This document shows, piece after piece, positions 1 to 64,000 of a DNA stretch of 64,000 bases; the first letter of the stretch is position 1, and each line of letters starts with the position of its first letter. The stretch comes from Puffinus mauretanicus (Eukaryota; Chordata; Aves; Procellariiformes; Procellariidae), in NCBI GenBank assembly GCA_023333565.1, contig JAJKFH010003358.1, forward strand, positions 62,001-126,000, written 5' to 3'. The position numbers and the translations under genes are program-made. The notes beneath the pieces were generated by a model, which searched no databases, was not told where the DNA came from, and saw only the letters and a list, made by a program, of their open reading frames with translations.

Positions 1-903
1 CTGCCAGCGATGGGGCAGACTGCAGGGCAAAGGAGGTGTGGGTTCATGGCCGTAGGCAGCGAGGGCTACAGTCCCAGAGACACCGGGGCACGATGGAGCC
101 AGCAGCACCTCCCACGGGCATCCCCCAGCAGGGCGCTTGGCTCCCGAGCCAGGGCTGCCCCAACCCCTTCACGCCCAGGCGCCAGGTGGGCAGAGCTTTG
201 ATCCCGGGATGCAGGGCCAGTCCACTGCTGGCTGCATCTCCCTTCCCACCGCTCTCCCTGTCCCAGGCTGGAGAACAAGCTGGCTCTCCACCCCTTGCAA
301 GCGCTGCACCCCTCTGTGCACACCAAGTTCATGGGCCCTATGCAAGGGCACCTGGGGGAGCAGGGGTTTGTTCCTGCAGCAATCCTGCCCTCAGGGCGCT
401 GGGACATGGCCTGGCCCAAACACCTGGGTGTCTCTTGGGCACGGCCCTGGGGGACAGGGATTGGGGCTCAAAGCCCTGGCCTCCCACACCTGCAGGGACA
501 GCTGGGAAGCCTGTAGGGACTCGTGTGTTCGGTGGCCATGGGCTGCTGCTGAGCCCCACTGGACCAGGCAGGGCGGGTCTGGGAAATGTCTGTGCCAGGT
601 TCTCCGGCCCTGCTCCTGCTGGGTCTGCAGGGACCCTTCCTCTGGGCTGTGCTGGAGGAGGGCTGAATGGCGAGAGCGGGGCTGGGAGGGGAGCCCAGCT
701 CCCCGTCCACCTCTGCAGCAGGCGGCAGGGGGGAAGGAGGAAGGCAGTGGTGGGACCGGTGCAGGGAAGGAGGGAGCAGTGGGACCCTGAGCTGACACAC
801 GTTCCCAGATTCTGACATCCAGCAGCCCTTGCCCCTTATGCCCAGGCCACCCCCATGGTGTCAGCACGCCCTTCCCCGCAACACTGGTCGCTGCTCACTG
901 CAC
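1..903 (-). other. MROH gene intron, running off the left edge
   Basis: The splice donor after the last visible MROH exon lies at 902-903 on the minus strand, so this stretch should be intron. I searched it on the minus strand for the HEAT-repeat sequence expected next in this family and found none. The open frames here are GC-rich and resemble no protein I know. The remaining 3' exons should lie beyond the left edge. Confidence 0.6.
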
Positions 904-3900
904 CTTGGCCACGCTCTCGGCCTCATCGTTCATATGGAAGAACAGCGGGAGCAGGACCCTCTGCACTCTCTTCTTCATCTTTTTCTTGATGCTCCTCACC
1001 ACAGGTTTCATCACATCTTTGAAGAGGCTGATGGAGAGCTCCCGCACCTGGCTGGACTCCTGGCAGGGAGGAGGACAGGGGACTTGAGCAACAGCTGCTC
1101 CTTGCCCACGGTGAGCAAGGGCGTTAGCGTGGCTGATGTGAGGGGAGATGCTCCCGAGTCGGGTTCCGAACACAGGGGCCGTGGGCCAGATCCGCAGCTG
1201 CGGCTGAACGCCCCCAGGGCCCTGAAAGGCCACGCAAGAGAAACGAGGAGGGGAGCAACCCTGCCTGAGTGCTGCCTGCAGGACTGGGCCCAAGGGCAGA
1301 CATCCTTGCAGAGAGCCCACGTGTAGGGCTCAGGCTCCCATGGCAACCTTACGTCATCAAAGAGGGACAGGAGCTTCTCCGCCAGCTGCAGAGCGAGGAG
1401 GCCGGCCTCCTCTCCCTTCATGTGACCCATGGTGTTCCTGAAGAGTACCAGGGCCTTCATCTTGACATCAGCGTTGGCATCCTGCAGGGTCTCCGTGATG
1501 TCTGGCAGCAGGACCAGTATTTTTCTTGCCTGTAGGAAACACAGAGTTTCCTTCTTGTGAAGCGGTGAAAGACCAAAAATGCACTGGTCACTGAGCACCA
1601 GCCTCCCGTCCGGCTTCCCAGCAGGTGGCACAGGAGTCACTGCAGCAGCCTCCTGGCAGGCAGTGGCCACCGATGGGGATGCGGGGAGAGCACGAGGAAG
1701 GGAAGGCAGTGCAGGAGAGCAGTGTCCCCTGCTCAGCCACCCCCTTTTCCGACCAGCCTGAAGGGGCAGATGGTAACCCTCTGGGCCTGGAGGGCTCCCC
1801 AGGCACGTCCCAGGCCCCTCCATATCCCAGAGGGTGGCTGGAGCCATCACCCCACATTCTGACTCCCAGCCAAGGCCAAGCCACCGCATTATCCACTGAG
1901 CCCCGGGCCCTGGCTGCCAACATGGCTCCGCTTGACTTCACCCTGCTCACCGTCTCAGGCATCTCTGAAAGCGTGATGAGGCCACTGAGCACCAGCGAGA
2001 GCATCACCAGGGTTGGATGCCTCAGGTACCTCTGGTCTTTGTAGAGGGCAGCAAACTTCTCTGTTTCAACTCCTTTGTAGGTGCAGACCAGCAGCTGAAA
2101 CAAAGAGAGCAATGAGAGACTAGCAGAGCCTGCAGAGCTGCCTCCACTGCGCTGGCACAAAGGAGGCACGACACGCGGGCGGTGGCAAGTGTCTCCTCTC
2201 CCCAGACTTGAGGTCCCCTCAGCCTGTGCGGAGGCCATGCCTCTGCCCCAGGCCCAGCAACCGGCCTGACTCTGGTTTCCGCCCCTTTCTCTGCCCCTTC
2301 CCCGGGTTTCCAGGCTGCAGAGCAGGGCAGGGGGATGCAGGCAGGGGGGAAGCAGAGTAGTGCCTGGGCAGGGGCAGGTTTCGTGTTTTTTCACGGCGGC
2401 CAAAACAGCACACGGCAGCCCCAAGTGTCTGGCACGGGGTCTGGCTGGTGCTGGGCAGGTCCCTGCTGACCCTAAGGGGCTGTGTCCGTATGTACTGGAG
2501 GAGGTGGCCACTCGGAGGCAGGCAGGAGGGGAGGGGGCCGTGCCTGTTTTCCCTGGGCAGGAGGGGAGGCAGGCACAGCCCTGAAGGTGAGCATGGTCAC
2601 TCACAGCCAAAAGACAGATGCAGGCGTCCTCCGTGGCACAGCGGAACACCTTGCGCAGCTCCTGGTCCTCGAGCACGCTGAGCAGCTCCATCAAGACGCT
2701 CAACAAAGCCCAAGGCGTGGAGATCATCACCTCCCACATGGCCAGGGCAGCGCTGCAGATCCAGAGTGCTCGGTCAGCAGGGCTGCCTTGGCCACTGCAC
2801 TGTGCCCGGGCCAGCCTCTCCAGAGCCAGGCTGTGCTGCAGCCCTGGCCCTGCCCACCCCCCTCACTTGGGGTGCCCGGGGGCCCTGCCCGTGCAGGCAG
2901 GAGGGGGCTGGGGTGCTGTTCCCCATGGGGCAGGGAGGAGCGTGGTGGTGCTGCTCTGGCTTGGCCAACTTTGGCTGCTGCGGAGCTGGCTGACCCGCTG
3001 GGGCTGGGAAGCGTGGTGGGATGGAGGGCCCTGCTCCTCGGGGATGTCCTGCACTTTTCCGTGCGGCTGGCAGCCAGAGAGTCTCTGGGCCCCTCTCCCC
3101 ACAGGGAACAAGTCCTCAAGGCTGTCAGGGCCAGTACCTGTCACACATCGGAGAGATCTGCAGCAGGCTCCTGACCGCTTTGCTGGGGCACCTCTCGGTC
3201 AGCAGGAGAAGGAGCGAGACCAGGCTGTGCCGGGCTGGCTCCGTGTGGATGTGCTCCACAGTGTTGTGGATGTACCTCATGATCTTTGGCACCTGGAGGG
3301 GACACAGGTGAGGATGTGTGCAGCCAGTGGAGTGCAACCACTGAAACTGCTGCCCTTCCCATCCCTCTCTGGTGCCTTGAAATGGCTTCAGGTGCCTGAG
3401 AGAGCTGAAGGAGGAACAAGGCCTGGGCAGGGCTCATGGGCAGGGCAATCCAGCCACAGGGCGCCTACCTCTGTCAGCCAGGAGGCAGGGTCTCTCGTGG
3501 CCATATCCAGGATGTTGCTGCCCATCTGCCTGTCACAGATGTCCTTTACTGTCAAGGCCTCAATGGCCACGAGGAGAATGTCTGTCCTCTGAGAAGGCTG
3601 GAGGTATTCTCCAAACACCTACGGGCGGAAGGAAGGGAGGGAAGCCATGTCATGCCAAGCACCCTGATGGTGCTGCTTGGCTGAGTAGCGTGAGCAGCTC
3701 TGGCAAGAGATGCCCGGCAGTGCTGTCAGCAGTGCCCGCAGGAACGCTGGAAGCACGGGCTGCAGTCTCTGCAGGGCGGAGGAGGAGAGCAGAGGGTCCC
3801 CCGGGGGAGGGCAGAGGGCTGGGGCCTTGGGACGTGCGTTGCCCTTACAGAGAACCAGGGCTCGCTGGTGGCCACGAGGGCTGGAGCTGCTGCTGGGACA

Positions 3901-4564
3901 CTGGAGTGCTGCCCTCGCATAGTCCCTGCTCGGGGACAGCAGGAACCCTCTCTCCAGGGACAGTGAGGCCATGCCAGCCCCGCTGACTCTGGGTCCCTTT
4001 GCTCACGCAAGCCTCCTGCCCATGCCACGCACAAGAGTCCCAGCAAGGCAGAAGCTCATTACCTTGGTCGTGTTGCTGCTGTCGAGCGAAGAAAGCACGC
4101 GGGTGCTCTCAGAATTGCATCCCGGTTGGAGCTCTGGATGCTCGGGATTATCCTCTGGCAGAGTCTCGCCTACATGGAGGGGAAACACAGAAGAGTGGGT
4201 AGGACACAGCATCTTGGCCAACAAGCTTCCCAAACGGAGAAAAGAGCTTTAAACTCGGCACGGCTGAGGAGGGAGGCTGTGCTGGGGCTGACTCCCAGCC
4301 CCGAGCAGCCCTGGCATTCAGGCACCGCCACGCCCCTGCCCGTGGGACCCCTGCTGCCAGCGTGCCGAGGAAACGGGATCCCAGTGTCGCGCCGGTGCCG
4401 CTCGCTGGCTCCGAGCCTGCCCAGCCCTGGGGGGCCCCTCACTCACCGATCTGCAGCGGCTGGACCATGGACACCTCGTTGGGCTCTGGCGGAGAGCTGC
4501 TCTCCTGGGGAGCCTGCACCTCCTCCCAGGCCACCCTGGGGCGGCTGGGGGGTCTCTCCGCCAT
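904..4564 (-). CDS. Maestro heat-like repeat (MROH) family protein, first eight coding exons
   Basis: Eight coding exons read right to left: 4447-4564, 4063-4169, 3469-3618, 3138-3292, 2605-2752, 1951-2094, 1353-1529 and 904-1059. Every boundary has AG/GT splice signals and every phase joins, giving 385 codons without a stop. The protein starts MAERPPSRP at 4564. Later exons carry helical repeat sequence typical of avian MROH proteins, for example LPDITETLQDANADVKMKAL and VRELSISLFKDVMK. MROH proteins are HEAT-repeat scaffolds of poorly known function, and birds have many copies. This is the 5' part only. The ATG is preceded by a pyrimidine stretch and CGCAG, so an untranslated exon may lie further upstream. 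Family assignment is confident. Which MROH member this is cannot be said. Confidence 0.88.
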
Positions 4565-4752
4565 CCTGCGAAATGGAGGAAAGTGTGGGAGGGCAGGGGG
4601 GGCAGCTTAAGGGAAACGCTCCGTCACCGTGGGGCTGCCGGGGACGGCAAGGAAAGTCGTGGGCTGCGCTCAGGGTCTCCTCGCCAGCTCCGCGCTCCTG
4701 CCCTGTCCCGTCGCTGTCTTGTCAGACACTGCAGGGCCATGGCCACGCTGGC

Positions 4753-4759
4753 TATATAT
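4753..4759 (-). promoter_or_regulatory. TATA-like box upstream of the MROH gene
   Basis: On the minus strand the sequence reads GATATATAGCC about 190 bp upstream of the first MROH ATG. Initiation about 30 bp downstream would give a 5' leader of about 160 nt. That leader would sit close to an upstream ATG (4738-4740) opening a frame of about 37 codons that ends before the main start. Position and match are seen. Promoter function is inferred. Confidence 0.35.
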
Positions 4760-4784
4760 CGTGCCCTGGAGTGTCATGGAGTGA

Positions 4785-4809
4785 GGTCACAAAGGGCCCC
4801 ATTGTGACC
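4785..4809. promoter_or_regulatory. Palindrome GGTCACAA-9-TTGTGACC upstream of the MROH TATA box
   Basis: Two perfect 8 bp inverted arms (4785-4792 and 4802-4809) are separated by AGGGCCCCA. The left arm is inside TGAGGTCAC, one base from the cAMP-response palindrome TGACGTCA, and both arms contain AGGTCA/GGGTCA-like nuclear-receptor half-sites. It lies 25-55 bp upstream of the TATA-like box, where an activator site would be expected. Binding is not shown. Confidence 0.35.
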
Positions 4810-4859
4810 CGCCGCCCAGGCTGGGAGGGGCAGGGGGTCCACTGCGTGGGGTAGGGAGC

Positions 4860-5869
4860 CAGCTCGCCATTGGCCCATGAGTCCTCTTGGGGTGCCCCCA
4901 GGTCCCCTCAGGACCTTCCTGGACACTTTGGCTCGTCCCAGAGCCCTGCATTCACACATGGCCCCAGGACCTCCCTGGGAGATCCCTGCTTCTCCCTCTC
5001 CATGTAATGCTCTCTTTACATCCCTCTAGTTTCTGGCATCTCACAGTTACGTCCCTTCCCCCACTCTGAAAATCTCTCTCAGTACCAGGAAGCAAAAGAT
5101 GTTGATGTCTGCTCCTCCTCTCTGATTGCTGTTTGGGGATACAGTTGTCGAGGGGACTCTCAGAGTGTGTATCGCTTGCCAGATGCTCTCAGAATAGGAA
5201 ACCCAAAAGAAATATTCTCTCTCTTTCCTACACTGCCTTGACATCTTTAACCAATGCCCTCACCTGCAGCCTAAGAGACAGAGAACTTGAGGAGTCATTC
5301 AGAAAAGTCTTCTCTAAACACATGGATCTCACTGGGATCCAAACCACGCCCGACTCATTTGAACAGCTTCTAAGCTGCTCCTTATTTGTGCCTTTAGAGA
5401 TTTCTCCAGATTGCTAAGGTGCGCAGCAGAGAGGATAGACAGTTTTTCATGATGTCTGCCATCTCATTGCTTATAGAAGCTCTCATTCGCTTTTGTCTTC
5501 ATCAACCCTGGCTCGAGGTGCAACTCACCCTTTAGAAAGTGAGAAACTGTTGGAGGTGGCAGACCATGAAAGGAGAAAACTAGTTGGCCTGGGCTGAAAC
5601 CGGTGAGACCATAAACGCAAAACGTACCAGACAAAAGATGGGAAAGCAGAGCGTCAGGGTACAAGGGCAAAAGAGGGACTAGAAGGGTGCAGCTGAAAAT
5701 GAGCCAGGGACACCTGGGGGTCCCAGTCCAGCAGCCCTGTACCTGCTCCGTGCAGCCTGCAGCAGGACAGGAAACCTGTGGCCCTGACTGCACCGCCTGT
5801 GTTTGTCTGGCTGCTGCAGTCAGGCGGACCTGGAGTGCTCCCCGACGTCAGGGAAGGGGCACCCTGGAG
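4860..5869. other. Unique sequence, no gene recognised
   Basis: The frames are short and resemble no protein I know. No splice-bounded exon or known repeat was recognised. Confidence 0.5.
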
Positions 5870-6019
5870 TGCTGGTTTTGCCTGGGATAGAGTTAATTTT
5901 CTTCAGAGTAGCTAGTATGGGGCTCTGTTTGGGATTTGTGCTGGAAACAGTGTGGGGAACACAGGGCTGTTTTCGTTCCTGCTGAGCAGTGCTTGCACAG
6001 AGTCAAGGCCTTTTCTGCT
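5870..6019 (+). mobile_element. ERVL-like LTR, 5' fragment
   Basis: The stretch includes GGGATAGAGTTAATTTTCTT and then the GTATGGGGCTCTGTTTGGGA and GAGTCAAGGCCTTTTCTGCT segments. These match the 5' third of the LTR that is complete at 38680-39261 and 57459-58043. It fades into unrelated sequence near 6020, so it is a truncated solo remnant. Its variant bases are closer to the 57459 copy. Confidence 0.75.
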
Positions 6020-7165
6020 CCGTGGGACTCCGTGGGAGTCCTTCATCCCACGGCATGCTGGGAGATGGCGTCCTAGGTTAACTTGGGAAAAAATCTTCTC
6101 TCTCTGAGATCAGGCGAATTTGGAGGGCTGATGAAATGCTGCGCAGCTGATGTAGGTTGTTCAGTGTCCCAGGTTGGTTTGAAAACCTTCATCTGTATCA
6201 CAATAGTCTAATAGGCAAGAAATAAGTTTCTTTTTTCCTTGACTGTTAGGTGTTTCACTTTAGAAGGGTAGGCAGTCATAATTTTACACTGAGGTGACAC
6301 TTGTCATGTTTTTCAGTATTATATATATATATTTTTTCAGTATTATATATTTTTTTTTTCAGTATTATATATATTTTTTTTTAACTGTGATAATGCTTTT
6401 CCTTAAATTGCAATGTTTGATCTTAATGTGCTTCATCACATGGCCATTTCCCATCACAGACTGGTATTCCATGTGTGTTTTTCATCCCCTCTAAGCGAGG
6501 GAATACAACACACATTGCCTTTGGATGCCGCTGTTTCTAAACTTGCAATCTTACGTGCACATATTACAAACATCTATTTTAAAGAGAAAAATACCCCAAA
6601 AACTAGTGAAGCAGTAGAGCATCTCTATCAAATGATGGCATGCAACCCTGTGAGGTTTTTTTTGCTCTTCTGAATGTGTATGTTCCCCCAGCAAAATGAA
6701 TGCTGAGAGCACATCCCCGGGTTGGGGCTGGTGGAAACCCTGAGGGGCAATATAGTGAAGCGGTGTTAAAAAATGAGTTTGCTTTCTTGAGACTAGATTG
6801 TGGAGAGAGATTTCTGGGGGTAAACCACACGATCCAGCAATGAGGAATGGAGAGAAAGCTGCACTTAGGAGTCTGCCTCAGCTTTGCAACTTGCCCTTAA
6901 ATAACTACTTTTGGACAAATTGTTTTTTGGGTAACTTGTAGTTTGATTGGGTTTCTTTCATGAGTTCATATCCTCATGTCAAAATTGCTTACATTTCTTC
7001 AAAGGAAGGGGTAAGTCTTGAGACACTGACATTTTAAATATTGTCAGCTGACTGAGCGTTCCACCCCACTTGCAATGAGAGTTTGCAACAGTTTTTTAGG
7101 AAAACTGTGGTTCACGTAACGTGAAAGACACTTAAATTATTTTGAACTTTTGAGTATTTGATACA
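6020..7165. other. AT-rich sequence without a recognised gene
   Basis: No coding exon was recognised. At about 6307-6385 there are three imperfect copies of a T-run, CAG and TATTATATATA unit of about 25 bp. The rest is unique. Confidence 0.5.
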
Positions 7166-10100
7166 GCACCCAGCACCCGGACATGCCAACCATCCAGCAC
7201 CCCCAGAGCCCAGCACCCAGCACCCTTAGCGCACGCACCCAGCACCTGGACATGACCAGCACCCGGACATGCCCAGAACCCAACACCCACTATTCCCAGC
7301 ACCCACCACCCAGCACACAGACATGCCCAGCACATGGACATGCCCACCAGTCAGCACCCCCAGTGCCCAGCATCCAGCGCCCAGCATCTGGCACCCAGAC
7401 ATGCCCAGCACAAAGATATGCATAATACCCAGCTCCCCCAGGGCCCAACACCCAGCACCCCCAGCACCCAGCGCAGCACCAGCGCACAGCACCCATCACT
7501 CGGACATGCCCAGCACCCAGAGATGCCCAGTATCCCCAGCACTCCCACTGCCCACCACCCAGCACCCCAAGTGCCCAGCACCCAGCATGCAGACATGCCC
7601 AGCACCCGGACACACCCAGCAGCCAGCACCCCCAGCGTCCAGCACCCAGCACCCGGTCATGTCCAGCATCCACACATACCAACACCCAGAACCCCAGCTC
7701 CCAGCACCCCTAGTGCCCAGCGCCCAGCACCTGGTCATGCCAAGCACCAAGACATGCCCAGCACCCAACACCCCAGTTCCCAGGACCCAGCACCCCCAGC
7801 ACCCAGCACCTCCAGAGCCCAGCACACAGCACTCGGACAAGCCCAGCACTGGGACAGGATTAGAACGCAACACCCCCAGTGCTCAGCACACAGCTCCGCC
7901 TGTGCCCAGCACCCAGTGCTCAGCACACAGCTCTCCCCGTGCCCAGCACACAGCTCTCCCCGTGCCCAGCACACAGCAGCCAGACATGCCCATCACCCGA
8001 ACATGCCCAAAAGGCAGCATCGCCAGCGCCCAGCACCCGGACATGCCCATCACCTGGATATGCACAGCACCCAGCACCACCAAGGCCCAGCATGCAGTAC
8101 CCCAACTCCCAGCACTCTTGGGGCCCAGCACCCAGCACCCAAACTTGCCCAGCACCCATTACCAAAGGGCCCAGCACACAATACCCCCAGGGCCCAGCAC
8201 CCAGCACCCAGACATGCCCAGCGCCCAGCACAGCCACTGCCCAACACCCAGCACCTGGACATGCACAGCACACAGCACCCCCAGCGCCCACCACCACCAG
8301 TGCCCAGTAGCCAGCACCTGAACTTGCCCAGCGCCCAAACATGCCCAGCAACCAGCACCCCAGCGCCCACCACCCAGCACCCCGAGCACCCAGCACCTGA
8401 ATATGCCCAGCACCTGGACACGCCCAGCATCCAGCACAAAGCAACCACACCATCCAGCACCCAGCACCCGGACATACCCAGCACCCCCAGCGCCCACCAC
8501 CGCCAGTGCCTAGTAGCCAGCACCCAAACATGCCCAGCACCCAAACGTGCCCAGCAACCAGCACCTCCAGTGCCCAGCACGCAGCGCCCCCAACGCCCAG
8601 CACCCGTACATGCCCAGTACCCCGCACCTATAGAGCCCGGCACCCAGCACCCGGACATGCCCAGCACCCAGCACCTGCAAAGGCCAGCACCCAGCAACCC
8701 CAGAGCACAAGCACCGCCAGAGCCCAGCATCCAGCACCCCCAGCACCTAAAACCCAGCACCCCAAGCACCCACCACCCCCAGGGCCCACCACCCAGCACC
8801 TGCACAGCCCAGCACTGCCAGCGCCCAGTACTCAGCTCCCAGACATGCCCAGCACCCAAACATGCCCAGCAACCAACGCCAACAGCGCCCAGCACCCCCA
8901 GCACCCCGAGATGCCCAGCACTCGGACATGCATAGTACCCAGCAGCCGCAGAGCCCAGCACCCAGCACCCCCAGCACCCAGCACCCCCAGCACCCAGCAC
9001 CCCCAGCACCCAGCACTCGGACGTGCCCAGCACCCAGAGATGCCCAGTACCCAGCACCACCAGGGCCCAGCAACCAGCACCCGCAGTGCCCAGCATCCAG
9101 CACCCGGACATGCCCAGCACCCAGACATGCCCAAGGCCCAGCACATAGCAACGACACTGTCCAGCACCCAGCGCCTGGACATGCCAACCATCCAGCACCC
9201 CCAGAGACAGCATCCAGCACCCACAGTGCACACACCCAGCAGCCGGACATGCCCAGCACCCGGACATGCCCACCATCTAGCACCCCCAGAGCACAGCGTC
9301 CAGCACCCACAGTGCACACACCCAGCAGCTGGACATGCCCAGCACCTGGCACGCCCAGCACCCAGCACCCACAACCCCCAGCATCCAGCGTCCAGCAGAT
9401 GGACATGCCCAGCACATGGACATGCCCAGCAGTCAGCATCCCCAGTGCCCAGCACCCAGAGATGCCCAGCACTTGGACATGCATAGTACCCAGGAGATGC
9501 AGGGCCCAGCACCCAGCAGCCCCAGCGCCCAGCAGCCATCACTTGGACGTGCCCAGCACCCAGAGATGCCCAGTACCCAGCACCAGGGCCCAGCACCCAG
9601 CACCCCCAATACCCCCACTGCCCACCACCCAGTACCCTCACTGCTCACCACCCAGTACTTGGACATGCCCATCACCTGGACATGCCCAGCACCCAGCACC
9701 CCTACCGCCCCAACACCCAGCACCCGGACATGTCCACCACCCAGCACCCCCAGGGACCACCAGCCCCAGCACCCAGCACCACCATTTCCCAGCACCCAGC
9801 ATTCAGACATGCTCAGCACCCAGAACCCCCAGTGCCCAGCATCCAGCATCCTCAGCACCTAGGACCCATCACCCCCAACACCCACCACCCAGCACCACAA
9901 AGCCCAGCACCGATCACTCCCACCACCCAACACCCAGCACCCGGACATGCCCAGCACACAGGACCCCCAGCACCCACCACCACCAGTGCCCAGTAGCCAG
10001 CACACGGACATGCCCACCACCCAAACATGCCCAGCAACCAGCACCCCCGGTGCCCGCCACCCAGCACCCTGAGCGCCCAGCGCCCAGCACCCAGCACCTG

Positions 10101-10622
10101 GATGTGCCCAGCACCCAGCATCCCCAGGGCCCAGCACAAAGCAACCACACCATCCAGCACCCAGCACCCAGACATACCCAGCACCCCCAGGGCCCAGCAC
10201 AAAGCAAGCACACTGTCCAGCACCCAGCACCTGCACATGCCAAACACCCAGCACCGCCAGAGCACAGCACCCAGCACCCCCAGCACACACACCCAGCAGC
10301 GGACATGCCCAGCACCTGGACATGCCCAGCACCTGGGACGCCTAGCAACCAGCACACACTACCCCCAGCATGAAGCATCCAGCAGATGGACATGCCCAGC
10401 ACACAGACATGCCCAGCACACAGACATGCCCAGCAGTCAGCATCCGTAGTGCCCAGCACCCAGCACCCAGAAATGCCCAGCACCCGGACATGCATAGTAC
10501 ACAGCAGTCCCAGGGCCCAGCACCCAGCACGCCCAGCACCCAGCAGCCGCAGCACACACTACCCATCATTTGGACATGCCCAGCACACAGAGATGCCCAG
10601 TACCAAGCACCCTCAGTGCCCA
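7166..10622. repeat. 3.5 kb minisatellite built on CCCAGCACC
   Basis: The whole block is imperfect tandem copies of CCCAGCACC (9-10 bp) with recurring inserts such as CGGACATGCCCAGCACC and CCCAGTGCC, giving a loose higher-order unit of several tens of bases. The C-rich strand is the plus strand throughout. Long frames open across it on both strands (up to 533 codons) only because the repeat rarely makes a stop. They encode Pro/Ser/Gln/His or Cys/Gly/Trp-rich low-complexity sequence and are not genes. Confidence 0.95.
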
Positions 10623-10625
10623 GCA

Positions 10626-10672
10626 TCCCCTAACCCTAAGCTTAACCCTAACCCATAAGCCTAAGCCTAAGT
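10626..10672. repeat. Short interstitial telomere-like tract (CCCTAA)
   Basis: Three exact CCCTAA units (10628-10633, 10634-10639, 10646-10651) are followed by degenerate CCCATAAGCCTAAGCCTAAG. This is the C-strand of the vertebrate telomere repeat. It directly ends the large minisatellite, which suggests an old chromosome end or a repair scar, but the tract is short. Confidence 0.7.
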
Positions 10673-10697
10673 CACTCCCGTTCTGCTCCCTACATAC

Positions 10698-10820
10698 CCC
10701 CTTGATGACTTGAATGAAGTCTGCTCCCGGGATCTTCCTCGTGCCCACACCAGCCTCCTTGAAGAAGTTGACTATCGGCCACTTCTGTTTGCACAGGAGG
10801 TTATGTAGTGTGACAAGATC
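10698..10820 (-). CDS. Candidate internal exon of an unidentified gene, EF-hand-like
   Basis: A 123 bp segment (41 codons, phase 0 at both ends) is bounded on the minus strand by CCCCCAG and GTATGT. It encodes a sequence beginning DLVTLHNLLC, with the amphipathic stretch VNFFKEAGVGTRKIPGADFI, which resembles an EF-hand-like helix-loop-helix. I could not assign a family. The next exon downstream would have to lie beyond the telomere-like tract and minisatellite, so the array would be intronic if the gene is intact. Partner exons were not identified confidently. Confidence 0.5.
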
Positions 10821-12181
10821 CTGGGGGTATGGTGCACAAAGAAGGGGGGTGCTGCCCTTCCCCAAGGGCTGTCAGCTCTCTGGTGGGAAGCACTGGAAAA
10901 GGCTAGAAAATACCCTGAGAGCACCCTTACCCAGAGTCACTGTGCCAGGAGGTGTGACACCACCTGGGGTAAAGCAGTGTAACTCTACTGATCTCTTCTT
11001 CTCTTTCTAGTCTTCCCTTTCTTCTGAGGGTTTCTGTCAGCAGGGTTTGCTCCTGAGTTCTTGCAGATGCAAACAGAAACCCTTCTGTTACCGCCTAGGA
11101 ACTAACTCATCCATGAGCTACTTTTTAGAAAGGGCTACGGTTACTTGCCTGACAGAAGCAATGCCCAAATAGAGTTTCTGATGCACCTCCTGAGCACAGG
11201 GATGCCAACAAGGGATTGCTAAGATTCACAGTAACACATCATTTAAGAACCCACAACAGGCAACTGAGTGTGAAAATGAGCACAAAGAAAGGGGTCTTTT
11301 CAGAATCACTCTCTCTTTCTTCTTCATGTCCTTATTTTCCTCACCTTGGGGAGGAAACACAGACTCTGCAGCCCCTGCAGTCAAATACAGTTCTGCGGGA
11401 CAAGGGGGAGAAGAAAGTAGAGCGACCTGAACAGGGAATTTTCAAACCTCTGAAGAATCAAGCAGAAACAGTTGCAAAGCGTAGCATCAATTTACAGAAA
11501 TTTAAACCTGATGGAGCCGAGTAGTAGAAGTGAGTATTACAGAGAACTAGAGGGGAGCCCTGCAATCAAAAGGGTAAGCAAGGCAGACAGCTCTAACCGC
11601 ACATTTTCACCTGATTGCTTTAAACAAAATAGGCTTGGCATCCTGATTGCTCACTTCACCCTGGAATAGTCCCATTCCTCATCTGAAAGTTGCTGTGCAC
11701 CTGGCTGAGGACAGATACAATCCACACAAGGAGCAATCAGAGCTATACGCTGCACCTTCCTTGGTGAAGTTTCCTTTGAAAAAATCCCTGACAGGTTGAC
11801 TGGAACTTCCCAGCTGTGGTAAAACCATCCACCCCCAGTACCCCTATTTCCCAAAAGCTGGCAGCACAGCTTGGGTGGGGGGAAAGGCACATATCAGACC
11901 TTGGGGCACAAGCATCTGCCAAGGGAGTTGCGTCCAACCACGAGCACTCCCCACTTGCTTCTCTGACAACAAAGCCCTGGTGTGTGCTCCCACCAGGAGG
12001 GAGAAACACCTTCCATGTCCGGAAATCCCCATATATGAAAGGCTGTCCACAGAGATGGGGTTGTCCATGAGCACGAGACCCACATGAAGGCCTGGGGACA
12101 GCAAAGGCACCTGGTCTGTCCCCACCAGAGCATGCCTGCTCCAAAGCTTGGGGCCGCCTGTTGGAGAGGAGGCCACTTTAC
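10821..12181. other. Mostly unassigned sequence upstream of the candidate exon
   Basis: On the minus strand about 11843-12144 is open in two frames with possible splice sites, but I recognise no protein family and cannot choose a frame. Nothing else here resembles a gene or known repeat. Confidence 0.35.
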
Positions 12182-12320
12182 CTTCCCCTGCCATGCGGAT
12201 ACAAAACTCCAACCTCCAGCTCTCAAGGGGGGTGACCCTCAGGGCAGCAGCAGGAACCGCTCTGACCCTGGTTGTGGGGTTGTCCCTGGGGCTGGGCCCA
12301 GGCCTGGTGAACTGGGCCAT
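12182..12320 (-). CDS. Possible first coding exon of an unidentified gene
   Basis: An ATG in a good context (GCCATGG, 12318-12320) opens 46 codons ending at a consensus donor, GGGAAG then GTAAAG, at 12182. It sits just downstream on the minus strand of the GC-box/CCAAT cluster at 12500-12620. No family is recognised. It might belong to the same gene as 10698-10820, but that linkage is a guess. Confidence 0.2.
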
Positions 12321-12402
12321 GGCAGGGCCCGTGGGTGATGAAGTCGCCAGGTCCCTCCCCCCAGGCCGATCTGCACTGGGAGATACCTGCTCCTGCTCCT
12401 GC

Positions 12403-12443
12403 AGCTGTCCTGGCCCTGGCCCTGGCCCTGGCCCTGGCCCCCC
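12403..12443. repeat. Hexanucleotide (CCTGGC)n tract
   Basis: About six CCTGGC units form a Gly-Pro or Ala-Leu low-complexity stretch in overlapping frames. It is a simple repeat inside the GC-rich block. Confidence 0.8.
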
Positions 12444-12499
12444 CCTCACCCCGGCTGCTCCCAGCCCCTCTCTCACCCATTTCTCCTCAGGCCTCTCGG

Positions 12500-12620
12500 C
12501 CTCTGCCCCCTCCGGCCCCGCCCCAGGCTGGCTGTGACTGACAGGCCTCCTCTGGCTCCGCTGATTGGCTCAGCCGTGGCCAATGGTGCAGCTGTTGCCG
12601 GGTGGGCGGGGCAGCCCAGG
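12500..12620. promoter_or_regulatory. GC-rich promoter-like segment with CCAAT and GC boxes
   Basis: A GGCCCCGCCCC box (about 12513), an inverted CCAAT box (GATTGGCT, about 12562), a direct CCAAT box (GGCCAATGG, about 12577) and a GGGCGGGGC box (about 12603) lie within 110 bp. There is no TATA box. Such clusters are typical of CpG-type, often bidirectional promoters. Minus-strand candidate exons lie just below. No plus-strand exon was recognised. Confidence 0.4.
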
Positions 12621-14879
12621 CCTCTCCTCACAGAGCTGCCCTGTGCCCACTGCCCCCCCCCGCCCCGCAGCTGCTCCTCCCCAGCCGGGACACTGGGCCT
12701 GCGGGGAGACGGCCTTCAGGAAGGGCCCTGCCTCCTGGGGCTGCTCTCTCAGCAGCGCAAGGTGTGTGCACAGCTCTGCCGTCCCTCGGTCCGCTCCTGG
12801 GGTCTGGGCCTCCTCAGGGAGGGAGGGAAGGGGGGGCGGGGAGGGCAAGCGAGGGGAGAAGAGGGAAGGGGAGGGGACAGGGCAGGAGGAGAGCTGGCAG
12901 GAGGGGAGCTTCCCTGGATTTGTTCTGGATTGGTAAGTGGTTCCAAAAACGTGGATCTGTCTGTGCTGCCTGCCACAGCCCTGGGCAGGAGGAGCTGCCT
13001 GACGGGCACCTCCTCATCAGCCACGCAGGCGCCTGTCAGGAGACAGGGCTCTGCCCCCGGTCACAGCGCCCATACTGAGCCCAGCACCCAGCGTCTTCCT
13101 CAGGTCTCGCCTTCCCCTTGGCGGTAAGGGGGAGAGACGCCCTGTCCTGGCATGGCCCAGGGCATCTTCCTGTGGCCAGAAGGAAGGATGGAGCCCTGTC
13201 ACTCTCCCTACGGGGGCTGACCACCGTCCTTTGCTTCTGTCCCTGGGGCTCCCCAGTGCTGGCAGGCCCCACAGGGCTTCAGGGCCAAGCAAATGCTGGG
13301 GCACCAAGGGCACCTGGGGCTCAGAGCAGCTTCAGGAATCTCCAAAGCCGAAGTGCGGCTGCCCCTTTACTTCTGCAGATGCAGTTGTTTGCTACCCCCT
13401 TCATGGTCAAAATTGTTTCTCTTCATGGCACATGGGCTGGACAGATGCCACTTCCCTGCTGGTCTGGGAGGACTTCAGGGAAACGAGGAAGTCGGAGCAT
13501 GCACACAGGTATGAGGAAAGTGAAAAGGAGCCGTGTCAAGGTTTTTCTGGTGTTTTGCATCAGAACTCAGACATTTGTGTGCATCCCAGCACCAATGTCA
13601 GCTTTTTTTCCTCCAAGCTGCACAACTATTCACCAGCAAAAGGGAGTTGGGCTGAGCTGGTCTTTGGCATAACTTGGCTCCTTCCTTTTTTAATTGTGTA
13701 CCTAGACTTTTCCTTTTTTCCACCAATGTCTGTCTGTCTGCCCCCTTCCCCCCAAGTTTCATCCTCTTTCAAAGGTAATTATGATTTGAGTTTCTAGACA
13801 GATCATTGAGTAGGTAGACACAGGATATAAGTATAGGCTGGTCTATGCCTCCAAAGCTGTAGGCTGAGCAGTTATACCTTTAAAGGCTAGATAGATATGG
13901 GCTATGGGTAGGGTTACTGTTTGCCAGTTATTACTTCTTTTGGGGTCCTGTGACAGTGATGGTAAAGGTTGTCCGCCTGCAGCTCTGCAGCAGTTAAAAC
14001 TACACTGAAAGAGTTTTGATGGCGGATGCTGTTCTGTGTGTTTTGTTTTCAATAATAATTTCATTGAGCTAGAATTATTTCTATGCGATTAGGTGATGGG
14101 GATCCCGGTCAGCTGGAGCCAGGCCAGCCGGGGCAGCCCGGGTGATCTGAGAGCTGAGGAGGGGAAGGAGACAGACCCCCCCCCCCAGGCACAGGCACTG
14201 GGCACCCTGACTCCCAGAGCCCGCCTTGAGCTGCCCCAGCACGGCTCACCCCCTGCAGCTGCCCCGGCCCCAGCCCCTGCCCTGAGGCCTGTCCCGGAGC
14301 CCCAGGCTGCTCCACGGCCTGTCCTGGCAGCAGCGAGCTGGGCCTTGGGTGCGCTCAATCCTCTGTTAATGCAGGTGCTGTCAGTGCCAGCGCGGGGAAG
14401 GAGCGATGTCTGCAGGAACTCCTGCAGCAGGAGGGGCTCCAGCCTGGGGCTGGCTGCGGTAATCACAGTTCTTTCCTTGAGGCTGCGCTGAGGGCTCAGT
14501 TGTCCGTTCCTCCCCCAGGAATGTTTGTTGGCTGCATCTGGCTCGGGCTGAAGTTGAAGAGATCGGAAAAAGGTAAAGCGGCTGGAGAAGGACATGAAGG
14601 GGATCCGTCTGGAAGCTGCCCCCAGCTGCAGACAAGAGACAGATGGCCTCTCCTGGTGAGGAAGGGTCCCTCTGAGTATTCCTCAGCAGACCAGATCGCC
14701 AACATGCACCGCGAGGTCTGTGTGCATAACCAAAAGTACGGTACGGCCATGTAGTGTGTGTGTCTGTGTGCGCGTGTGAGGCTATGTGTCTAGGAAGCTT
14801 CATATTGTAAGAGCTGAGAGACACAGAGACAGAAGCGTCTGAACTGTAAAATTCTCCTGGCAGCACGGAGAGCGGGAAC
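12621..14879. other. GC-rich to mixed sequence, no gene recognised
   Basis: Several frames stay open because of base composition, but none shows a recognisable domain or a convincing set of splice sites. A short TG/CG dinucleotide-like stretch occurs near 14750-14780. Confidence 0.4.
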
Positions 14880-16700
14880 TGCAGTGAGTCCTGGGCCCTT
14901 GGGGCCGTGTCGCCCCTCTTCTGCGACTGGGTCTCTCCCTGTGCCTGTGCCCCCCCGCCTTTCCCTCACTGGTATCACCTTTTTGCTTCCCTGTACCCCT
15001 CTTCTTCTGTTTATTCTTGTGTCCTGCTCCCTGTTCCTCCCTCTCTCATTTCCAAGCCCCTCTCTTTCTCTGCCACTCTACCCGCCCCTTTGTTTTTTCT
15101 TGTTCTCCCTCTGTCCTGCTCCCTGCCCCTCTTTTTTTCTTCCTCTGTCTCTGTCCTGCAGCCCAGCGCTGTTTTCCATTCTCTGCCTCTTTGTCCCGAT
15201 CTGCATCCCTCCCTGTTTTTCACAATGTCTCTGGCCTCTTCCCTGTCCTGCTTTCTCTCTCTCTGCTTGTATGTCCTACTCCCTGTCCCTGACCTCCTCT
15301 TTCTCTCTCACTCCTTCTCTTTCTCTCCCTCTTCCTCTGTCCTGCTCACCGCCTCTGTTTTTCTTTTTCTTTCATTCTGTATCCCACTGTCCCTGTCATT
15401 CTTCTTGTCCATCTCTTACTCTTGCTGTCCCTCTGCTGCTCCCTGACTCCCTTTCCTTTTTTGTCTTCCTCCGTCTCTCCACAGGGCTCCTGATCCCTCT
15501 CTTTCTTTCTCTATCCCTCTGTGAGGCTCAAAATCCCTGTCTTTCTCCCTCTGTCGTTATTCTTGTGTGTCGCTCCATCCTGCTCCCTGTCCCACCATTT
15601 CTTGCTATGTCCCTCTGTCCTGCTCCCTGACCCTATTCCTTTTTCACTCCTTCTCTGTCCTGCCACCCACTCCAGATTATTTCTCCATCTCCCTCTCCTT
15701 ATTTTTCTTTCTCTGTCCTGCTCCCTCTTTCTGCCTCTCTTCCTCTACCCCTGCTGCTTCTTTCTCCATCTCTGTCCAGATCCCTGTCCCTTTTACTTTC
15801 CTCTCGCTATCCCTCTGTCCTTCTTCTTGTCCCCACCTTTTCTGTTGTGCAGCCCAGTGCTGTCTTTTCTTTCTCCACCTCTCTGTCTTGCTGCCCAACC
15901 CAGGCCTTTTCCCCCTCCATCTCTGTCCTGCTCCCTGTCTCTTATTTTTGCCTGTCTTTCACTTTGTCCTGCCTCCCTGTCCCTTTTTTCTCTCTCCGTA
16001 TCACCCCGTCTTGCTCCCTGTCCCTGCCTTTCTCTGACAATCCGCGTCCTGCCCCTGTCCTTGTCTTTCCCTCTTTGTTCCCTCGTCATTCTTCCCATCT
16101 TTTTTCTCTCTCTCTCCCCATCTCCCTGCTGCTTCTTTCTCCACCTCTCTCCTGCTCCCTGACCCTTTTTCCCTCTCGCTGTCCCTCTGTTCTGCTTCCT
16201 CTCCCATCTTTTCTGTTTTTATTTCTCTGTCTCACTGCCTGTCCCATTGTTTCTTGCTATACCTCCTTGTCCAGCTGGCTCTCCCTTTTTTCTGTTGTCT
16301 CTTCCTCTGTCCTGCTTCTCGGCCTTTCTTTCCTCTTCCTCCATCTCTGTCCTCCAGACCATTGCTGTTATTTTTCCTCTTGGTCTCTTTGTCCGGATCT
16401 GAGCCTCTCCTTATTTCTTAGTCCTCTCCGTCCTGTTCACTGTCCTTTTTCTCTCTCTGTCTGTATGTCCCGTTCCCTGTCCCCATCTTTCTCTATCCCT
16501 CCTTTCTTCTTCTTCTCCTTCCCCCCCTTTTTCTATCCCTCTGTGCTGCTCCCCAACCCTACTTTTTCTTCCTCCATCTCTCTGCAAGACTCCTTGTCCC
16601 TGTTTTTCTTGATTTCTCCATTTCTCTGGCCTTTTCCCTGCACCTTTGTTTCTCAGCTCCTCAGTCTTTTCCCTTATCTTATTTTTCTCTTTCTAGTCCT
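14880..16700. repeat. 1.8 kb pyrimidine-rich minisatellite (CTGTCCTGCTCCCTG core)
   Basis: The plus strand is almost wholly C and T. Imperfect copies of CTGTCCTGCTCCCTGTCCC, a T-run and TTTCTCCATCTCT recur about every 50-70 bp. Frames of up to 291 codons are low-complexity Leu/Ser/Pro/Phe and are rejected as genes. A shorter block of the same motif occurs at 29195-29390. Confidence 0.9.
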
Positions 16701-16757
16701 TCTCCCCATCAGCTTACCCTGAATGACCAGGTGTCCCTGTGCTCTGGTATTTACCTG

Positions 16758-17045
16758 TGTCATGGTTTAACCTGGTGGGCAGCTAAACGCCACACAGCTG
16801 TTTGCTCACTCCCCCACAGTGGGATGGGGGAGAGAATGGGAAAAAAGGTCAAACTCATGGGTTGAGATAAAGACAATTTAATAGGACAGAAAAGGAAGGG
16901 AAAATAATAATAATGATAAAAGAATATACAAAACAAGTGATGCACAATGCAATTGCTGATCGATGCCCAGCCAGTTCCCGAGCAGCGGCCCCGCCCCCCT
17001 GGCCAACCTCCCCAGTTTTTTGTCAGCATGACATCATATGGTGTG
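16758..17045 (-). mobile_element. ERVL-like solo LTR, part 1 (3' part), split by a provirus
   Basis: This is the reverse complement of the LTR family seen at 38680-39261, starting TGTCATGGTTTAACC. It is interrupted at 17045 and resumes at 24504. The joined element would be about 535 bp. Outer flanks ACCTG (16753-16757) and ACCTA (24744-24748) fit a 5 bp target duplication with one change. The LTR was therefore a solo LTR before the provirus entered it. Confidence 0.88.
17039..17045. repeat. Left target-site duplication of the provirus (TGGTGTG)
   Basis: TGGTGTG at 17039-17045 is repeated at 24497-24503. Host copies of the interrupted LTR read through this point once, confirming duplication on insertion. 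Seven bases match. ERV2-type integrases usually make six, so one base may be coincidence. Confidence 0.7.
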
Positions 17046-17482
17046 TGTTGCATAACGACGCGAGACAGAGACTTCTTCAATATGAAGCAGGAATCATGTC
17101 TGTCTTTATTTGCTCCTTAGCAAAGTATTTATAATCAACTCGTGGCCTTCACATACATTTTTGGCCTTTGTCCAAAGCACAATTACAGATAGATAGGATA
17201 CAAGATTACAGATAAACAGGATACAAGACAAAAGCCAAATTATGTTCTAAATATATTACAAGCTCTATAATTAACACAATGTTCTTCCAAATTTCATTCC
17301 ACCTTTTTAATGATGATGTTCTCCTTATTTATTGCTCCTTACTTATCACCAAGTCCCTTATTCTTTGTACACAACTTTTCCACAAGTCATAATTCAACTT
17401 AATCACCGGACTTTGCCAAACCCTTATCTACCGCGTTGTAACATCGTTCAGTCAATTTTACTTAATTGCAGAAAATCCCACA
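17046..17482 (-). repeat. Provirus 3' LTR
   Basis: A 437 bp LTR with TG...CA ends, TGTGGGATTTTCTGC at its 5' end on the minus strand and TTATGCAACA at its 3' end. It is preceded on the minus strand by the purine tract. Five substitutions separate it from the other LTR. The env stop codon lies inside its first 25 bases. Confidence 0.93.
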
Positions 17483-18774
17483 ATTCCCCTTTTTTGTTTT
17501 ATAAAAGCTCTATCTGCTATATTCTGTAACATACCTGTAGCACACTGAATCAAACATGGGAAAATAATTATCACAATTACAATAATTAAAATTATTATCA
17601 ATACCCACTTCAAAATCACTCTCCACCATGATCTAATATTAAGAGAAGCTAGCCAATCATCAAAAGGATTTCTTTTTTCCATTAACTTCCCCAATCCATC
17701 TTGAAGTTCTTTCAATTTACTCTGTATAGATTGAGATTTATCTGTCAAGTTAAAACAACACATCCCAGCAAATTCTTCACAACCATGACCATGGGCTAAA
17801 AGCAAAAAATCAATTGCCGCCCTATTTTGCAAGGTTGCTTTTCGAATACTATCCAATTCTGTGGCCATATCATGAAGAATCAAAGAAGTACGATTGAATT
17901 GTTTTCCTGACCAACACATTAGGTTCCTTACTACTGTTCCCAAATGTATTAAGGACAAGGGAGGCAAAAATAAGGACAATGTTACCAGAGTAGGCTGTCC
18001 CCAAATTAAGACATCATCTGTACAATTCTCCAATAACGGTGTTATAGATCGCTTTTGTTTCTGAACACTCTGTCCCTGTGCTTGGTATAGCATCTGCAAT
18101 TGCTGCAAATGTTGTTTTCTTGGCAACAATAGCGTCAATTTTCCAATCATACATGGCCCTCCAAATGGCAATGGGGGAACCCCGGGCCAAGCCCTATCTC
18201 CACAAATCAAAAAATACCCAGGAGGCAAAGCGTATGCTTTGGCTCGGTGATAAGGTATATCTTGCGTTGTATAATTACAAAAACTCTCATTTAGATATTG
18301 TAATTGTTGAGGTGAAACATTGGTGGGCGGATCATTACTACTCAGGGAACTAAATTTTACACATCCATTGTTGGGAAAAGTTCCAAGCAAATCTAACTCT
18401 TGAGGAGGCAACATTACCTTCTTCAAACTCGTAATCAAGAATGCATTAACTGTAGTATTAACTGCCCAGCTCATAGCATTAGACGTTTGCTGTATAATTG
18501 ACATATTTACAGACCCCTGGATCCAGTCAGTAAAATCTGATATATTTACATAAGCAAACCCGATCAAGCAGGTCCGGAATGGATTTCCTACTTGCTTTAA
18601 CGAAAGACAGAAGTCCTTGCTGTCTGTCGCTTGAGCCCATCTTATCCAAACATTGTCCTGATCCTGCATTTCGGCCAACTCCACTGGTATTGAATGAGCT
18701 CTTCCAAGGGTCAAGAAGCTTGCAAGGAGGATAAGGCAGCAACTGTAGGTCGAATCCATTTTGCAGGCAACCAT
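17458..18774 (-). CDS. env: Provirus env, intact open frame
   Basis: 438 codons without interruption. Residues about 7-26 form a signal peptide. The surface subunit (to about 242) is short and has several N-glycosylation sequons (for example N77, N106, N162, N167). A furin-type KQKR site is at 239-242. The transmembrane subunit carries the conserved immunosuppressive-domain-like stretch ending at 331, the C-X6-CC motif (C332, C339, C340) and a membrane anchor about 389-408. The transmembrane region is of the alpharetrovirus type. The surface subunit is shorter than the roughly 340 residues usual there. The start overlaps the end of pol by 64 nt and the last codons run through the purine tract into the LTR. 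Expression is not shown. Confidence 0.9.
   Translation of the reverse strand: MVACKMDSTYSCCLILLASFLTLGRAHSIPVELAEMQDQDNVWIRWAQATDSKDFCLSLKQVGNPFRTCLIGFAYVNISDFTDWIQGSVNMSIIQQTSNAMSWAVNTTVNAFLITSLKKVMLPPQELDLLGTFPNNGCVKFSSLSSNDPPTNVSPQQLQYLNESFCNYTTQDIPYHRAKAYALPPGYFLICGDRAWPGVPPLPFGGPCMIGKLTLLLPRKQHLQQLQMLYQAQGQSVQKQKRSITPLLENCTDDVLIWGQPTLVTLSLFLPPLSLIHLGTVVRNLMCWSGKQFNRTSLILHDMATELDSIRKATLQNRAAIDFLLLAHGHGCEEFAGMCCFNLTDKSQSIQSKLKELQDGLGKLMEKRNPFDDWLASLNIRSWWRVILKWVLIIILIIVIVIIIFPCLIQCATGMLQNIADRAFIKQKRGIVGFSAIK
17483..17496 (-). promoter_or_regulatory. Polypurine tract
   Basis: On the minus strand AAAAAAGGGGAAT directly precedes the 3' LTR. Such tracts prime plus-strand DNA synthesis. Here it is also translated as the tail of env. 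Confidence 0.8.
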
Positions 18775-21336
18775 TTAGGTCCAATATCTGTTAAAACACA
18801 AGCATACCCTCTTCCCCAGGTTAATAATTCAGCAGGTCCCCGCCATTGATTAGTTCGGGCGTCATACCACAATACTGGAGGCCTGATGTGAAGGTCCTGT
18901 TTTTCCTGTTGTGACATGATGTGTACATAAACAGGGGGATATTTATCTGAAAAATTTAACCAATTGATAACATATAACGCCTTTAAAAGTACTAATTCCG
19001 GAGACATAAATTCAGAATAATGTTTTTGAATTTGCTGTTTTAAATAATGATGCGCCCGTTCCGCAATAGCTTGACCAGTAGAATTTCCTGGCACTCCTGT
19101 AACATGCTCAATTCCCCATTCTTTCAAAAATTGTTGGGTACTAGCGGCAATATAAGCAGAGCCATTATCTGTCTTTATACATCGAGGCACACCCATTACG
19201 GCAAAACATTGCAACCAATGGCAACGAGCGGCAACAGCATTAGCTTTTCTTTGAGCAGTTGCCCAAATCATATGCGAAAAGGTGTCCACAGTTACATGTA
19301 TGTGTTGCAAATTTTTAAAACTCTTAAAAAATGTAATGTCAGTTTGCCAAAGCTCTAATGCTTTAAGACCACGAGGATTAACCCCATGTGGCAAACTTGC
19401 TGGCAAAGGAGCACAATGAGGACATGCCGCAATAATATTGTGGGCCTGATTAAGGGTTATTTTAAATTGCTTGGCTAACGCTTTTGCGGACTGATGATAA
19501 AATGAGTGTGATAATCGTGCTTGTTGATGAACATGAGGCACTACTACAGTAGCAGGAGAAACAAGAGTATCAATCCTACGGTTGCCTTCAAATAGGCCTT
19601 CTCGAAACGGAGTATGACTTCGGATATGTGATACATAATATAGGTATACAAGTGCATTTAATAAATAAAGAAGTTTATACAATAATTCCCTTAATCGAAT
19701 ATTCTGTACCTCTTTAACAAATGATCTTTCTAAACGCTGTACAATTCCTACAACATAGAGAGAGTCACTAACTAGGTTAATAGCTATGTTAGAAAAGGTA
19801 AAAAATACTTGTACCACTGCTTGCAGGTCTAATAATTGTGTGGAACCATTATCATAAAAAAGCTGATCATGCCATTGTTGATTTTCATACCATGTAAATC
19901 CATATTTTCCTGTTCTGGAACTAGCGTCTGTATAAACAGTAAGACCAGCTACAGGGGTAACAGATAACATTACCTCTGGCTCCAAGCAAAGTATTGTGGA
20001 AAACAACCGGTGTTTTGGATAATGATTAGACAAAATTCCCTTAAAGTCATAAGTAGCTAGTGCGAATTCAGTTATGGTTTGAAACATTTGTTGTATCTGC
20101 ATATCTGTGTATGGTAAATAAATGACTTGAGGGTCAATCCCACTTATATCTATAACTCTTTGACGGGTAGAATAAATTAAGTTAGATATCGCTACAATCC
20201 GTGGAATAATTGTTTGTTTTTGTGTTACAGACGGATATTTCCATTCGATGACATTCATAGGGTCTAACTGGTGTGGAAGCCATTGAAAAATTAAGGCAGC
20301 TAAATATTTTTCAGTGTTTAGTATTGCTATAAAAAGGGGTACATTTTGAACAATGCGATTCGCATATCCTCGCGTAATTTTATTAGCAATGGTTTTAAGA
20401 GCGTTTTGCTGCACTTCATCAAGTTTTCGAGGGGCATTCGCCCCCCCTCCTCCCTTCAGTAGGTGCACCAAGGGAGCAATATCCTCATTGGAAATTCCAC
20501 AATAGGAGCGAAGCCATTGAATATCTCCTAATACCTTTTGAACATCTTGTAATGTAGAGATATTTAGGTTAATCACAAGTTTTTGAGGCTTAACCTGTAG
20601 TTGTGTAACTTTAAATCCTAAATAAGAGTAAGGTGAATGTTTTTGAATTTTATCAGGCGCCACTATTAAACCGGCGGCATTTAATGCCTGCTGAAGGAAA
20701 TCGACAAAATTAGAATCAAGGTTTTCCGCTGCACAAAGGATATCATCCATATAATGATAAATAATACAATTCGGAATGGTAATACGAATAGGTTGTAAGG
20801 CAGCAGCTACATAGTACTGACAAATGGTAGGAGAATTTTTCATTCCTTGTGGCAATACTCGCCACTGATATCGTTTATAAGGTGCTTGTTTATTTATAGT
20901 TGGTACCGAAAAGGCAAATTTTTCTTTATCTTGCTCAGCCAATGGTATCGTGAAAAAACAATCTTTTAAATCAATTACTAAAATTTCCCATTGAGCAGGA
21001 AGCATAGTTGGGGTTGGTAAACCGGGTTGCAAAGGTCCCATTGTTTCCATAACAGCATTAACAGCTCTTAAGTCTTGTAAAAGTCGCCATTTTCCTGATT
21101 TCTTTTTTTATAACAAAACCAGGAGTATTCCATGGACTAAATGATTCCTCTAAATGACCTAATTTCAACTGTTCCTCTACCAAGGTCTGCAAATGCGACA
21201 GTTTCTCAAGTGTTAGCGGCCACTGCTCTACCCAAACAGGAGCAGTTTGTTTCCATTTCAAAGGTATTGGGTCCGTCACCTGTCGCTGTGCAGTGGCCGC
21301 TAAGTAAAAGGCGATGTCTGTAACACAACTCCCCAT
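18711..21336 (-). pseudogene. pol: Provirus pol (reverse transcriptase, RNase H, integrase) with one frame break
   Basis: The frame from 21336 encodes the reverse transcriptase N-terminus and then loses frame at a T7 run (21103-21109 on the plus strand). A second frame from about 21100 (first Met 21050) runs 779 codons to 18711. In that second part, numbered from its first Met: YMDD at 100-103 with an upstream Asp27; RNase H Asp375, Asp429 and Asp494, with Asp408 where Glu is normal; integrase zinc ligands His515, His519, Cys543, Cys546; catalytic Asp571, Asp628, Glu664; and a C-terminal domain to about 765. One base in a homopolymer is all that separates it from an open frame, so a sequencing error is possible. 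Confidence 0.88.
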
Positions 21337-22052
21337 TGCGTTAAACAGTCCCTGCCTAGTAACGCAATTTCTGTTTGCATAACATAAGGTCGGACTTTTG
21401 CATATAAGTGGGGTTCATTTTTCTTACACATAGTCACATATTGAATACTAAGCATTGTAGATTGTTCTCCTCCTATTCCTTGAATCATGGCATTAATTTC
21501 TTGTAAAGGCCAAGTAGTTGGCCATGCCTTTTTTGGAACAATTGTAATATCAGCACCTGTATCTAATAACATCAATAATGTAAAAGTAAAACCATCATTT
21601 TGTTTAAGTTCTACTTCAATTGTAGGTCTGTTCCTCTGGACAGGTATAGAAAAATGTACAGAAGGATCATTAGTTGATCCAAATCCACCTGTCCCTCTTA
21701 TTCTTTCTTCATTAGTGGGCACCATTGCCGGGAATGGGATTAACTGTGCTATTTCTGTTCCTTTTTCTATCGTTATAGGCGGATACAATGCTCTAATCAT
21801 AATTTTAATTGTCCCAGTATAATCTGAATCAATAAGACCTGGGAGAACAAAAATTCCCAAACGAGAAGCAGATGATCGCCCAATTATCAAAGCACTGAGT
21901 CCATATCCCAGCAGTCCCTTTTCCATAGAATCTACCACCTGTACCATATCATTTAATAATTGAACAGTATTAGCAATCCTAATATCTACTCCGGCGCTTC
22001 CGGCAGTTTTCCCCCGGAGACGGTCCAAGCATCCACTGAACTGGGTACCCAA
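21300..22052 (-). CDS. pro: Provirus pro: dUTPase fused to aspartic protease
   Basis: The frame is -1 relative to gag and overlaps its end. Residues about 17-127 from the first Met are a dUTPase (motifs [22 protein letters not shown], final GFGST), which hydrolyses dUTP. The retroviral protease follows, with LDTGAD at 163-168 and LLGRD at 231-235. It has no internal stop. It would be made as a Gag-Pro fusion by frameshifting at 22007-22013, so the Met at 22052 is not a real start. A dUTPase in the pro frame is a betaretrovirus trait not found in alpharetroviruses. The end overlaps pol, again in the -1 frame. Confidence 0.88.
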
Positions 22053-23916
22053 GCATAGGGAATCTGCTGGTTTTTCTTGGAGGTGTTTAGTGTCATAGCG
22101 TCCCTCTGACTGGCGCTCATTATCATGTTTCCCGACTGCAAAGGTTGCCCCTGTTTAGTAAATCGCGCACGGCATTCCTCTACAACATGTCCTTGTCGCT
22201 GACACCGCGTACAATATTTACTACCCAAATTGTTTTGAGATTTCTTGGGACAAGTCTTTTTAAAATGTCCTTTTTGCCCACATAAAAAACAAACTCCCAA
22301 GCGCTGTCGAGTATTTCTAGGTTTTAAAACAGGTTGCAGAGCAGCGGCCAAAGCCTTAGCTTGTGCCTGGGCATATACTACGGCCTTATCTTGTTCTATT
22401 ACTAGATCTGCCCTAGCACAGGCTTCCATCATTTGCACTAGCCCAGCTGTTTTTGGTAACGTTGAAAGTATTCGCTTACACACATCATTAGCATTTTGTA
22501 CAGCCAGATCAAGCATTACAGCTGACTTTGCCTCGGTCGATAAGTTTGGTGATTTCTCTATTGCAGTTCTTAACCTATCCAAAAATGCAGAAAAAGATTC
22601 TGATGGCAGTTGTAGTATTTTAACATAAGGTGGAGATGCGGTCGCAGAAACCTGTAGTGCTTTCAGTGCGACAGCAGCAAGAGATTGAGATTGCTGCAAT
22701 ATTCGTCGATCTAACCGAGCTTGTGCCCTAGGATGCACAAAAGTTCCTTAACCCATTTCAATGGGTCCCCATCTTGCAAGTCCAAATTTTGCATTAATGC
22801 AATTTCACAACGTTTTCTCCAATCATCTTTAAAAACTAACTTTTGCATGGGAGACAAAATCAACGATACTAACGTTTCTATATCAAAAGGGGTAAGAACA
22901 TTTTGTGAAAATACCACATCAATCAAATTTCTTACATATGTATTATCCAGACCATATTGCATTATTGCCTTTTGTAGTCGATCTAATAACTGCCAATCGA
23001 ACTGCTGCCATTCTCGCACCTCCGCTCCTGCAGCGTTATGATGAAGGTGCACAGGAAAAGCTCTTAACGGACCTAGGAATTCACCTTCAATAGCTGCATC
23101 CCGAATTATTCCATGCCATTTCTGACCAGCGTCCATAGTCTGTGTTTTTTCGTCTTGCGTATTTGTACTCTTGAAACCTGTTGCTGACTGTCGTTGAAGT
23201 TGTTGATATAGATTCTGTAACAGTCCTGATTGTTGTCTCATCGCTTCCTGCAGCTTCGTACCCAACTGCCCGAGAACAATTTTTTGCCTGTTACCCTCTA
23301 ACTGTAATGCCGAAGCTTGCCTTTTTAATTCTTCTTCCTCACGCTTTATCTGCTGGAATTCCTCTAACAGCGGATTTTCTTGCTCCATCATTTCATCTTC
23401 ACTGATTAGAGGTGCAGCAGGGGTTGCAGGCTCCATACCAGCCCCTGCACCAGTTTCTTCAGGGGAAAAATAATCAGGCGGCAAGGGGGATTCAAAAATA
23501 GACTTAACATCTCTTACATTTGCTGGCAGGACCACAGGATCAGGTGAAGAAATAGAAGCCTGCTCACTCCTTTTGACCTTTTCTCGGAGGGAATATCCTA
23601 ATGCTCGTTCTGCAGCCTCCATAATTTCAGACTCAACGCGAGTCTTTTTCATCAATTGATTTATGAGATACCATACGTGACTAAGGGTTGCTGCTTCCTT
23701 ATTTCCAACTTGCACGGATTCCCATAGATCCTTTCCTAAAGCCTGCCAGCAGTCTTCCTTAAAACCCTCATCCATCGTTGTTAAAATGTTCCTCCTCTGT
23801 CCCCATTGCAACAAGTCCAAAGCCCCCTTTTCCTTCAGAGCTATTTCATGCTTCTCTGCCAGAGATAACAATATAGCTAGAACAGCTTTCACTTCTACTG
23901 ATACAGTAGATCCCAT
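21986..23916 (-). pseudogene. gag: Provirus gag (matrix, capsid, nucleocapsid) with one frame break
   Basis: The first frame (23916-22711, 401 codons) starts MGSTVSVEVK with a myristoylation-type Gly2, has a PPDY late-domain motif at 146-149, a Glu/Gln-rich probable coiled coil about 170-260, and the N-terminal capsid domain. It loses frame at an A4 run (22739-22742, plus strand). The second frame (first Met 22738, to 21986) carries the major homology region (about 43-62) and two CCHC zinc knuckles, C150-C163 and C176-C189. A one-base loss explains the break. It may be a real inactivation or a homopolymer error. Confidence 0.9.
22007..22013 (-). promoter_or_regulatory. Gag-pro ribosomal frameshift heptamer GGGAAAA
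   Basis: On the minus strand G GGA AAA in the gag frame lies eight codons before the gag stop. A -1 slip there enters the dUTPase frame exactly. It matches the X XXY YYZ rule. No equally standard heptamer was seen in the short pro/pol overlap (21300-21336). Confidence 0.75.
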
Positions 23917-24057
23917 TATGAAGCAAGCCGCTCACCTGGTACCAGTCAGTTTCCAGCGGCGCCCGTCGTTATCCCAGCCGTCCTACGACTAAGGCTGACT
24001 CAAAATATTCATAATACAGTTTTCATTCTCCGACGACGAATCACGTCGGGGTCACCA
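23917..24057 (-). other. Provirus leader between primer-binding site and gag
   Basis: About 140 bp of leader, shorter than in most retroviruses. It would hold the splice donor and packaging signal, neither of which I can assign. Confidence 0.5.
24039..24057 (-). promoter_or_regulatory. Primer-binding site for tRNA-Trp
   Basis: The plus strand AATCACGTCGGGGTCACCA is identical to the last 19 bases of vertebrate tRNA-Trp, so the minus strand is a perfect tRNA-Trp primer-binding site. Two bases separate it from the LTR end. Avian alpharetroviruses use the same primer. Most mammalian betaretroviruses use tRNA-Lys. Confidence 0.92.
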
Positions 24058-24059
24058 AT

Positions 24060-24496
24060 TGTTGCATAACGACGCGAGACAGAGACTTCTTCAATATGAA
24101 GCAGGAATCATGTCTGTCTTTATTTGCTCCTTAGCAAAGTATTTATAATCAACTCGTGGCCTTCACATACATTTTTGGCCTTTGTCCAAAGCACAATTAC
24201 AGATAGATAGGATACAAGATTACAGATAAACAGGATACAAGACAAAAGCCAAATTATGTTCTAAATATGTTACAAGCTCTATAATTAACACAATGTTCTT
24301 CTAAATTTCATTCCACCTTTTTAATGATGTTCTTCTCCTTATTTATTGCTCCCTACTTATCACCAAGTCCCTTATTCTTTGTACACAACTTTTCCACAAG
24401 TCATAATTCAACTTAATCACCGGACTTTGCCAAACCCTTATCTACCGCGTTGTAACATCGTTCAGTCAATTTTACTTAATTGCAGAAAATCCCACA
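24060..24496 (-). repeat. Provirus 5' LTR
   Basis: 437 bp with the same ends as the 3' LTR and five substitutions from it. It is followed on the minus strand by AT and the primer-binding site. Confidence 0.93.
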
Positions 24497-24503
24497 TGGT
24501 GTG

Positions 24504-24743
24504 GAATACACCTTTGGCCAGTTTGGGTCAGCTCTCCTGGCTGTGTCTCCTCCCAGCTGTGTCCCCTCCTCGCTGGCAGGGCAATATGAGAAGCTGAAAA
24601 GTCCTTGACTTAGTGTAAGCACTGCTCAGCAACAACTAAATCATCAGTGTGTTCTCAACATTATTCTCATACTAAATCCAAAACACAGCCCTATACCAGC
24701 TACTAGAAAGAAAGTTAACTCTATGCCAGCTGAAATCAGGACA
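24504..24743 (-). mobile_element. ERVL-like solo LTR, part 2 (5' part)
   Basis: This continues the interrupted LTR from 17045 with GAATACACCTTTGGCCAGTT and ends CTGAAATCAGGACA, the reverse of the TGTCCTGGTTTCAG start of the family. The 7 bp at 24497-24503 is the right copy of the provirus target duplication. Confidence 0.88.
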
Positions 24744-25231
24744 ACCTAGCGTTGCCCTCGGGAAGATCTGTGTCTTTACAGCTAGGGATCATCTGGGAGC
24801 TGATCTCCTTATGTAGAATGTGGAGCTAGGTGTAGTTAAAGCAGAGGTTGTTCCCAGGCAGTGCTCTGTGCATCTTGTTGAAAGAGCAGGCTGTGGGCCT
24901 TATTTTGAAGGAAGGTTTCCTGTTCTGCTCCTAGGGAGGCTGCACAGGCGTGGTGTTGGGGACTGCAGGGATGGGTGGGATCTGCTGTGATTTCTCGTAA
25001 ATGTGAACTGGACTTAATGGACTTGAATGAAAGCAGAGTGACTGCGTACGGTTTTCTTCCCCAGCTCCAGTTCCAACCTATGTGTTTGGCACTAATAAAC
25101 GAGACCCTGAGCTATTTTCCAGGTATGAGGGGCTGCCAGTTAGCAGAGAACATCACTTACTTGGGTAATGGTGCAGTTGGTCTGTGACCAGGGATGTGTA
25201 CTTTTGTGATGGTGCTTTCATGAACATTTTC
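24744..25231. other. Unique sequence, no gene recognised
   Basis: No exon or known repeat was recognised. Confidence 0.45.
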
Positions 25232-25316
25232 TGGTCAGCAACTGCATTGTGCATAACTTGTTTTGTATATACTTTTATCATTATTATTATTTTCCCTTCC
25301 TTTTCTGTCCTATTAA
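25232..25316 (+). mobile_element. ERVL-like LTR, internal fragment
   Basis: CAACTGCATTGTGCATAACT, the (ATT)n run and TTTTCTGTCCTATTAAA match the middle of the 38680-39261 type LTR. It stops exactly where the duplicated segment 25317-25889 begins. Confidence 0.75.
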
Positions 25317-25889
25317 ATGTTTGTTTTCATTTATCTTGAGTGTTGAAACTCTGAAAGGGGCCGATGAGTTGCCCTCAGTTTGCTCAGTTTGCTCCCTCCC
25401 CTTTGGGGAGTGCGGTTAATGTTTGCTTCTTGGCTTTGCAGAGAACAAAATCCATTAATACACCACCTCACTTGAATTGCTCTCGTTGGGAACCGATTAG
25501 AAGCTTATTGCTGCCTCATCTCGCAAATGGCATGCGTTCTGGTTCTCATTTGTCGAGCAGCCTGTCGGCTTGTCAAATGACTCCGCAGAACAATTCGATT
25601 ACTCCAAGCAGCAATGCTGATAGGAAGAGCTTACGTACTTCACTGCTGGCGATTCTGTGCTTTTCCCTCTGCAGGCGGGAAACGTGATTCGTGGGTGGGC
25701 TGTGGCTTTAACCAGGGAGGGCAAAGCTGCTTCTCTGTGTATTTCCTTTCCGCCTCTTCCCTTAGCCCCTCCCCTCCCTTCCCCTCTGTGAGGCTGGTTT
25801 TGTGGTGCACCTCCACTGGTGAAACGAGCTCCCACAGGAAACGGAGGGAAAGAGGAAAGGGGCAAGGTGAGAGGTGTCGCAGTCCTTAG
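25317..25889 (+). repeat. Dispersed 0.57 kb duplicate, copy A
   Basis: Near-identical to 31260-31829 in the same orientation, with a few substitutions and small indels. The edges are abrupt on both sides. It has no LTR-like TG/CA ends, no poly-A tail and no target duplication that I can see, and no recognisable protein. It could be a segmental duplication or an undescribed repeat. Confidence 0.9.
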
Positions 25890-25954
25890 TTTGTAGATTT
25901 AATACCTAGGCCCCATTCAGAAAATACAGCGCCTATGTGGCTCAGCGGTCCCTG

Positions 25955-26545
25955 TGTTACCGTAAGTCGGTGAAATAAGAACTCTCTACACCCGGTTTTG
26001 GAGTTTTAGAAAGCAGGCATTCTTTAATGCGGCGCCGGGCGCACAGGGGATCGCTCCAGCTAGTGTGCGCACGGCTTTATTTAACTACAGGAGCTATATA
26101 CAATCAAGATATACATATCCATTAGATTTCTGGGAAATGATTAACGTATTTATGTTGTTTCCTGGAATTCATTCACGTATGTAAAAGTCTTTGACGCATG
26201 CGCCTTTATATGCATAGGTGGTCTTCCAGGGTCTCCTGGTGGTCATCGATAGTCTTCCTCACAGTGTCCTTTAGTTGAAGTCAGTCTTTACGCATGCTCC
26301 GCTTAACCCTTGGCTTGGTTTCCACGATTGTCACTTGCAACAAACTGGCTTACTCCGGCATAACTTCTTTATCTACTCTACTCAAGATACAAAGCTGGCT
26401 TCCTTCTCTATTTTACGCAGAATACAAAGTTTCAGGGCCTTTTTTATCTATTGAATGTCCGGCCTATCTATTCCTAAGGCATTCCTAACCCATCTGCATC
26501 ATTTCAACCAAAGAACTCTTTACTATTCCTTTGTTGTTGGTATCA
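25955..26545 (-). mobile_element. Solo LTR, second family
   Basis: On the minus strand it begins TGATACCAAC and ends CTTACGGTAACA, about 591 bp, with an ATTAAA polyadenylation signal followed by GAATGCCTGCTTTCTAAAAC. CCTG flanks both ends (25951-25954 and 26546-26549), fitting a 4 bp target duplication. No internal viral sequence adjoins it. Confidence 0.7.
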
Positions 26546-28076
26546 CCTGCAGATTTTTACTATTTATAGCCATTTCTATAAATACAGGAGTTCACCCAGT
26601 GGGTTCACAGGGTGCTGTGCTGCTTGTAAACGGAATCGTTTTCATCCTTGCTGCAGTCTGGAGGTGGCAAGTGCCAGCTGACAGATTCAGATGGAGATGA
26701 AAGCGAGCGATACACATGCGACGGTGATCCTGCCACAAGGCATGCTGTTTATTGATCTGGGAAGACGCTGCAGTGACTCTGTCAGAGGACAAGGTTTTCA
26801 GTGCTATTTCTGTATTTGATACCCAAGGGATTTGTTTTCCCTCTGCGTGTGTTTCTGTGCAGGCACGTGCATGAAGCAGAGGTGTTTCTCTGTGCCGTAA
26901 CTGGGACTGATGACGGCTGGGTGGGTGGGAAGATGTGCAATCACGGAAGAAACTTCCTGCAGCTGCCCTGCCGTGTCCTTCAGCATAAAACAGCTCTTCT
27001 GGTCGTTTGCTGCCATCGAGAGCTACCGAGTGCATGGGAAGGTGTCGGGTTCCTGCTCCCTGTGGTCAGCACTGGTCCTTACTGGGTAGCCTCCCCCAGC
27101 AGCCAGCGCTGTACGCCCCTGTCAGTTGTTAGGCAAACATCTGCAGCTGGAATGTGTGGCGTGTTCCTCCGATTTGTCCGTTCTCCACCTTGCATAGCAA
27201 CACATTTAAAATGCTGAAATGTGCTCTTTTTATTGCTGTTAACGTTCAAAAGTGTTGTTTTAGTCTGGTCAGCAAGGTATTTGGAACACATCACGGTTGC
27301 ATTTTGAGAATAAAGTAGGTTCCCATCCTTCCCCCCACCCCCAAACTGTGTAGCATCCAGACCTTTTCTCCCTACTCCCCTACGTGTAGCCTGGCTTTGT
27401 TCGTTTTGCTGCCTGAGACCAAGAACATAGCAAACAACTGAGATGTGTGCTGTGTGCTCCAGGCCAAAGAAAGTTTTAAACGGTCCCAGTTTATTTTATG
27501 CAGCCATGCAGCGTGGTACCTTTTGGAAGGAACGCTGGGATGGTGTATCAGAAGTTACTGAAAATGGGATGATACCGGTAGTGGTTTATTTTCAGTGCCT
27601 AGTTTGGGAAAGAATATTCGAAAATACTGAACTGTTAAGAGAAAGATGAGTGCAAGGCAAGGAGCATCATGCTCCATTTATTGCTAAATGCATGTTTTCA
27701 TTTCATTCAAACTAGAAAGTAAAGAAAGACTGTACCTGCAAAAGAATTGGCATAGCTGTCTTTGTTTCCCAGAGCATACAAGCACCGGGGGAGCAGTTTG
27801 GAGGATCAGAACTTCAGCCTGCTCTGGGTGATAAACCCTCAGGAGAGGAAAGAGAAACCCCACTTCTTTCAATACAGCTCTACTTATCTTAATATTTCTT
27901 CCTGTTAGATTGTGTTGGTGGTCAGACTCTAAGCATGTGATTAGACTGTTAAAAAATCAAGATATTTAGGGATTATTTACTGCATCGAATCCTCTTGCAA
28001 GCAGTGCACTGTATTGCCCTGTGGATAGTATAATGTCAGGACTGGCATGGCTGGTAATTTTCCTTTTCTTTTCTAG
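26546..28076. other. Unique sequence upstream of the first BBX-like exon
   Basis: I looked here for the HMG-box exons that precede the 28077 exon in BBX and did not find them. No other gene or repeat was recognised. Confidence 0.45.
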
Positions 28077-28275
28077 TGGAAGGATGCATTTATGAAGGGA
28101 AATCCAGGGTACAGGTGGTGCCCCACAACAAACCAACCTGTGAAGACCCAGACATCCACTGTTACAAAGAGGAAAAAGCTATGGGCCTTTGCTTCAGCCT
28201 CTGCAAAAGATTGAGCAAGCCCGAGGAAAGTGACCAAAAGTGAAGCAATGCCACAGCGTCACTTCGGGATGGCAG
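28077..28275 (+). pseudogene. BBX: BBX-like exon following the HMG box, with in-frame stop
   Basis: Bounded by TTTTCTAG and GTGAGA, 199 bp, ending in phase 1. It encodes WKDAFMKGNPGYRWCPTTNQ and continues through KRKKLWAF and EAMPQ...FGMA, which I recognise as the segment of the HMG-box transcription factor BBX just after its DNA-binding box. A TGA at 28212-28214 interrupts the frame where BBX has a leucine, within a cluster of changes. The next BBX exon is at 36807-36874 in matching phase. Introns are kept, so this is a DNA-level copy rather than a retrocopy. Most likely it is a decayed partial duplicate of BBX. The HMG box itself was not found. Confidence 0.82.
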
Positions 28276-29194
28276 GTGAGATTTCCATCCATGTTCCTCA
28301 AAGGTAGCAGCCTTGTTTTGTTTGAGGCTGGAATCGAGCTGCAAGACCAGTTTTCTTTACTGCGCATGGTACCGTAGTGCAACTACCTTTCATGTCCCAA
28401 ATTAAGTGGCCAAGACTCTAGTTAAACCTCTGCATAAGAACCAAAAATTTTCCTTAGTGCATGATTGCTTTCAAGAGTCGAGTCCAGATATGTGGCATGT
28501 CGTGCCCCATACCTCATGTGGGGTCCGGATTTGATTGATTTTTAATTCAGGCTTATCTGCTGTTAGAGATTTTCATTTTCTAGTCAAACAGGAAAATGCT
28601 GATTGTGTGCATTCTTCTTCCCTTTCATGGAGTGTTGTACTATGTTTAGTAATTTTCCGTTTATGAATATAATTTATGGGTGTCTGTGGAGTTGGAGGTG
28701 TTAACGTTCTTGTGGATGAATGTACCAGTGGAGCTAACTTTTTGTATTGAAAACAAGAGAAGCGTAATTTAGTTTCACTTAAAATGTGCTCTTTTGCCCA
28801 TTATACCTTGGAGGGTCGGATTCTAACCTTTTAAACATTAAAAAAAGAAAGAAATAATCAATCAGATCCATGAATAAGTGTAGGTGGAGCACCTGAACTG
28901 GTGAAAGGCAGGAATTGTTAGTTAATTTATGGCTTAGGCTAGACAATGGCTCTGTTATTAACCCTTAAGTGTTAGTTCCCTCTATCAATCCCCCCTTTTC
29001 TAAAAAGTTAGTAAATTCATTTACTATAGCAGAATGTTCACTAAGTGGCTTTTGCAAGAAGCAGGAACTATATACATACTATATACATTAACCACTCTGT
29101 TAGACTTAGGCTTGTGGTCATACAAGGGTATGTAGGACAGAAGGTCACACTTCATCACACGAATCAGATGAACATATTTCACAGCCATAATCGC
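28276..29194. other. BBX-like intron sequence, no other gene recognised
   Basis: AT-rich. A CCCCCCTTTT stretch near 28990 resembles a reversed polypurine tract, but no viral protein is readable next to it. Confidence 0.4.
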
Positions 29195-29390
29195 TGTTTT
29201 TGGTCGCTCCCCCTCGCTCTCTGTCCGGCTCCCTGCCCCCATTTTTTAATTCCTCCCTCTGTCTTTAGCCCATCGCTACTTTTTCCTTTCTCCATCTCTC
29301 TCTGTCTGGCTCCCTGAGCTTATTTTTTTCATCCCTTCCTCTGCCCCATAGACTGTCGCTGTTTTTGTCTTGTCTGTCTGTCTGCCTGCC
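29195..29390. repeat. Short pyrimidine-rich block related to 14880-16700
   Basis: It repeats CTCTGTCCGGCTCCCTGCCC, a T-run and CTCCATCTCTCTCTGTCTGG, the same motif order as the 1.8 kb array, then a TGTCTGTCTGTCTGCCTGCC run. Confidence 0.75.
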
Positions 29391-29398
29391 TGTATGGG

Positions 29399-29640
29399 CG
29401 GGAGCTGTAGCGCTGGGGCACGGGGCTGTCTGGCAGCCATGTTGGTTCCCGGGGCATGCTGGGAGCTGTAGTGCTGGGGCACGGAGCTGCCCGGCAGCCA
29501 TGTTGGTTCCCGGGGCATGCTGGGAGCTGTAGTGCTGGGGCACGGAGCTGCCCGGAGGCCATGTTGGTTCCCGGGGCATGCTGGGAGCGGTCAGTTCCCC
29601 ACACTCAGCTTCCCGGCGGCCATGTTGGTGTCGGGAGGCG
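29399..29640. repeat. 61 bp tandem array carrying ZNF143-like and YY1-like motifs
   Basis: Four units with period 61 begin near 29400, 29461, 29522 and 29583; the last is diverged. Unit junctions read GGCATGCTGGGAGCTGTAGT, whose reverse strand matches the ZNF143/Staf site pattern ACTACA..TCCCAG.ATGC apart from central bases. Each unit also has GGC.GCCATGTTGG, close to the YY1 site GCCGCCATCTTG. The block is CpG-rich, as in TATA-less promoters. No gene starting here was identified. Confidence 0.8.
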
Positions 29641-29687
29641 CAGGCTCTGCTCCAGCTGCAAGTGCTCGGCCGGTGGTTTGGCAGGTA

Positions 29688-30252
29688 TGTTGTCCGAAAA
29701 GCGGATTGGTGCCCGGCGTGCAAGTAAGCAATTCCACACGCTGAGGAGAGAGAGTGTTTTATTCAGGCCTGGGTGCTCGGTGGACTTGCCACAAATCAAG
29801 CACACCTGGTCTAGTCACCTTTCTGTTTATATCCGTGCTTCTCATACATATTTTAAATTTCTCTTTCACATATTGATTAAATTCCCGAGAACTAATTATA
29901 ATATTGCATCGTCTTAAACACATGCACACTAAAGCCTTTAGGGTCTCCTTGGGGGTCTCGGGGGGTCTCTGGTGGTCGTTAGGGTAGTGAACTCTTCATG
30001 AACTTATTTCCTCTTTACCTTACAGGGTTGCAATTTGTCCCTGAGCCATGCTTGGACCACGTTTGTTTATAGTTTCCAGAGCTAAAATTAATTATCACTA
30101 CCTCTGAAACACAGAGTTTATAATTAATTACTACTCCACACAATTACAAACACACAGCTGTTAGTTATCTAACTTCTAAGCAACAAATCTTCATTGTTTA
30201 AAATTACAGAAGCGAGCAATGTAGAATCCACAACAAACTAAACTATCTATCA
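29688..30252 (-). mobile_element. ERV1-type LTR, solo, same family as 62767-63314
   Basis: The reverse strand shares TATATCCGTGCTTCTCATAC, the TTTTATTCAGGCCTGGGTGC polyadenylation region and the end TTTTCGGACAACA with the right-edge provirus LTR. No primer-binding site or coding sequence adjoins it. The 5' boundary (about 30252) is approximate. Confidence 0.75.
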
Positions 30253-31259
30253 CCATAGTGTTCTTAAATTAAAACATATACATCTTGATCTCCTCCAATC
30301 AAACACCCACTCACTAGCTTCATCATTCTGGTTTCTTATTAACTGGTCTTTTAACCCAGTTCTGGGCGAGGGCTATACACAGGATGATAACACTTTGAAG
30401 ATTAATGTTGATTAAGATTAAGATTAACAGGTACAGTCAGCCCGAGCGGGAGCTTGCTGTCCTTGCTCTGCCGCTGCTTTGGCAGCCGCCTCGCGTTAGG
30501 AGGGGACGAACGTTCTGGCTTCCTGGCTGGAGTCTGGCAAGTTCAGTGGGTGAGGGACGGACCGTAACGTGTAATGTGAACCCGGCGTCCTTCAGGAGTG
30601 AAAAACGGAGTGTAGTGTTTTCTGGGGATTTTTTTTTTCTTGTTAGATCTCTGGGATTCATGTGACCTTTAATAGGCAGTTGGTGGGATTTAAGCATAGC
30701 TTTGAAGTTAAGCACGAGCTAACTGCTACCCTGCGGTGTAGCTGGAATCCACTTGCGAGCTCCTGTTCCTACCACACGCATCCTTCCCCAGGCTTTCGCA
30801 AAACGGAAGGGATACATCAAACCGACCTCACAAACATGTCCTGTGCTTTTTTCCTCTTACCTGGAATGTCGGGACATGCCCCTGCTGGGCCATGTCTGCC
30901 GCTCTGCGTGGGAACCAAGGTGGTGTCTTTCCATTCCAGGATAAGGACTTAGCTTTTTTTTTTTTTTTTTTTAAGTGACTTTAGAGACATCCTTAGGCTG
31001 GCTGTGTTAGGTTGGTTTACTGCAGAGTTGGTCGAATGGAGGAAAACAGTAAGCTCCACTATTGCCTTTGGCGTTTTCTCTTTACTGTGTAGCTCGTTTA
31101 AGTTATCTTCTCATGACCTGGCAAGCGGAAGCTTTGGCTTCATTCTAGGCCTTGGTCTAACAGTCACGAAGATCAATGTTGAAAGTCTTTCTGAGGTTTG
31201 CTTCAGGCCCCTATATGCATTTTATAAAAGTGCTTCTTGGCCACTGTTCAACTTTTTCC
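30253..31259. other. Unique sequence, no gene recognised
   Basis: No recognised exon. It contains a T-run near 30954-30972. Confidence 0.45.
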
Positions 31260-31829
31260 ATGTTTGTTTTCGTTTATCTTGAGTGTTGAAACTCTGAAAG
31301 GGGCCGATGAGTTGCCCTCGCTCAGTTTGCTCCCTCCCTTTTCGGGAGTGCGGTTAATGTTTGCTTCTTGGCTTTGCAGAGAACAAAATCCACTAATACA
31401 CCACCTCACTTGAATTGCTCTTGTTGGGAACCGATTAGAAGCTTATTGCTGCCTCATCTCGCAAATGGCATGCGTTCTGGTTCTCATTTGTCGAGCAGCC
31501 TGTCGGCTTGTCAAATGACTCCGCAGAACAATTCGATTACTCCAAGCAGCGATGCTGATAGGAAGAGCTTACGTACTTCACTGCTGGCGATTCTGTGCTT
31601 TTCCCTCTGCAGGCGGGAAACGTGATTCGTGGGTGGGCTGTGGGTTTAGCCAGGGAGGGCAAAGCTGCTTCTCTGTGTATTTCCTTTCCGCCTCTTCCCT
31701 TAGCCCCTCCCCTCCCTTCCCCTCGGGGGGAGGCTGGTTTTGTGGTGTGCCTTCACTGGTGAAACGAGCTCCCACAGGAAACGGAGGGAAAGAGGAAAGG
31801 GGCAAGGTGAGAGGTGTCGCAGTCCTTAG
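31260..31829 (+). repeat. Dispersed 0.57 kb duplicate, copy B
   Basis: The partner of 25317-25889, direct orientation, about 5.9 kb apart. The left flank is unrelated to that of copy A, which is an LTR fragment, and the right flanks also diverge immediately after CAGTCCTTAG. Confidence 0.9.
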
Positions 31830-32693
31830 AAGTCCTATCAGAAGAGTGACTTTTATGCTCAGTAAGTCAATAAGGTTTATTGACTTAACAGGAAGAACAA
31901 GTAGGAGGTCTTGGTCTGGCTGGCTGCTGTCCCCCAGCGCTCCGGCTGCACTATCCAACTGTAGAGCTTCTGAGTACAGAGAGATGTTGAATTGGCAGCT
32001 GTCAAAGCAGAGGACAGAGAACTTGAGAATGAATTAGAAACTCATCTAATCCCTTGTTTTATCTAGAGAGCCATTCATTTCTGAAGAAGGCCCTCTTTTG
32101 TGCTACAGGTGATTTTTCCTAAAAATTTTTTTTTATTTGTTTATTTTCTGCCGCCTGAGTCAGTGAGCACAGTACTTCACAGGTCTCACTCCAGTCCTCA
32201 CGCCAATGAAGGCTGGCTGTTTCATGAGTGTAACGATAGCCCATAAAATAACGACAGCTTCTGACAGAGATGTTGGCAGCATCTAAAGCGCGGCAAGTCT
32301 GCCGTGCCAAATGGATTCCTGTTTTGTCCCCTATATACCAGTTCGTGGTAAATACGTTTTGTTGTCTTCTTCTCCCCTCGACTTCATGTGATAGTTCAAT
32401 TCAAGTCTGACCCTTCTATCCGGTACAACCTCTTTTAAAACCCAGGCTGTGTGCTAACTGATGAACGAAAATGTAGCTGAGGAAGCGTAGAAATGCAGCA
32501 GACTGTCTTGCAACTTCAAGGCAGATCGCTTCCTTGGGACAGGGATTATATGATTCCAGAATAAATCCAGGAAATCTGTTTACTTGTTGGTAGTTGTTAA
32601 TCCTGTCTTGATTGCTTTTTACATATTCCATTCCGTTTTGGAAAATGTAATATAGAGAGAGCAAGATCTTCCTTTCTTTTTCTTAAGTCCCCC
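31830..32693. other. No gene recognised
   Basis: About 31845-31900 has an AATAAA-like signal on the minus strand and could be an LTR end, but the boundaries are not visible. A 43 bp stretch at 32651-32693 (TATAGAGAGAGCAAGATCTT and following) recurs at about 32926-32968. Confidence 0.35.
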
Positions 32694-32888
32694 TGATGTA
32701 GTAGGTACAGTATCTACTATTCCATACTGCTTGCTTCTGTAATTTTACTGTTCGCTTCTGTAATTCTAAACAATGAAGACTTGTTGCTTAGAAGTTAGGT
32801 AACTAGCAGGTGTTGTGTTTGCAGGTGTGTAGAATTGTAACTAGTCTAAATTGTGTATCCTTAGTCTAAATTGTGCATCATTAGGCTC
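32694..32888 (+). mobile_element. ERV1-type LTR, 5' fragment
   Basis: TGATGTAGTAGGTACAG, then AACAATGAAGACTTGTTGCT and GTGTTTGCAGGTGTGTAG, match the 5' part of the LTR at 62767-63314. It is lost after about 190 bp, between two copies of a 43 bp direct repeat. Confidence 0.7.
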
Positions 32889-32969
32889 TATAGATAGAGA
32901 GAGTAAGATCTTCTATCTCTATATATACAGAGAGTAAGATCTTCCTTTCTTTTCCTTTAGTCCCCCACA

Positions 32970-35900
32970 GGCCATGTCTCTCCTTTATTTTTGGCATTCC
33001 AACAGTAACCACCCCACTTTTCAGTTTCTCACGTTGACCTATGATTGTGTCAAGAACCTGAGGTGTGGCACCAGCACTGGGCTTCTGACCTGCAGACCCG
33101 CTAGTGGTGTCCCTGCTCATGCAGCCAGGAAGTTGTAACTGAGCATGTTTTTCTCATGACGTGGCTCACCTGTGATACGTGAGGGCGTAAGGCAAAGACA
33201 AGCGCTGTTTGCAGGTGAGCGTGACCATTGCAGCATCTACCCTCAGAGCTACAGAGCTAAGTGGGCAACAGCTTTCCTCTGCAAATGTGCAAGACTGCCA
33301 ATACTTTCACATTTCTGCATCAGGAGAAAAGCACCTGGGCCAAAAAGCCCACTTTTTAGCGAGGCAAAGGGTGGAAAAAAAGACACTTCCTAGACTAGCC
33401 AATATCCCGATAGAGATGCACTTTTTGTTTTTAGAAAGAAGCTGCATTCTGCACCCAGGTGAAAGTTAGTTGAAACTGGTACCTGCTGGTCTTCTTTCTG
33501 CTTAGTTCGTCCTCAGTTCTTTCTGTCCTCTGAAAAACTGCAGTGACAAACAAGCCAGCCTGCTGAGTTTATAATCAGACCAATACTAACAAAGAATGTC
33601 ATTCCCAAATAGTGAGATGGTTGTAAGCTATTGGGAAAGTCATGAATCATCTCCCATTCTGCACGTTCAAATTCTTCACTATTTTCTCCCTACCATTGAT
33701 TTAACCGTAACTTGCTTTAAAATAGCACTTGAAATTCCGAATTTTTCGTAACGGTAAGTTCTTGGTACCATAATAGAAACGTTGTGCTGAGAAGGCACTA
33801 TAAACATATGGCAATGTTTGTATATATACATTTTGTCTTCCCTTAGATGAAGTAATTTTGTAATTTGAAACCTTAGTGGAACGATCTTTGGTTTTATCAT
33901 GATCAGACATCTAAGTGCCAGCCCTCTGCTACAGCCCCCCGTGAATACAGCATATTCAAGTTGCTTAAGCACCAAATTAGACTTTCAGTTTCCACTTAGC
34001 TGTCATTTTTTTCGTTCCTCTTAATTTTCATATTTAAATGAAGAGTTTAAGTATTTGCTTACTTGGGGAAAAAACAGTGCTATCCTTGTCCTGTTATGAT
34101 AAGCTATGTATTGGAAGGGCAGAAAGCTGAGACCACCAAGAAGATACTTAGAAGAGGGGGAAGAATTTTAGAGCCCTAAGTTGGATGTTCTTCAGGTGGC
34201 CAAAACTGAGGAGGGGGAAGAAGACCTACAGGTAGCTAAAGGGAAGCACAGGAGAGCAGCTGGGAGCCAACAGTGTGATGTGGGCATAAGGAAGTGCTCC
34301 ACTGCAGTGTGTCAGGCAAAGTATTTTCAGGAACTGTGGAGAAGAGCTAATGCCATTGCACAGAGCCCAGCTCATCTGACGGGGTTGCTCTGCTGGTCCT
34401 TCACGTACAAGAAAGATGAAGTCCCCCTGGAATAACTGGAGAGGAGAGCTGCAGGGATTGCTGGGACATGGGAGATGGAGGTGCGTGATGACATCAGGAG
34501 TTCTTGATTTGCTTCGGCTAGAAGAGCAAGTGGGAGAAGAGTGGGGTGACTCCTGTAAATGCAGAAGAGGGAAATACCATTTAGGGAGAACAGTTACCAA
34601 GCCTGAAGGTGTGGGCACCAGAGAAAATGTGTGCCACCTGGCCCTGAGTAAATTTAGGCTGAAAACTGGAAGAAAACTCTTAAGGCTTAGAAGATTTGGG
34701 TTCTGCAACAGCCTTCCAGTGGAAATAAAGAAAGTAGAAAGCACCCAGCCAACCCCTTATTGCTTAACATGGAGTTCAGTGAGTTTATGATGGGCCCGGA
34801 GATCTCTTCCAATCTCTCCTTCCTCCAAATTAACTGCCTCTTCAGGCATTGTCTTTCAAGGTATGTGTTCCCTGTTCACTTTTTAATTGCTCTCATGTCC
34901 TCTTGTTTGAAGGACTGAACTGTTGCTGATCGAGTATTTTGATGGCAAGAAGTGCTATGCTGACAGGATCGCTTCACTTGTGGATCATGCTTAGGTACTT
35001 GCTGACCCTTCCCATTTTCTGTCCCCATTTCTGTCCCCATCACTTCTTGTTACTAGATCCTTTGATAGTGCCTTGTCTCTTTGCAAACGCTTAATACCTT
35101 TTGTTCCCTTTTCTATTTAAAAGCAAGAAGTTTAAAAACAAAAACCAAACAACCCCCCACATACACACACCTTCTACCTGTTTGTCACAGTAAGGGAAAC
35201 AATTAATTCCAGTTGAACATTGGGTTTGAAGCCAGATGCTCTTTAGGCTGTATTCTTAAGATAATGAGCCACTCTTCTATGCTAGAGTTAGTGGATGAGC
35301 TTGGTTTATTCATATTGCTTTCTTCTGCTTCTGTTTACTGCTGCTCTAAGAGAGTACTGAAAAAACCTACCCTGCGTATGTTAGCGTGAGATGCTGTCTG
35401 AGGGAAGACTTGTGGCAGCACCTGTGGTATTGAATTAAACAGCACCGGTGAGTGTTCCCGTGAACTGGACCTTGATCATCTGCAGTGCTAAATCGTTTGG
35501 AGGTTTACAGGTACAGGTTTGTCCCATGTCAGCTGGAAAGCTCCACAAAGTCCTCGGCACCACTCACGAGTGGGAATGGGCCAGGGGATTTCCCCGTGGG
35601 CATTTTGGATGCAGTTACTCTGCATCCAAATTTTGCACAACAAAACACAACCAAATGGACAAGGGTAATTGTGCCGGTTGGCCTCCATTCCAGGGAATGG
35701 TCCCGGGCACGTGTAATTTATTGTTGTAGAGAGAGTTTTTGTATAGTTCCGGGAAAGGAAATTGGAAAATGTGAGTGCATGCTTAGTGAGACCTGGGGAA
35801 GGTTACTTATCTTTGGTGTCTGATCATTAGTGAAGTTGGTGTCTCAGCAATACAGCGAGGATAACGCTTCCGTTTGTCTCACACTGTGGCTGTTGTGCGA

Positions 35901-36806
35901 GACGTTTGGGCCACAGACTGTCTCCCTCTCTCTAGATGACACTCTGTTAAATTGGGCCCCTGCATTGCTTCCAAGGCACTCCCCCAAAACCAGACATTTA
36001 GTCTTCATAATGATGAAGAGCAACCACCGTTCTGAGTGGAAAAGCCACTCCATGAGTCGTGCAGTGCCAGTGTTCGTTGCTTTCTCTTCTTGTCGTTTTC
36101 CGAGCTCCTGAAGTGCAGGAAGGCTGGAGGCGAGAAGCTGTCAGCATCAAATACTCGGAGGAAGAACATTTATATCTCCATTTTACTTTCCTCAATTATT
36201 GACTGTATTGGCAGGGCAACAAGTAGGCAGGCAGGTTGCCTGGCCAGTGCCTGTGCGGTTCTGGCACAGAGGATCAAGCGCTTTGTGCTTCAGAGCTGTC
36301 AGGCTGGCACTTTTCACCACTAAATGCAGCTCTAGATTAAAGCTAAATGAAAATAGAAATTTTGCTTCAGAGCTTGACCGTGTCATTTCGTTCCATCCTT
36401 TTACTTGTTCAGTGGCTACGGAAGGGAGCCACTCCCTTGGTAGGAGCATCCACTGAGTTATAAACATGCGTGATATCAGAGCATCTTTGTGTATATTTAC
36501 GCATGAGATCATTACAGCTGCTGTTTTAAAGATCTCTGTAGTACATGAAACCTTTGGCAGTAAAATTGTAAATCCACGCAATGGTGTGTTAAGCACACAA
36601 ATCCAATTAAATCCTTTAAAGAACCTTGAAAGCCTCTCCCAGAGGGTACAGAAATGGTTATTTGTGATTCTCTTGAGCTGCCTTTTATGGCAGCTTGCTT
36701 AGAGTGTCTGTGGCAAGTAGTCTTCCGGGGGCTTAACGCTGCACATGGTAGGTTCTTGAAACAAGCAAATGGATAAACTTAAGACTTGGTTTTACTCTTT
36801 TAACAG
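32970..36806. other. BBX-like intron, no other gene recognised
   Basis: Short frames only. About 34170-34800 has a run of plus-strand frames resembling no family I know. A perfect hairpin lies at 35604-35630. Confidence 0.4.
35604..35630. repeat. Perfect 11 bp hairpin
   Basis: TTTGGATGCAG (35604-35614) and CTGCATCCAAA (35620-35630) are exact inverted copies around the five-base loop TTACT. No T-run follows and no gene ends here. Function is unknown. Confidence 0.75.
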
Positions 36807-36874
36807 CTCCTACCCAAATGGGAGGCCTGAGTAGGCTGCTTTTAGCAGGGGAACATGCCCTGACTGCGCAAGAG
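36807..36874 (+). pseudogene. BBX: BBX-like next exon
   Basis: Bounded by TTTTAACAG and GTAAGG. The two leading bases complete the codon left open by the 28077-28275 exon, and 22 codons follow: PTQMGGLSRLLLAGEHAL then TAQE. This is the BBX sequence expected immediately after the FGMA of the previous exon, with a few substitutions and no stop. Order, strand, phase and splice sites all agree with one gene. It is labelled pseudogene because of the stop in the partner exon and the failure to find further BBX exons to the right. Confidence 0.82.
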
Positions 36875-38275
36875 GTAAGGAACTCTCTTCTCTCCCTTAC
36901 CGTGAGCCCTCAGTTTAAAGAGAGCTCTGAAGAGGAATGTTTGACCAGTGGGAAATGAAATTTAAGATACCTACCTCAGGTGCGTCTGAAGTGTGAGCCC
37001 TGTGATACGAGTCTTGTATCCCAACCATGAATGTAGAGGTTGGGCCCAGTTTTTATATGGGTTCAATATTAACTCTGCTGACTGAATATTTGATCAGACC
37101 AGGCAAGTCTGCCCTCTTGAGAGGATAGTGTCACGGGTGGAAAGGTTGAAATACAGTGACTGTTAACAAACAGGCGGTTTCCAAACTGTTTTGGGCAAGG
37201 ATTTCATGTGCTTGTGTAATGCCTCACACAACTGTGGCCTTGGCACTAACAGCAAAATAAATACCTGATAATTTCCATACAGTCAATGTCATTATGTACC
37301 CATTCTGAAACCATGCAAGTGCTAACAAGCAATCAAAGTATTGCAGGATATTCCTATTCACTAAGTCTTTATGTCTAAAAAGAAGTTTGTAGTTCAATTG
37401 CCATCAAAACCATTTTGTTTTTACGAAGGAGTCTAGTAAATAAAAGTGTTCCTGCATGTCTCCAGTAGAGCTGAGATCTCTGGTCTTTCTTTAGACTGAT
37501 TATTATTTATGATCTATTTTTTGGGCCAGCTTTGAGAATTGTTCAAAAGGTGGCTTGGTAAAATAGGTAGTCACTGCCATAAACCTCTAGCCTGGAAAGA
37601 AGAGCCGTGGAAGCGAGGAGGGTTTCTTTTTTCTTTTTTTTTTTTTTTTGTTGTAATTGGGAGGAAAAGCAATAATTAACTATCTATGTGTGATACCTCC
37701 AAATGCAAAATGTGACGTGGATTGCTCCTGTACTGCCAAGACTGAGCCAAGACTCCTCAATGCTTTGCAGACTGGTTTGAGCAGTGGAAATCTTTGTGCA
37801 GATGTGGGTACTGGCTTTCTGTGCTGCAGTTAGAATCATGATGGGTCAGAAATTAGCCTGTACTTACTAATGAGTTACTGTATTTTAATTGCCCTATGCT
37901 ATCTCAGAAGCAGGTAAGTGTCAGAGCGCTTTCCCAGGGAATAAAACTACACATCTCTGATTCTTTCAGAGGGTCCCCTATGTAAACTGCATCCTCCGGA
38001 AGACTCTGGGTGCTTGGTATTCTCAAAGGGACCCAAATGGATGAAGTTCAGTCCTCCTGACTGCATGTCAGCAGGAATTACGTTTCCAGCTGTGCTTCTG
38101 TGCACTGAGAAACTTCCTCAGTTTCTTTGCTTGGCAGACCTGGTGTGTCTTCCATTCTCCTTTGCTTCCTTTTGTTTCAGTGTTTCAGTGGTGATTAAAT
38201 ACGCAGCCAATATTCCTTAGGCTTGTGTTTCCCCAAATGCAGTAAATATCCGAAACCTATTTAGACTTGGGTAAC
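36875..38275. other. No further BBX exon or other gene confirmed
   Basis: A splice-acceptor-like CTTTCAG near 37971 is followed by a plus-strand open frame to 38217, but its translation does not match BBX convincingly. The rest is AT-rich. Confidence 0.4.
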
Positions 38276-38653
38276 TGTGTTATAAGGGGCCTCAAACAAG
38301 AATACACCCAAGGACATAATTTGCAACTGTGAATGGTCCATCCTGGTGGAGTGTAGATAAACCAGCAGACGCCAATTGAAACCAAGATAAGGAACGTGAA
38401 AACTTTACAAACAGAGAGATAAGCAAAGACAAGACCATATATGGAAAAGAAGAATAGAATGATTATGTATAATTCTTCTGGGAGATCCAATGTATATGTA
38501 TGATGTAGGACGATATAAGCTGTAACTGATGCAACACGCAGCATGCATGTTAGGAGGAACGATCCCCTGTGCATCCAGCGCTGTTAATAAAGAGAATGCC
38601 TGCTTCTTAATGCTGCCTTGGGGTTAAGAGGTTTATTCCCGATTTTGGTGACA
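38276..38653 (+). mobile_element. Solo LTR, third family
   Basis: Starts TGTGTTATAAGGGGCC and ends near GATTTTGGTGACA, with AATAAAGAGAATGCCTGCTT as polyadenylation region, about 380 bp. That region resembles the one in the 25955-26545 LTR. The exact ends are uncertain because I see no target duplication. Confidence 0.6.
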
Positions 38654-38679
38654 ACTTAACAGGACTTCTGGCTTCCCAT

Positions 38680-39038
38680 TGTCCTGGTTTCAGCTGGGAT
38701 AGAGTTAATTTTCTTCCTCGTAGCTCGTATAGTGCTGTGTTTTGGATTTAGTATGAGAATGATGTTGATAACAGAGTGATGTTTTAGTTGTTGCTAAGTA
38801 GTGTTTATCCTGAGTCAAGGACTCTTCAGCTTCCCATGCTCTGCCAGGTGCACAAGAAGCTGGGAGGGAGCATAGCCAGCACAGCTGACCCAAACTGGCC
38901 AAAGGGGTATTCCATACCATATGAGGTCATGCTCGGTGTATAAGCTGGGGGGCAGCGATCACTGCTCGGGGACTGGCTGGGCAGTTGGGTTGGTGGGTGG
39001 TGAGCAATTGCATCGTGCATCACTTGCTCTCTACATTC

Positions 39039-39081
<43 letters not shown>

Positions 39082-39261
39082 TACTACTACTACTACTACA
39101 ATTATTTTACTTTATTTAAATTATTAAACTGTTCTTATCTCAACCCCCAAGTTTTCTTACTTTTATTCTTCTGATTCTCTTCCCCATCCCACTGGAGGTG
39201 GGGGGGAGTGAGCGCAGCAGCTGTGTGGTGTTTAGTTGCTGGCTACGGTTAAACCACGACA
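38680..39261 (+). mobile_element. ERVL-like solo LTR, full length
   Basis: 582 bp from TGTCCTGGTTTCAGCTGGGA to GGTTAAACCACGACA. It shows a GTATAAG promoter element after the CATGCTC segment and the polyadenylation region TTTATTTAAATTATTAAACT. An expanded (TTA)n(CTA)n microsatellite occupies about 39037-39100. The flanks do not match, so no target duplication supports the ends here. The family has 5 bp duplications elsewhere in the window. Confidence 0.9.
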
Positions 39262-39285
39262 CCGTGCTCGCGAGTGTGGACAGAG

Positions 39286-40038
39286 CGTGATGGTGTGCTC
39301 CCCCTGCCCCCAGCCTGACTTTTTCCCTAACCCTGCCCAAGCGATAATCACCTGTGTGGACCGTGATGGATGCAGATAACAACACAATAGGCGATGTATT
39401 CACCTAACCACAGTGCTGATCAATGGGTGACTCAAGCCAAATTTGGAAGAAACTAACTGCAGTCGGTGTGTAAATATGACTATGAGTCAATCATCTTACC
39501 CCCATAAATAGTGGGCAGCCCAAGAGCCCTTTCAGCTCTCCTGCACGGCAGCGGGCTGCATGCCAGGATCTCCCCTTGAGTAGGGACGCCTCTCAGGGTT
39601 ACTCCTCGAGGTTGAGAGATTCCTTGCTGCAACAGATCTGTGGTAAGTGACTAATAGCATGCTAAACTTGGAAATCTTAGCTAAGTGATATAAAGGATTG
39701 ATTGCGCGTATATAGTCCTTTAGACATAAACCATTGACCAAGCCTGGGACTAGGACTGGATCCAGCCGTACCTAGACTCCTCTCTGAGAAGGAGTTTAGA
39801 AAGCAAGGGGGTCCTTTCTGAACATCATGACTCAACAGGAGGGTCTCCCTGACAGTTTTGTCTGACCCTGTCCTCCATGCAGTAACTAATCAAGTGTACC
39901 TTGCCATCGAACCTTGTTAACTCACTGTCGCATTTACTATCCAACTTTGTTAAATTGCTGTCTTACATCAATAAACATATAGCTACTTCTCTTTTACGAG
40001 TGAAGTGCGTCTCTCCCTCTTACTCCATCTGCGACACA
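39286..40038 (+). mobile_element. Solo LTR of the same family as the decayed provirus at 58506
   Basis: About 753 bp, from CGTGATGGTGTGCTCCCCCT (first base changed from T) to CTCCATCTGCGACACA, with AATAAACATATAGCTACTTC near the 3' end. It matches the reverse of 58506-59320 throughout. It lies 25 bp after another LTR. Confidence 0.85.
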
Positions 40039-40869
40039 GAGGAGACATAAGATGCTCATCTTTGCATGCCTATGGGTCAACCTATGGTTGGATTTCCATG
40101 CTTATGCTTGGGAACAGTTTCACCCTCAAGCCAGTGTTCGGGAGGTTAGCAGAACATGCTAGGAGGTGGTATGACAGGCTCAATAAGAAAAGCTCAAGAA
40201 TTAATTGCAGAATTGGTAAGCTGCTTTCCTCTTCAGTGGAGGTTTTTTAGTTATGTTGCATTACAGTTAGTATTGGCATGGGGGACTCGCGTAATTGTTG
40301 AGATATTTATTGTCAGCGAAGAGGTTCAGTAGTTGCTTAATTATGGGAAATACATATATACTGTTTTTATGTGCTTGTAATTATATAAATATGTAATCTA
40401 TCTAAACCCCTGGCATTTCTATTTAAAAAAAAGGACAGATGCAGTGTAATTTTTAAAAGAATGCTCTAAATGATATCGTGTAGTCTTGATTATCATTAAA
40501 GTATGTGCATGTACACATGCCTATATGTGGTTCTTCAACTGGGGAACCGCCAGAGTTAAGATTGCCTGTCAACATGCAGTGTGCCTGCTTGTGTATATGT
40601 ATGTTTATGCAGACTTGGGTGGCCTTATAAGCACAGGTTTTAAATACTATTACAATCTTTAAAATTGTTACTATAAATGAAGGCAGCACTGGCATAGTTT
40701 GCTCAGAACTTGGTGAAGATGAGGGAAATTATACTTAGAGGTCTGCTAATCCCACATAAATGTATTCAGCACCCACTGATTTTCTGTCAAGTGTATGTTA
40801 AATGGATGTATAGAGACTTTTCAAGTCAGGTGTTTAACCTTCGAGTTGTCAGAAGCCCAGATGTCAGGT
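40039..40869. other. Unique AT-rich sequence, no gene recognised
   Basis: Only short frames. Confidence 0.45.
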
Positions 40870-41005
40870 TGTTGTGGTTTAACCCGGCAGGCAGCCAAAC
40901 ACCACACAGCTGCTTGCTCACTCCACGCCTCCACCCCCCCCCCAGTGGGATGGGGAGAGAATCGGAAGGGTAAGAGTGAGAAAAACTCAGAAAAGGAAGG
41001 GAAAA

Positions 41006-41068
<63 letters not shown>

Positions 41069-41388
41069 CAAAATGAATGATGCACAATGCAATTGCTCAC
41101 CATCCGCGCTGACTGATAACCAAGTAGCGATCGCTACTTCCTGGAACACGCCTACCATTCATATACTGAGCATGACGTCACATGATATGGAATACCCCGT
41201 TGGCCAGCTGTCCTGGCTATGCTCCCTCCCAGCCTCTCATGCATTTGGTAGGGCATGGAAGCTGTCCTTGACTAGCAGGGTACTTAGCAACAACTGAAAA
41301 CTTCAGTGTGTTATCAACATTCTCCTCATACTAATCCAAAACACAGACTAGGAAGAAATTTAACTGTATCCCAGCCGAAACCAGGACA
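40870..41388 (-). mobile_element. ERVL-like solo LTR
   Basis: Reverse copy of the 38680 type, from TGTTGTGGTTTAACCC to GAAACCAGGACA, with an (ATT)n expansion at 41007-41066. Flanks CAGGT (40865-40869) and CGGGT (41389-41393) fit a 5 bp target duplication with one change. Confidence 0.9.
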
Positions 41389-41632
41389 CGGGTAACAAAG
41401 AGAACAGGCACCAGTGGGAGAAGGGGAAAAGGCACAACAGCCTTTACAAAATTGCCTTGGGACTTCAGTCGCCGTCTCTGTATGTCACTGGTTATGTTCC
41501 TATTTTTCTGATTTTTTTTCAATAGACTGGAGAGTTTTCTTCTGATAACAGAATTCCATGTCAGTACATGATTGATTTTCAAGCAGCGGCTAGAGTTACT
41601 AAGCAGATAGGCAGGAGAAGTCATAGACCTTA
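41389..41632. other. Spacer between two LTRs
   Basis: No gene or repeat recognised. Confidence 0.45.
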
Positions 41633-42155
41633 TGTTGTGGTTTAATCTGGCAGGCAACCAAATACCACGCAGCTGCTCACTCACTCTCCCGCCACCCCCC
41701 CAGTGGGACGAAGAGAGAATCGGAAGGGTAACAGTGAGAAAAACTCATGGGTTGAGATAAAGACAGTTTAATAGAACAGAAAAGGGAAAATAATGATAAT
41801 AAATAATGATAGAATATACAAAATGAGTGATGCACAATGCAATTGCTCACCACCCGCGCTGACCAATAACCAAGTAGCGATCGGTACTTCCTGGATCACG
41901 CCTACCATTCATATACTGAGCATGACGTCACATGGTATGGAATACCCCATTAGCCAGCTGGGCTGGCTGTCCTGATTATGTTCCCTCCCATCTTGTGTAC
42001 CTAGCTCAGTCAGTAGGCATGGGAGCTGTCCTTGGACTAGGAGGGCACTTAGCAACAACTGAAAACATCAGTGTGTTATCAACATTCTCCTCATACTAAA
42101 TCCAAAACACAGCACTAGGAAGAAATTTAACCCTATTCCAGCTGAAACCAGGACA
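41633..42155 (-). mobile_element. ERVL-like solo LTR with exact target duplication
   Basis: Reverse copy of the same family, TGTTGTGGTTTAATC to GAAACCAGGACA. CCTTA is present exactly on both sides (41628-41632 and 42156-42160), fixing the ends and the 5 bp duplication size of this family. Confidence 0.93.
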
Positions 42156-42160
42156 CCTTA

Positions 42161-44610
42161 CCAGCAGTAAACAAAGGACTTGGGCTTCCACCTGGCTTTG
42201 GGGTCCTTTCATCAGTTATGCAAGACTGTGGTGCATATATGAGCGTATTTTGTTGAATACCCGAACAGAAACGCCACATAGGTCTGCTCTAGCTACTGTC
42301 GTTGCGCTAGGCAAAGCCTGATCCTCTCACTTTCTCACAGCGGGTTTATTAGCAGAAGGCCTGAAGCTGGGTGAGGAGCGCTCCTCGCTTGCCCACTTAC
42401 CCCCCTGCACTTCTCCCTTACTTGCCCGTCAGGCCCTTTGCTTGCCTTACAGCAGCACCTCGTGGCCTGTCTGTAGGTTACTGCCCAGAAATCCCGGGAT
42501 TTGTTGTGTAGTCCAAAACCTGGCTCCTCTACCAGTTTCCCCCTTACCGCTCCTCTGCACATCAGGACGGCGTTAAAGCCTCGCATCAGTGGGTGCAGAA
42601 GGTGAGCCAGGGGCTGTCCTTCGCCTTCGCTCGGTGTGATGCGTTTTAGAGCAGGTTATGGTAACCTGCAAGGGAAGGGGAGGCTACAGAGGCAGTATCC
42701 TTGTGGTTTCCTTCTCTTTGAGAACAAAAAGTTGTCTTGCATGCGATGCTGGGTCTGCGCAGGGTGGTATTGCCCAGGGTGTAAATCAGAAATGAAAAAT
42801 CTCTTGGTGCAACTGAGGGTAAGTCGGGAGGAGGGAAGAGGAGAAGAAATGAGATGTTGAGGACGTTCTATTACAGCAGGAAATAAAACGTATGCAATGG
42901 CACTATCTGGGCATCCACTCTCTCCGATAATTACTTTAATGCTTTGATCAGGTTCAGCCTGATCAGTCAGAAGTCCTGGAGGTAATAAATTTCCCACAAG
43001 TTGGGAGTGTGGGGGGAGCCGCTAAGTAGAAGAAACAAGCTCAGATGAGTGCTTCTGTCAAGCAAAGGCAACAGCATTAACCTTTGAAAGATAACGGAAA
43101 TTGACAGGAAAGGTAGGGTTGTTCTAACCACATGAGTTACTTACTGGGCACGAAAAATCTGTCCTTCACACACAAAGCTGTGAGAAACTGGGCTTCACAC
43201 CTCCCACGGCTTGTGGTTCCTGTACCGCAAGGTGAACAGGCCCCAGCACGTGGCCTCAGAGGCAACGAGAAGGCTCGTCCTCACTCTCTGCGCCCACCCG
43301 GGGAGCGAGCGCCTTACAGTGCTGGTATTGCAGAGGCCGAGCTGTAACAGCCCCTCTGGGGAGGGCTTTTCCACTCCCGCACAGTGCTCCTGGGGTGGTG
43401 CGGGTCAATGGCTCCCAAATCAGAGCTGGTTTGTGCTGTGCCAGCTCGGGCGCGTGTTGACACGTTCACGTGGACGTGCCCCTAGATAGGAAAAGGAAGC
43501 TCTGGTCTCCGTTACGGCGTGTGGGCAGAGTTCAGACGTGCGTGGCCCTGCAGCGCCGGCCTCGGGGAGCAGAGAGGTTTCACACGGCTTCCTCGTTCAC
43601 ATCGCGCCTCGTAAGCAAAATAGCGCCCTTTCGTATGGCATATCGAGTAGGTGCCGCTCGCGAACAAACCGCTTCAATTGACCCCACAAACCAAGGTACG
43701 TTAGGCAGCTGGTCAAACTGCAGAAAATTTAAGTGATATTGGGAACTAAATCCCAAGTCTGACTATGCCTGGGAGAATCCCACCAGTGAAGTGGCCTGAA
43801 ATAACCAAAGGAGCGCTCATACATGCAAGCAGCATCCTTACATATTCCACACCAGTGCAGAGACTCAGACCTTCAGAGGCGGGTCACTCAACGGCAGCAA
43901 GATCGTTATGCGTCTCTGGTACAATCCACGCTGCTGCTGAGGCACAAACGTCTTAACTAATACAGAATCATGAGAAAAGCAGTAATAAACATTACATCAG
44001 TGAAAACAGTGACACAAACCATTGAAAAAGCAAAAGGACAGGCCTTAAAAATATGTTATTTCTAACCCATTGAACAAGCAAAAGACAGGGCTTAAAAATA
44101 CGTATTTGTAAGCCTTTGGGGTGGTGTACTCCCATAGTACACTGAGAACACCTCCTGCTTGGTGTTTAATAAATATAATGGAAGCATAGTTCATAGGAGG
44201 CTCTTTTACTGCTTGGTTTTATGGCAGGGAAGAAACAAGTTTGACTATGTACATAAGCAAATAGTCGTGTATTGTAGTTCCTCTTGGCCTGTGGGTTACT
44301 ACACTTGGAACTAGTGTTTTCAGGGGAGTATGGGTAGCAGATTCCTGAAACAAAATACCAGTGGTGCTATTGCAGTGCTTAAGCATCTTGGACAAACAGC
44401 AGCAGGAGCAGCAGTACAAGCTGCATGTGCTAGAGGTCTGCTTATTCTGTGGTGCTTTGTGCTTATGGGCAACAGATGTAGTTGCTAGCTAAATCTCATG
44501 TGTGCATTCACTAGTAAATGCTATTGACATACTTCTTTTGGTAATAAGATAAAAACCACATTTGCATTGAAATGTTGTAAAGAAACTGAAATTTCATGAA
44601 AAATTAAAAA
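42161..44610. other. No confirmed gene; CpG-rich patch at 43200-43700
   Basis: Around 43637-43697 an ATG frame ends at a donor-like AACCAAG/GTACGT inside CpG-rich sequence. It is too short to identify. At 44022-44113 a 45 bp stretch (CATTGAAAAAGCAAAAGGAC and following) is imperfectly repeated in tandem. Confidence 0.3.
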
Positions 44611-45273
44611 TTCATAGAATCATAGAATAGTTTGGATTGGAAGGGACCTTTAAAGGTCATCTAATCCAACCCCCCTGCCATGGGCAGGGACATCTTCAAC
44701 TAGATCAGGTTGCTCAGAGCCCCGTCCAAACCTTGAATGTTTCCAAGGATGGGGCATCTACCGCCTCTCCGGGCATCCTGTTCCAGTGTTTCACCACCCT
44801 CATTGTAAAAAAGTTCTTCCTTATATCTAGTCTAGATCTACCCTCTTTTACTTTAAATCCATTACCCCTTGTCCTGTTGCAACAGGCCCTGCTAAAAAAT
44901 TTGTCTCCATCTTTCTTATAAGCCCCCTTTAAATACTGAAAAGCTGCAGTAAGGTCTCCCTGAAGCCTTCTCTTCTCCAGGCTGAATAACCCCAACTCTC
45001 TCAGTGTTTCTTCATAGGAGAGGTGTTCTATCCCCCTGAACATTTTCATGGCCCTCCTCTGGACTTGCTCCAACAGGTCCATGTCTTTCTTGTGTTGAGA
45101 GCTCCAGAGCTGGGCACAGTACTGCAGGTGGGGTCTCACCAGAGCAGAGTAGAGGGACAGAATCACCTCTCTTGACGTGCTGGCCACGCTGCTTTTGATG
45201 CAGCCCAGGAGAGAGGTGGCCTTCTGGGCTGCGAGCGCACATTGTCGGCTCATGTCCAGCTTTTCATCCACCA
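44611..45273 (-). mobile_element. CR1 LINE, 5'-truncated, with the C-terminal part of its reverse-transcriptase ORF
   Basis: The minus strand ends with AACTATTCTATGATTCTATG, the CR1 3' signature. The minus frame (to 44714) encodes the conserved C-terminal segment after the reverse transcriptase, including SALVRPHLQYCAQLW and RRLQGDLTAAFQYLKG. It is cut at about 45273, where a minisatellite begins. CR1 is the main LINE of birds. This copy is too short to move. Confidence 0.93.
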
Positions 45274-46490
45274 GATGCCATTCCAGGTGCAAATACCAAT
45301 AGAGATGGCATTGCAGGTGACATCCTATTGCAGATGGAGATACCACTGGAAATGCAGATGCCATTGCAGATACCACTAGAGATGCCATTGCAGTTGTGGG
45401 TGCCCTTGCAGATGCAGATGTCATTGCAGATGCAGATACCATTGCAGATGCAAATACCGTTGCAAAAACCTTTGCAGAGACTGTTGCAGAGGCGCAATGA
45501 AGTCATAGATTTAGACACCAAAGCCAATACTATTGCAGGTGCAGACACCGCTCCAGATGCAGATACTGCTGCAGGTGCAGATACCACTGTAGAAACCACT
45601 GCAGAGACCATTGCTGATACAAAGTCAGGTGCAGGTACAACAGGAGATGCAGATGGCACCGCAGACGCTCACTGCATTACAAATGCCTTTGCTGATGCAG
45701 AGGCCATTGCAGATATCGATAACATTACACATACCAAGGCAGATAAAAGTACCGTTACAAATGCCATTACCAATACCATTACAGATCCCGATACCACTAC
45801 AGATAGAGACAGCAGTAGTGTGAGAGAGTGTCACACACATACCGAGGCCAATAATGGTACAGATACCATTAGAGATATCATTGCAGGTAGAGGTGAAATT
45901 ACTCATGCATATACAGAAACCAAATACACGTACACATACAAAAACCATTGCAAGTACGTGTGCAGATGCAGACACCATTACCAATACAGATACAGTTACA
46001 GGTACAATTACAGATACAGATACCATTAGATACCATTAGAGACACAGACAGTGGTACCATCACAACTATAGGTCCAAGTACCAACACCCATACCGTCACA
46101 GAAACCGTTATAATTACATTCTCCCACTGAATTGGAGATACAATTGCAGATACAAGCACAAGATCTGTAAAGTTCCAGATACAATGACAGATAAAGATAC
46201 AATTAACCATACTTTTCCAGGTACAAGTGCAATCACAGGCACCATTACACGTACAATGGCAAAAACAAGTACAGATTCAGTTACACATGCAAGTACAGAT
46301 ACAAGTAACGTCCATTAGAGATACCATTAGAGAGGGAGGTACCATTACACATAAAGCTATTGATACAAATACAATTGTGGATGGAGATACAGATACCAGT
46401 ACAGATGCAGATACAAATGCCAGTATAGATGCAGATACAGGTACTATTACACGTACAGGTACTTGTATAGATACCATTACAGAACGGGGA
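45274..46490. repeat. 1.2 kb minisatellite with 12 bp units (GATACCATTGCA)
   Basis: Imperfect tandem units GATACCATTGCA and GATGCAGATACCATTGCA, drifting to GATACCATTACA and GATACAGATACC towards the right. Being a multiple of three, it opens long Met/Gln/Ile/Pro or Thr/Asp/Ala frames that are not genes. Confidence 0.93.
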
Positions 46491-46996
46491 ACACACAATC
46501 TGTTGGGTCGGGACAACCATCTTTTCTTCCTACCCTTGCCAGAAGTGCCCTTGAGGAAACAGCACATCTGAAATGCATCTACGTGATTTGAATTGTAGCT
46601 GTCTTCTACAGCAGAGCTAAGAAACCTTCCTCAGAAAATCACAGACTCATAAAATCCTATTGAGTCCACCAGATGATCTGCACTTGTCAGTGGGAAGGGC
46701 ACGAGACCAAAACTTCCACACTAGACCATGTCAAATGCTATCTCAGAGGAGAAAAACCTCAGTGCAGCTGGGCAGCAGTGCAGCAGACTCAGCGGGGCCG
46801 AGCTGTGGGAATGTTCACAAACCTCAGGCCATGTCTGATGAGCATCTGGAAAGAGTAAAGAAAGAAGCCCTGGCTTGTTTCCCAGAGTGTGTGCTGAAAC
46901 CTGAGGAAAGGTCACTGAACCTCTGGAAAAAGGTCAGCCTCCTTAGCTACGTTTATTAGTGTTAAAAGCAAGTAATTATAGGGTGTTCTAATGGCA
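46491..46996. other. Unique sequence, no gene recognised
   Basis: Short frames only. The inverted duplication starts near 46997. Confidence 0.45.
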
Positions 46997-47370
46997 AGGA
47001 TTAGAGAACCTTAACCCCAGGTGATGTTCCCAACTGCATCAGGAACTGAATGTAGTAGGTGCAGCCGGATCCATGAGTTTTTGGTCTTAGATGAAATTAA
47101 AACCCCTTCAGCATCCAACCTGTCTGCGCATCAGCACATTCCCTGCCATCCTCAGGCTCAGGTGCTTTTGGCTACAGCTGCCTCTGTGCTCACTGTCTGG
47201 CCACTGCTCTTTGGTGGATTTCTCTCTGCCTTTGAGTCCGAGGACAACTATGTGGGATCCTCTGGGCTGAGGGGAAGGGAAAAAAAAATCCAGATTTCTT
47301 CCTATATGTGAATGCTACTTAGGCTACATGCTGGCCAGACTTACATGGAGAGCTTGAAACTAGATTTAGT
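46997..47370 (+). repeat. Inverted duplication, left arm (unique part)
   Basis: AAGGATTAGAGAACCTTAAC onward is the reverse complement, with few changes, of 58130-58505. It leads straight into the GA-rich array, which also has a counterpart in the right arm. No protein is recognised. Confidence 0.9.
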
Positions 47371-48889
47371 GAGGGATGAGGAGGAGGAAAAGGAAGAACA
47401 GGAAGAACAGGGGGAGGGTAAGAAAAAAGGGGAAGAAGAACAGGAGAAGAATAAACAGGAAGAGGGGGAAGGGGAAGGAGGAGGAAAAGGAAGATTGGGA
47501 AGGGAAGGAAGAACAGGAGGAGGAAGAATAGGAGGAGTCAGAGAAAACTAGAAGAACAGGAGGAGGAGGGAAAGGAGGAGGATGAACATGAGGAATAAAA
47601 GGAGAAGGAGGTAGAGGATGAGAAAGAGGAGAAGAAAGAACAGGAGAAGGATAAGGAAGAGAGAAACAGGAAGTGGAGGAGGTACAAGAAAAGGAAGAAG
47701 AGGAAGAGGAAGAACATGCGGAGGAGGAAGAAGAAGGAAGAGAGGGAACAAGAGGAACAGGAGGAATGAGGAAGAGGACAAAAAAAAAGGAACAGGAGGA
47801 GGAGGAGGAGGAAGAGAATGAAGAAAATGAACAGCAAAAGGGGGAAAAGGCAGAAGAGCAGGAGGAGAAAGAATGAGAGGAGTAGAAGCAGGAAGAAAAG
47901 GAGTAACAAAAGAAACAAGGAAGCAGAGGAGGAGGAGGAGGAAAAGGAGCAAAAGGAGGAAAATGAAAAAGATGAACAGAAGGAGGAAGAGGAGGAGAAG
48001 GAGGAGGAGGAAGGAGATGGGGAACAGCAGGAGGGAAAAAAGGAGGAGAAAGAGGAGGAGGAAAAAGAAGAGCAGGTGTAAGTACAAGAGGAGGAAGACG
48101 AGAAAGAAGAGGAAGAAGGGGGAAGAAAATTAAGAGGAGGAAAATGACAAGGAGGAGGAAGAAGAAGAACAGGAAGAGGAAGAAGGAAGGAGGAGGAGCA
48201 GAAGGAGGGGTAGAAAGAGAAGGATAATGAAAAACAGGAAAAACAGGAGGAAGAACATGCAGAGGATAAACATGCAGAGGCAGAAGAGGAGGAGGAGGAG
48301 AAGGAGAAAGAAGGAGAACAAGGAAGAGGAATAGAAAGAAGAAGAGGAAGAAGATGGGCAGGAAGAACTGGAGGAAGCAGAAAAGGAGGAGAAAGAAGAA
48401 GAAGGAGGAGGAGAAAGAGCAGTAGGAAGAACAGGATGAAGAGCATTAGAAAAAACAAGAAGAGGAAGAACAAGAGCAGGAAGAGGAGTATGAGGAAGAA
48501 CATAAGGAGGAAGAGAAGAAAGGGCAAGAGGAGGAGGAGGAAGAAGAAGAACAGGAGGTAGAAGAGGAGGAAGAAAAGGAGGAAGACGATGTACAGGAGG
48601 AGGAGGAACAAAAGGAGGAGAAAGAAAAGCAGAAGGAGGAACAAGAAGAACAGGAGAAGAGGAAGGAGGAGGAGGATGAGGAAGAATAACACAAAGGAAG
48701 AGAAGGAAGATCAGGAGGAGGAGCAAGAATGAAAGAATGAGGAGGAAGAGGAAAAGGAGGAGGAGGAAGAACAGGAGTCGTCGATCAAGGAGAAAGGAGA
48801 ACAGGAGAAAGAAGAGAAGGATGAAGAACAGCAGCAGGAGGAAGAAAATAAAAAAAAACAGGAAAAGGAGCAGGAAGAGGAGGAGGAAA

Positions 48890-48920
<31 letters not shown>

Positions 48921-49205
48921 ACAGGAGTAAGAACAGGAAGTAGTAGAAGAAAAGGAGGGGGGGAGAAGGAACAACAGTAGGAAAAACAGGAGAAAGATGA
49001 ATAAAAGGAGGAAGAACAGGAGGAGCAAGAGGAGCAACAAGACAATAATAGGAGGACTAAGAGGAGGAAGAGCAGGAGGAGGACAAAGGATCAGAGGAGG
49101 AACAGGAGGAAAAAGAACAGGAGGAAGAGGAGGAAGAAAAAGGGGAAGGAAGAACAGGAAAAGCAGGAGGAAAAGGAGGAGGAGGAGGAGAAGGAGGAGG
49201 AGGAA
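47370..49205. repeat. 1.8 kb polypurine (GGA/GAA, GAACAGGA) array
   Basis: The plus strand is nearly all A and G for about 1.8 kb, with recurring GGAGGAAGAACAGGA units. The minus-strand frames (up to 384 codons of Leu/Phe/Ser) are composition artefacts. Strand asymmetry of this length can form triplex (H-) DNA. Confidence 0.93.
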
Positions 49206-52200
49206 ACACCTCCAAATTCACTCTAGATTGTCAGCACATCAAAATTAAGGAATGGCGCAACTGCCACATGCTTTTATCCATGGGAATTCACAAAATCCAA
49301 GTCTACTGATGAAGCCATTACTCACAGGAGTCGTTCCACGTCGCTGCCATCGCTACTTTTGGGAACAGAGGGGACAGCTCTGGATGACAGTGGCTGTCAG
49401 GACACACTCCAGAAAGAGAAGATCAGTGCAAGAAGATCCCTGTAATCACAAAGAAATAATTCTAGCTCAATGAAATGAGTACCAAAACCGAAATACACAG
49501 AACAGCATCTGTCATCAAAACCTTTTCAGTGGTAGTTTTAACTGCTGCAGAGCTGCAGGAGGACCCCAAAAGAAGTAATCACTAGCCCCACAACCAGGGT
49601 CAGAGCGGCTTCTGCTGCTGCCCCGAGGGTCGCCAGCCCCCAGTCAGCCCTGAGCCAGAGTGCAGGTATCTGAGCTGGGATGGGGTGGAAGAGCCTGGAA
49701 AAGAGTTCATGGAGAGGTGGCAATGGAAGGAGGTACGGTGTACGTGGCACCTGGGATTAACTGACACCCTCAGTTTCATATCTAGATCAGTACCGTACTT
49801 GCACATGGACTAACCCCAGTTCAGAGCAGAAATTGTTGTTACTAATCTGGGTGCCTGAGCGCTGTTCCTGCTCTCTCCTCCCCGGTGCGACCTGAGCGCA
49901 CGACTGCCCTGCCTGCTCCTGCCTTGGTGCTTTGGGACCTCGGGTGAAAAGAAAAGAGAGACTCATGTAGTTACGGGGTTTCTTGAGGTGCCTGGGTTTG
50001 CTTTGCTAATCGCTTCTGTAACGTTTCCTGGGCTATTCTCTGGATAAGCGCATACAAAGGCAAATGAGGCCATGAACCAAGTTTCCAATTCAGGGTTTCC
50101 TCTTACAATAAAGCGTGCTTCCATTTTCTCGTAGGTAACAGACTGAAAGGTAGAAGCTGAAGCAGCACGTGCCCCTTGTGAAAATAAGTAACAACAGATG
50201 GTTGTGTTCAGTTGATCCTTAATTGCTTCCTGTGTAGGAAAACTGTACATTAATTTAATCTTTGGTGTTTATGCAGGGCCTTGAAAATGTTACTGTGTAG
50301 ACACCGAGTATGTGGATGTCAGGTTTTCTGCATATTTGTGACTGATCTTTCTTGTTTCTTTTAATGAGGAAAATCTTGCTATTTACTCCCGAGGAAAGAA
50401 AGAAATGCAAAGACCCGATGAAGAATGAGCTGCCAATCAAGGTGGGAGTGTAGGTTAGTGCTGGTTTTAAATTTTCTCAACTGTGTTCTAGCCAAAAACC
50501 TTGTCTTAAACGATTGAAACGAGCTGAACCATTGGGTATTTTTCATCCCTGCACAATTCTGGACTTTAGCAGCCATAGTCACGGACTCTGGGCCTGTACT
50601 GTACTGAGGTCAAAGCAGGTACTCAGGAAAGAAAAGGGTGCTTTTCCAAAATACTTATGAGAGAAAAGGGAACAGCTGGCTGCAGACAGGTGCGAATATA
50701 AAGAAACGGGCAGTGTCGCATAGAATGAGGAACAGTGATGTGGGTACAGACGCAGGGTGCCAATTTTCATGGCCTTGAGCAGCACAGCAGGAATTTTCAG
50801 GCAGCACGGCCGGGTGCCGGCGGTGTGCGAACAGCTCCTCCCGAGCGTGGAGATGGTCAGGGGAGAGGACAGTGCTGTTCCTGTTGGTGTGTAGCAGGGG
50901 ACAGTTGGTGGAAGCTGCTCACAGGACATATAATTAAGAGCTGTCATCTTGGTTCTCAGTGGGAAATCACAAGAGGAAGGAAGCTGAGTCATGAAAGGCC
51001 ATATTAGCTGCAAGTGTGAAGTAGCTGAGCTGATCAGATTTCGAGTAAGAGATGATTTGGGCAATACCTGGTGAAGTCAGCATCTTGTACATGTTGTGCA
51101 GACTGTGTGACTTGACCACTGGCAAGGACAGGAGTGTGACAGGAGTGTTGGAGTGCCAAGGACTGGGGATGGAAGTGATCACAGACTCATTTCTCAGTTT
51201 TCTGCGGGCTGTCTGTATACCCCATGTGACTCGTCTTGCATTCGGAAAGAAGTGCCGCCCTTTTGGTGAAAAGAAAAAAATAAAGGTAGGGCTTTCCAAG
51301 CAATAAAATTTAATGAGCAGGTAGGTTACCTGTGGCAGAGCTAGGACTTGGAGCGAGATTACCATACTTAGTCTTACCACTCTAGAGTATTAAAAGCATT
51401 TCCTTGAAACACTTTCCCAACGTAACAAGACGTGAATTTCTGAAATAGCCGTTTTCCTAGGAGCTGCATCAGAGCTAAGCCAGGTGAGGGAGTCTTGCCT
51501 GCTGTCGGTCACGGAGGCTGATGACAAGTCACCAGCAGTTTTGGCAAAGACAGAACAAGATAGATACATATGCGCCTGTGTGCTGATTGTCTTCAGGTTT
51601 TGCAGGTTGTAGGTTTGGCAGGACTGATTGTGTCGTTAACGTGATGGTAATAGCAAAACCTGCTGTGTAGGACATTTTGGATTTTATATGATTTGCAAGA
51701 GTACTTGAACAGTTTAATGTTATGTTGAAGTACAGGTGAAGAGAAAGAAGACAGGGATGGCAAAGATACTCAAAAGCATTATAACCTTTGACAGCGGAAA
51801 CATGTCATTTACAGTTTATATGAACAGTTTTCCTTCAATGTACTGTTCTTTTCAAAGATTTACAGAGGACATTTTGCTATTCCTGTATCAGAACTCAGTG
51901 TTTTTTAGTTAAAGCTCTCCACTGTGATTTAAAAAAAAAAAAAAGACCAATGTGTCCTGGAAAGAAGAGTAATTACACAGACTCGATAGTCTTACTCTTG
52001 TAGTTTTCAGTTCTCCTTAAGCAGCAGGTGTGTGTTTTTTCACTTGTGCTGGGCAGTGATTAAAAAAAAAAGAAAAGAAAAAACCTTAAAACTTCTTCTG
52101 AAATTAGGGGTGGGTGAGACACATCCCCTTTTCTGCCTCTTCCACTATCCTGCTTTCTCTTAAATTTGTTTGTATCATTATTCTAAACTTTCACTACAGC

Positions 52201-53394
52201 CAAGACAACATAACGTACTGTTTTCGGGCCGGTCATCTCCTGTCAGGCAGAGATCTCCATGTAGACGTGCTCGGTCACAGAGGCCTGACTGCAAAAGGAC
52301 TAACGGGGTGGGTGTGTGGTTAGTGATGGTTCCCCCTTATCAACAGTGCTGTCAGTCACGTCAGGGAATAATGCTTTGGAGGGGTTTCAGATGGGTGGTA
52401 ATTACAGAAGAATAGTATGGTTATTACTGCAGTAGTCTGAAGGTATGAGGGAAGCAAAGATTTGGGGAGCAGAGGATACTTTTTATTAACGGTTAGATTT
52501 TTTACAACACAGTTTGTGGGTCACTGACGAGATGATCATGGAGATGGTGGCTGAGATTCTGTAATGGAAATTCTGTTGTTCTGCAACTGAAACCCAAATC
52601 GCCCTCTAAAAGCCTTAGACTACTTAATCTGGAAGTATACTGTTTCTTTTCTTAAAACTGAAGATAATTCAGTTGATGAAGAGCCTGTTTGGAAGTTTTA
52701 GTAGTTTGAGGGCAGAGGCCAGCTGGGGGCTGGGGCCCTTGGGGGAGGAGGCTGTTTCTGCTCCATGCCCTTGGCCTGGCGCTCACAGCTGGGAATGGGC
52801 TTTCCAAAATCCTGCTGGAAGGAGCCAGATGTGGGACCTGTGGCCAAGCTGGGAGACAGGGAGAACCCCTGGACTAGCCTCAGGACCTGTGGCAAACCTG
52901 CCTTCAAATCAGCTCTTCCCAGCAGAACATTGCCCAGGAGTCACTTTGAGTGTTGCTGTTCTCCTTCAGGAAGCATGGTACGTGCCAAGCACACCCAGAG
53001 CTGTTCCTGTGCTGGGAGAAGACTTCACATGCTGCTGAGGCTGAGGGTGACAGTTCCCACCAGCTGTCCAGCTCAGGAAGATGCAGGTAAGATGCCACAG
53101 AGGGGGCACTGACTGGTTGTCACTTGTCTTGCAGGAACAGGATTGAACAGCAGAAGGGAGGCAGGACGAGAGGACCCATGAGGTCACAAAGCACATCAGA
53201 CAGCTGGGACGGTCACGATGAGAGCAGAGGGAGAAGGAGGTGCAGGGGACCCGGCTGGGACAATGCTTCCGAGGTAACATCTGCCACACCAACACAGAGA
53301 CAGACAGGGGCATTGGGAGGTGGTGGCGTGGGTGAGAAAGGTGCCTGGGGGAGAGGGGAGCACGGGGAGATGGTGGAAAAGCCGGGGTGTTGGC
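49206..53394. other. Unique sequence, no gene recognised
   Basis: I found no exon I could assign. A minus frame at 49963-50250 (95 codons) is open but matches nothing I recognise. There are A-runs near 51930-51945 and 52064-52083. Confidence 0.4.
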
Positions 53395-54911
53395 AGTGAG
53401 GACACTCCTGCTGTGCAGGTGCTTGTGATGTCACTTGTAGCTGAGTGGGTGTTAGGGCAGGAGGAGGACTGGGCTTTTACAGATGCTTCTGATGTCACTG
53501 GTAGCTAAGTAACTGACTGGGTATGAGGGGACACCTGGCTTATCAGGAGCTTGTCATGTCAATGGTGGGTCTGTAGCTCTTAGGGCAGGAGTATGCACCT
53601 GGCTTGTACAGGTGCTTCTGACACCACTGGTGGCTGAGTAGGTGTTAGGTCAGGAGCAGGCTCCTGGCTTGTGTAGCTGCCTGTGACGTCATAAGTCCCT
53701 GAATACATTACAGGGCAGGAGCTGTCCCCTGCTTTGTCCTGCTGCTTGTGATGTCACATGATCCGAAGTGGGTGACAGGGCAGGAGCAGGACCTGGCTTG
53801 TGCTGCCGCTTATGTTGTAACTGATGGCTGAGTAGCTGATAGGCCAGAAGCATGCACCTGGCTTGTGCACTTGGTTGTGATGTCACTGGTGGCTCTGTAG
53901 CAGTTACAGCAGGAGCATGCAGCTGGCTTGTGCAGGTGCTTGTGATGTCATAGGTGGCTGAGTAGGTAATAGGGCAGGAGCATGCAGCTGGCTTGTGCAG
54001 GTGCTTGTGATATGTGCTTGTGATATGTCATATGTGCTTGAGTACACGATAGGTTAGGAACAGGCCCCTGGCTTGTGCTGGTACTTGTTGTCATAGGTGC
54101 ATGAGTAGGTGATAGGGTAGAAGGAGGCACTTGGCTTGTTCGTGTGCTCGCGAGGTCACATGTGCCTTTATAAGGGATAGGGCTGGAGCAGGTCCCTGGC
54201 TTGTGCAGCTGCTTGTGGTGTCACATGATCCCACACAGGGTGTAGGGCCAGAGGTGGCCCCTGGCACGTGCATCTCCTTGTGATGACACTGGTGGCATGG
54301 TAGCTGGTAGGGCAAGAGCATGCAGCCTTGTGCAGGTGCGTGTGGTGTCACTTGTAGCTGCGTAGGTGATAGGGCAGGAGCAGGAACGTTCCTTGTGCAG
54401 CTCATTGTGATGTCAGAGGTGTCTGAGTAGTTGACAGAGTAGGAGAAGGCACCTGGCTCGTACAGCTACTTCTGATGCCACTGGTGACTGTTTAGGTGGT
54501 ATGGCAGAAGCAGGCCCCTGGCTTGCGAAGGTGCTTTTGAGGTAACTGTTGTCTGAGTATCTGATTGGGAATGAAAGGACACCTGACTTGTGGACGTGTT
54601 TGTGTTGTCATATTTATCTGCATATGTGATAGGGCAGGAGGAGGCAGCTGGCTTGGGCAGGTGCTTGTGATGTCACAGGTGGCTGAGTAGTGGTGGGGCA
54701 GGAGCAGGACCTGGCTTGTACAGCTGCTTCTGCTGTCACTGGTGTGTAAGCAGCTGTTTGGGTATGAATGAACACCTGGCTTGTGCAGGTGCTTGTGATG
54801 TTAGTGGTGGCGCTGCAGCTCTTGGGGCAGGAGCATGCAGCTGGCTTCTCCAGCTTCTTGTGATGTCACATGTGCCTGAGTAGGTGAGAGGGCAGAAGCA
54901 GGCACCTGGCT
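53395..54911. repeat. 1.5 kb minisatellite with 65 bp units containing TGATGTCA
   Basis: About 23 imperfect copies of a 65 bp unit: CTGGCTTGTGCAGGTGCTTG, TGATGTCACTGGTGGCTGAG, TAGGTGATAGGGCAGGAGCA, then TGCAC. Most units keep TGATGTCA, one base from the cAMP-response element. An LTR is inserted at or beside the right end. Confidence 0.92.
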
Positions 54912-55452
54912 TGTTGTTTCAGGAATTAGGCAGCCACCACCATGGTCTCATGGTAGGAATTATGCGGGTGCCACCTCAACAGGGCTCGGCCCTAGGTTCC
55001 TGCTCGCAGAAGACAAGTCGCCAATCCGCTGAGTAAATAAGTGTTTTATTTATCTGACATGCAGAGCAGCTCGAGCTGGGTGTCTCCAAGGAGGACCCCT
55101 ACTGCAGATCGCAGACCCCAATTAGCCTTACAGAGAGATTTCCTGGAACGTACCACCCCTCACCCAATCCCCAAGTCCAATCACTTAATTCTGGTTGGTG
55201 GTCTCTTGATTTCATACTGGTGTTCCTGGTCACTGGGCTGGCCTTCTTCTGAAGTTACCTCATTCTCTTGGAATTGTTTCCTTGGTCCTTTTCTTCTTCA
55301 TTCTGCTTGCATCTGCCAGTTTCAGCTAGTTTTGTGTTTGCAGCATTAGCTTTATCAAAAAGTTCACTGTCAGTCAACTCTTGTGGCCTAAGGCTTCAAC
55401 TCCTTTAGCTTCTAGTGCTAAGCAAGGCTATTAATCCTAACAATTCCCAACA
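54912..55452 (-). mobile_element. Solo LTR, fourth family
   Basis: On the minus strand it runs TGTTGGGAATTGTTAGG to CCTGAAACAACA, 541 bp, with an AATAAA signal near 55038. No viral genes adjoin it and no clear target duplication is seen. Confidence 0.7.
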
Positions 55453-55619
55453 CAGGTAACTGCAAGCTCTACTGGAGCAACTCTGAGAGACCGGGCAACA
55501 TCCGGGAGCATCTTCTTGGAGGTTGTTGGGAAATTCCTTTGCCAATAGAAATGGCAGCAGGTGTCAAAATTTAGAGCAACTGAACCTTTCGCTACTTATC
55601 ATGTTCAGGGCTTCATCAC

Positions 55620-55968
55620 ATGTAACAGTAACTTGGAAAGACAAACGCCTTCCTCCCCCGCCACCCCCCGCCTTGCTCCTTCTTTCCCCAACTTCTATTG
55701 CTGAGCGTGATGTCATATGGTGTGGGATATCCCCTTGGTCAGTTGGGATCAGCTGTCCCGGCTGTGTCCCCTCCCAACATCTTGTGTACTCCCAGTCTAC
55801 TCGCTGGCGGGGCTGTGTGAGAAGCAGAAAAGGCCTTGACACTGTGCACGCACTGTTCAGCCATGGCTAAAACATCGGTGCGTTACCGACACTGTTTTGG
55901 TCACAAATCCAAACCATACAAGCTACGATGAAGAAAGTTAACTCTATCCCATCCACAACCAGTACACC
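55620..55968 (-). mobile_element. ERVL-like LTR, 5' two-thirds
   Basis: Reverse copy of the 57459-58043 subtype (shares AAGACAAACGCC and ATGTCATATGGTGTGGGATA). The 3' end of the LTR is missing. Confidence 0.8.
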
Positions 55969-56217
55969 TGCTCCGCTCTGTCACCAACTCCACACTCAAT
56001 GAGGTCCCCATCTCTGTGCTTGGTGCCACCCCTGACACATGCTTGCAATGTCCCAAACCCCAGACTTTTAAAGGTCCCCACGCCCTTGCTCGGCACATCC
56101 TAGTCCCCACTTAGTGCTGCCCACATCCTCCTGCCATTGGCCTCGTTCCTGTGCTCGCCACTTCAGGCATGCCTGTGATCGACAAGGTCCCTCTCAACAC
56201 ATGTAAGGCCGCCTTTC
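55969..56217. other. Spacer, nothing recognised
   Basis: No gene or repeat recognised. Confidence 0.4.
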
Positions 56218-56318
56218 ATCCCAGAATGGCTGAGGTTGGAGGGCACCTCTGGAGACCACCTAGTCCAAGCGCCTGCTCAAGCAGGAGCAGGCTGCCCAGG
56301 CCCTGATCCAGCCGCATG
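56218..56318 (-). mobile_element. CR1 LINE 3' fragment
   Basis: AGAATGGCTGAGGTTGGAGG and ACCACCTAGTCCAAGCGCCT are the reverse of the CR1 3' untranslated end. About 100 bp remain. Confidence 0.75.
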
Positions 56319-56590
56319 TTTCTGCATTTGGCAGCTGTTTCTGGACTTGGGGGGGCTGTTGGCAGGTTTAAGGTGTGCCCCTAGGCTCGGGGTGTTTGTG
56401 GGCCTGGTACTTTCTGCCAATTTTGGGTGAAACTTGAGGGTTTGGGGGTGTTGCTGTGTCAGGTGCGTGCTGCCAGGTTTGGGAGGGGTGCTGCCAGGTG
56501 TGGGGTGCATCTGGATTTAGGGTTTGTTCCTGGATTTGGGCAATGCTACCAGGTCTTAGGGTTATTTCTGGTTTGGGGATGCCACTGCTG
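56319..56590. repeat. GT-rich degenerate repeat
   Basis: Loose repeats of GGGGTGCTGCCAGGTTTGG-like sequence of about 20-30 bp. No gene. Confidence 0.5.
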
Positions 56591-57200
56591 TTGAAAGCAG
56601 CATCTGCTCCAGTGGAAACAAGCCCTGTCCCTGCAGCAGTGCCAGTAGCGCATCTCGTAAGGTGCTGGGCACCGGTGTGGTCATGCTGCGCTCTGTGGCT
56701 GGTTGTTTCAGCAGCTCAGGTACCCGGCTGGCCACCCTTGAGAAGAGCTGTGCTGCCACCCTCAGATGTTGTTAACTTGCCCTGTTTGAGGTGAAATCGT
56801 GTCTCTCACATTTAGAGTACTTTAGGATAGTGCACACTGTGCTGTCTGCTCTGCCTGGTAGTAAATGATGTGTTTCTGTTTGTAGTTTCATGGCCTTATT
56901 CCTTCTTTTGAATCTCTGATGCAGATCACTCAGGGCCATTGATCGAGGCTGATTTTTGCATTGTGCCTGCTGTTTTGCTTGGCAGCGCTGCAGGAGGGGA
57001 GCTGGGCAGCGCTGCTCCACTGCTGGCTGCTGGAGTAGCCGTGGAGGAAAGAGGCTTTAAGAAATCACTTCCCAAGGCCAGCTGAAGCTCAGGAGGTTTT
57101 CTGCCAGTGGAGTTGCTGTGGCACTTAGATCACTTGGCAAAATCTCTAACTTTTCTTGGGTTCACCTTAGTTTCTGCTCTGTATGTTATTGTTGGCAAGC
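56591..57200. other. Unique sequence, no gene recognised
   Basis: No exon recognised. Confidence 0.4.
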
Positions 57201-57453
57201 TTTTTTTTCTTCTTTTCCTCTGCCTCCTGTTCCTCCTCTTCCTTACCCTCCTCCTGTTCTTTCTTCTCCTCCTTCTCATCCTCTACCTCCTTCGCCTTTT
57301 CTTCCTCATGTTCATCCTCCTCCTTTTCCTCCTCCTCCTGTTATTCCTCCTCATTTTGTTATTCCTCCTCCTATTCTTCTAGTTCTTTCTCCTACTTCTC
57401 CTGTTCTTCTTCCTCTTCCATTTCCTTCTCTTGTTCTTCCTTATGCTGTTCTT
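57201..57453. repeat. Inverted duplication, right arm, polypyrimidine part 1
   Basis: TC-rich sequence (CCTCCTGTTCTTTCTTCTCC type) that is the complement of the GA array at 47370-49205. It is interrupted by the LTR at 57459 and resumes at 58049. Confidence 0.85.
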
Positions 57454-57458
57454 CCCGT

Positions 57459-58043
57459 TGTCCCTGTTTCAGCTGGGACAGAGTTAATTTTCTTCCTAGT
57501 AGCCGGTATAGTGCTGTGTTTTGGATTTAGTATGAGAATAATGTTGGTAACACACTGATGTTCTGAGCAGTGCTTACACAGAATCAAGGCCTTTTCTGCT
57601 TCTCACCCCACCCCACCAGCGAGTAGGCTGGGGGTGCACAAGAAGCTGGGAGGGGACGCAGCTAGGACAGCTGACCCCAACTGACCAAAGGGATATTCCA
57701 CACCATATGACGTCATGCTCAGCATATAAAGCTGGGGGAAGAAGAAGGAAGCAGGGGGACGTTCAGAGTGATGGCGTTTGTCTTCCCAAGTAACCTTTAC
57801 ACATGATGGAGCCCTGCTTTCCTGGCGATGGCTGAACACCTGCCTGCCGATGAGAAGGAGTGAATGAATTCCTTGATTTGCTTTGCTTGCGTGCGCGGCT
57901 TTTGCTTTACTTATTAAACTGCCTTTATTTCAACCACAAGTGTTCTCACTTTTACTTTTCTGATTCTCTCCCCCACCCCACCGGGGGGGAGTGAGCGAGC
58001 GGCTGTGTGGTGCTTAGTTGCTGGCTGGGGTTAAACCACGACA
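57459..58043 (+). mobile_element. ERVL-like solo LTR with exact target duplication, inserted in the TC tract
   Basis: 585 bp from TGTCCCTGTTTCAGC to GGTTAAACCACGACA, with a GCATATAAAGC promoter element near 57722. CCCGT flanks both ends (57454-57458 and 58044-58048). Its internal part differs from the 38680 copy, defining a second subtype. Confidence 0.93.
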
Positions 58044-58048
58044 CCCGT

Positions 58049-58505
58049 TTATTCTTCTCCTGTTCTTCTTCCCCTTTTTTCTTATCCTCCCCCTGTTCTT
58101 CCTGTTCTTCCTTTTCCTCCTCCTCATCCCTCACTAAATCTAGTTTCAAGCTCTCCGCGTAAGCCTGGCCAGCATGTAGCCTAAGTAGCATTTACATATA
58201 GGAAGAAATCTGGATTTTTTTCCCCCTCCTCTCAGCCCAGAGGATCCCACATAGTTGTCCTTGGACTCAAAGGCAGAGAGAAATCCACCAAAGAGCAGTG
58301 GCCAAACAGTGAGCACAGAGGCAGCTGTAGCCAAAAGCACCTGAGCCTGAGGATGGCAGGGAATGTGCTGATGCGCAGACAGGTCAGGTGCTGAAGGGGT
58401 TTTAATTTCATCTAAGACCAAAAACTCATGGATCTGGCTGCACCCACTACATTCTGTTCCTGAGGCAGTTGGGAACATCACCTGGGGTTAAGGTTCTCTA
58501 ATCCT
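58049..58505 (-). repeat. Inverted duplication, right arm, part 2
   Basis: The TC tract continues to about 58135. Then comes the reverse complement of 46997-47370. The match stops at the LTR of the decayed provirus (58506), so the virus sits at the duplication edge. Confidence 0.9.
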
Positions 58506-59320
58506 TGTGTCACAGATGGAGCGAGAGAGAGAGATGCACTTCACTTGTAAAAGAGAAGTAGCTATATGTTTATTGATGCAAGACAGCGATTTAACAAAGT
58601 TGGATAGTAAATGCAACAGTGAGTTAACAAGGTTCGACGGCAAGGTACACTTGATTAGTTACTGCATGGAGGACAGGGTCAGACAAAACTGTCAGGGAGA
58701 GCCTCCCATTGAGTCATGATGTTCAGAGAGGACTCCCTTGCTTTCTAAATTCCTTCCCTTAGAAAGGAGTCTAGGTGCAGCTGGATGCAAACTTAGTCCC
58801 AGACTTGGTCAATGGTTTATGTCTAAAGGATTATATATGTACACAATCAATCCTTTATATCACTTAGCTAAGATTTCAAAGTTTCAGTGCGCTTATTCCC
58901 AATTCACTTACCGAGTATCTGGCATGATAAGGATTCTCTCAACCTCAAGGAGCAAGCCTGAGAGGCGACCCTACTCAAGGGGAGATCCTAGCGTGCAGCC
59001 CACTGCCGTGCAGGAGAGCTGAAAGGGCTCTTGGGCTGCCCACTATTTATGGGGGTAAGATGACTGACTCATAGTCATATTTACATACCAACTGTGGACA
59101 GTAGTTTCTTCCAAATTTGGCTTGAGCCACCCATTGATCAGCACTGTGGTTAGGTGGACACATCGCCTATTGTGTTGTTATCTGTCTCCCCCGAATCCAC
59201 TTTGAACTGGATGCATCCATCACAACCAGACGCATCCATCATGGTCGCCACAGGTGGTTATCACTTGAGCAGGGTTATGGGAAAAGGTCAGGTCGGGGGT
59301 AGGGGGAGCACGCCATCACA
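58506..59320 (-). mobile_element. 3' LTR of the decayed provirus
   Basis: On the minus strand TGTGATGGCGTGCTCC to CCATCTGTGACACA, 815 bp. A purine-rich GGGGTGGAG precedes it, as expected for a polypurine tract. It matches the solo LTR at 39286-40038. Confidence 0.88.
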
Positions 59321-59456
59321 CTCCACCCCGTGACCATAGTCAATTCATCTTACTCTCACAGAGTGGTGGTACGGTCACCTCTTGCCTCTGTGCCATAAAG
59401 AGTATATTAGTAATTTATGTGCTACAGATCCACGGCAAGTAGATAGTGAAGCATCG

Positions 59457-60643
59457 CTATCTGCTATGTATTAGTTTGTATGTTTTGGGTGGTTGGAGCT
59501 GGGTTATTTGTTTTATGATGTACCAAACCTTTATATACAATATAATTATAAGCAATAGACACATTGAAGTTAGAACTAGTAAAATCACAACTGAGTGAAG
59601 CATAAGATTAAACACTCCTGTTGCTGTTGGTGACCATCCAAGAGGAGTTTCCCACCAATGGTCTTCTCCATCCTTCTTCATTCTTTCCAAGACACGATGT
59701 ATCTGTTTTGTATCATGATGAACAGTGATTGGAGTTTTGTGTCCACTGTTTCAGACGCATTCTAGCAGTTGACACAGGTCATCGTGTTGTAGTAATTTCT
59801 TCACCAATGTAAGGTTCATTCCGATGGGGGTAGGCAATTGACTCAATGTATAATTAGACTGTAACAATTGATGAGACTTAACAGGAGCTGAATAATTAAA
59901 GTTGATCCCATAATTTTAGTAAAGTTGCGAACACAAATATTTGAGTGATTGCTTGTACCTACAGTATTGTTATCTACGAATATAAAATCACAAAGAGTTC
60001 TCATACAAACACATCCATTTCCAGCATATAAAAGTACAGTTTCAGGGGTTTCATCGGGATGTATTTCAAAATGACAAACATTTTGTTCAGTGTCAAGACA
60101 AATGTCTTGGGCTTTGATGGTGTTACTCTCACAAATAAATCCTTGTTCCTGTACAATGCATGCATTAACATCAACAGTTTGCCATTTGTTTCCATTTTGT
60201 TGGGCCCACACTCTATGTTCTAATGGATAGAGGATGGTTCCATTACGATATCCTAACGCAATAATTTGGTATATGGCGTATAAGGAAGCACTGCGTATGG
60301 TTAAGACAAAAGCTGTTGCCTTATTGTTGATGGGGTCACAAGTGAAATTGAGTAAATACCACCAGGATTGGAATTCTTTCTCAAATTTAGTTGCATTATC
60401 CCAAATTACGTTTCGAATTTCAGTGGGTAAGGTGCCCTTTTTTTTGTGGGGAAGGGGGGGGGCTGCACCAAGTGCATCCACAATCAATTGATGGTCCCTT
60501 TCATTAATTCTTTCCCACTGAGGCAGTATATCAGATGAGACCATTGGTTAGTTCCCAGTGCTAAGAGAGAAGACTGCAATGCGTGTAAGCAGCATTGTTA
60601 GGGTTTGAGGTAGTAACATGAACACAGCATTTCCGTTTGCCAT
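59457..60643 (-). pseudogene. env: Decayed provirus env
   Basis: An ATG at 60643 begins a hydrophobic signal peptide, but a TAA at 60548-60550 cuts it after 31 codons. The same frame reopens and runs to 59843 with many cysteines and glycosylation sequons (surface subunit). Frame is lost near 59915. The C-terminal part, with a long hydrophobic anchor, is in another frame (59690-59457). A splice acceptor CTTACAG lies just before the start. The class of this envelope is not clear to me. Confidence 0.75.
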
Positions 60644-60699
60644 CCTGCAGGGTGCTGTAAGAGAAAAACAGAGACTTGTTTTGGTGGGGAGAGTCTGAA

Positions 60700-62577
60700 C
60701 AGGTTACCCTGCTCAAAAAGAATGAAAAATCCATCGTGCACTAATTCTATGTTTTGCACCACTGCTATCGGTAGCTTCCCAGGCAAGTGGGCCATGAGGT
60801 TTAGTTGAAGTTTTCCCATTGACAGAGCCACTGTGTGGCACTGGCCCACACAGCATAAGAGTCTACATATATGATTTTTGCTCCATTCTCTGCTGCCAAA
60901 ACAACTGCTCTTATTTCTCCTACTTGTACAGTGCCGTCACCTTCTTCTATTACTCATTTGCCGGTGGTAATATCTAATGCAACGGCCTTATATTGCCATT
61001 TACCATTTACACTTTTTCTGAAGCATCCGTAAACCAAATGTTTTCTGTTCGTGTACCCTCAGTGAGGGGCGATGCATCCAGAATGGGTGAAGGTTTAAAA
61101 GGTTCTTGTAACACTAAAGGGTCTGTGTTTATGGGCATCTGCAATTTGGAGACCTTAGTGTGTCCTTCAGTTAATTGCATATTTTCTGCAACTCCAGTTA
61201 GGTAGGCATACCATTTTCTGATAGTGGGTTTTTGTGCAACTCCTTCGCGGGGAGCAATCCCCTTTAGGATTGCTTCTAATAAATTAAATGATTCTCTAGT
61301 TTGCACAGGTTGTCCCTGATGTATTTTCTCAACTTGTTTAACTGCTCGGGCTAAAGACAAAAGTCCCTTTTCCCATTCAGAGTATCGTTGTTCTGTTTCT
61401 TTAAATGCGGTTGACCAACAAAGGTCTTTTTGGCCCATCGGGGCCAGTTTGGCACAGGTTACAGTAAGTAGCGTGTTTGGCAAAACCCCATTTGGCTATA
61501 ATAGGGTCGCGGGGGTGTACTGGTCCCAGTGACTGATATGTTTTTAATTCTTCAGTTATAGTTTTAACCGCCTCTTTATGCTCTCATTTCCACTCCCAGG
61601 GTTTGCCGTTCCGTAAGAGTGAGTATAATGGATGGGAAATGATAGAAAATCCAGGTACATGCTTCCTCCAATATCCAAAAGTTCCCATTAATTGTTGTAA
61701 CTTCCTCCTTGATTGGGGCATTTGCAGCTCTTCAGTTTTTCTTAAGGTATCTGGAGGAATCACTGCACTGCTTGCTATCCACCAAGTACCTAAAAATTTT
61801 ACTTCTTTGCTTGGTCCCTGACATTTTCTGTGTGGAGTCTCAGTTTCTGCTTTATCTAGTATTTGCCATACTGCTGCTGTCGCTTCCCCCACCTTTTCAG
61901 AGGAAGTTCCTCCAATCAGAATATCATGTATATATTGGTACAGTTTCACATCTTGGGGGAGTGAGGCTGTCTGTAAAAGTTCAGCAATTGTGGGTGAATG
62001 TTTATACCCCTCTGGGAATCTGTTAAAGATATATTGTATTCCCTTCCAAGTGAAAGCAAACTTCTCTGTATCCTCCCTCTTCAAGGGAACCATAAAGAAC
62101 ATATCCTTTACATCTAGCACTGCCATCCATGGGTACGCAGAGCTTGCAAAGTAGCTGTTGAGTTTGCAACGTTTGGTAGAGCAGCTGTTAACGGGGCTGT
62201 TTTGGCGTTCAGGCGCTGATAATCAATTGTTAAACGCCACCTCCCGTCTGGTTTCCAAACTGGCCAGACAGGTGAGTTAATGGGGAGTGGGTTCTGGAGA
62301 TAGTTTGTCATTTCTCCAAATCAGCTATGACTTCAGCAGCAGAAATCGGATATTGCAGTACGTTAGTGATTTTTGACTTGGGGAGGGCAGGGACTGCGCA
62401 AAGTACACGCACTGGAGCCTCCCTATTTCCGCCGGGGTCGGGATTGATGTTTGAGCTAAAGGACCACATGCTGCCGTTCGGCAGGTGCCAGGTTCGTCCG
62501 TTTAAAACATTTAAAACATATTGGAAAGCTAAAATATTTTCATTATGATCTTTAATTGCAAAGCGAGTGAGCGACAC
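60700..62577 (-). pseudogene. pol: Decayed provirus pol, without recognisable integrase
   Basis: Pieces in order on the minus strand: sequence before the reverse transcriptase (62577-62308), its N-terminus (62311-62114), its core (62126-61584) where the usual Y-x-D-D reads YIHD, the connection domain (61483-61007), and the start of RNase H with WFTDAS, followed by several stops (61010-60700). Env begins directly after, so the integrase region is missing. Frame changes occur near 62120, 61500 and 61010. Sequence upstream of 62600 is not viral, so gag and the 5' LTR are gone. Confidence 0.8.
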
Positions 62578-62607
62578 ATGTTTCTCGCCCGGGAGCCATA
62601 AATTGAC

Positions 62608-62676
62608 CTTGGCAGTTATTCAACAAGGATTCAACAAGTTATTCAACAATTTATTCAACAGTTATTAACTGCCAAG
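62608..62676. repeat. 11 bp inverted repeat enclosing ATTCAACA repeats
   Basis: CTTGGCAGTTA (62608-62618) and TAACTGCCAAG (62666-62676) are perfect inverted copies. Between them ATTCAACA occurs four times. It sits at the broken 5' edge of the decayed provirus. Confidence 0.8.
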
Positions 62677-62766
62677 TAATTCAACACTGCCTCAGTTCAC
62701 AACGGTAATCTTAACCCTTTGCTGTCCGGATTGCATGCCCAGCTTCTCGGCATCTTGTTGTGTTAG

Positions 62767-63314
62767 TGATGCAGTAGGTACAGTCTGTTACAGTACCTCT
62801 TATGCCATACTGCTCGCTTCTTTAATTCCAAACAATGAAGACTTGTTGCTTAGGAGGTAACTAGCAGGTATTGTGTTTGCAGGTGTGTAGTATTGTTAGA
62901 CCCTAGTAATGATTAACCTTGAAATTAAGAATCATAAATGAATGTGGTCCAGACATGGCTCGGAGACAAATCTCGACCTTATAAGGAAAGAAAGGAACGG
63001 GTTCATGAAGAGTTCACTACCCTACCGACCACCAGAGACCACTCGAGACCCTCAAGAAGACTCTAAAGACTTCAGTGCGCAGGTGTCTAGGATGATGTAA
63101 TATTAGAATTAGTTCTCGAAAATGTAACGAATATGTAGAAGAATCTTAAAATATGTATGAGAAGCATGGATATAAACAGAAAGGTGACTAGACCAGGTGT
63201 GCTTGATTTGTGGCAAGTCCACCGAGCACCCAGGCCTGAATAAAACACTCTCTCTCCTCAGCGTGTGGAATTGGTTACTTGCACGCCGGGCACGAATCCG
63301 CTTTTCGGACAACA
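62767..63314 (+). mobile_element. 5' LTR of the right-edge provirus
   Basis: About 548 bp ending TTTTCGGACAACA, with TATAAA at 63171, AATAAA at 63239-63244 and a U5 shared with the LTR at 29688-30252. The 5' boundary (TGATGCAGTAGGTACAG) is inferred from agreement with the fragment at 32694. Confidence 0.82.
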
Positions 63315-63319
63315 GTTTT

Positions 63320-63337
63320 TGGTGACCCAGGTGGGAC
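63320..63337 (+). promoter_or_regulatory. Probable primer-binding site of the right-edge provirus
   Basis: TGGTGACCCAGGTGGGAC begins with the invariant TGG five bases after the LTR. It does not match exactly any tRNA end I know. An arginine tRNA is the nearest I can suggest. Confidence 0.5.
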
Positions 63338-63540
63338 TGCTGTGAAGCCTTGCCCGCATCGACTTGCCGGCTCTCGGTGGGGAGACCCTGCTCTCTGGAC
63401 TCCAGCGCGCACCGACCTTTTGATCGGGGACTCTGTGAGTATTCTCCCCAACCAGAGCAGATGAGCGACTCAATGGTGCAATGCTAAGGTAAATGAGATA
63501 TTGTTCTGGGGTATAAAATTGTGCATGCATTTGGTAAGGA

Positions 63541-63740
63541 ATTGTGGCCAAAGGTAAAAAGGTATATTCATATGCATTTGACAGTGACGACTGAAGTATA
63601 TGAAGTTGTAGGCGCCAGGGGTAAACCGGTATATTCATATGCGTTTGACAGTGACGACTGGAGTATATGAAATTGTGGCCAAAGGTAAAAAGGGTATATT
63701 CATATACGTTTGACAGTGACGACTGGAGTATATGAAATCA
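63541..63740 (+). repeat. Three tandem 66 bp repeats in the provirus leader
   Basis: GGTATATTCATATGCATTTG ACAGTGACGACTGAAGTATA recurs with starts near 63562, 63629 and 63694. It lies between the primer-binding site and gag, where packaging and dimer signals usually are. Confidence 0.88.
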
Positions 63741-63769
63741 TGGTTAAGAACGTTCTTTTTGGGCAAAAA

Positions 63770-64000
63770 TATGGGAACTCAATAGTCTAAAGTAACACCT
63801 TGCTCTCCCCTTGGATGCATCATAAAACATTGGGGAAAATTTGGGGGAGATCCTTTGAGAAAGGAGAAATTAATTGAGTCTTGTACTAAATGGTGGCCAA
63901 TGTATAAATTAGAAGATGAGGTAAGATGGTCAGAATTGGGAACTTTGCAATATAATACTATCTTGCAGCTTATGTTGTTTTGTTGACAACAGGGTAAATG
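63770..64000 (+). pseudogene. gag: Start of gag of the right-edge provirus, defective
   Basis: From about 63815 the plus strand encodes a matrix-like segment (IIKHWGKFGGDPLRKEKLIE, then WWPMYKL and YNTILQLMLF) of the gammaretrovirus-like (ERV1) type. Stops occur near the presumed start (a TAG soon after the ATG at 63772) and at 63982. The rest lies outside the window. Confidence 0.75.

What the first reader, a model, noticed from the sequence alone, without database searches (positions are those of the whole stretch)
28077..36874. Two phase-matched exons of a BBX (HMG-box) gene copy, one with a stop codon
Exons at 28077-28275 and 36807-36874 encode consecutive BBX segments, join in phase across a GT-AG intron of 8.5 kb, and lie in the right order. 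The first has TGA at 28212-28214 in a patch of changes. The HMG-box exons and later exons are not seen. An intron-bearing, partly decayed copy beside ERVs suggests a duplicated BBX locus, or a truncated product made by a paralogue. It is hard to spot because no long frame marks it.
Basis: partly seen in the sequence, partly recalled or inferred. Interest (0 to 1): 0.75.

Follow-up and report, generated by a model that had tools for sequence, protein, structure and literature searches.

The report
Amplified dead fragment of BBX gene
The two exons are a real but broken piece of the bird gene BBX, copied without its DNA-binding part and present in about thirty copies in this assembly, many of them as passengers in repeat units that also carry an uncharacterised protein-coding gene.

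Summary
Window 28077-28275 and 36807-36874 are two consecutive BBX exons, in phase, with GT-AG sites and an in-frame TGA at 28212-28214. It is not the sole BBX locus: contig C540 of the same genome has these exons open and the only BBX HMG-box exon reported. The window copy is one of 32 extra matches of the first exon and 10 of the second (some may be alleles). The copied piece, about 13.8 kb, starts after the HMG-box exon, so it brings no HMG box. 31 of 32 extra first-exon copies share the TGA; the other has an 11-bp insertion. Among the copies, replacement and silent changes accumulate equally (0.97). Several copies sit in 14.8-15.3 kb tandem units about 99% identical that also hold an uncharacterised two-exon gene (765 aa) with dN/dS 0.63, whose named relatives are all neoavian. 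So: a pseudogene fragment hitch-hiking in an ampliconic module. Chromosome, expression and species are not settled.

The parts
28077..28275 (+). BBX exon that follows the HMG-box exon (199 bp), with splice sites; decayed copy
28212..28214 (+). in-frame TGA, codon 46 of the exon; TTA in C540; shared by 31 of 32 extra copies
28276..36806 (+). GT-AG intron, 8,531 bp; C540 has about 4.8 kb; enlarged by inserted segments including a second copy of upstream BBX sequence (30428-31829)
36807..36874 (+). next BBX exon (68 bp), start of Pfam DUF2028, reading frame open
25313..44611 (+). BBX-derived segment, broadly colinear with C540:1166434-1180267 (blocks 78-89% identical, with insertions and one displaced block)
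14237..17045 (+). flank shared with the 15.2-kb units of contig C799, where it joins the 24493-25236 piece directly
24493..25236 (+). continuation of that flank on the other side of the provirus
17046..24496 (-). endogenous retrovirus inserted into the module; LTRs 17046-17482 and 24060-24496 differ at 5 of 437 bases; a few host bases repeated on both sides; not part of the BBX copy
29400..29629 (+). 61-bp tandem repeat inside the intron, also present in the C799 units
7164..10636 (+). CCCAGCA-type minisatellite; one of like composition (65-74%) abuts the module on contig C128
50248..53616 (+). stretch also present in contig C799 (77.8-80.7%)

Best explanation
This is a non-coding duplicate of an internal piece of BBX. 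Step 1 (shown): a segment of about 13.8 kb with two exons and no HMG-box exon was copied from the BBX locus (C540:1166434-1180267). Step 2 (state shown, order inferred): the copy lost its reading frame by TTA to TGA; peptides from other birds with the same marker residues still read L here, so the duplication is probably older than the stop. Step 3 (shown): pieces of a module [flank - uncharacterised gene - BBX fragment] multiplied to 32 extra exon-1 matches, part of them in 14.8- and 15.2-kb tandem units. Step 4 (inferred): the arrays grow and stay alike by unequal exchange or gene conversion, and what selection keeps is the neighbouring gene, with the BBX exons as silent passengers. The window copy is a dispersed, founder-like member that keeps a long BBX stretch, lacks the neighbouring gene and was later hit by a retrovirus.
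For: 33 exon-1 and 11 exon-2 matches in the genome, one each being C540. HMG-box and other BBX exons reported only on C540. Limits of the copied segment. TGA in 31 of 32 extra copies; the exon-1 splice dinucleotides are kept in 33 of 33. From their consensus to 10 representatives (of 32 copies) there are 20 silent and 72 replacement changes, ratio per site 0.97. Exon 1 is 86-90% identical to C540, its flanking intron 87-90% in 29 of 32 rows, so the exon has drifted as far as the intron. Tandem units: C2112, steps of 14.8 kb, neighbours 98.7-99.6% identical; C799, three alike units at 15.2-15.3 kb, 98.8-99.6%. Open two-exon gene, 765 aa, in one C2112 unit, its long exon open in three C2112 copies and in two of four C799 units; dN/dS 0.63, bootstrap 0.47-0.84. 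13 of 28 non-C540 contigs with a BBX fragment are among the 21 with the gene; hypergeometric p 6e-22, contig lengths ignored.
Against: Exon-1 splice sites are kept in all copies and exon 2 of the window is open, so a spliced non-coding transcript is not excluded. Compared directly with C540, each of the 10 representatives has pN/pS 0.26-0.49, and the stem has 8 silent to 11 replacement changes: below neutral. Constraint on BBX itself explains part of this, but the first copy may have coded for a while. The window holds no piece of the neighbouring gene, and one search reported none on C764, so for this copy the link is by shared flanks only. 12 of 23 non-C540 contigs with exon 1 have no reported gene match; several are short. 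The 0.97 tally counts shared inner branches repeatedly.
Confidence: 0.85

Rival explanations
1. A working BBX paralogue that makes a short BBX-like protein from these exons.
For: Exon-1 splice sites kept in 33 of 33. Three peptides from elsewhere, one an annotated 90-aa 'BBX-like' protein of Phalacrocorax carbo, share 4 of 4 marker residues and have no stop at codon 46. Ratio to C540 below 1.
Against: TGA in 31 of 32, frameshifts in several, ratio 0.97 among copies; no second BBX HMG-box exon reported.
Confidence: 0.05
2. The copies are W-linked repeats, as W chromosomes of birds are rich in ERVs and duplicated fragments (recalled). This concerns place and does not exclude the best explanation.
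For: Many copies on contigs of 20-170 kb; ERVs in the window.
Against: SMAD2, which usually has a W copy in birds (recalled), shows a single locus, C30, so no W copy is seen (one gene only; a second test with ATP5F1A did not complete). One module lies inside a 3.89-Mb contig, C128.
Confidence: 0.12
3. The numbers are inflated by the assembly (unmerged alleles, or arrays split wrongly).
For: Some rows are identical or nearly so over the exon region: C1828/C1423, C2153/C2152, C2067a/C2006a, C1425/C1073, C1065/C365.
Against: Three exon copies in tandem on C2112 and five on C799 within single contigs, blocks 94-99.6% alike on C799; several well-separated lineages in the tree; the tool calls its counts lower bounds.
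Confidence: 0.12
4. A processed (retro-) pseudogene of BBX.
For: None beyond decay.
Against: The intron and neighbouring BBX intron sequence are carried along.
Confidence: 0.01

Closest known systems
BBX (bobby sox homolog), HMG-box transcription factor
   Same: two consecutive exons after the HMG box, order, phase, splice sites, 67% identity to the typed human protein over exon 1; copies 86-90% identical to the C540 exon
   Different: no HMG-box exon, no upstream or later exons in the window, in-frame TGA, neutral differences among copies
Ampliconic tandem arrays / gene-bearing macrosatellites (recalled: mammalian Y and X amplicons, chicken Z amplicon, HINTW on the chicken W)
   Same: head-to-tail units of about 15 kb, about 99% alike, with a gene that is open in several units, plus dead gene pieces as passengers
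   Different: the gene is an uncharacterised, apparently disordered protein family with named relatives only in neoavian birds; chromosome unknown; expression untested
Segmental duplication with pseudogene fragment
   Same: partial gene copy with introns, dispersed and in tandem
   Different: unusual only in copy number and in its tie to a fast-evolving gene

Membership tests
functional BBX gene | HMG-box exon | tested here: not met
   one BBX HMG-box exon reported in the genome, on C540; none in the window
functional BBX gene | open reading frame under constraint | tested here: not met
   TGA in the window copy and 31 of 32 extra copies; pN/pS 0.97 among 10 representatives, though 0.26-0.49 against C540
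BBX-derived unprocessed pseudogene fragment | exon and intron colinear with the intact gene | tested here: met
processed pseudogene | no introns | tested here: not met
   8,531-bp GT-AG intron between the exons
tandem ampliconic array | head-to-tail units of high identity | tested here: met
   C2112 and C799; not shown for the window's own contig C764
tandem ampliconic array | units hold an open, selected gene | tested here: met
   765-aa two-exon model in one unit, dN/dS 0.63; two of four C799 units frameshifted, several broken copies
tandem ampliconic array | germ-line or testis expression | not testable with these tools
   no RNA data held
W-linked repeat | lies on the W | tested here: inconclusive
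   one SMAD2 locus only; ATP5F1A search did not complete

The most novel reading that the evidence does not exclude
Neoavian genomes carry a so far undescribed ampliconic gene family, fast-evolving, predicted disordered, with a basic nuclear-signal-like tail and repeated acidic 'LPDLSEY' motifs, that multiplies as 15-kb modules, perhaps on autosomes, and drags BBX gene pieces with it; such growth without a known host role would fit a germ-line conflict or drive system.
Probability: 0.3. Interest if true: 0.65.

Novelty: new member of a known kind. Interest (0 to 1): 0.42.

Why it matters
The BBX exons themselves are ordinary decay. What they lead to is less ordinary: a multi-copy gene family that, where it has a name at all, is called 'proline-rich protein 36-like', 'uncharacterized' or the like, seen in storks, ibises, owls, pigeons, cranes, falcons and suboscines, and evolving under weak constraint. 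The shared BBX fragment gives a tag with which the growth of these arrays can be followed and dated. It also warns annotators: short 'BBX-like' gene models in birds may be such fragments.

Tried and rejected
Rejected: truncated HMG-box product (no second HMG-box exon); processed pseudogene (intron); sequencing error as cause of the TGA (31 of 32 copies); sole BBX locus (C540); W linkage as the leading idea (one SMAD2 locus, a weak test). A first alignment had misplaced gaps, and three rows (C1425, C1073, C365) showed low intron identity (0.72-0.73) because their flanks break off; frames and TGA were counted on a second alignment and the tree was rebuilt on trimmed flanks (then 65). For the 0.97 tally I used 10 chosen representatives of 32 copies. 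Pfam gave nothing above its cut-offs for the neighbouring gene or the nine relatives and one further homologue that were scanned. AlphaFold2 of one relative gave mean pLDDT 38, no fold; no fold search was run. A script meant to model the gene in every unit matched three C2112 stretches, only one of them to its stop, and no C799 stretch. Paper searches: listings and starts of abstracts only, no paper opened; two searches found 0 papers; no listed title or abstract start spoke of amplified BBX or of this gene family; the ten papers listed hold the word BBX 0 times; some papers hold it, unread.
Full report
Observation. The window is C764:62001-126000 of an unnamed 1.21-Gb genome of 2,370 contigs. 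Exons at 28077-28275 and 36807-36874 are as described: order, phase, AG/GT sites, 8,531-bp intron, and TGA at 28212-28214 in frame. BBX identity rests on tblastn with a typed human sequence (9e-23 and 2e-6), on Pfam DUF2028 (46.9 and 49.7 bits, cut-off 25; the part before the stop alone matched nothing) and on the open exons in the same genome. The PDB match to the BBX HMG box is weak (E 0.18). No other BBX exon was found in the window with that 594-residue query (the remaining rows that I saw are low-complexity runs or scores near chance).

The BBX locus. C540 (1.26 Mb) has the N-terminal exon at 1161375, the HMG-box exon at 1163099-1163344, the first of our exons at 1169536-1169734 and the second at 1174566-1174633, and later exons at 1188953 and 1194896. 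Both of our exons are open there; the one TAG that one search lists at 1169533-1169736 lies in the splice acceptor, outside the exon. I did not read the whole gene. The extra matches to the BBX query cover only the first of our exons (query residues 135-203), apart from five weak ones (25-36%) on C885, C96, C52, C582 and C246, other HMG-box-type genes in my reading (74 of 79 candidates scored). That search missed the ten extra exon-2 copies that the DNA search found, so very short exons can be missed; the 82-residue HMG-box exon scored best of all on C540 and would not easily be.

The copies. Exon 1 has 33 matches on 24 contigs, exon 2 has 11 on 10 contigs, C540 included in both. The tool calls them lower bounds, but alleles may be counted twice: C1828/C1423, C2153/C2152 and C2067a/C2006a are identical over the exon region, C1425/C1073 and C1065/C365 nearly so. 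31 of 32 extra exon-1 copies have TGA for TTA; the 32nd, on C1175, has an 11-bp insertion. Other lesions: 1-bp deletions in C1425, C1073 and C1280, an extra base in the three C2112 copies, stops elsewhere in C1065, C365, C2140 and C1280. The exon-1 splice dinucleotides are kept in 33 of 33. Against C540 the exon is 86-90% identical, the flanking intron 87-90% in 29 of 32 rows and 72-73% in three with broken flanks. From the consensus to 10 representatives there are 20 silent and 72 replacement changes, 0.97 per site, neutral; inner branches shared by several rows are counted repeatedly. Against C540 each has pN/pS 0.26-0.49 and the stem 8 silent to 11 replacement changes, so an early coding phase is possible. 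The window copy groups with C1425 and C1073 (97/95 support).

Limits of the copied piece. Window 25313-44611 is broadly colinear, with insertions and one displaced block, with C540:1166434-1180267. The left limit lies about 3.1 kb after the HMG-box exon, the right one before the exon at 1188953. At 44612 a fragment that I take for a CR1 element begins (label recalled; no Pfam match).

Units. On C2112 the exon recurs at 14.8-kb steps, neighbours 98.7-99.6% identical; on C799 at 14.9-15.3-kb steps, the three most alike units 98.8-99.6%, the first and an inverted fifth more distant. Window pieces 14237-17045, 24493-25236, 29400-29659, 50248-53616 and parts of 26546-33214 recur in C799. In C799 the pieces ending at 17045 and starting at 24493 are adjacent; in the window a retrovirus lies between them, with LTRs 98.9% alike. 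So the provirus came later.

The neighbour gene. One C2112 unit holds a complete model: ATG at 23424, exon of 688 bases, 97-base GT-AG intron, 765 aa to the stop; two more are open as far as the fetched stretch goes, and the long exon is open in all three full C2112 copies, while a cut copy at the contig start has stops. C799 has a divergent version: its long exon is open in two of four units and frameshifted in two; the first exon, checked in one unit, is open. dN/dS between the two types is 0.63 (0.47-0.84, 382 codons). The genome search gave 70 matching stretches on 21 contigs, several broken. 13 of 28 non-C540 contigs with a BBX fragment are among those 21; 11 of 23 with exon 1. On C1175, C2112 and C799 a gene copy lies 5-8 kb upstream of exon 1 and points away from it (in the tandem arrays the next gene copy is then also downstream); on C128, a 3.89-Mb contig, a gene copy lies right next to a BBX piece with exon 2 and no reported exon 1. 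The window has no copy and none was reported on C764.

Relatives elsewhere. Three database peptides (one from Phalacrocorax carbo, two unnamed) share 4 of 4 marker residues of the copies and have no stop at codon 46; a fourth shares one of four. So the duplication is probably older than this species. For the gene, 24 and then 38 relatives were found; the named ones are from Mycteria, Theristicus, Strix, Bubo, Tyto, Grus, Columba, Patagioenas, Falco, Pitangus and Willisornis, neoavian birds by recalled taxonomy; many are unnamed, and only the best 7,994 and 7,995 candidates were scored. No Pfam domain above its cut-off; a structure model of one relative is disordered.

Chromosome. SMAD2 has one locus, C30 (seven of eight stretches 92-100% identical, one 73%); the C2289 matches (71-93%) are SMAD3 in my reading. 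So no W copy of SMAD2 is seen and W linkage is unlikely but not excluded.

Verdict. A real, ordinary kind of thing (unprocessed pseudogene fragment), unusual in number, and a pointer to a gene family for which I found no description in the searches named. Function of that family, expression and place are open.

Noticed in passing
G000 C2112:23424-25815 (L011:3424-5815) and C799 (L022, L023, L025, L026): Uncharacterised two-exon ampliconic gene, 765 aa, repeats of an LPDLSEY-type motif, basic tail, dN/dS 0.63, named relatives only in neoavian birds.
   Followed up: partly
window 17046-24496: Retrovirus with long frames on the minus strand and LTRs 98.9% identical: a young insertion inside the module.
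   Followed up: partly
window 7164-10636: CCCAGCA-type minisatellite with a short CCCTAA-like stretch at 10628-10670; one of like composition abuts the module on C128.
   Followed up: partly
window 1588-2862 (-): Frames that look like maestro heat-like repeat (MROH) exons; label recalled, no Pfam match.
   Followed up: no
window 29400-29629: 61-bp tandem repeat containing GCCATGTTGG, a YY1-like motif (recalled), also in C799 units.
   Followed up: no
window 47688-49206 and 57215-57455: Long purine- or pyrimidine-biased simple repeats; strong strand skew at 46-50 kb.
   Followed up: no
window 59843-62222 (-): Second retroviral stretch; reverse transcriptase domain by Pfam at 61584-62222.
   Followed up: no
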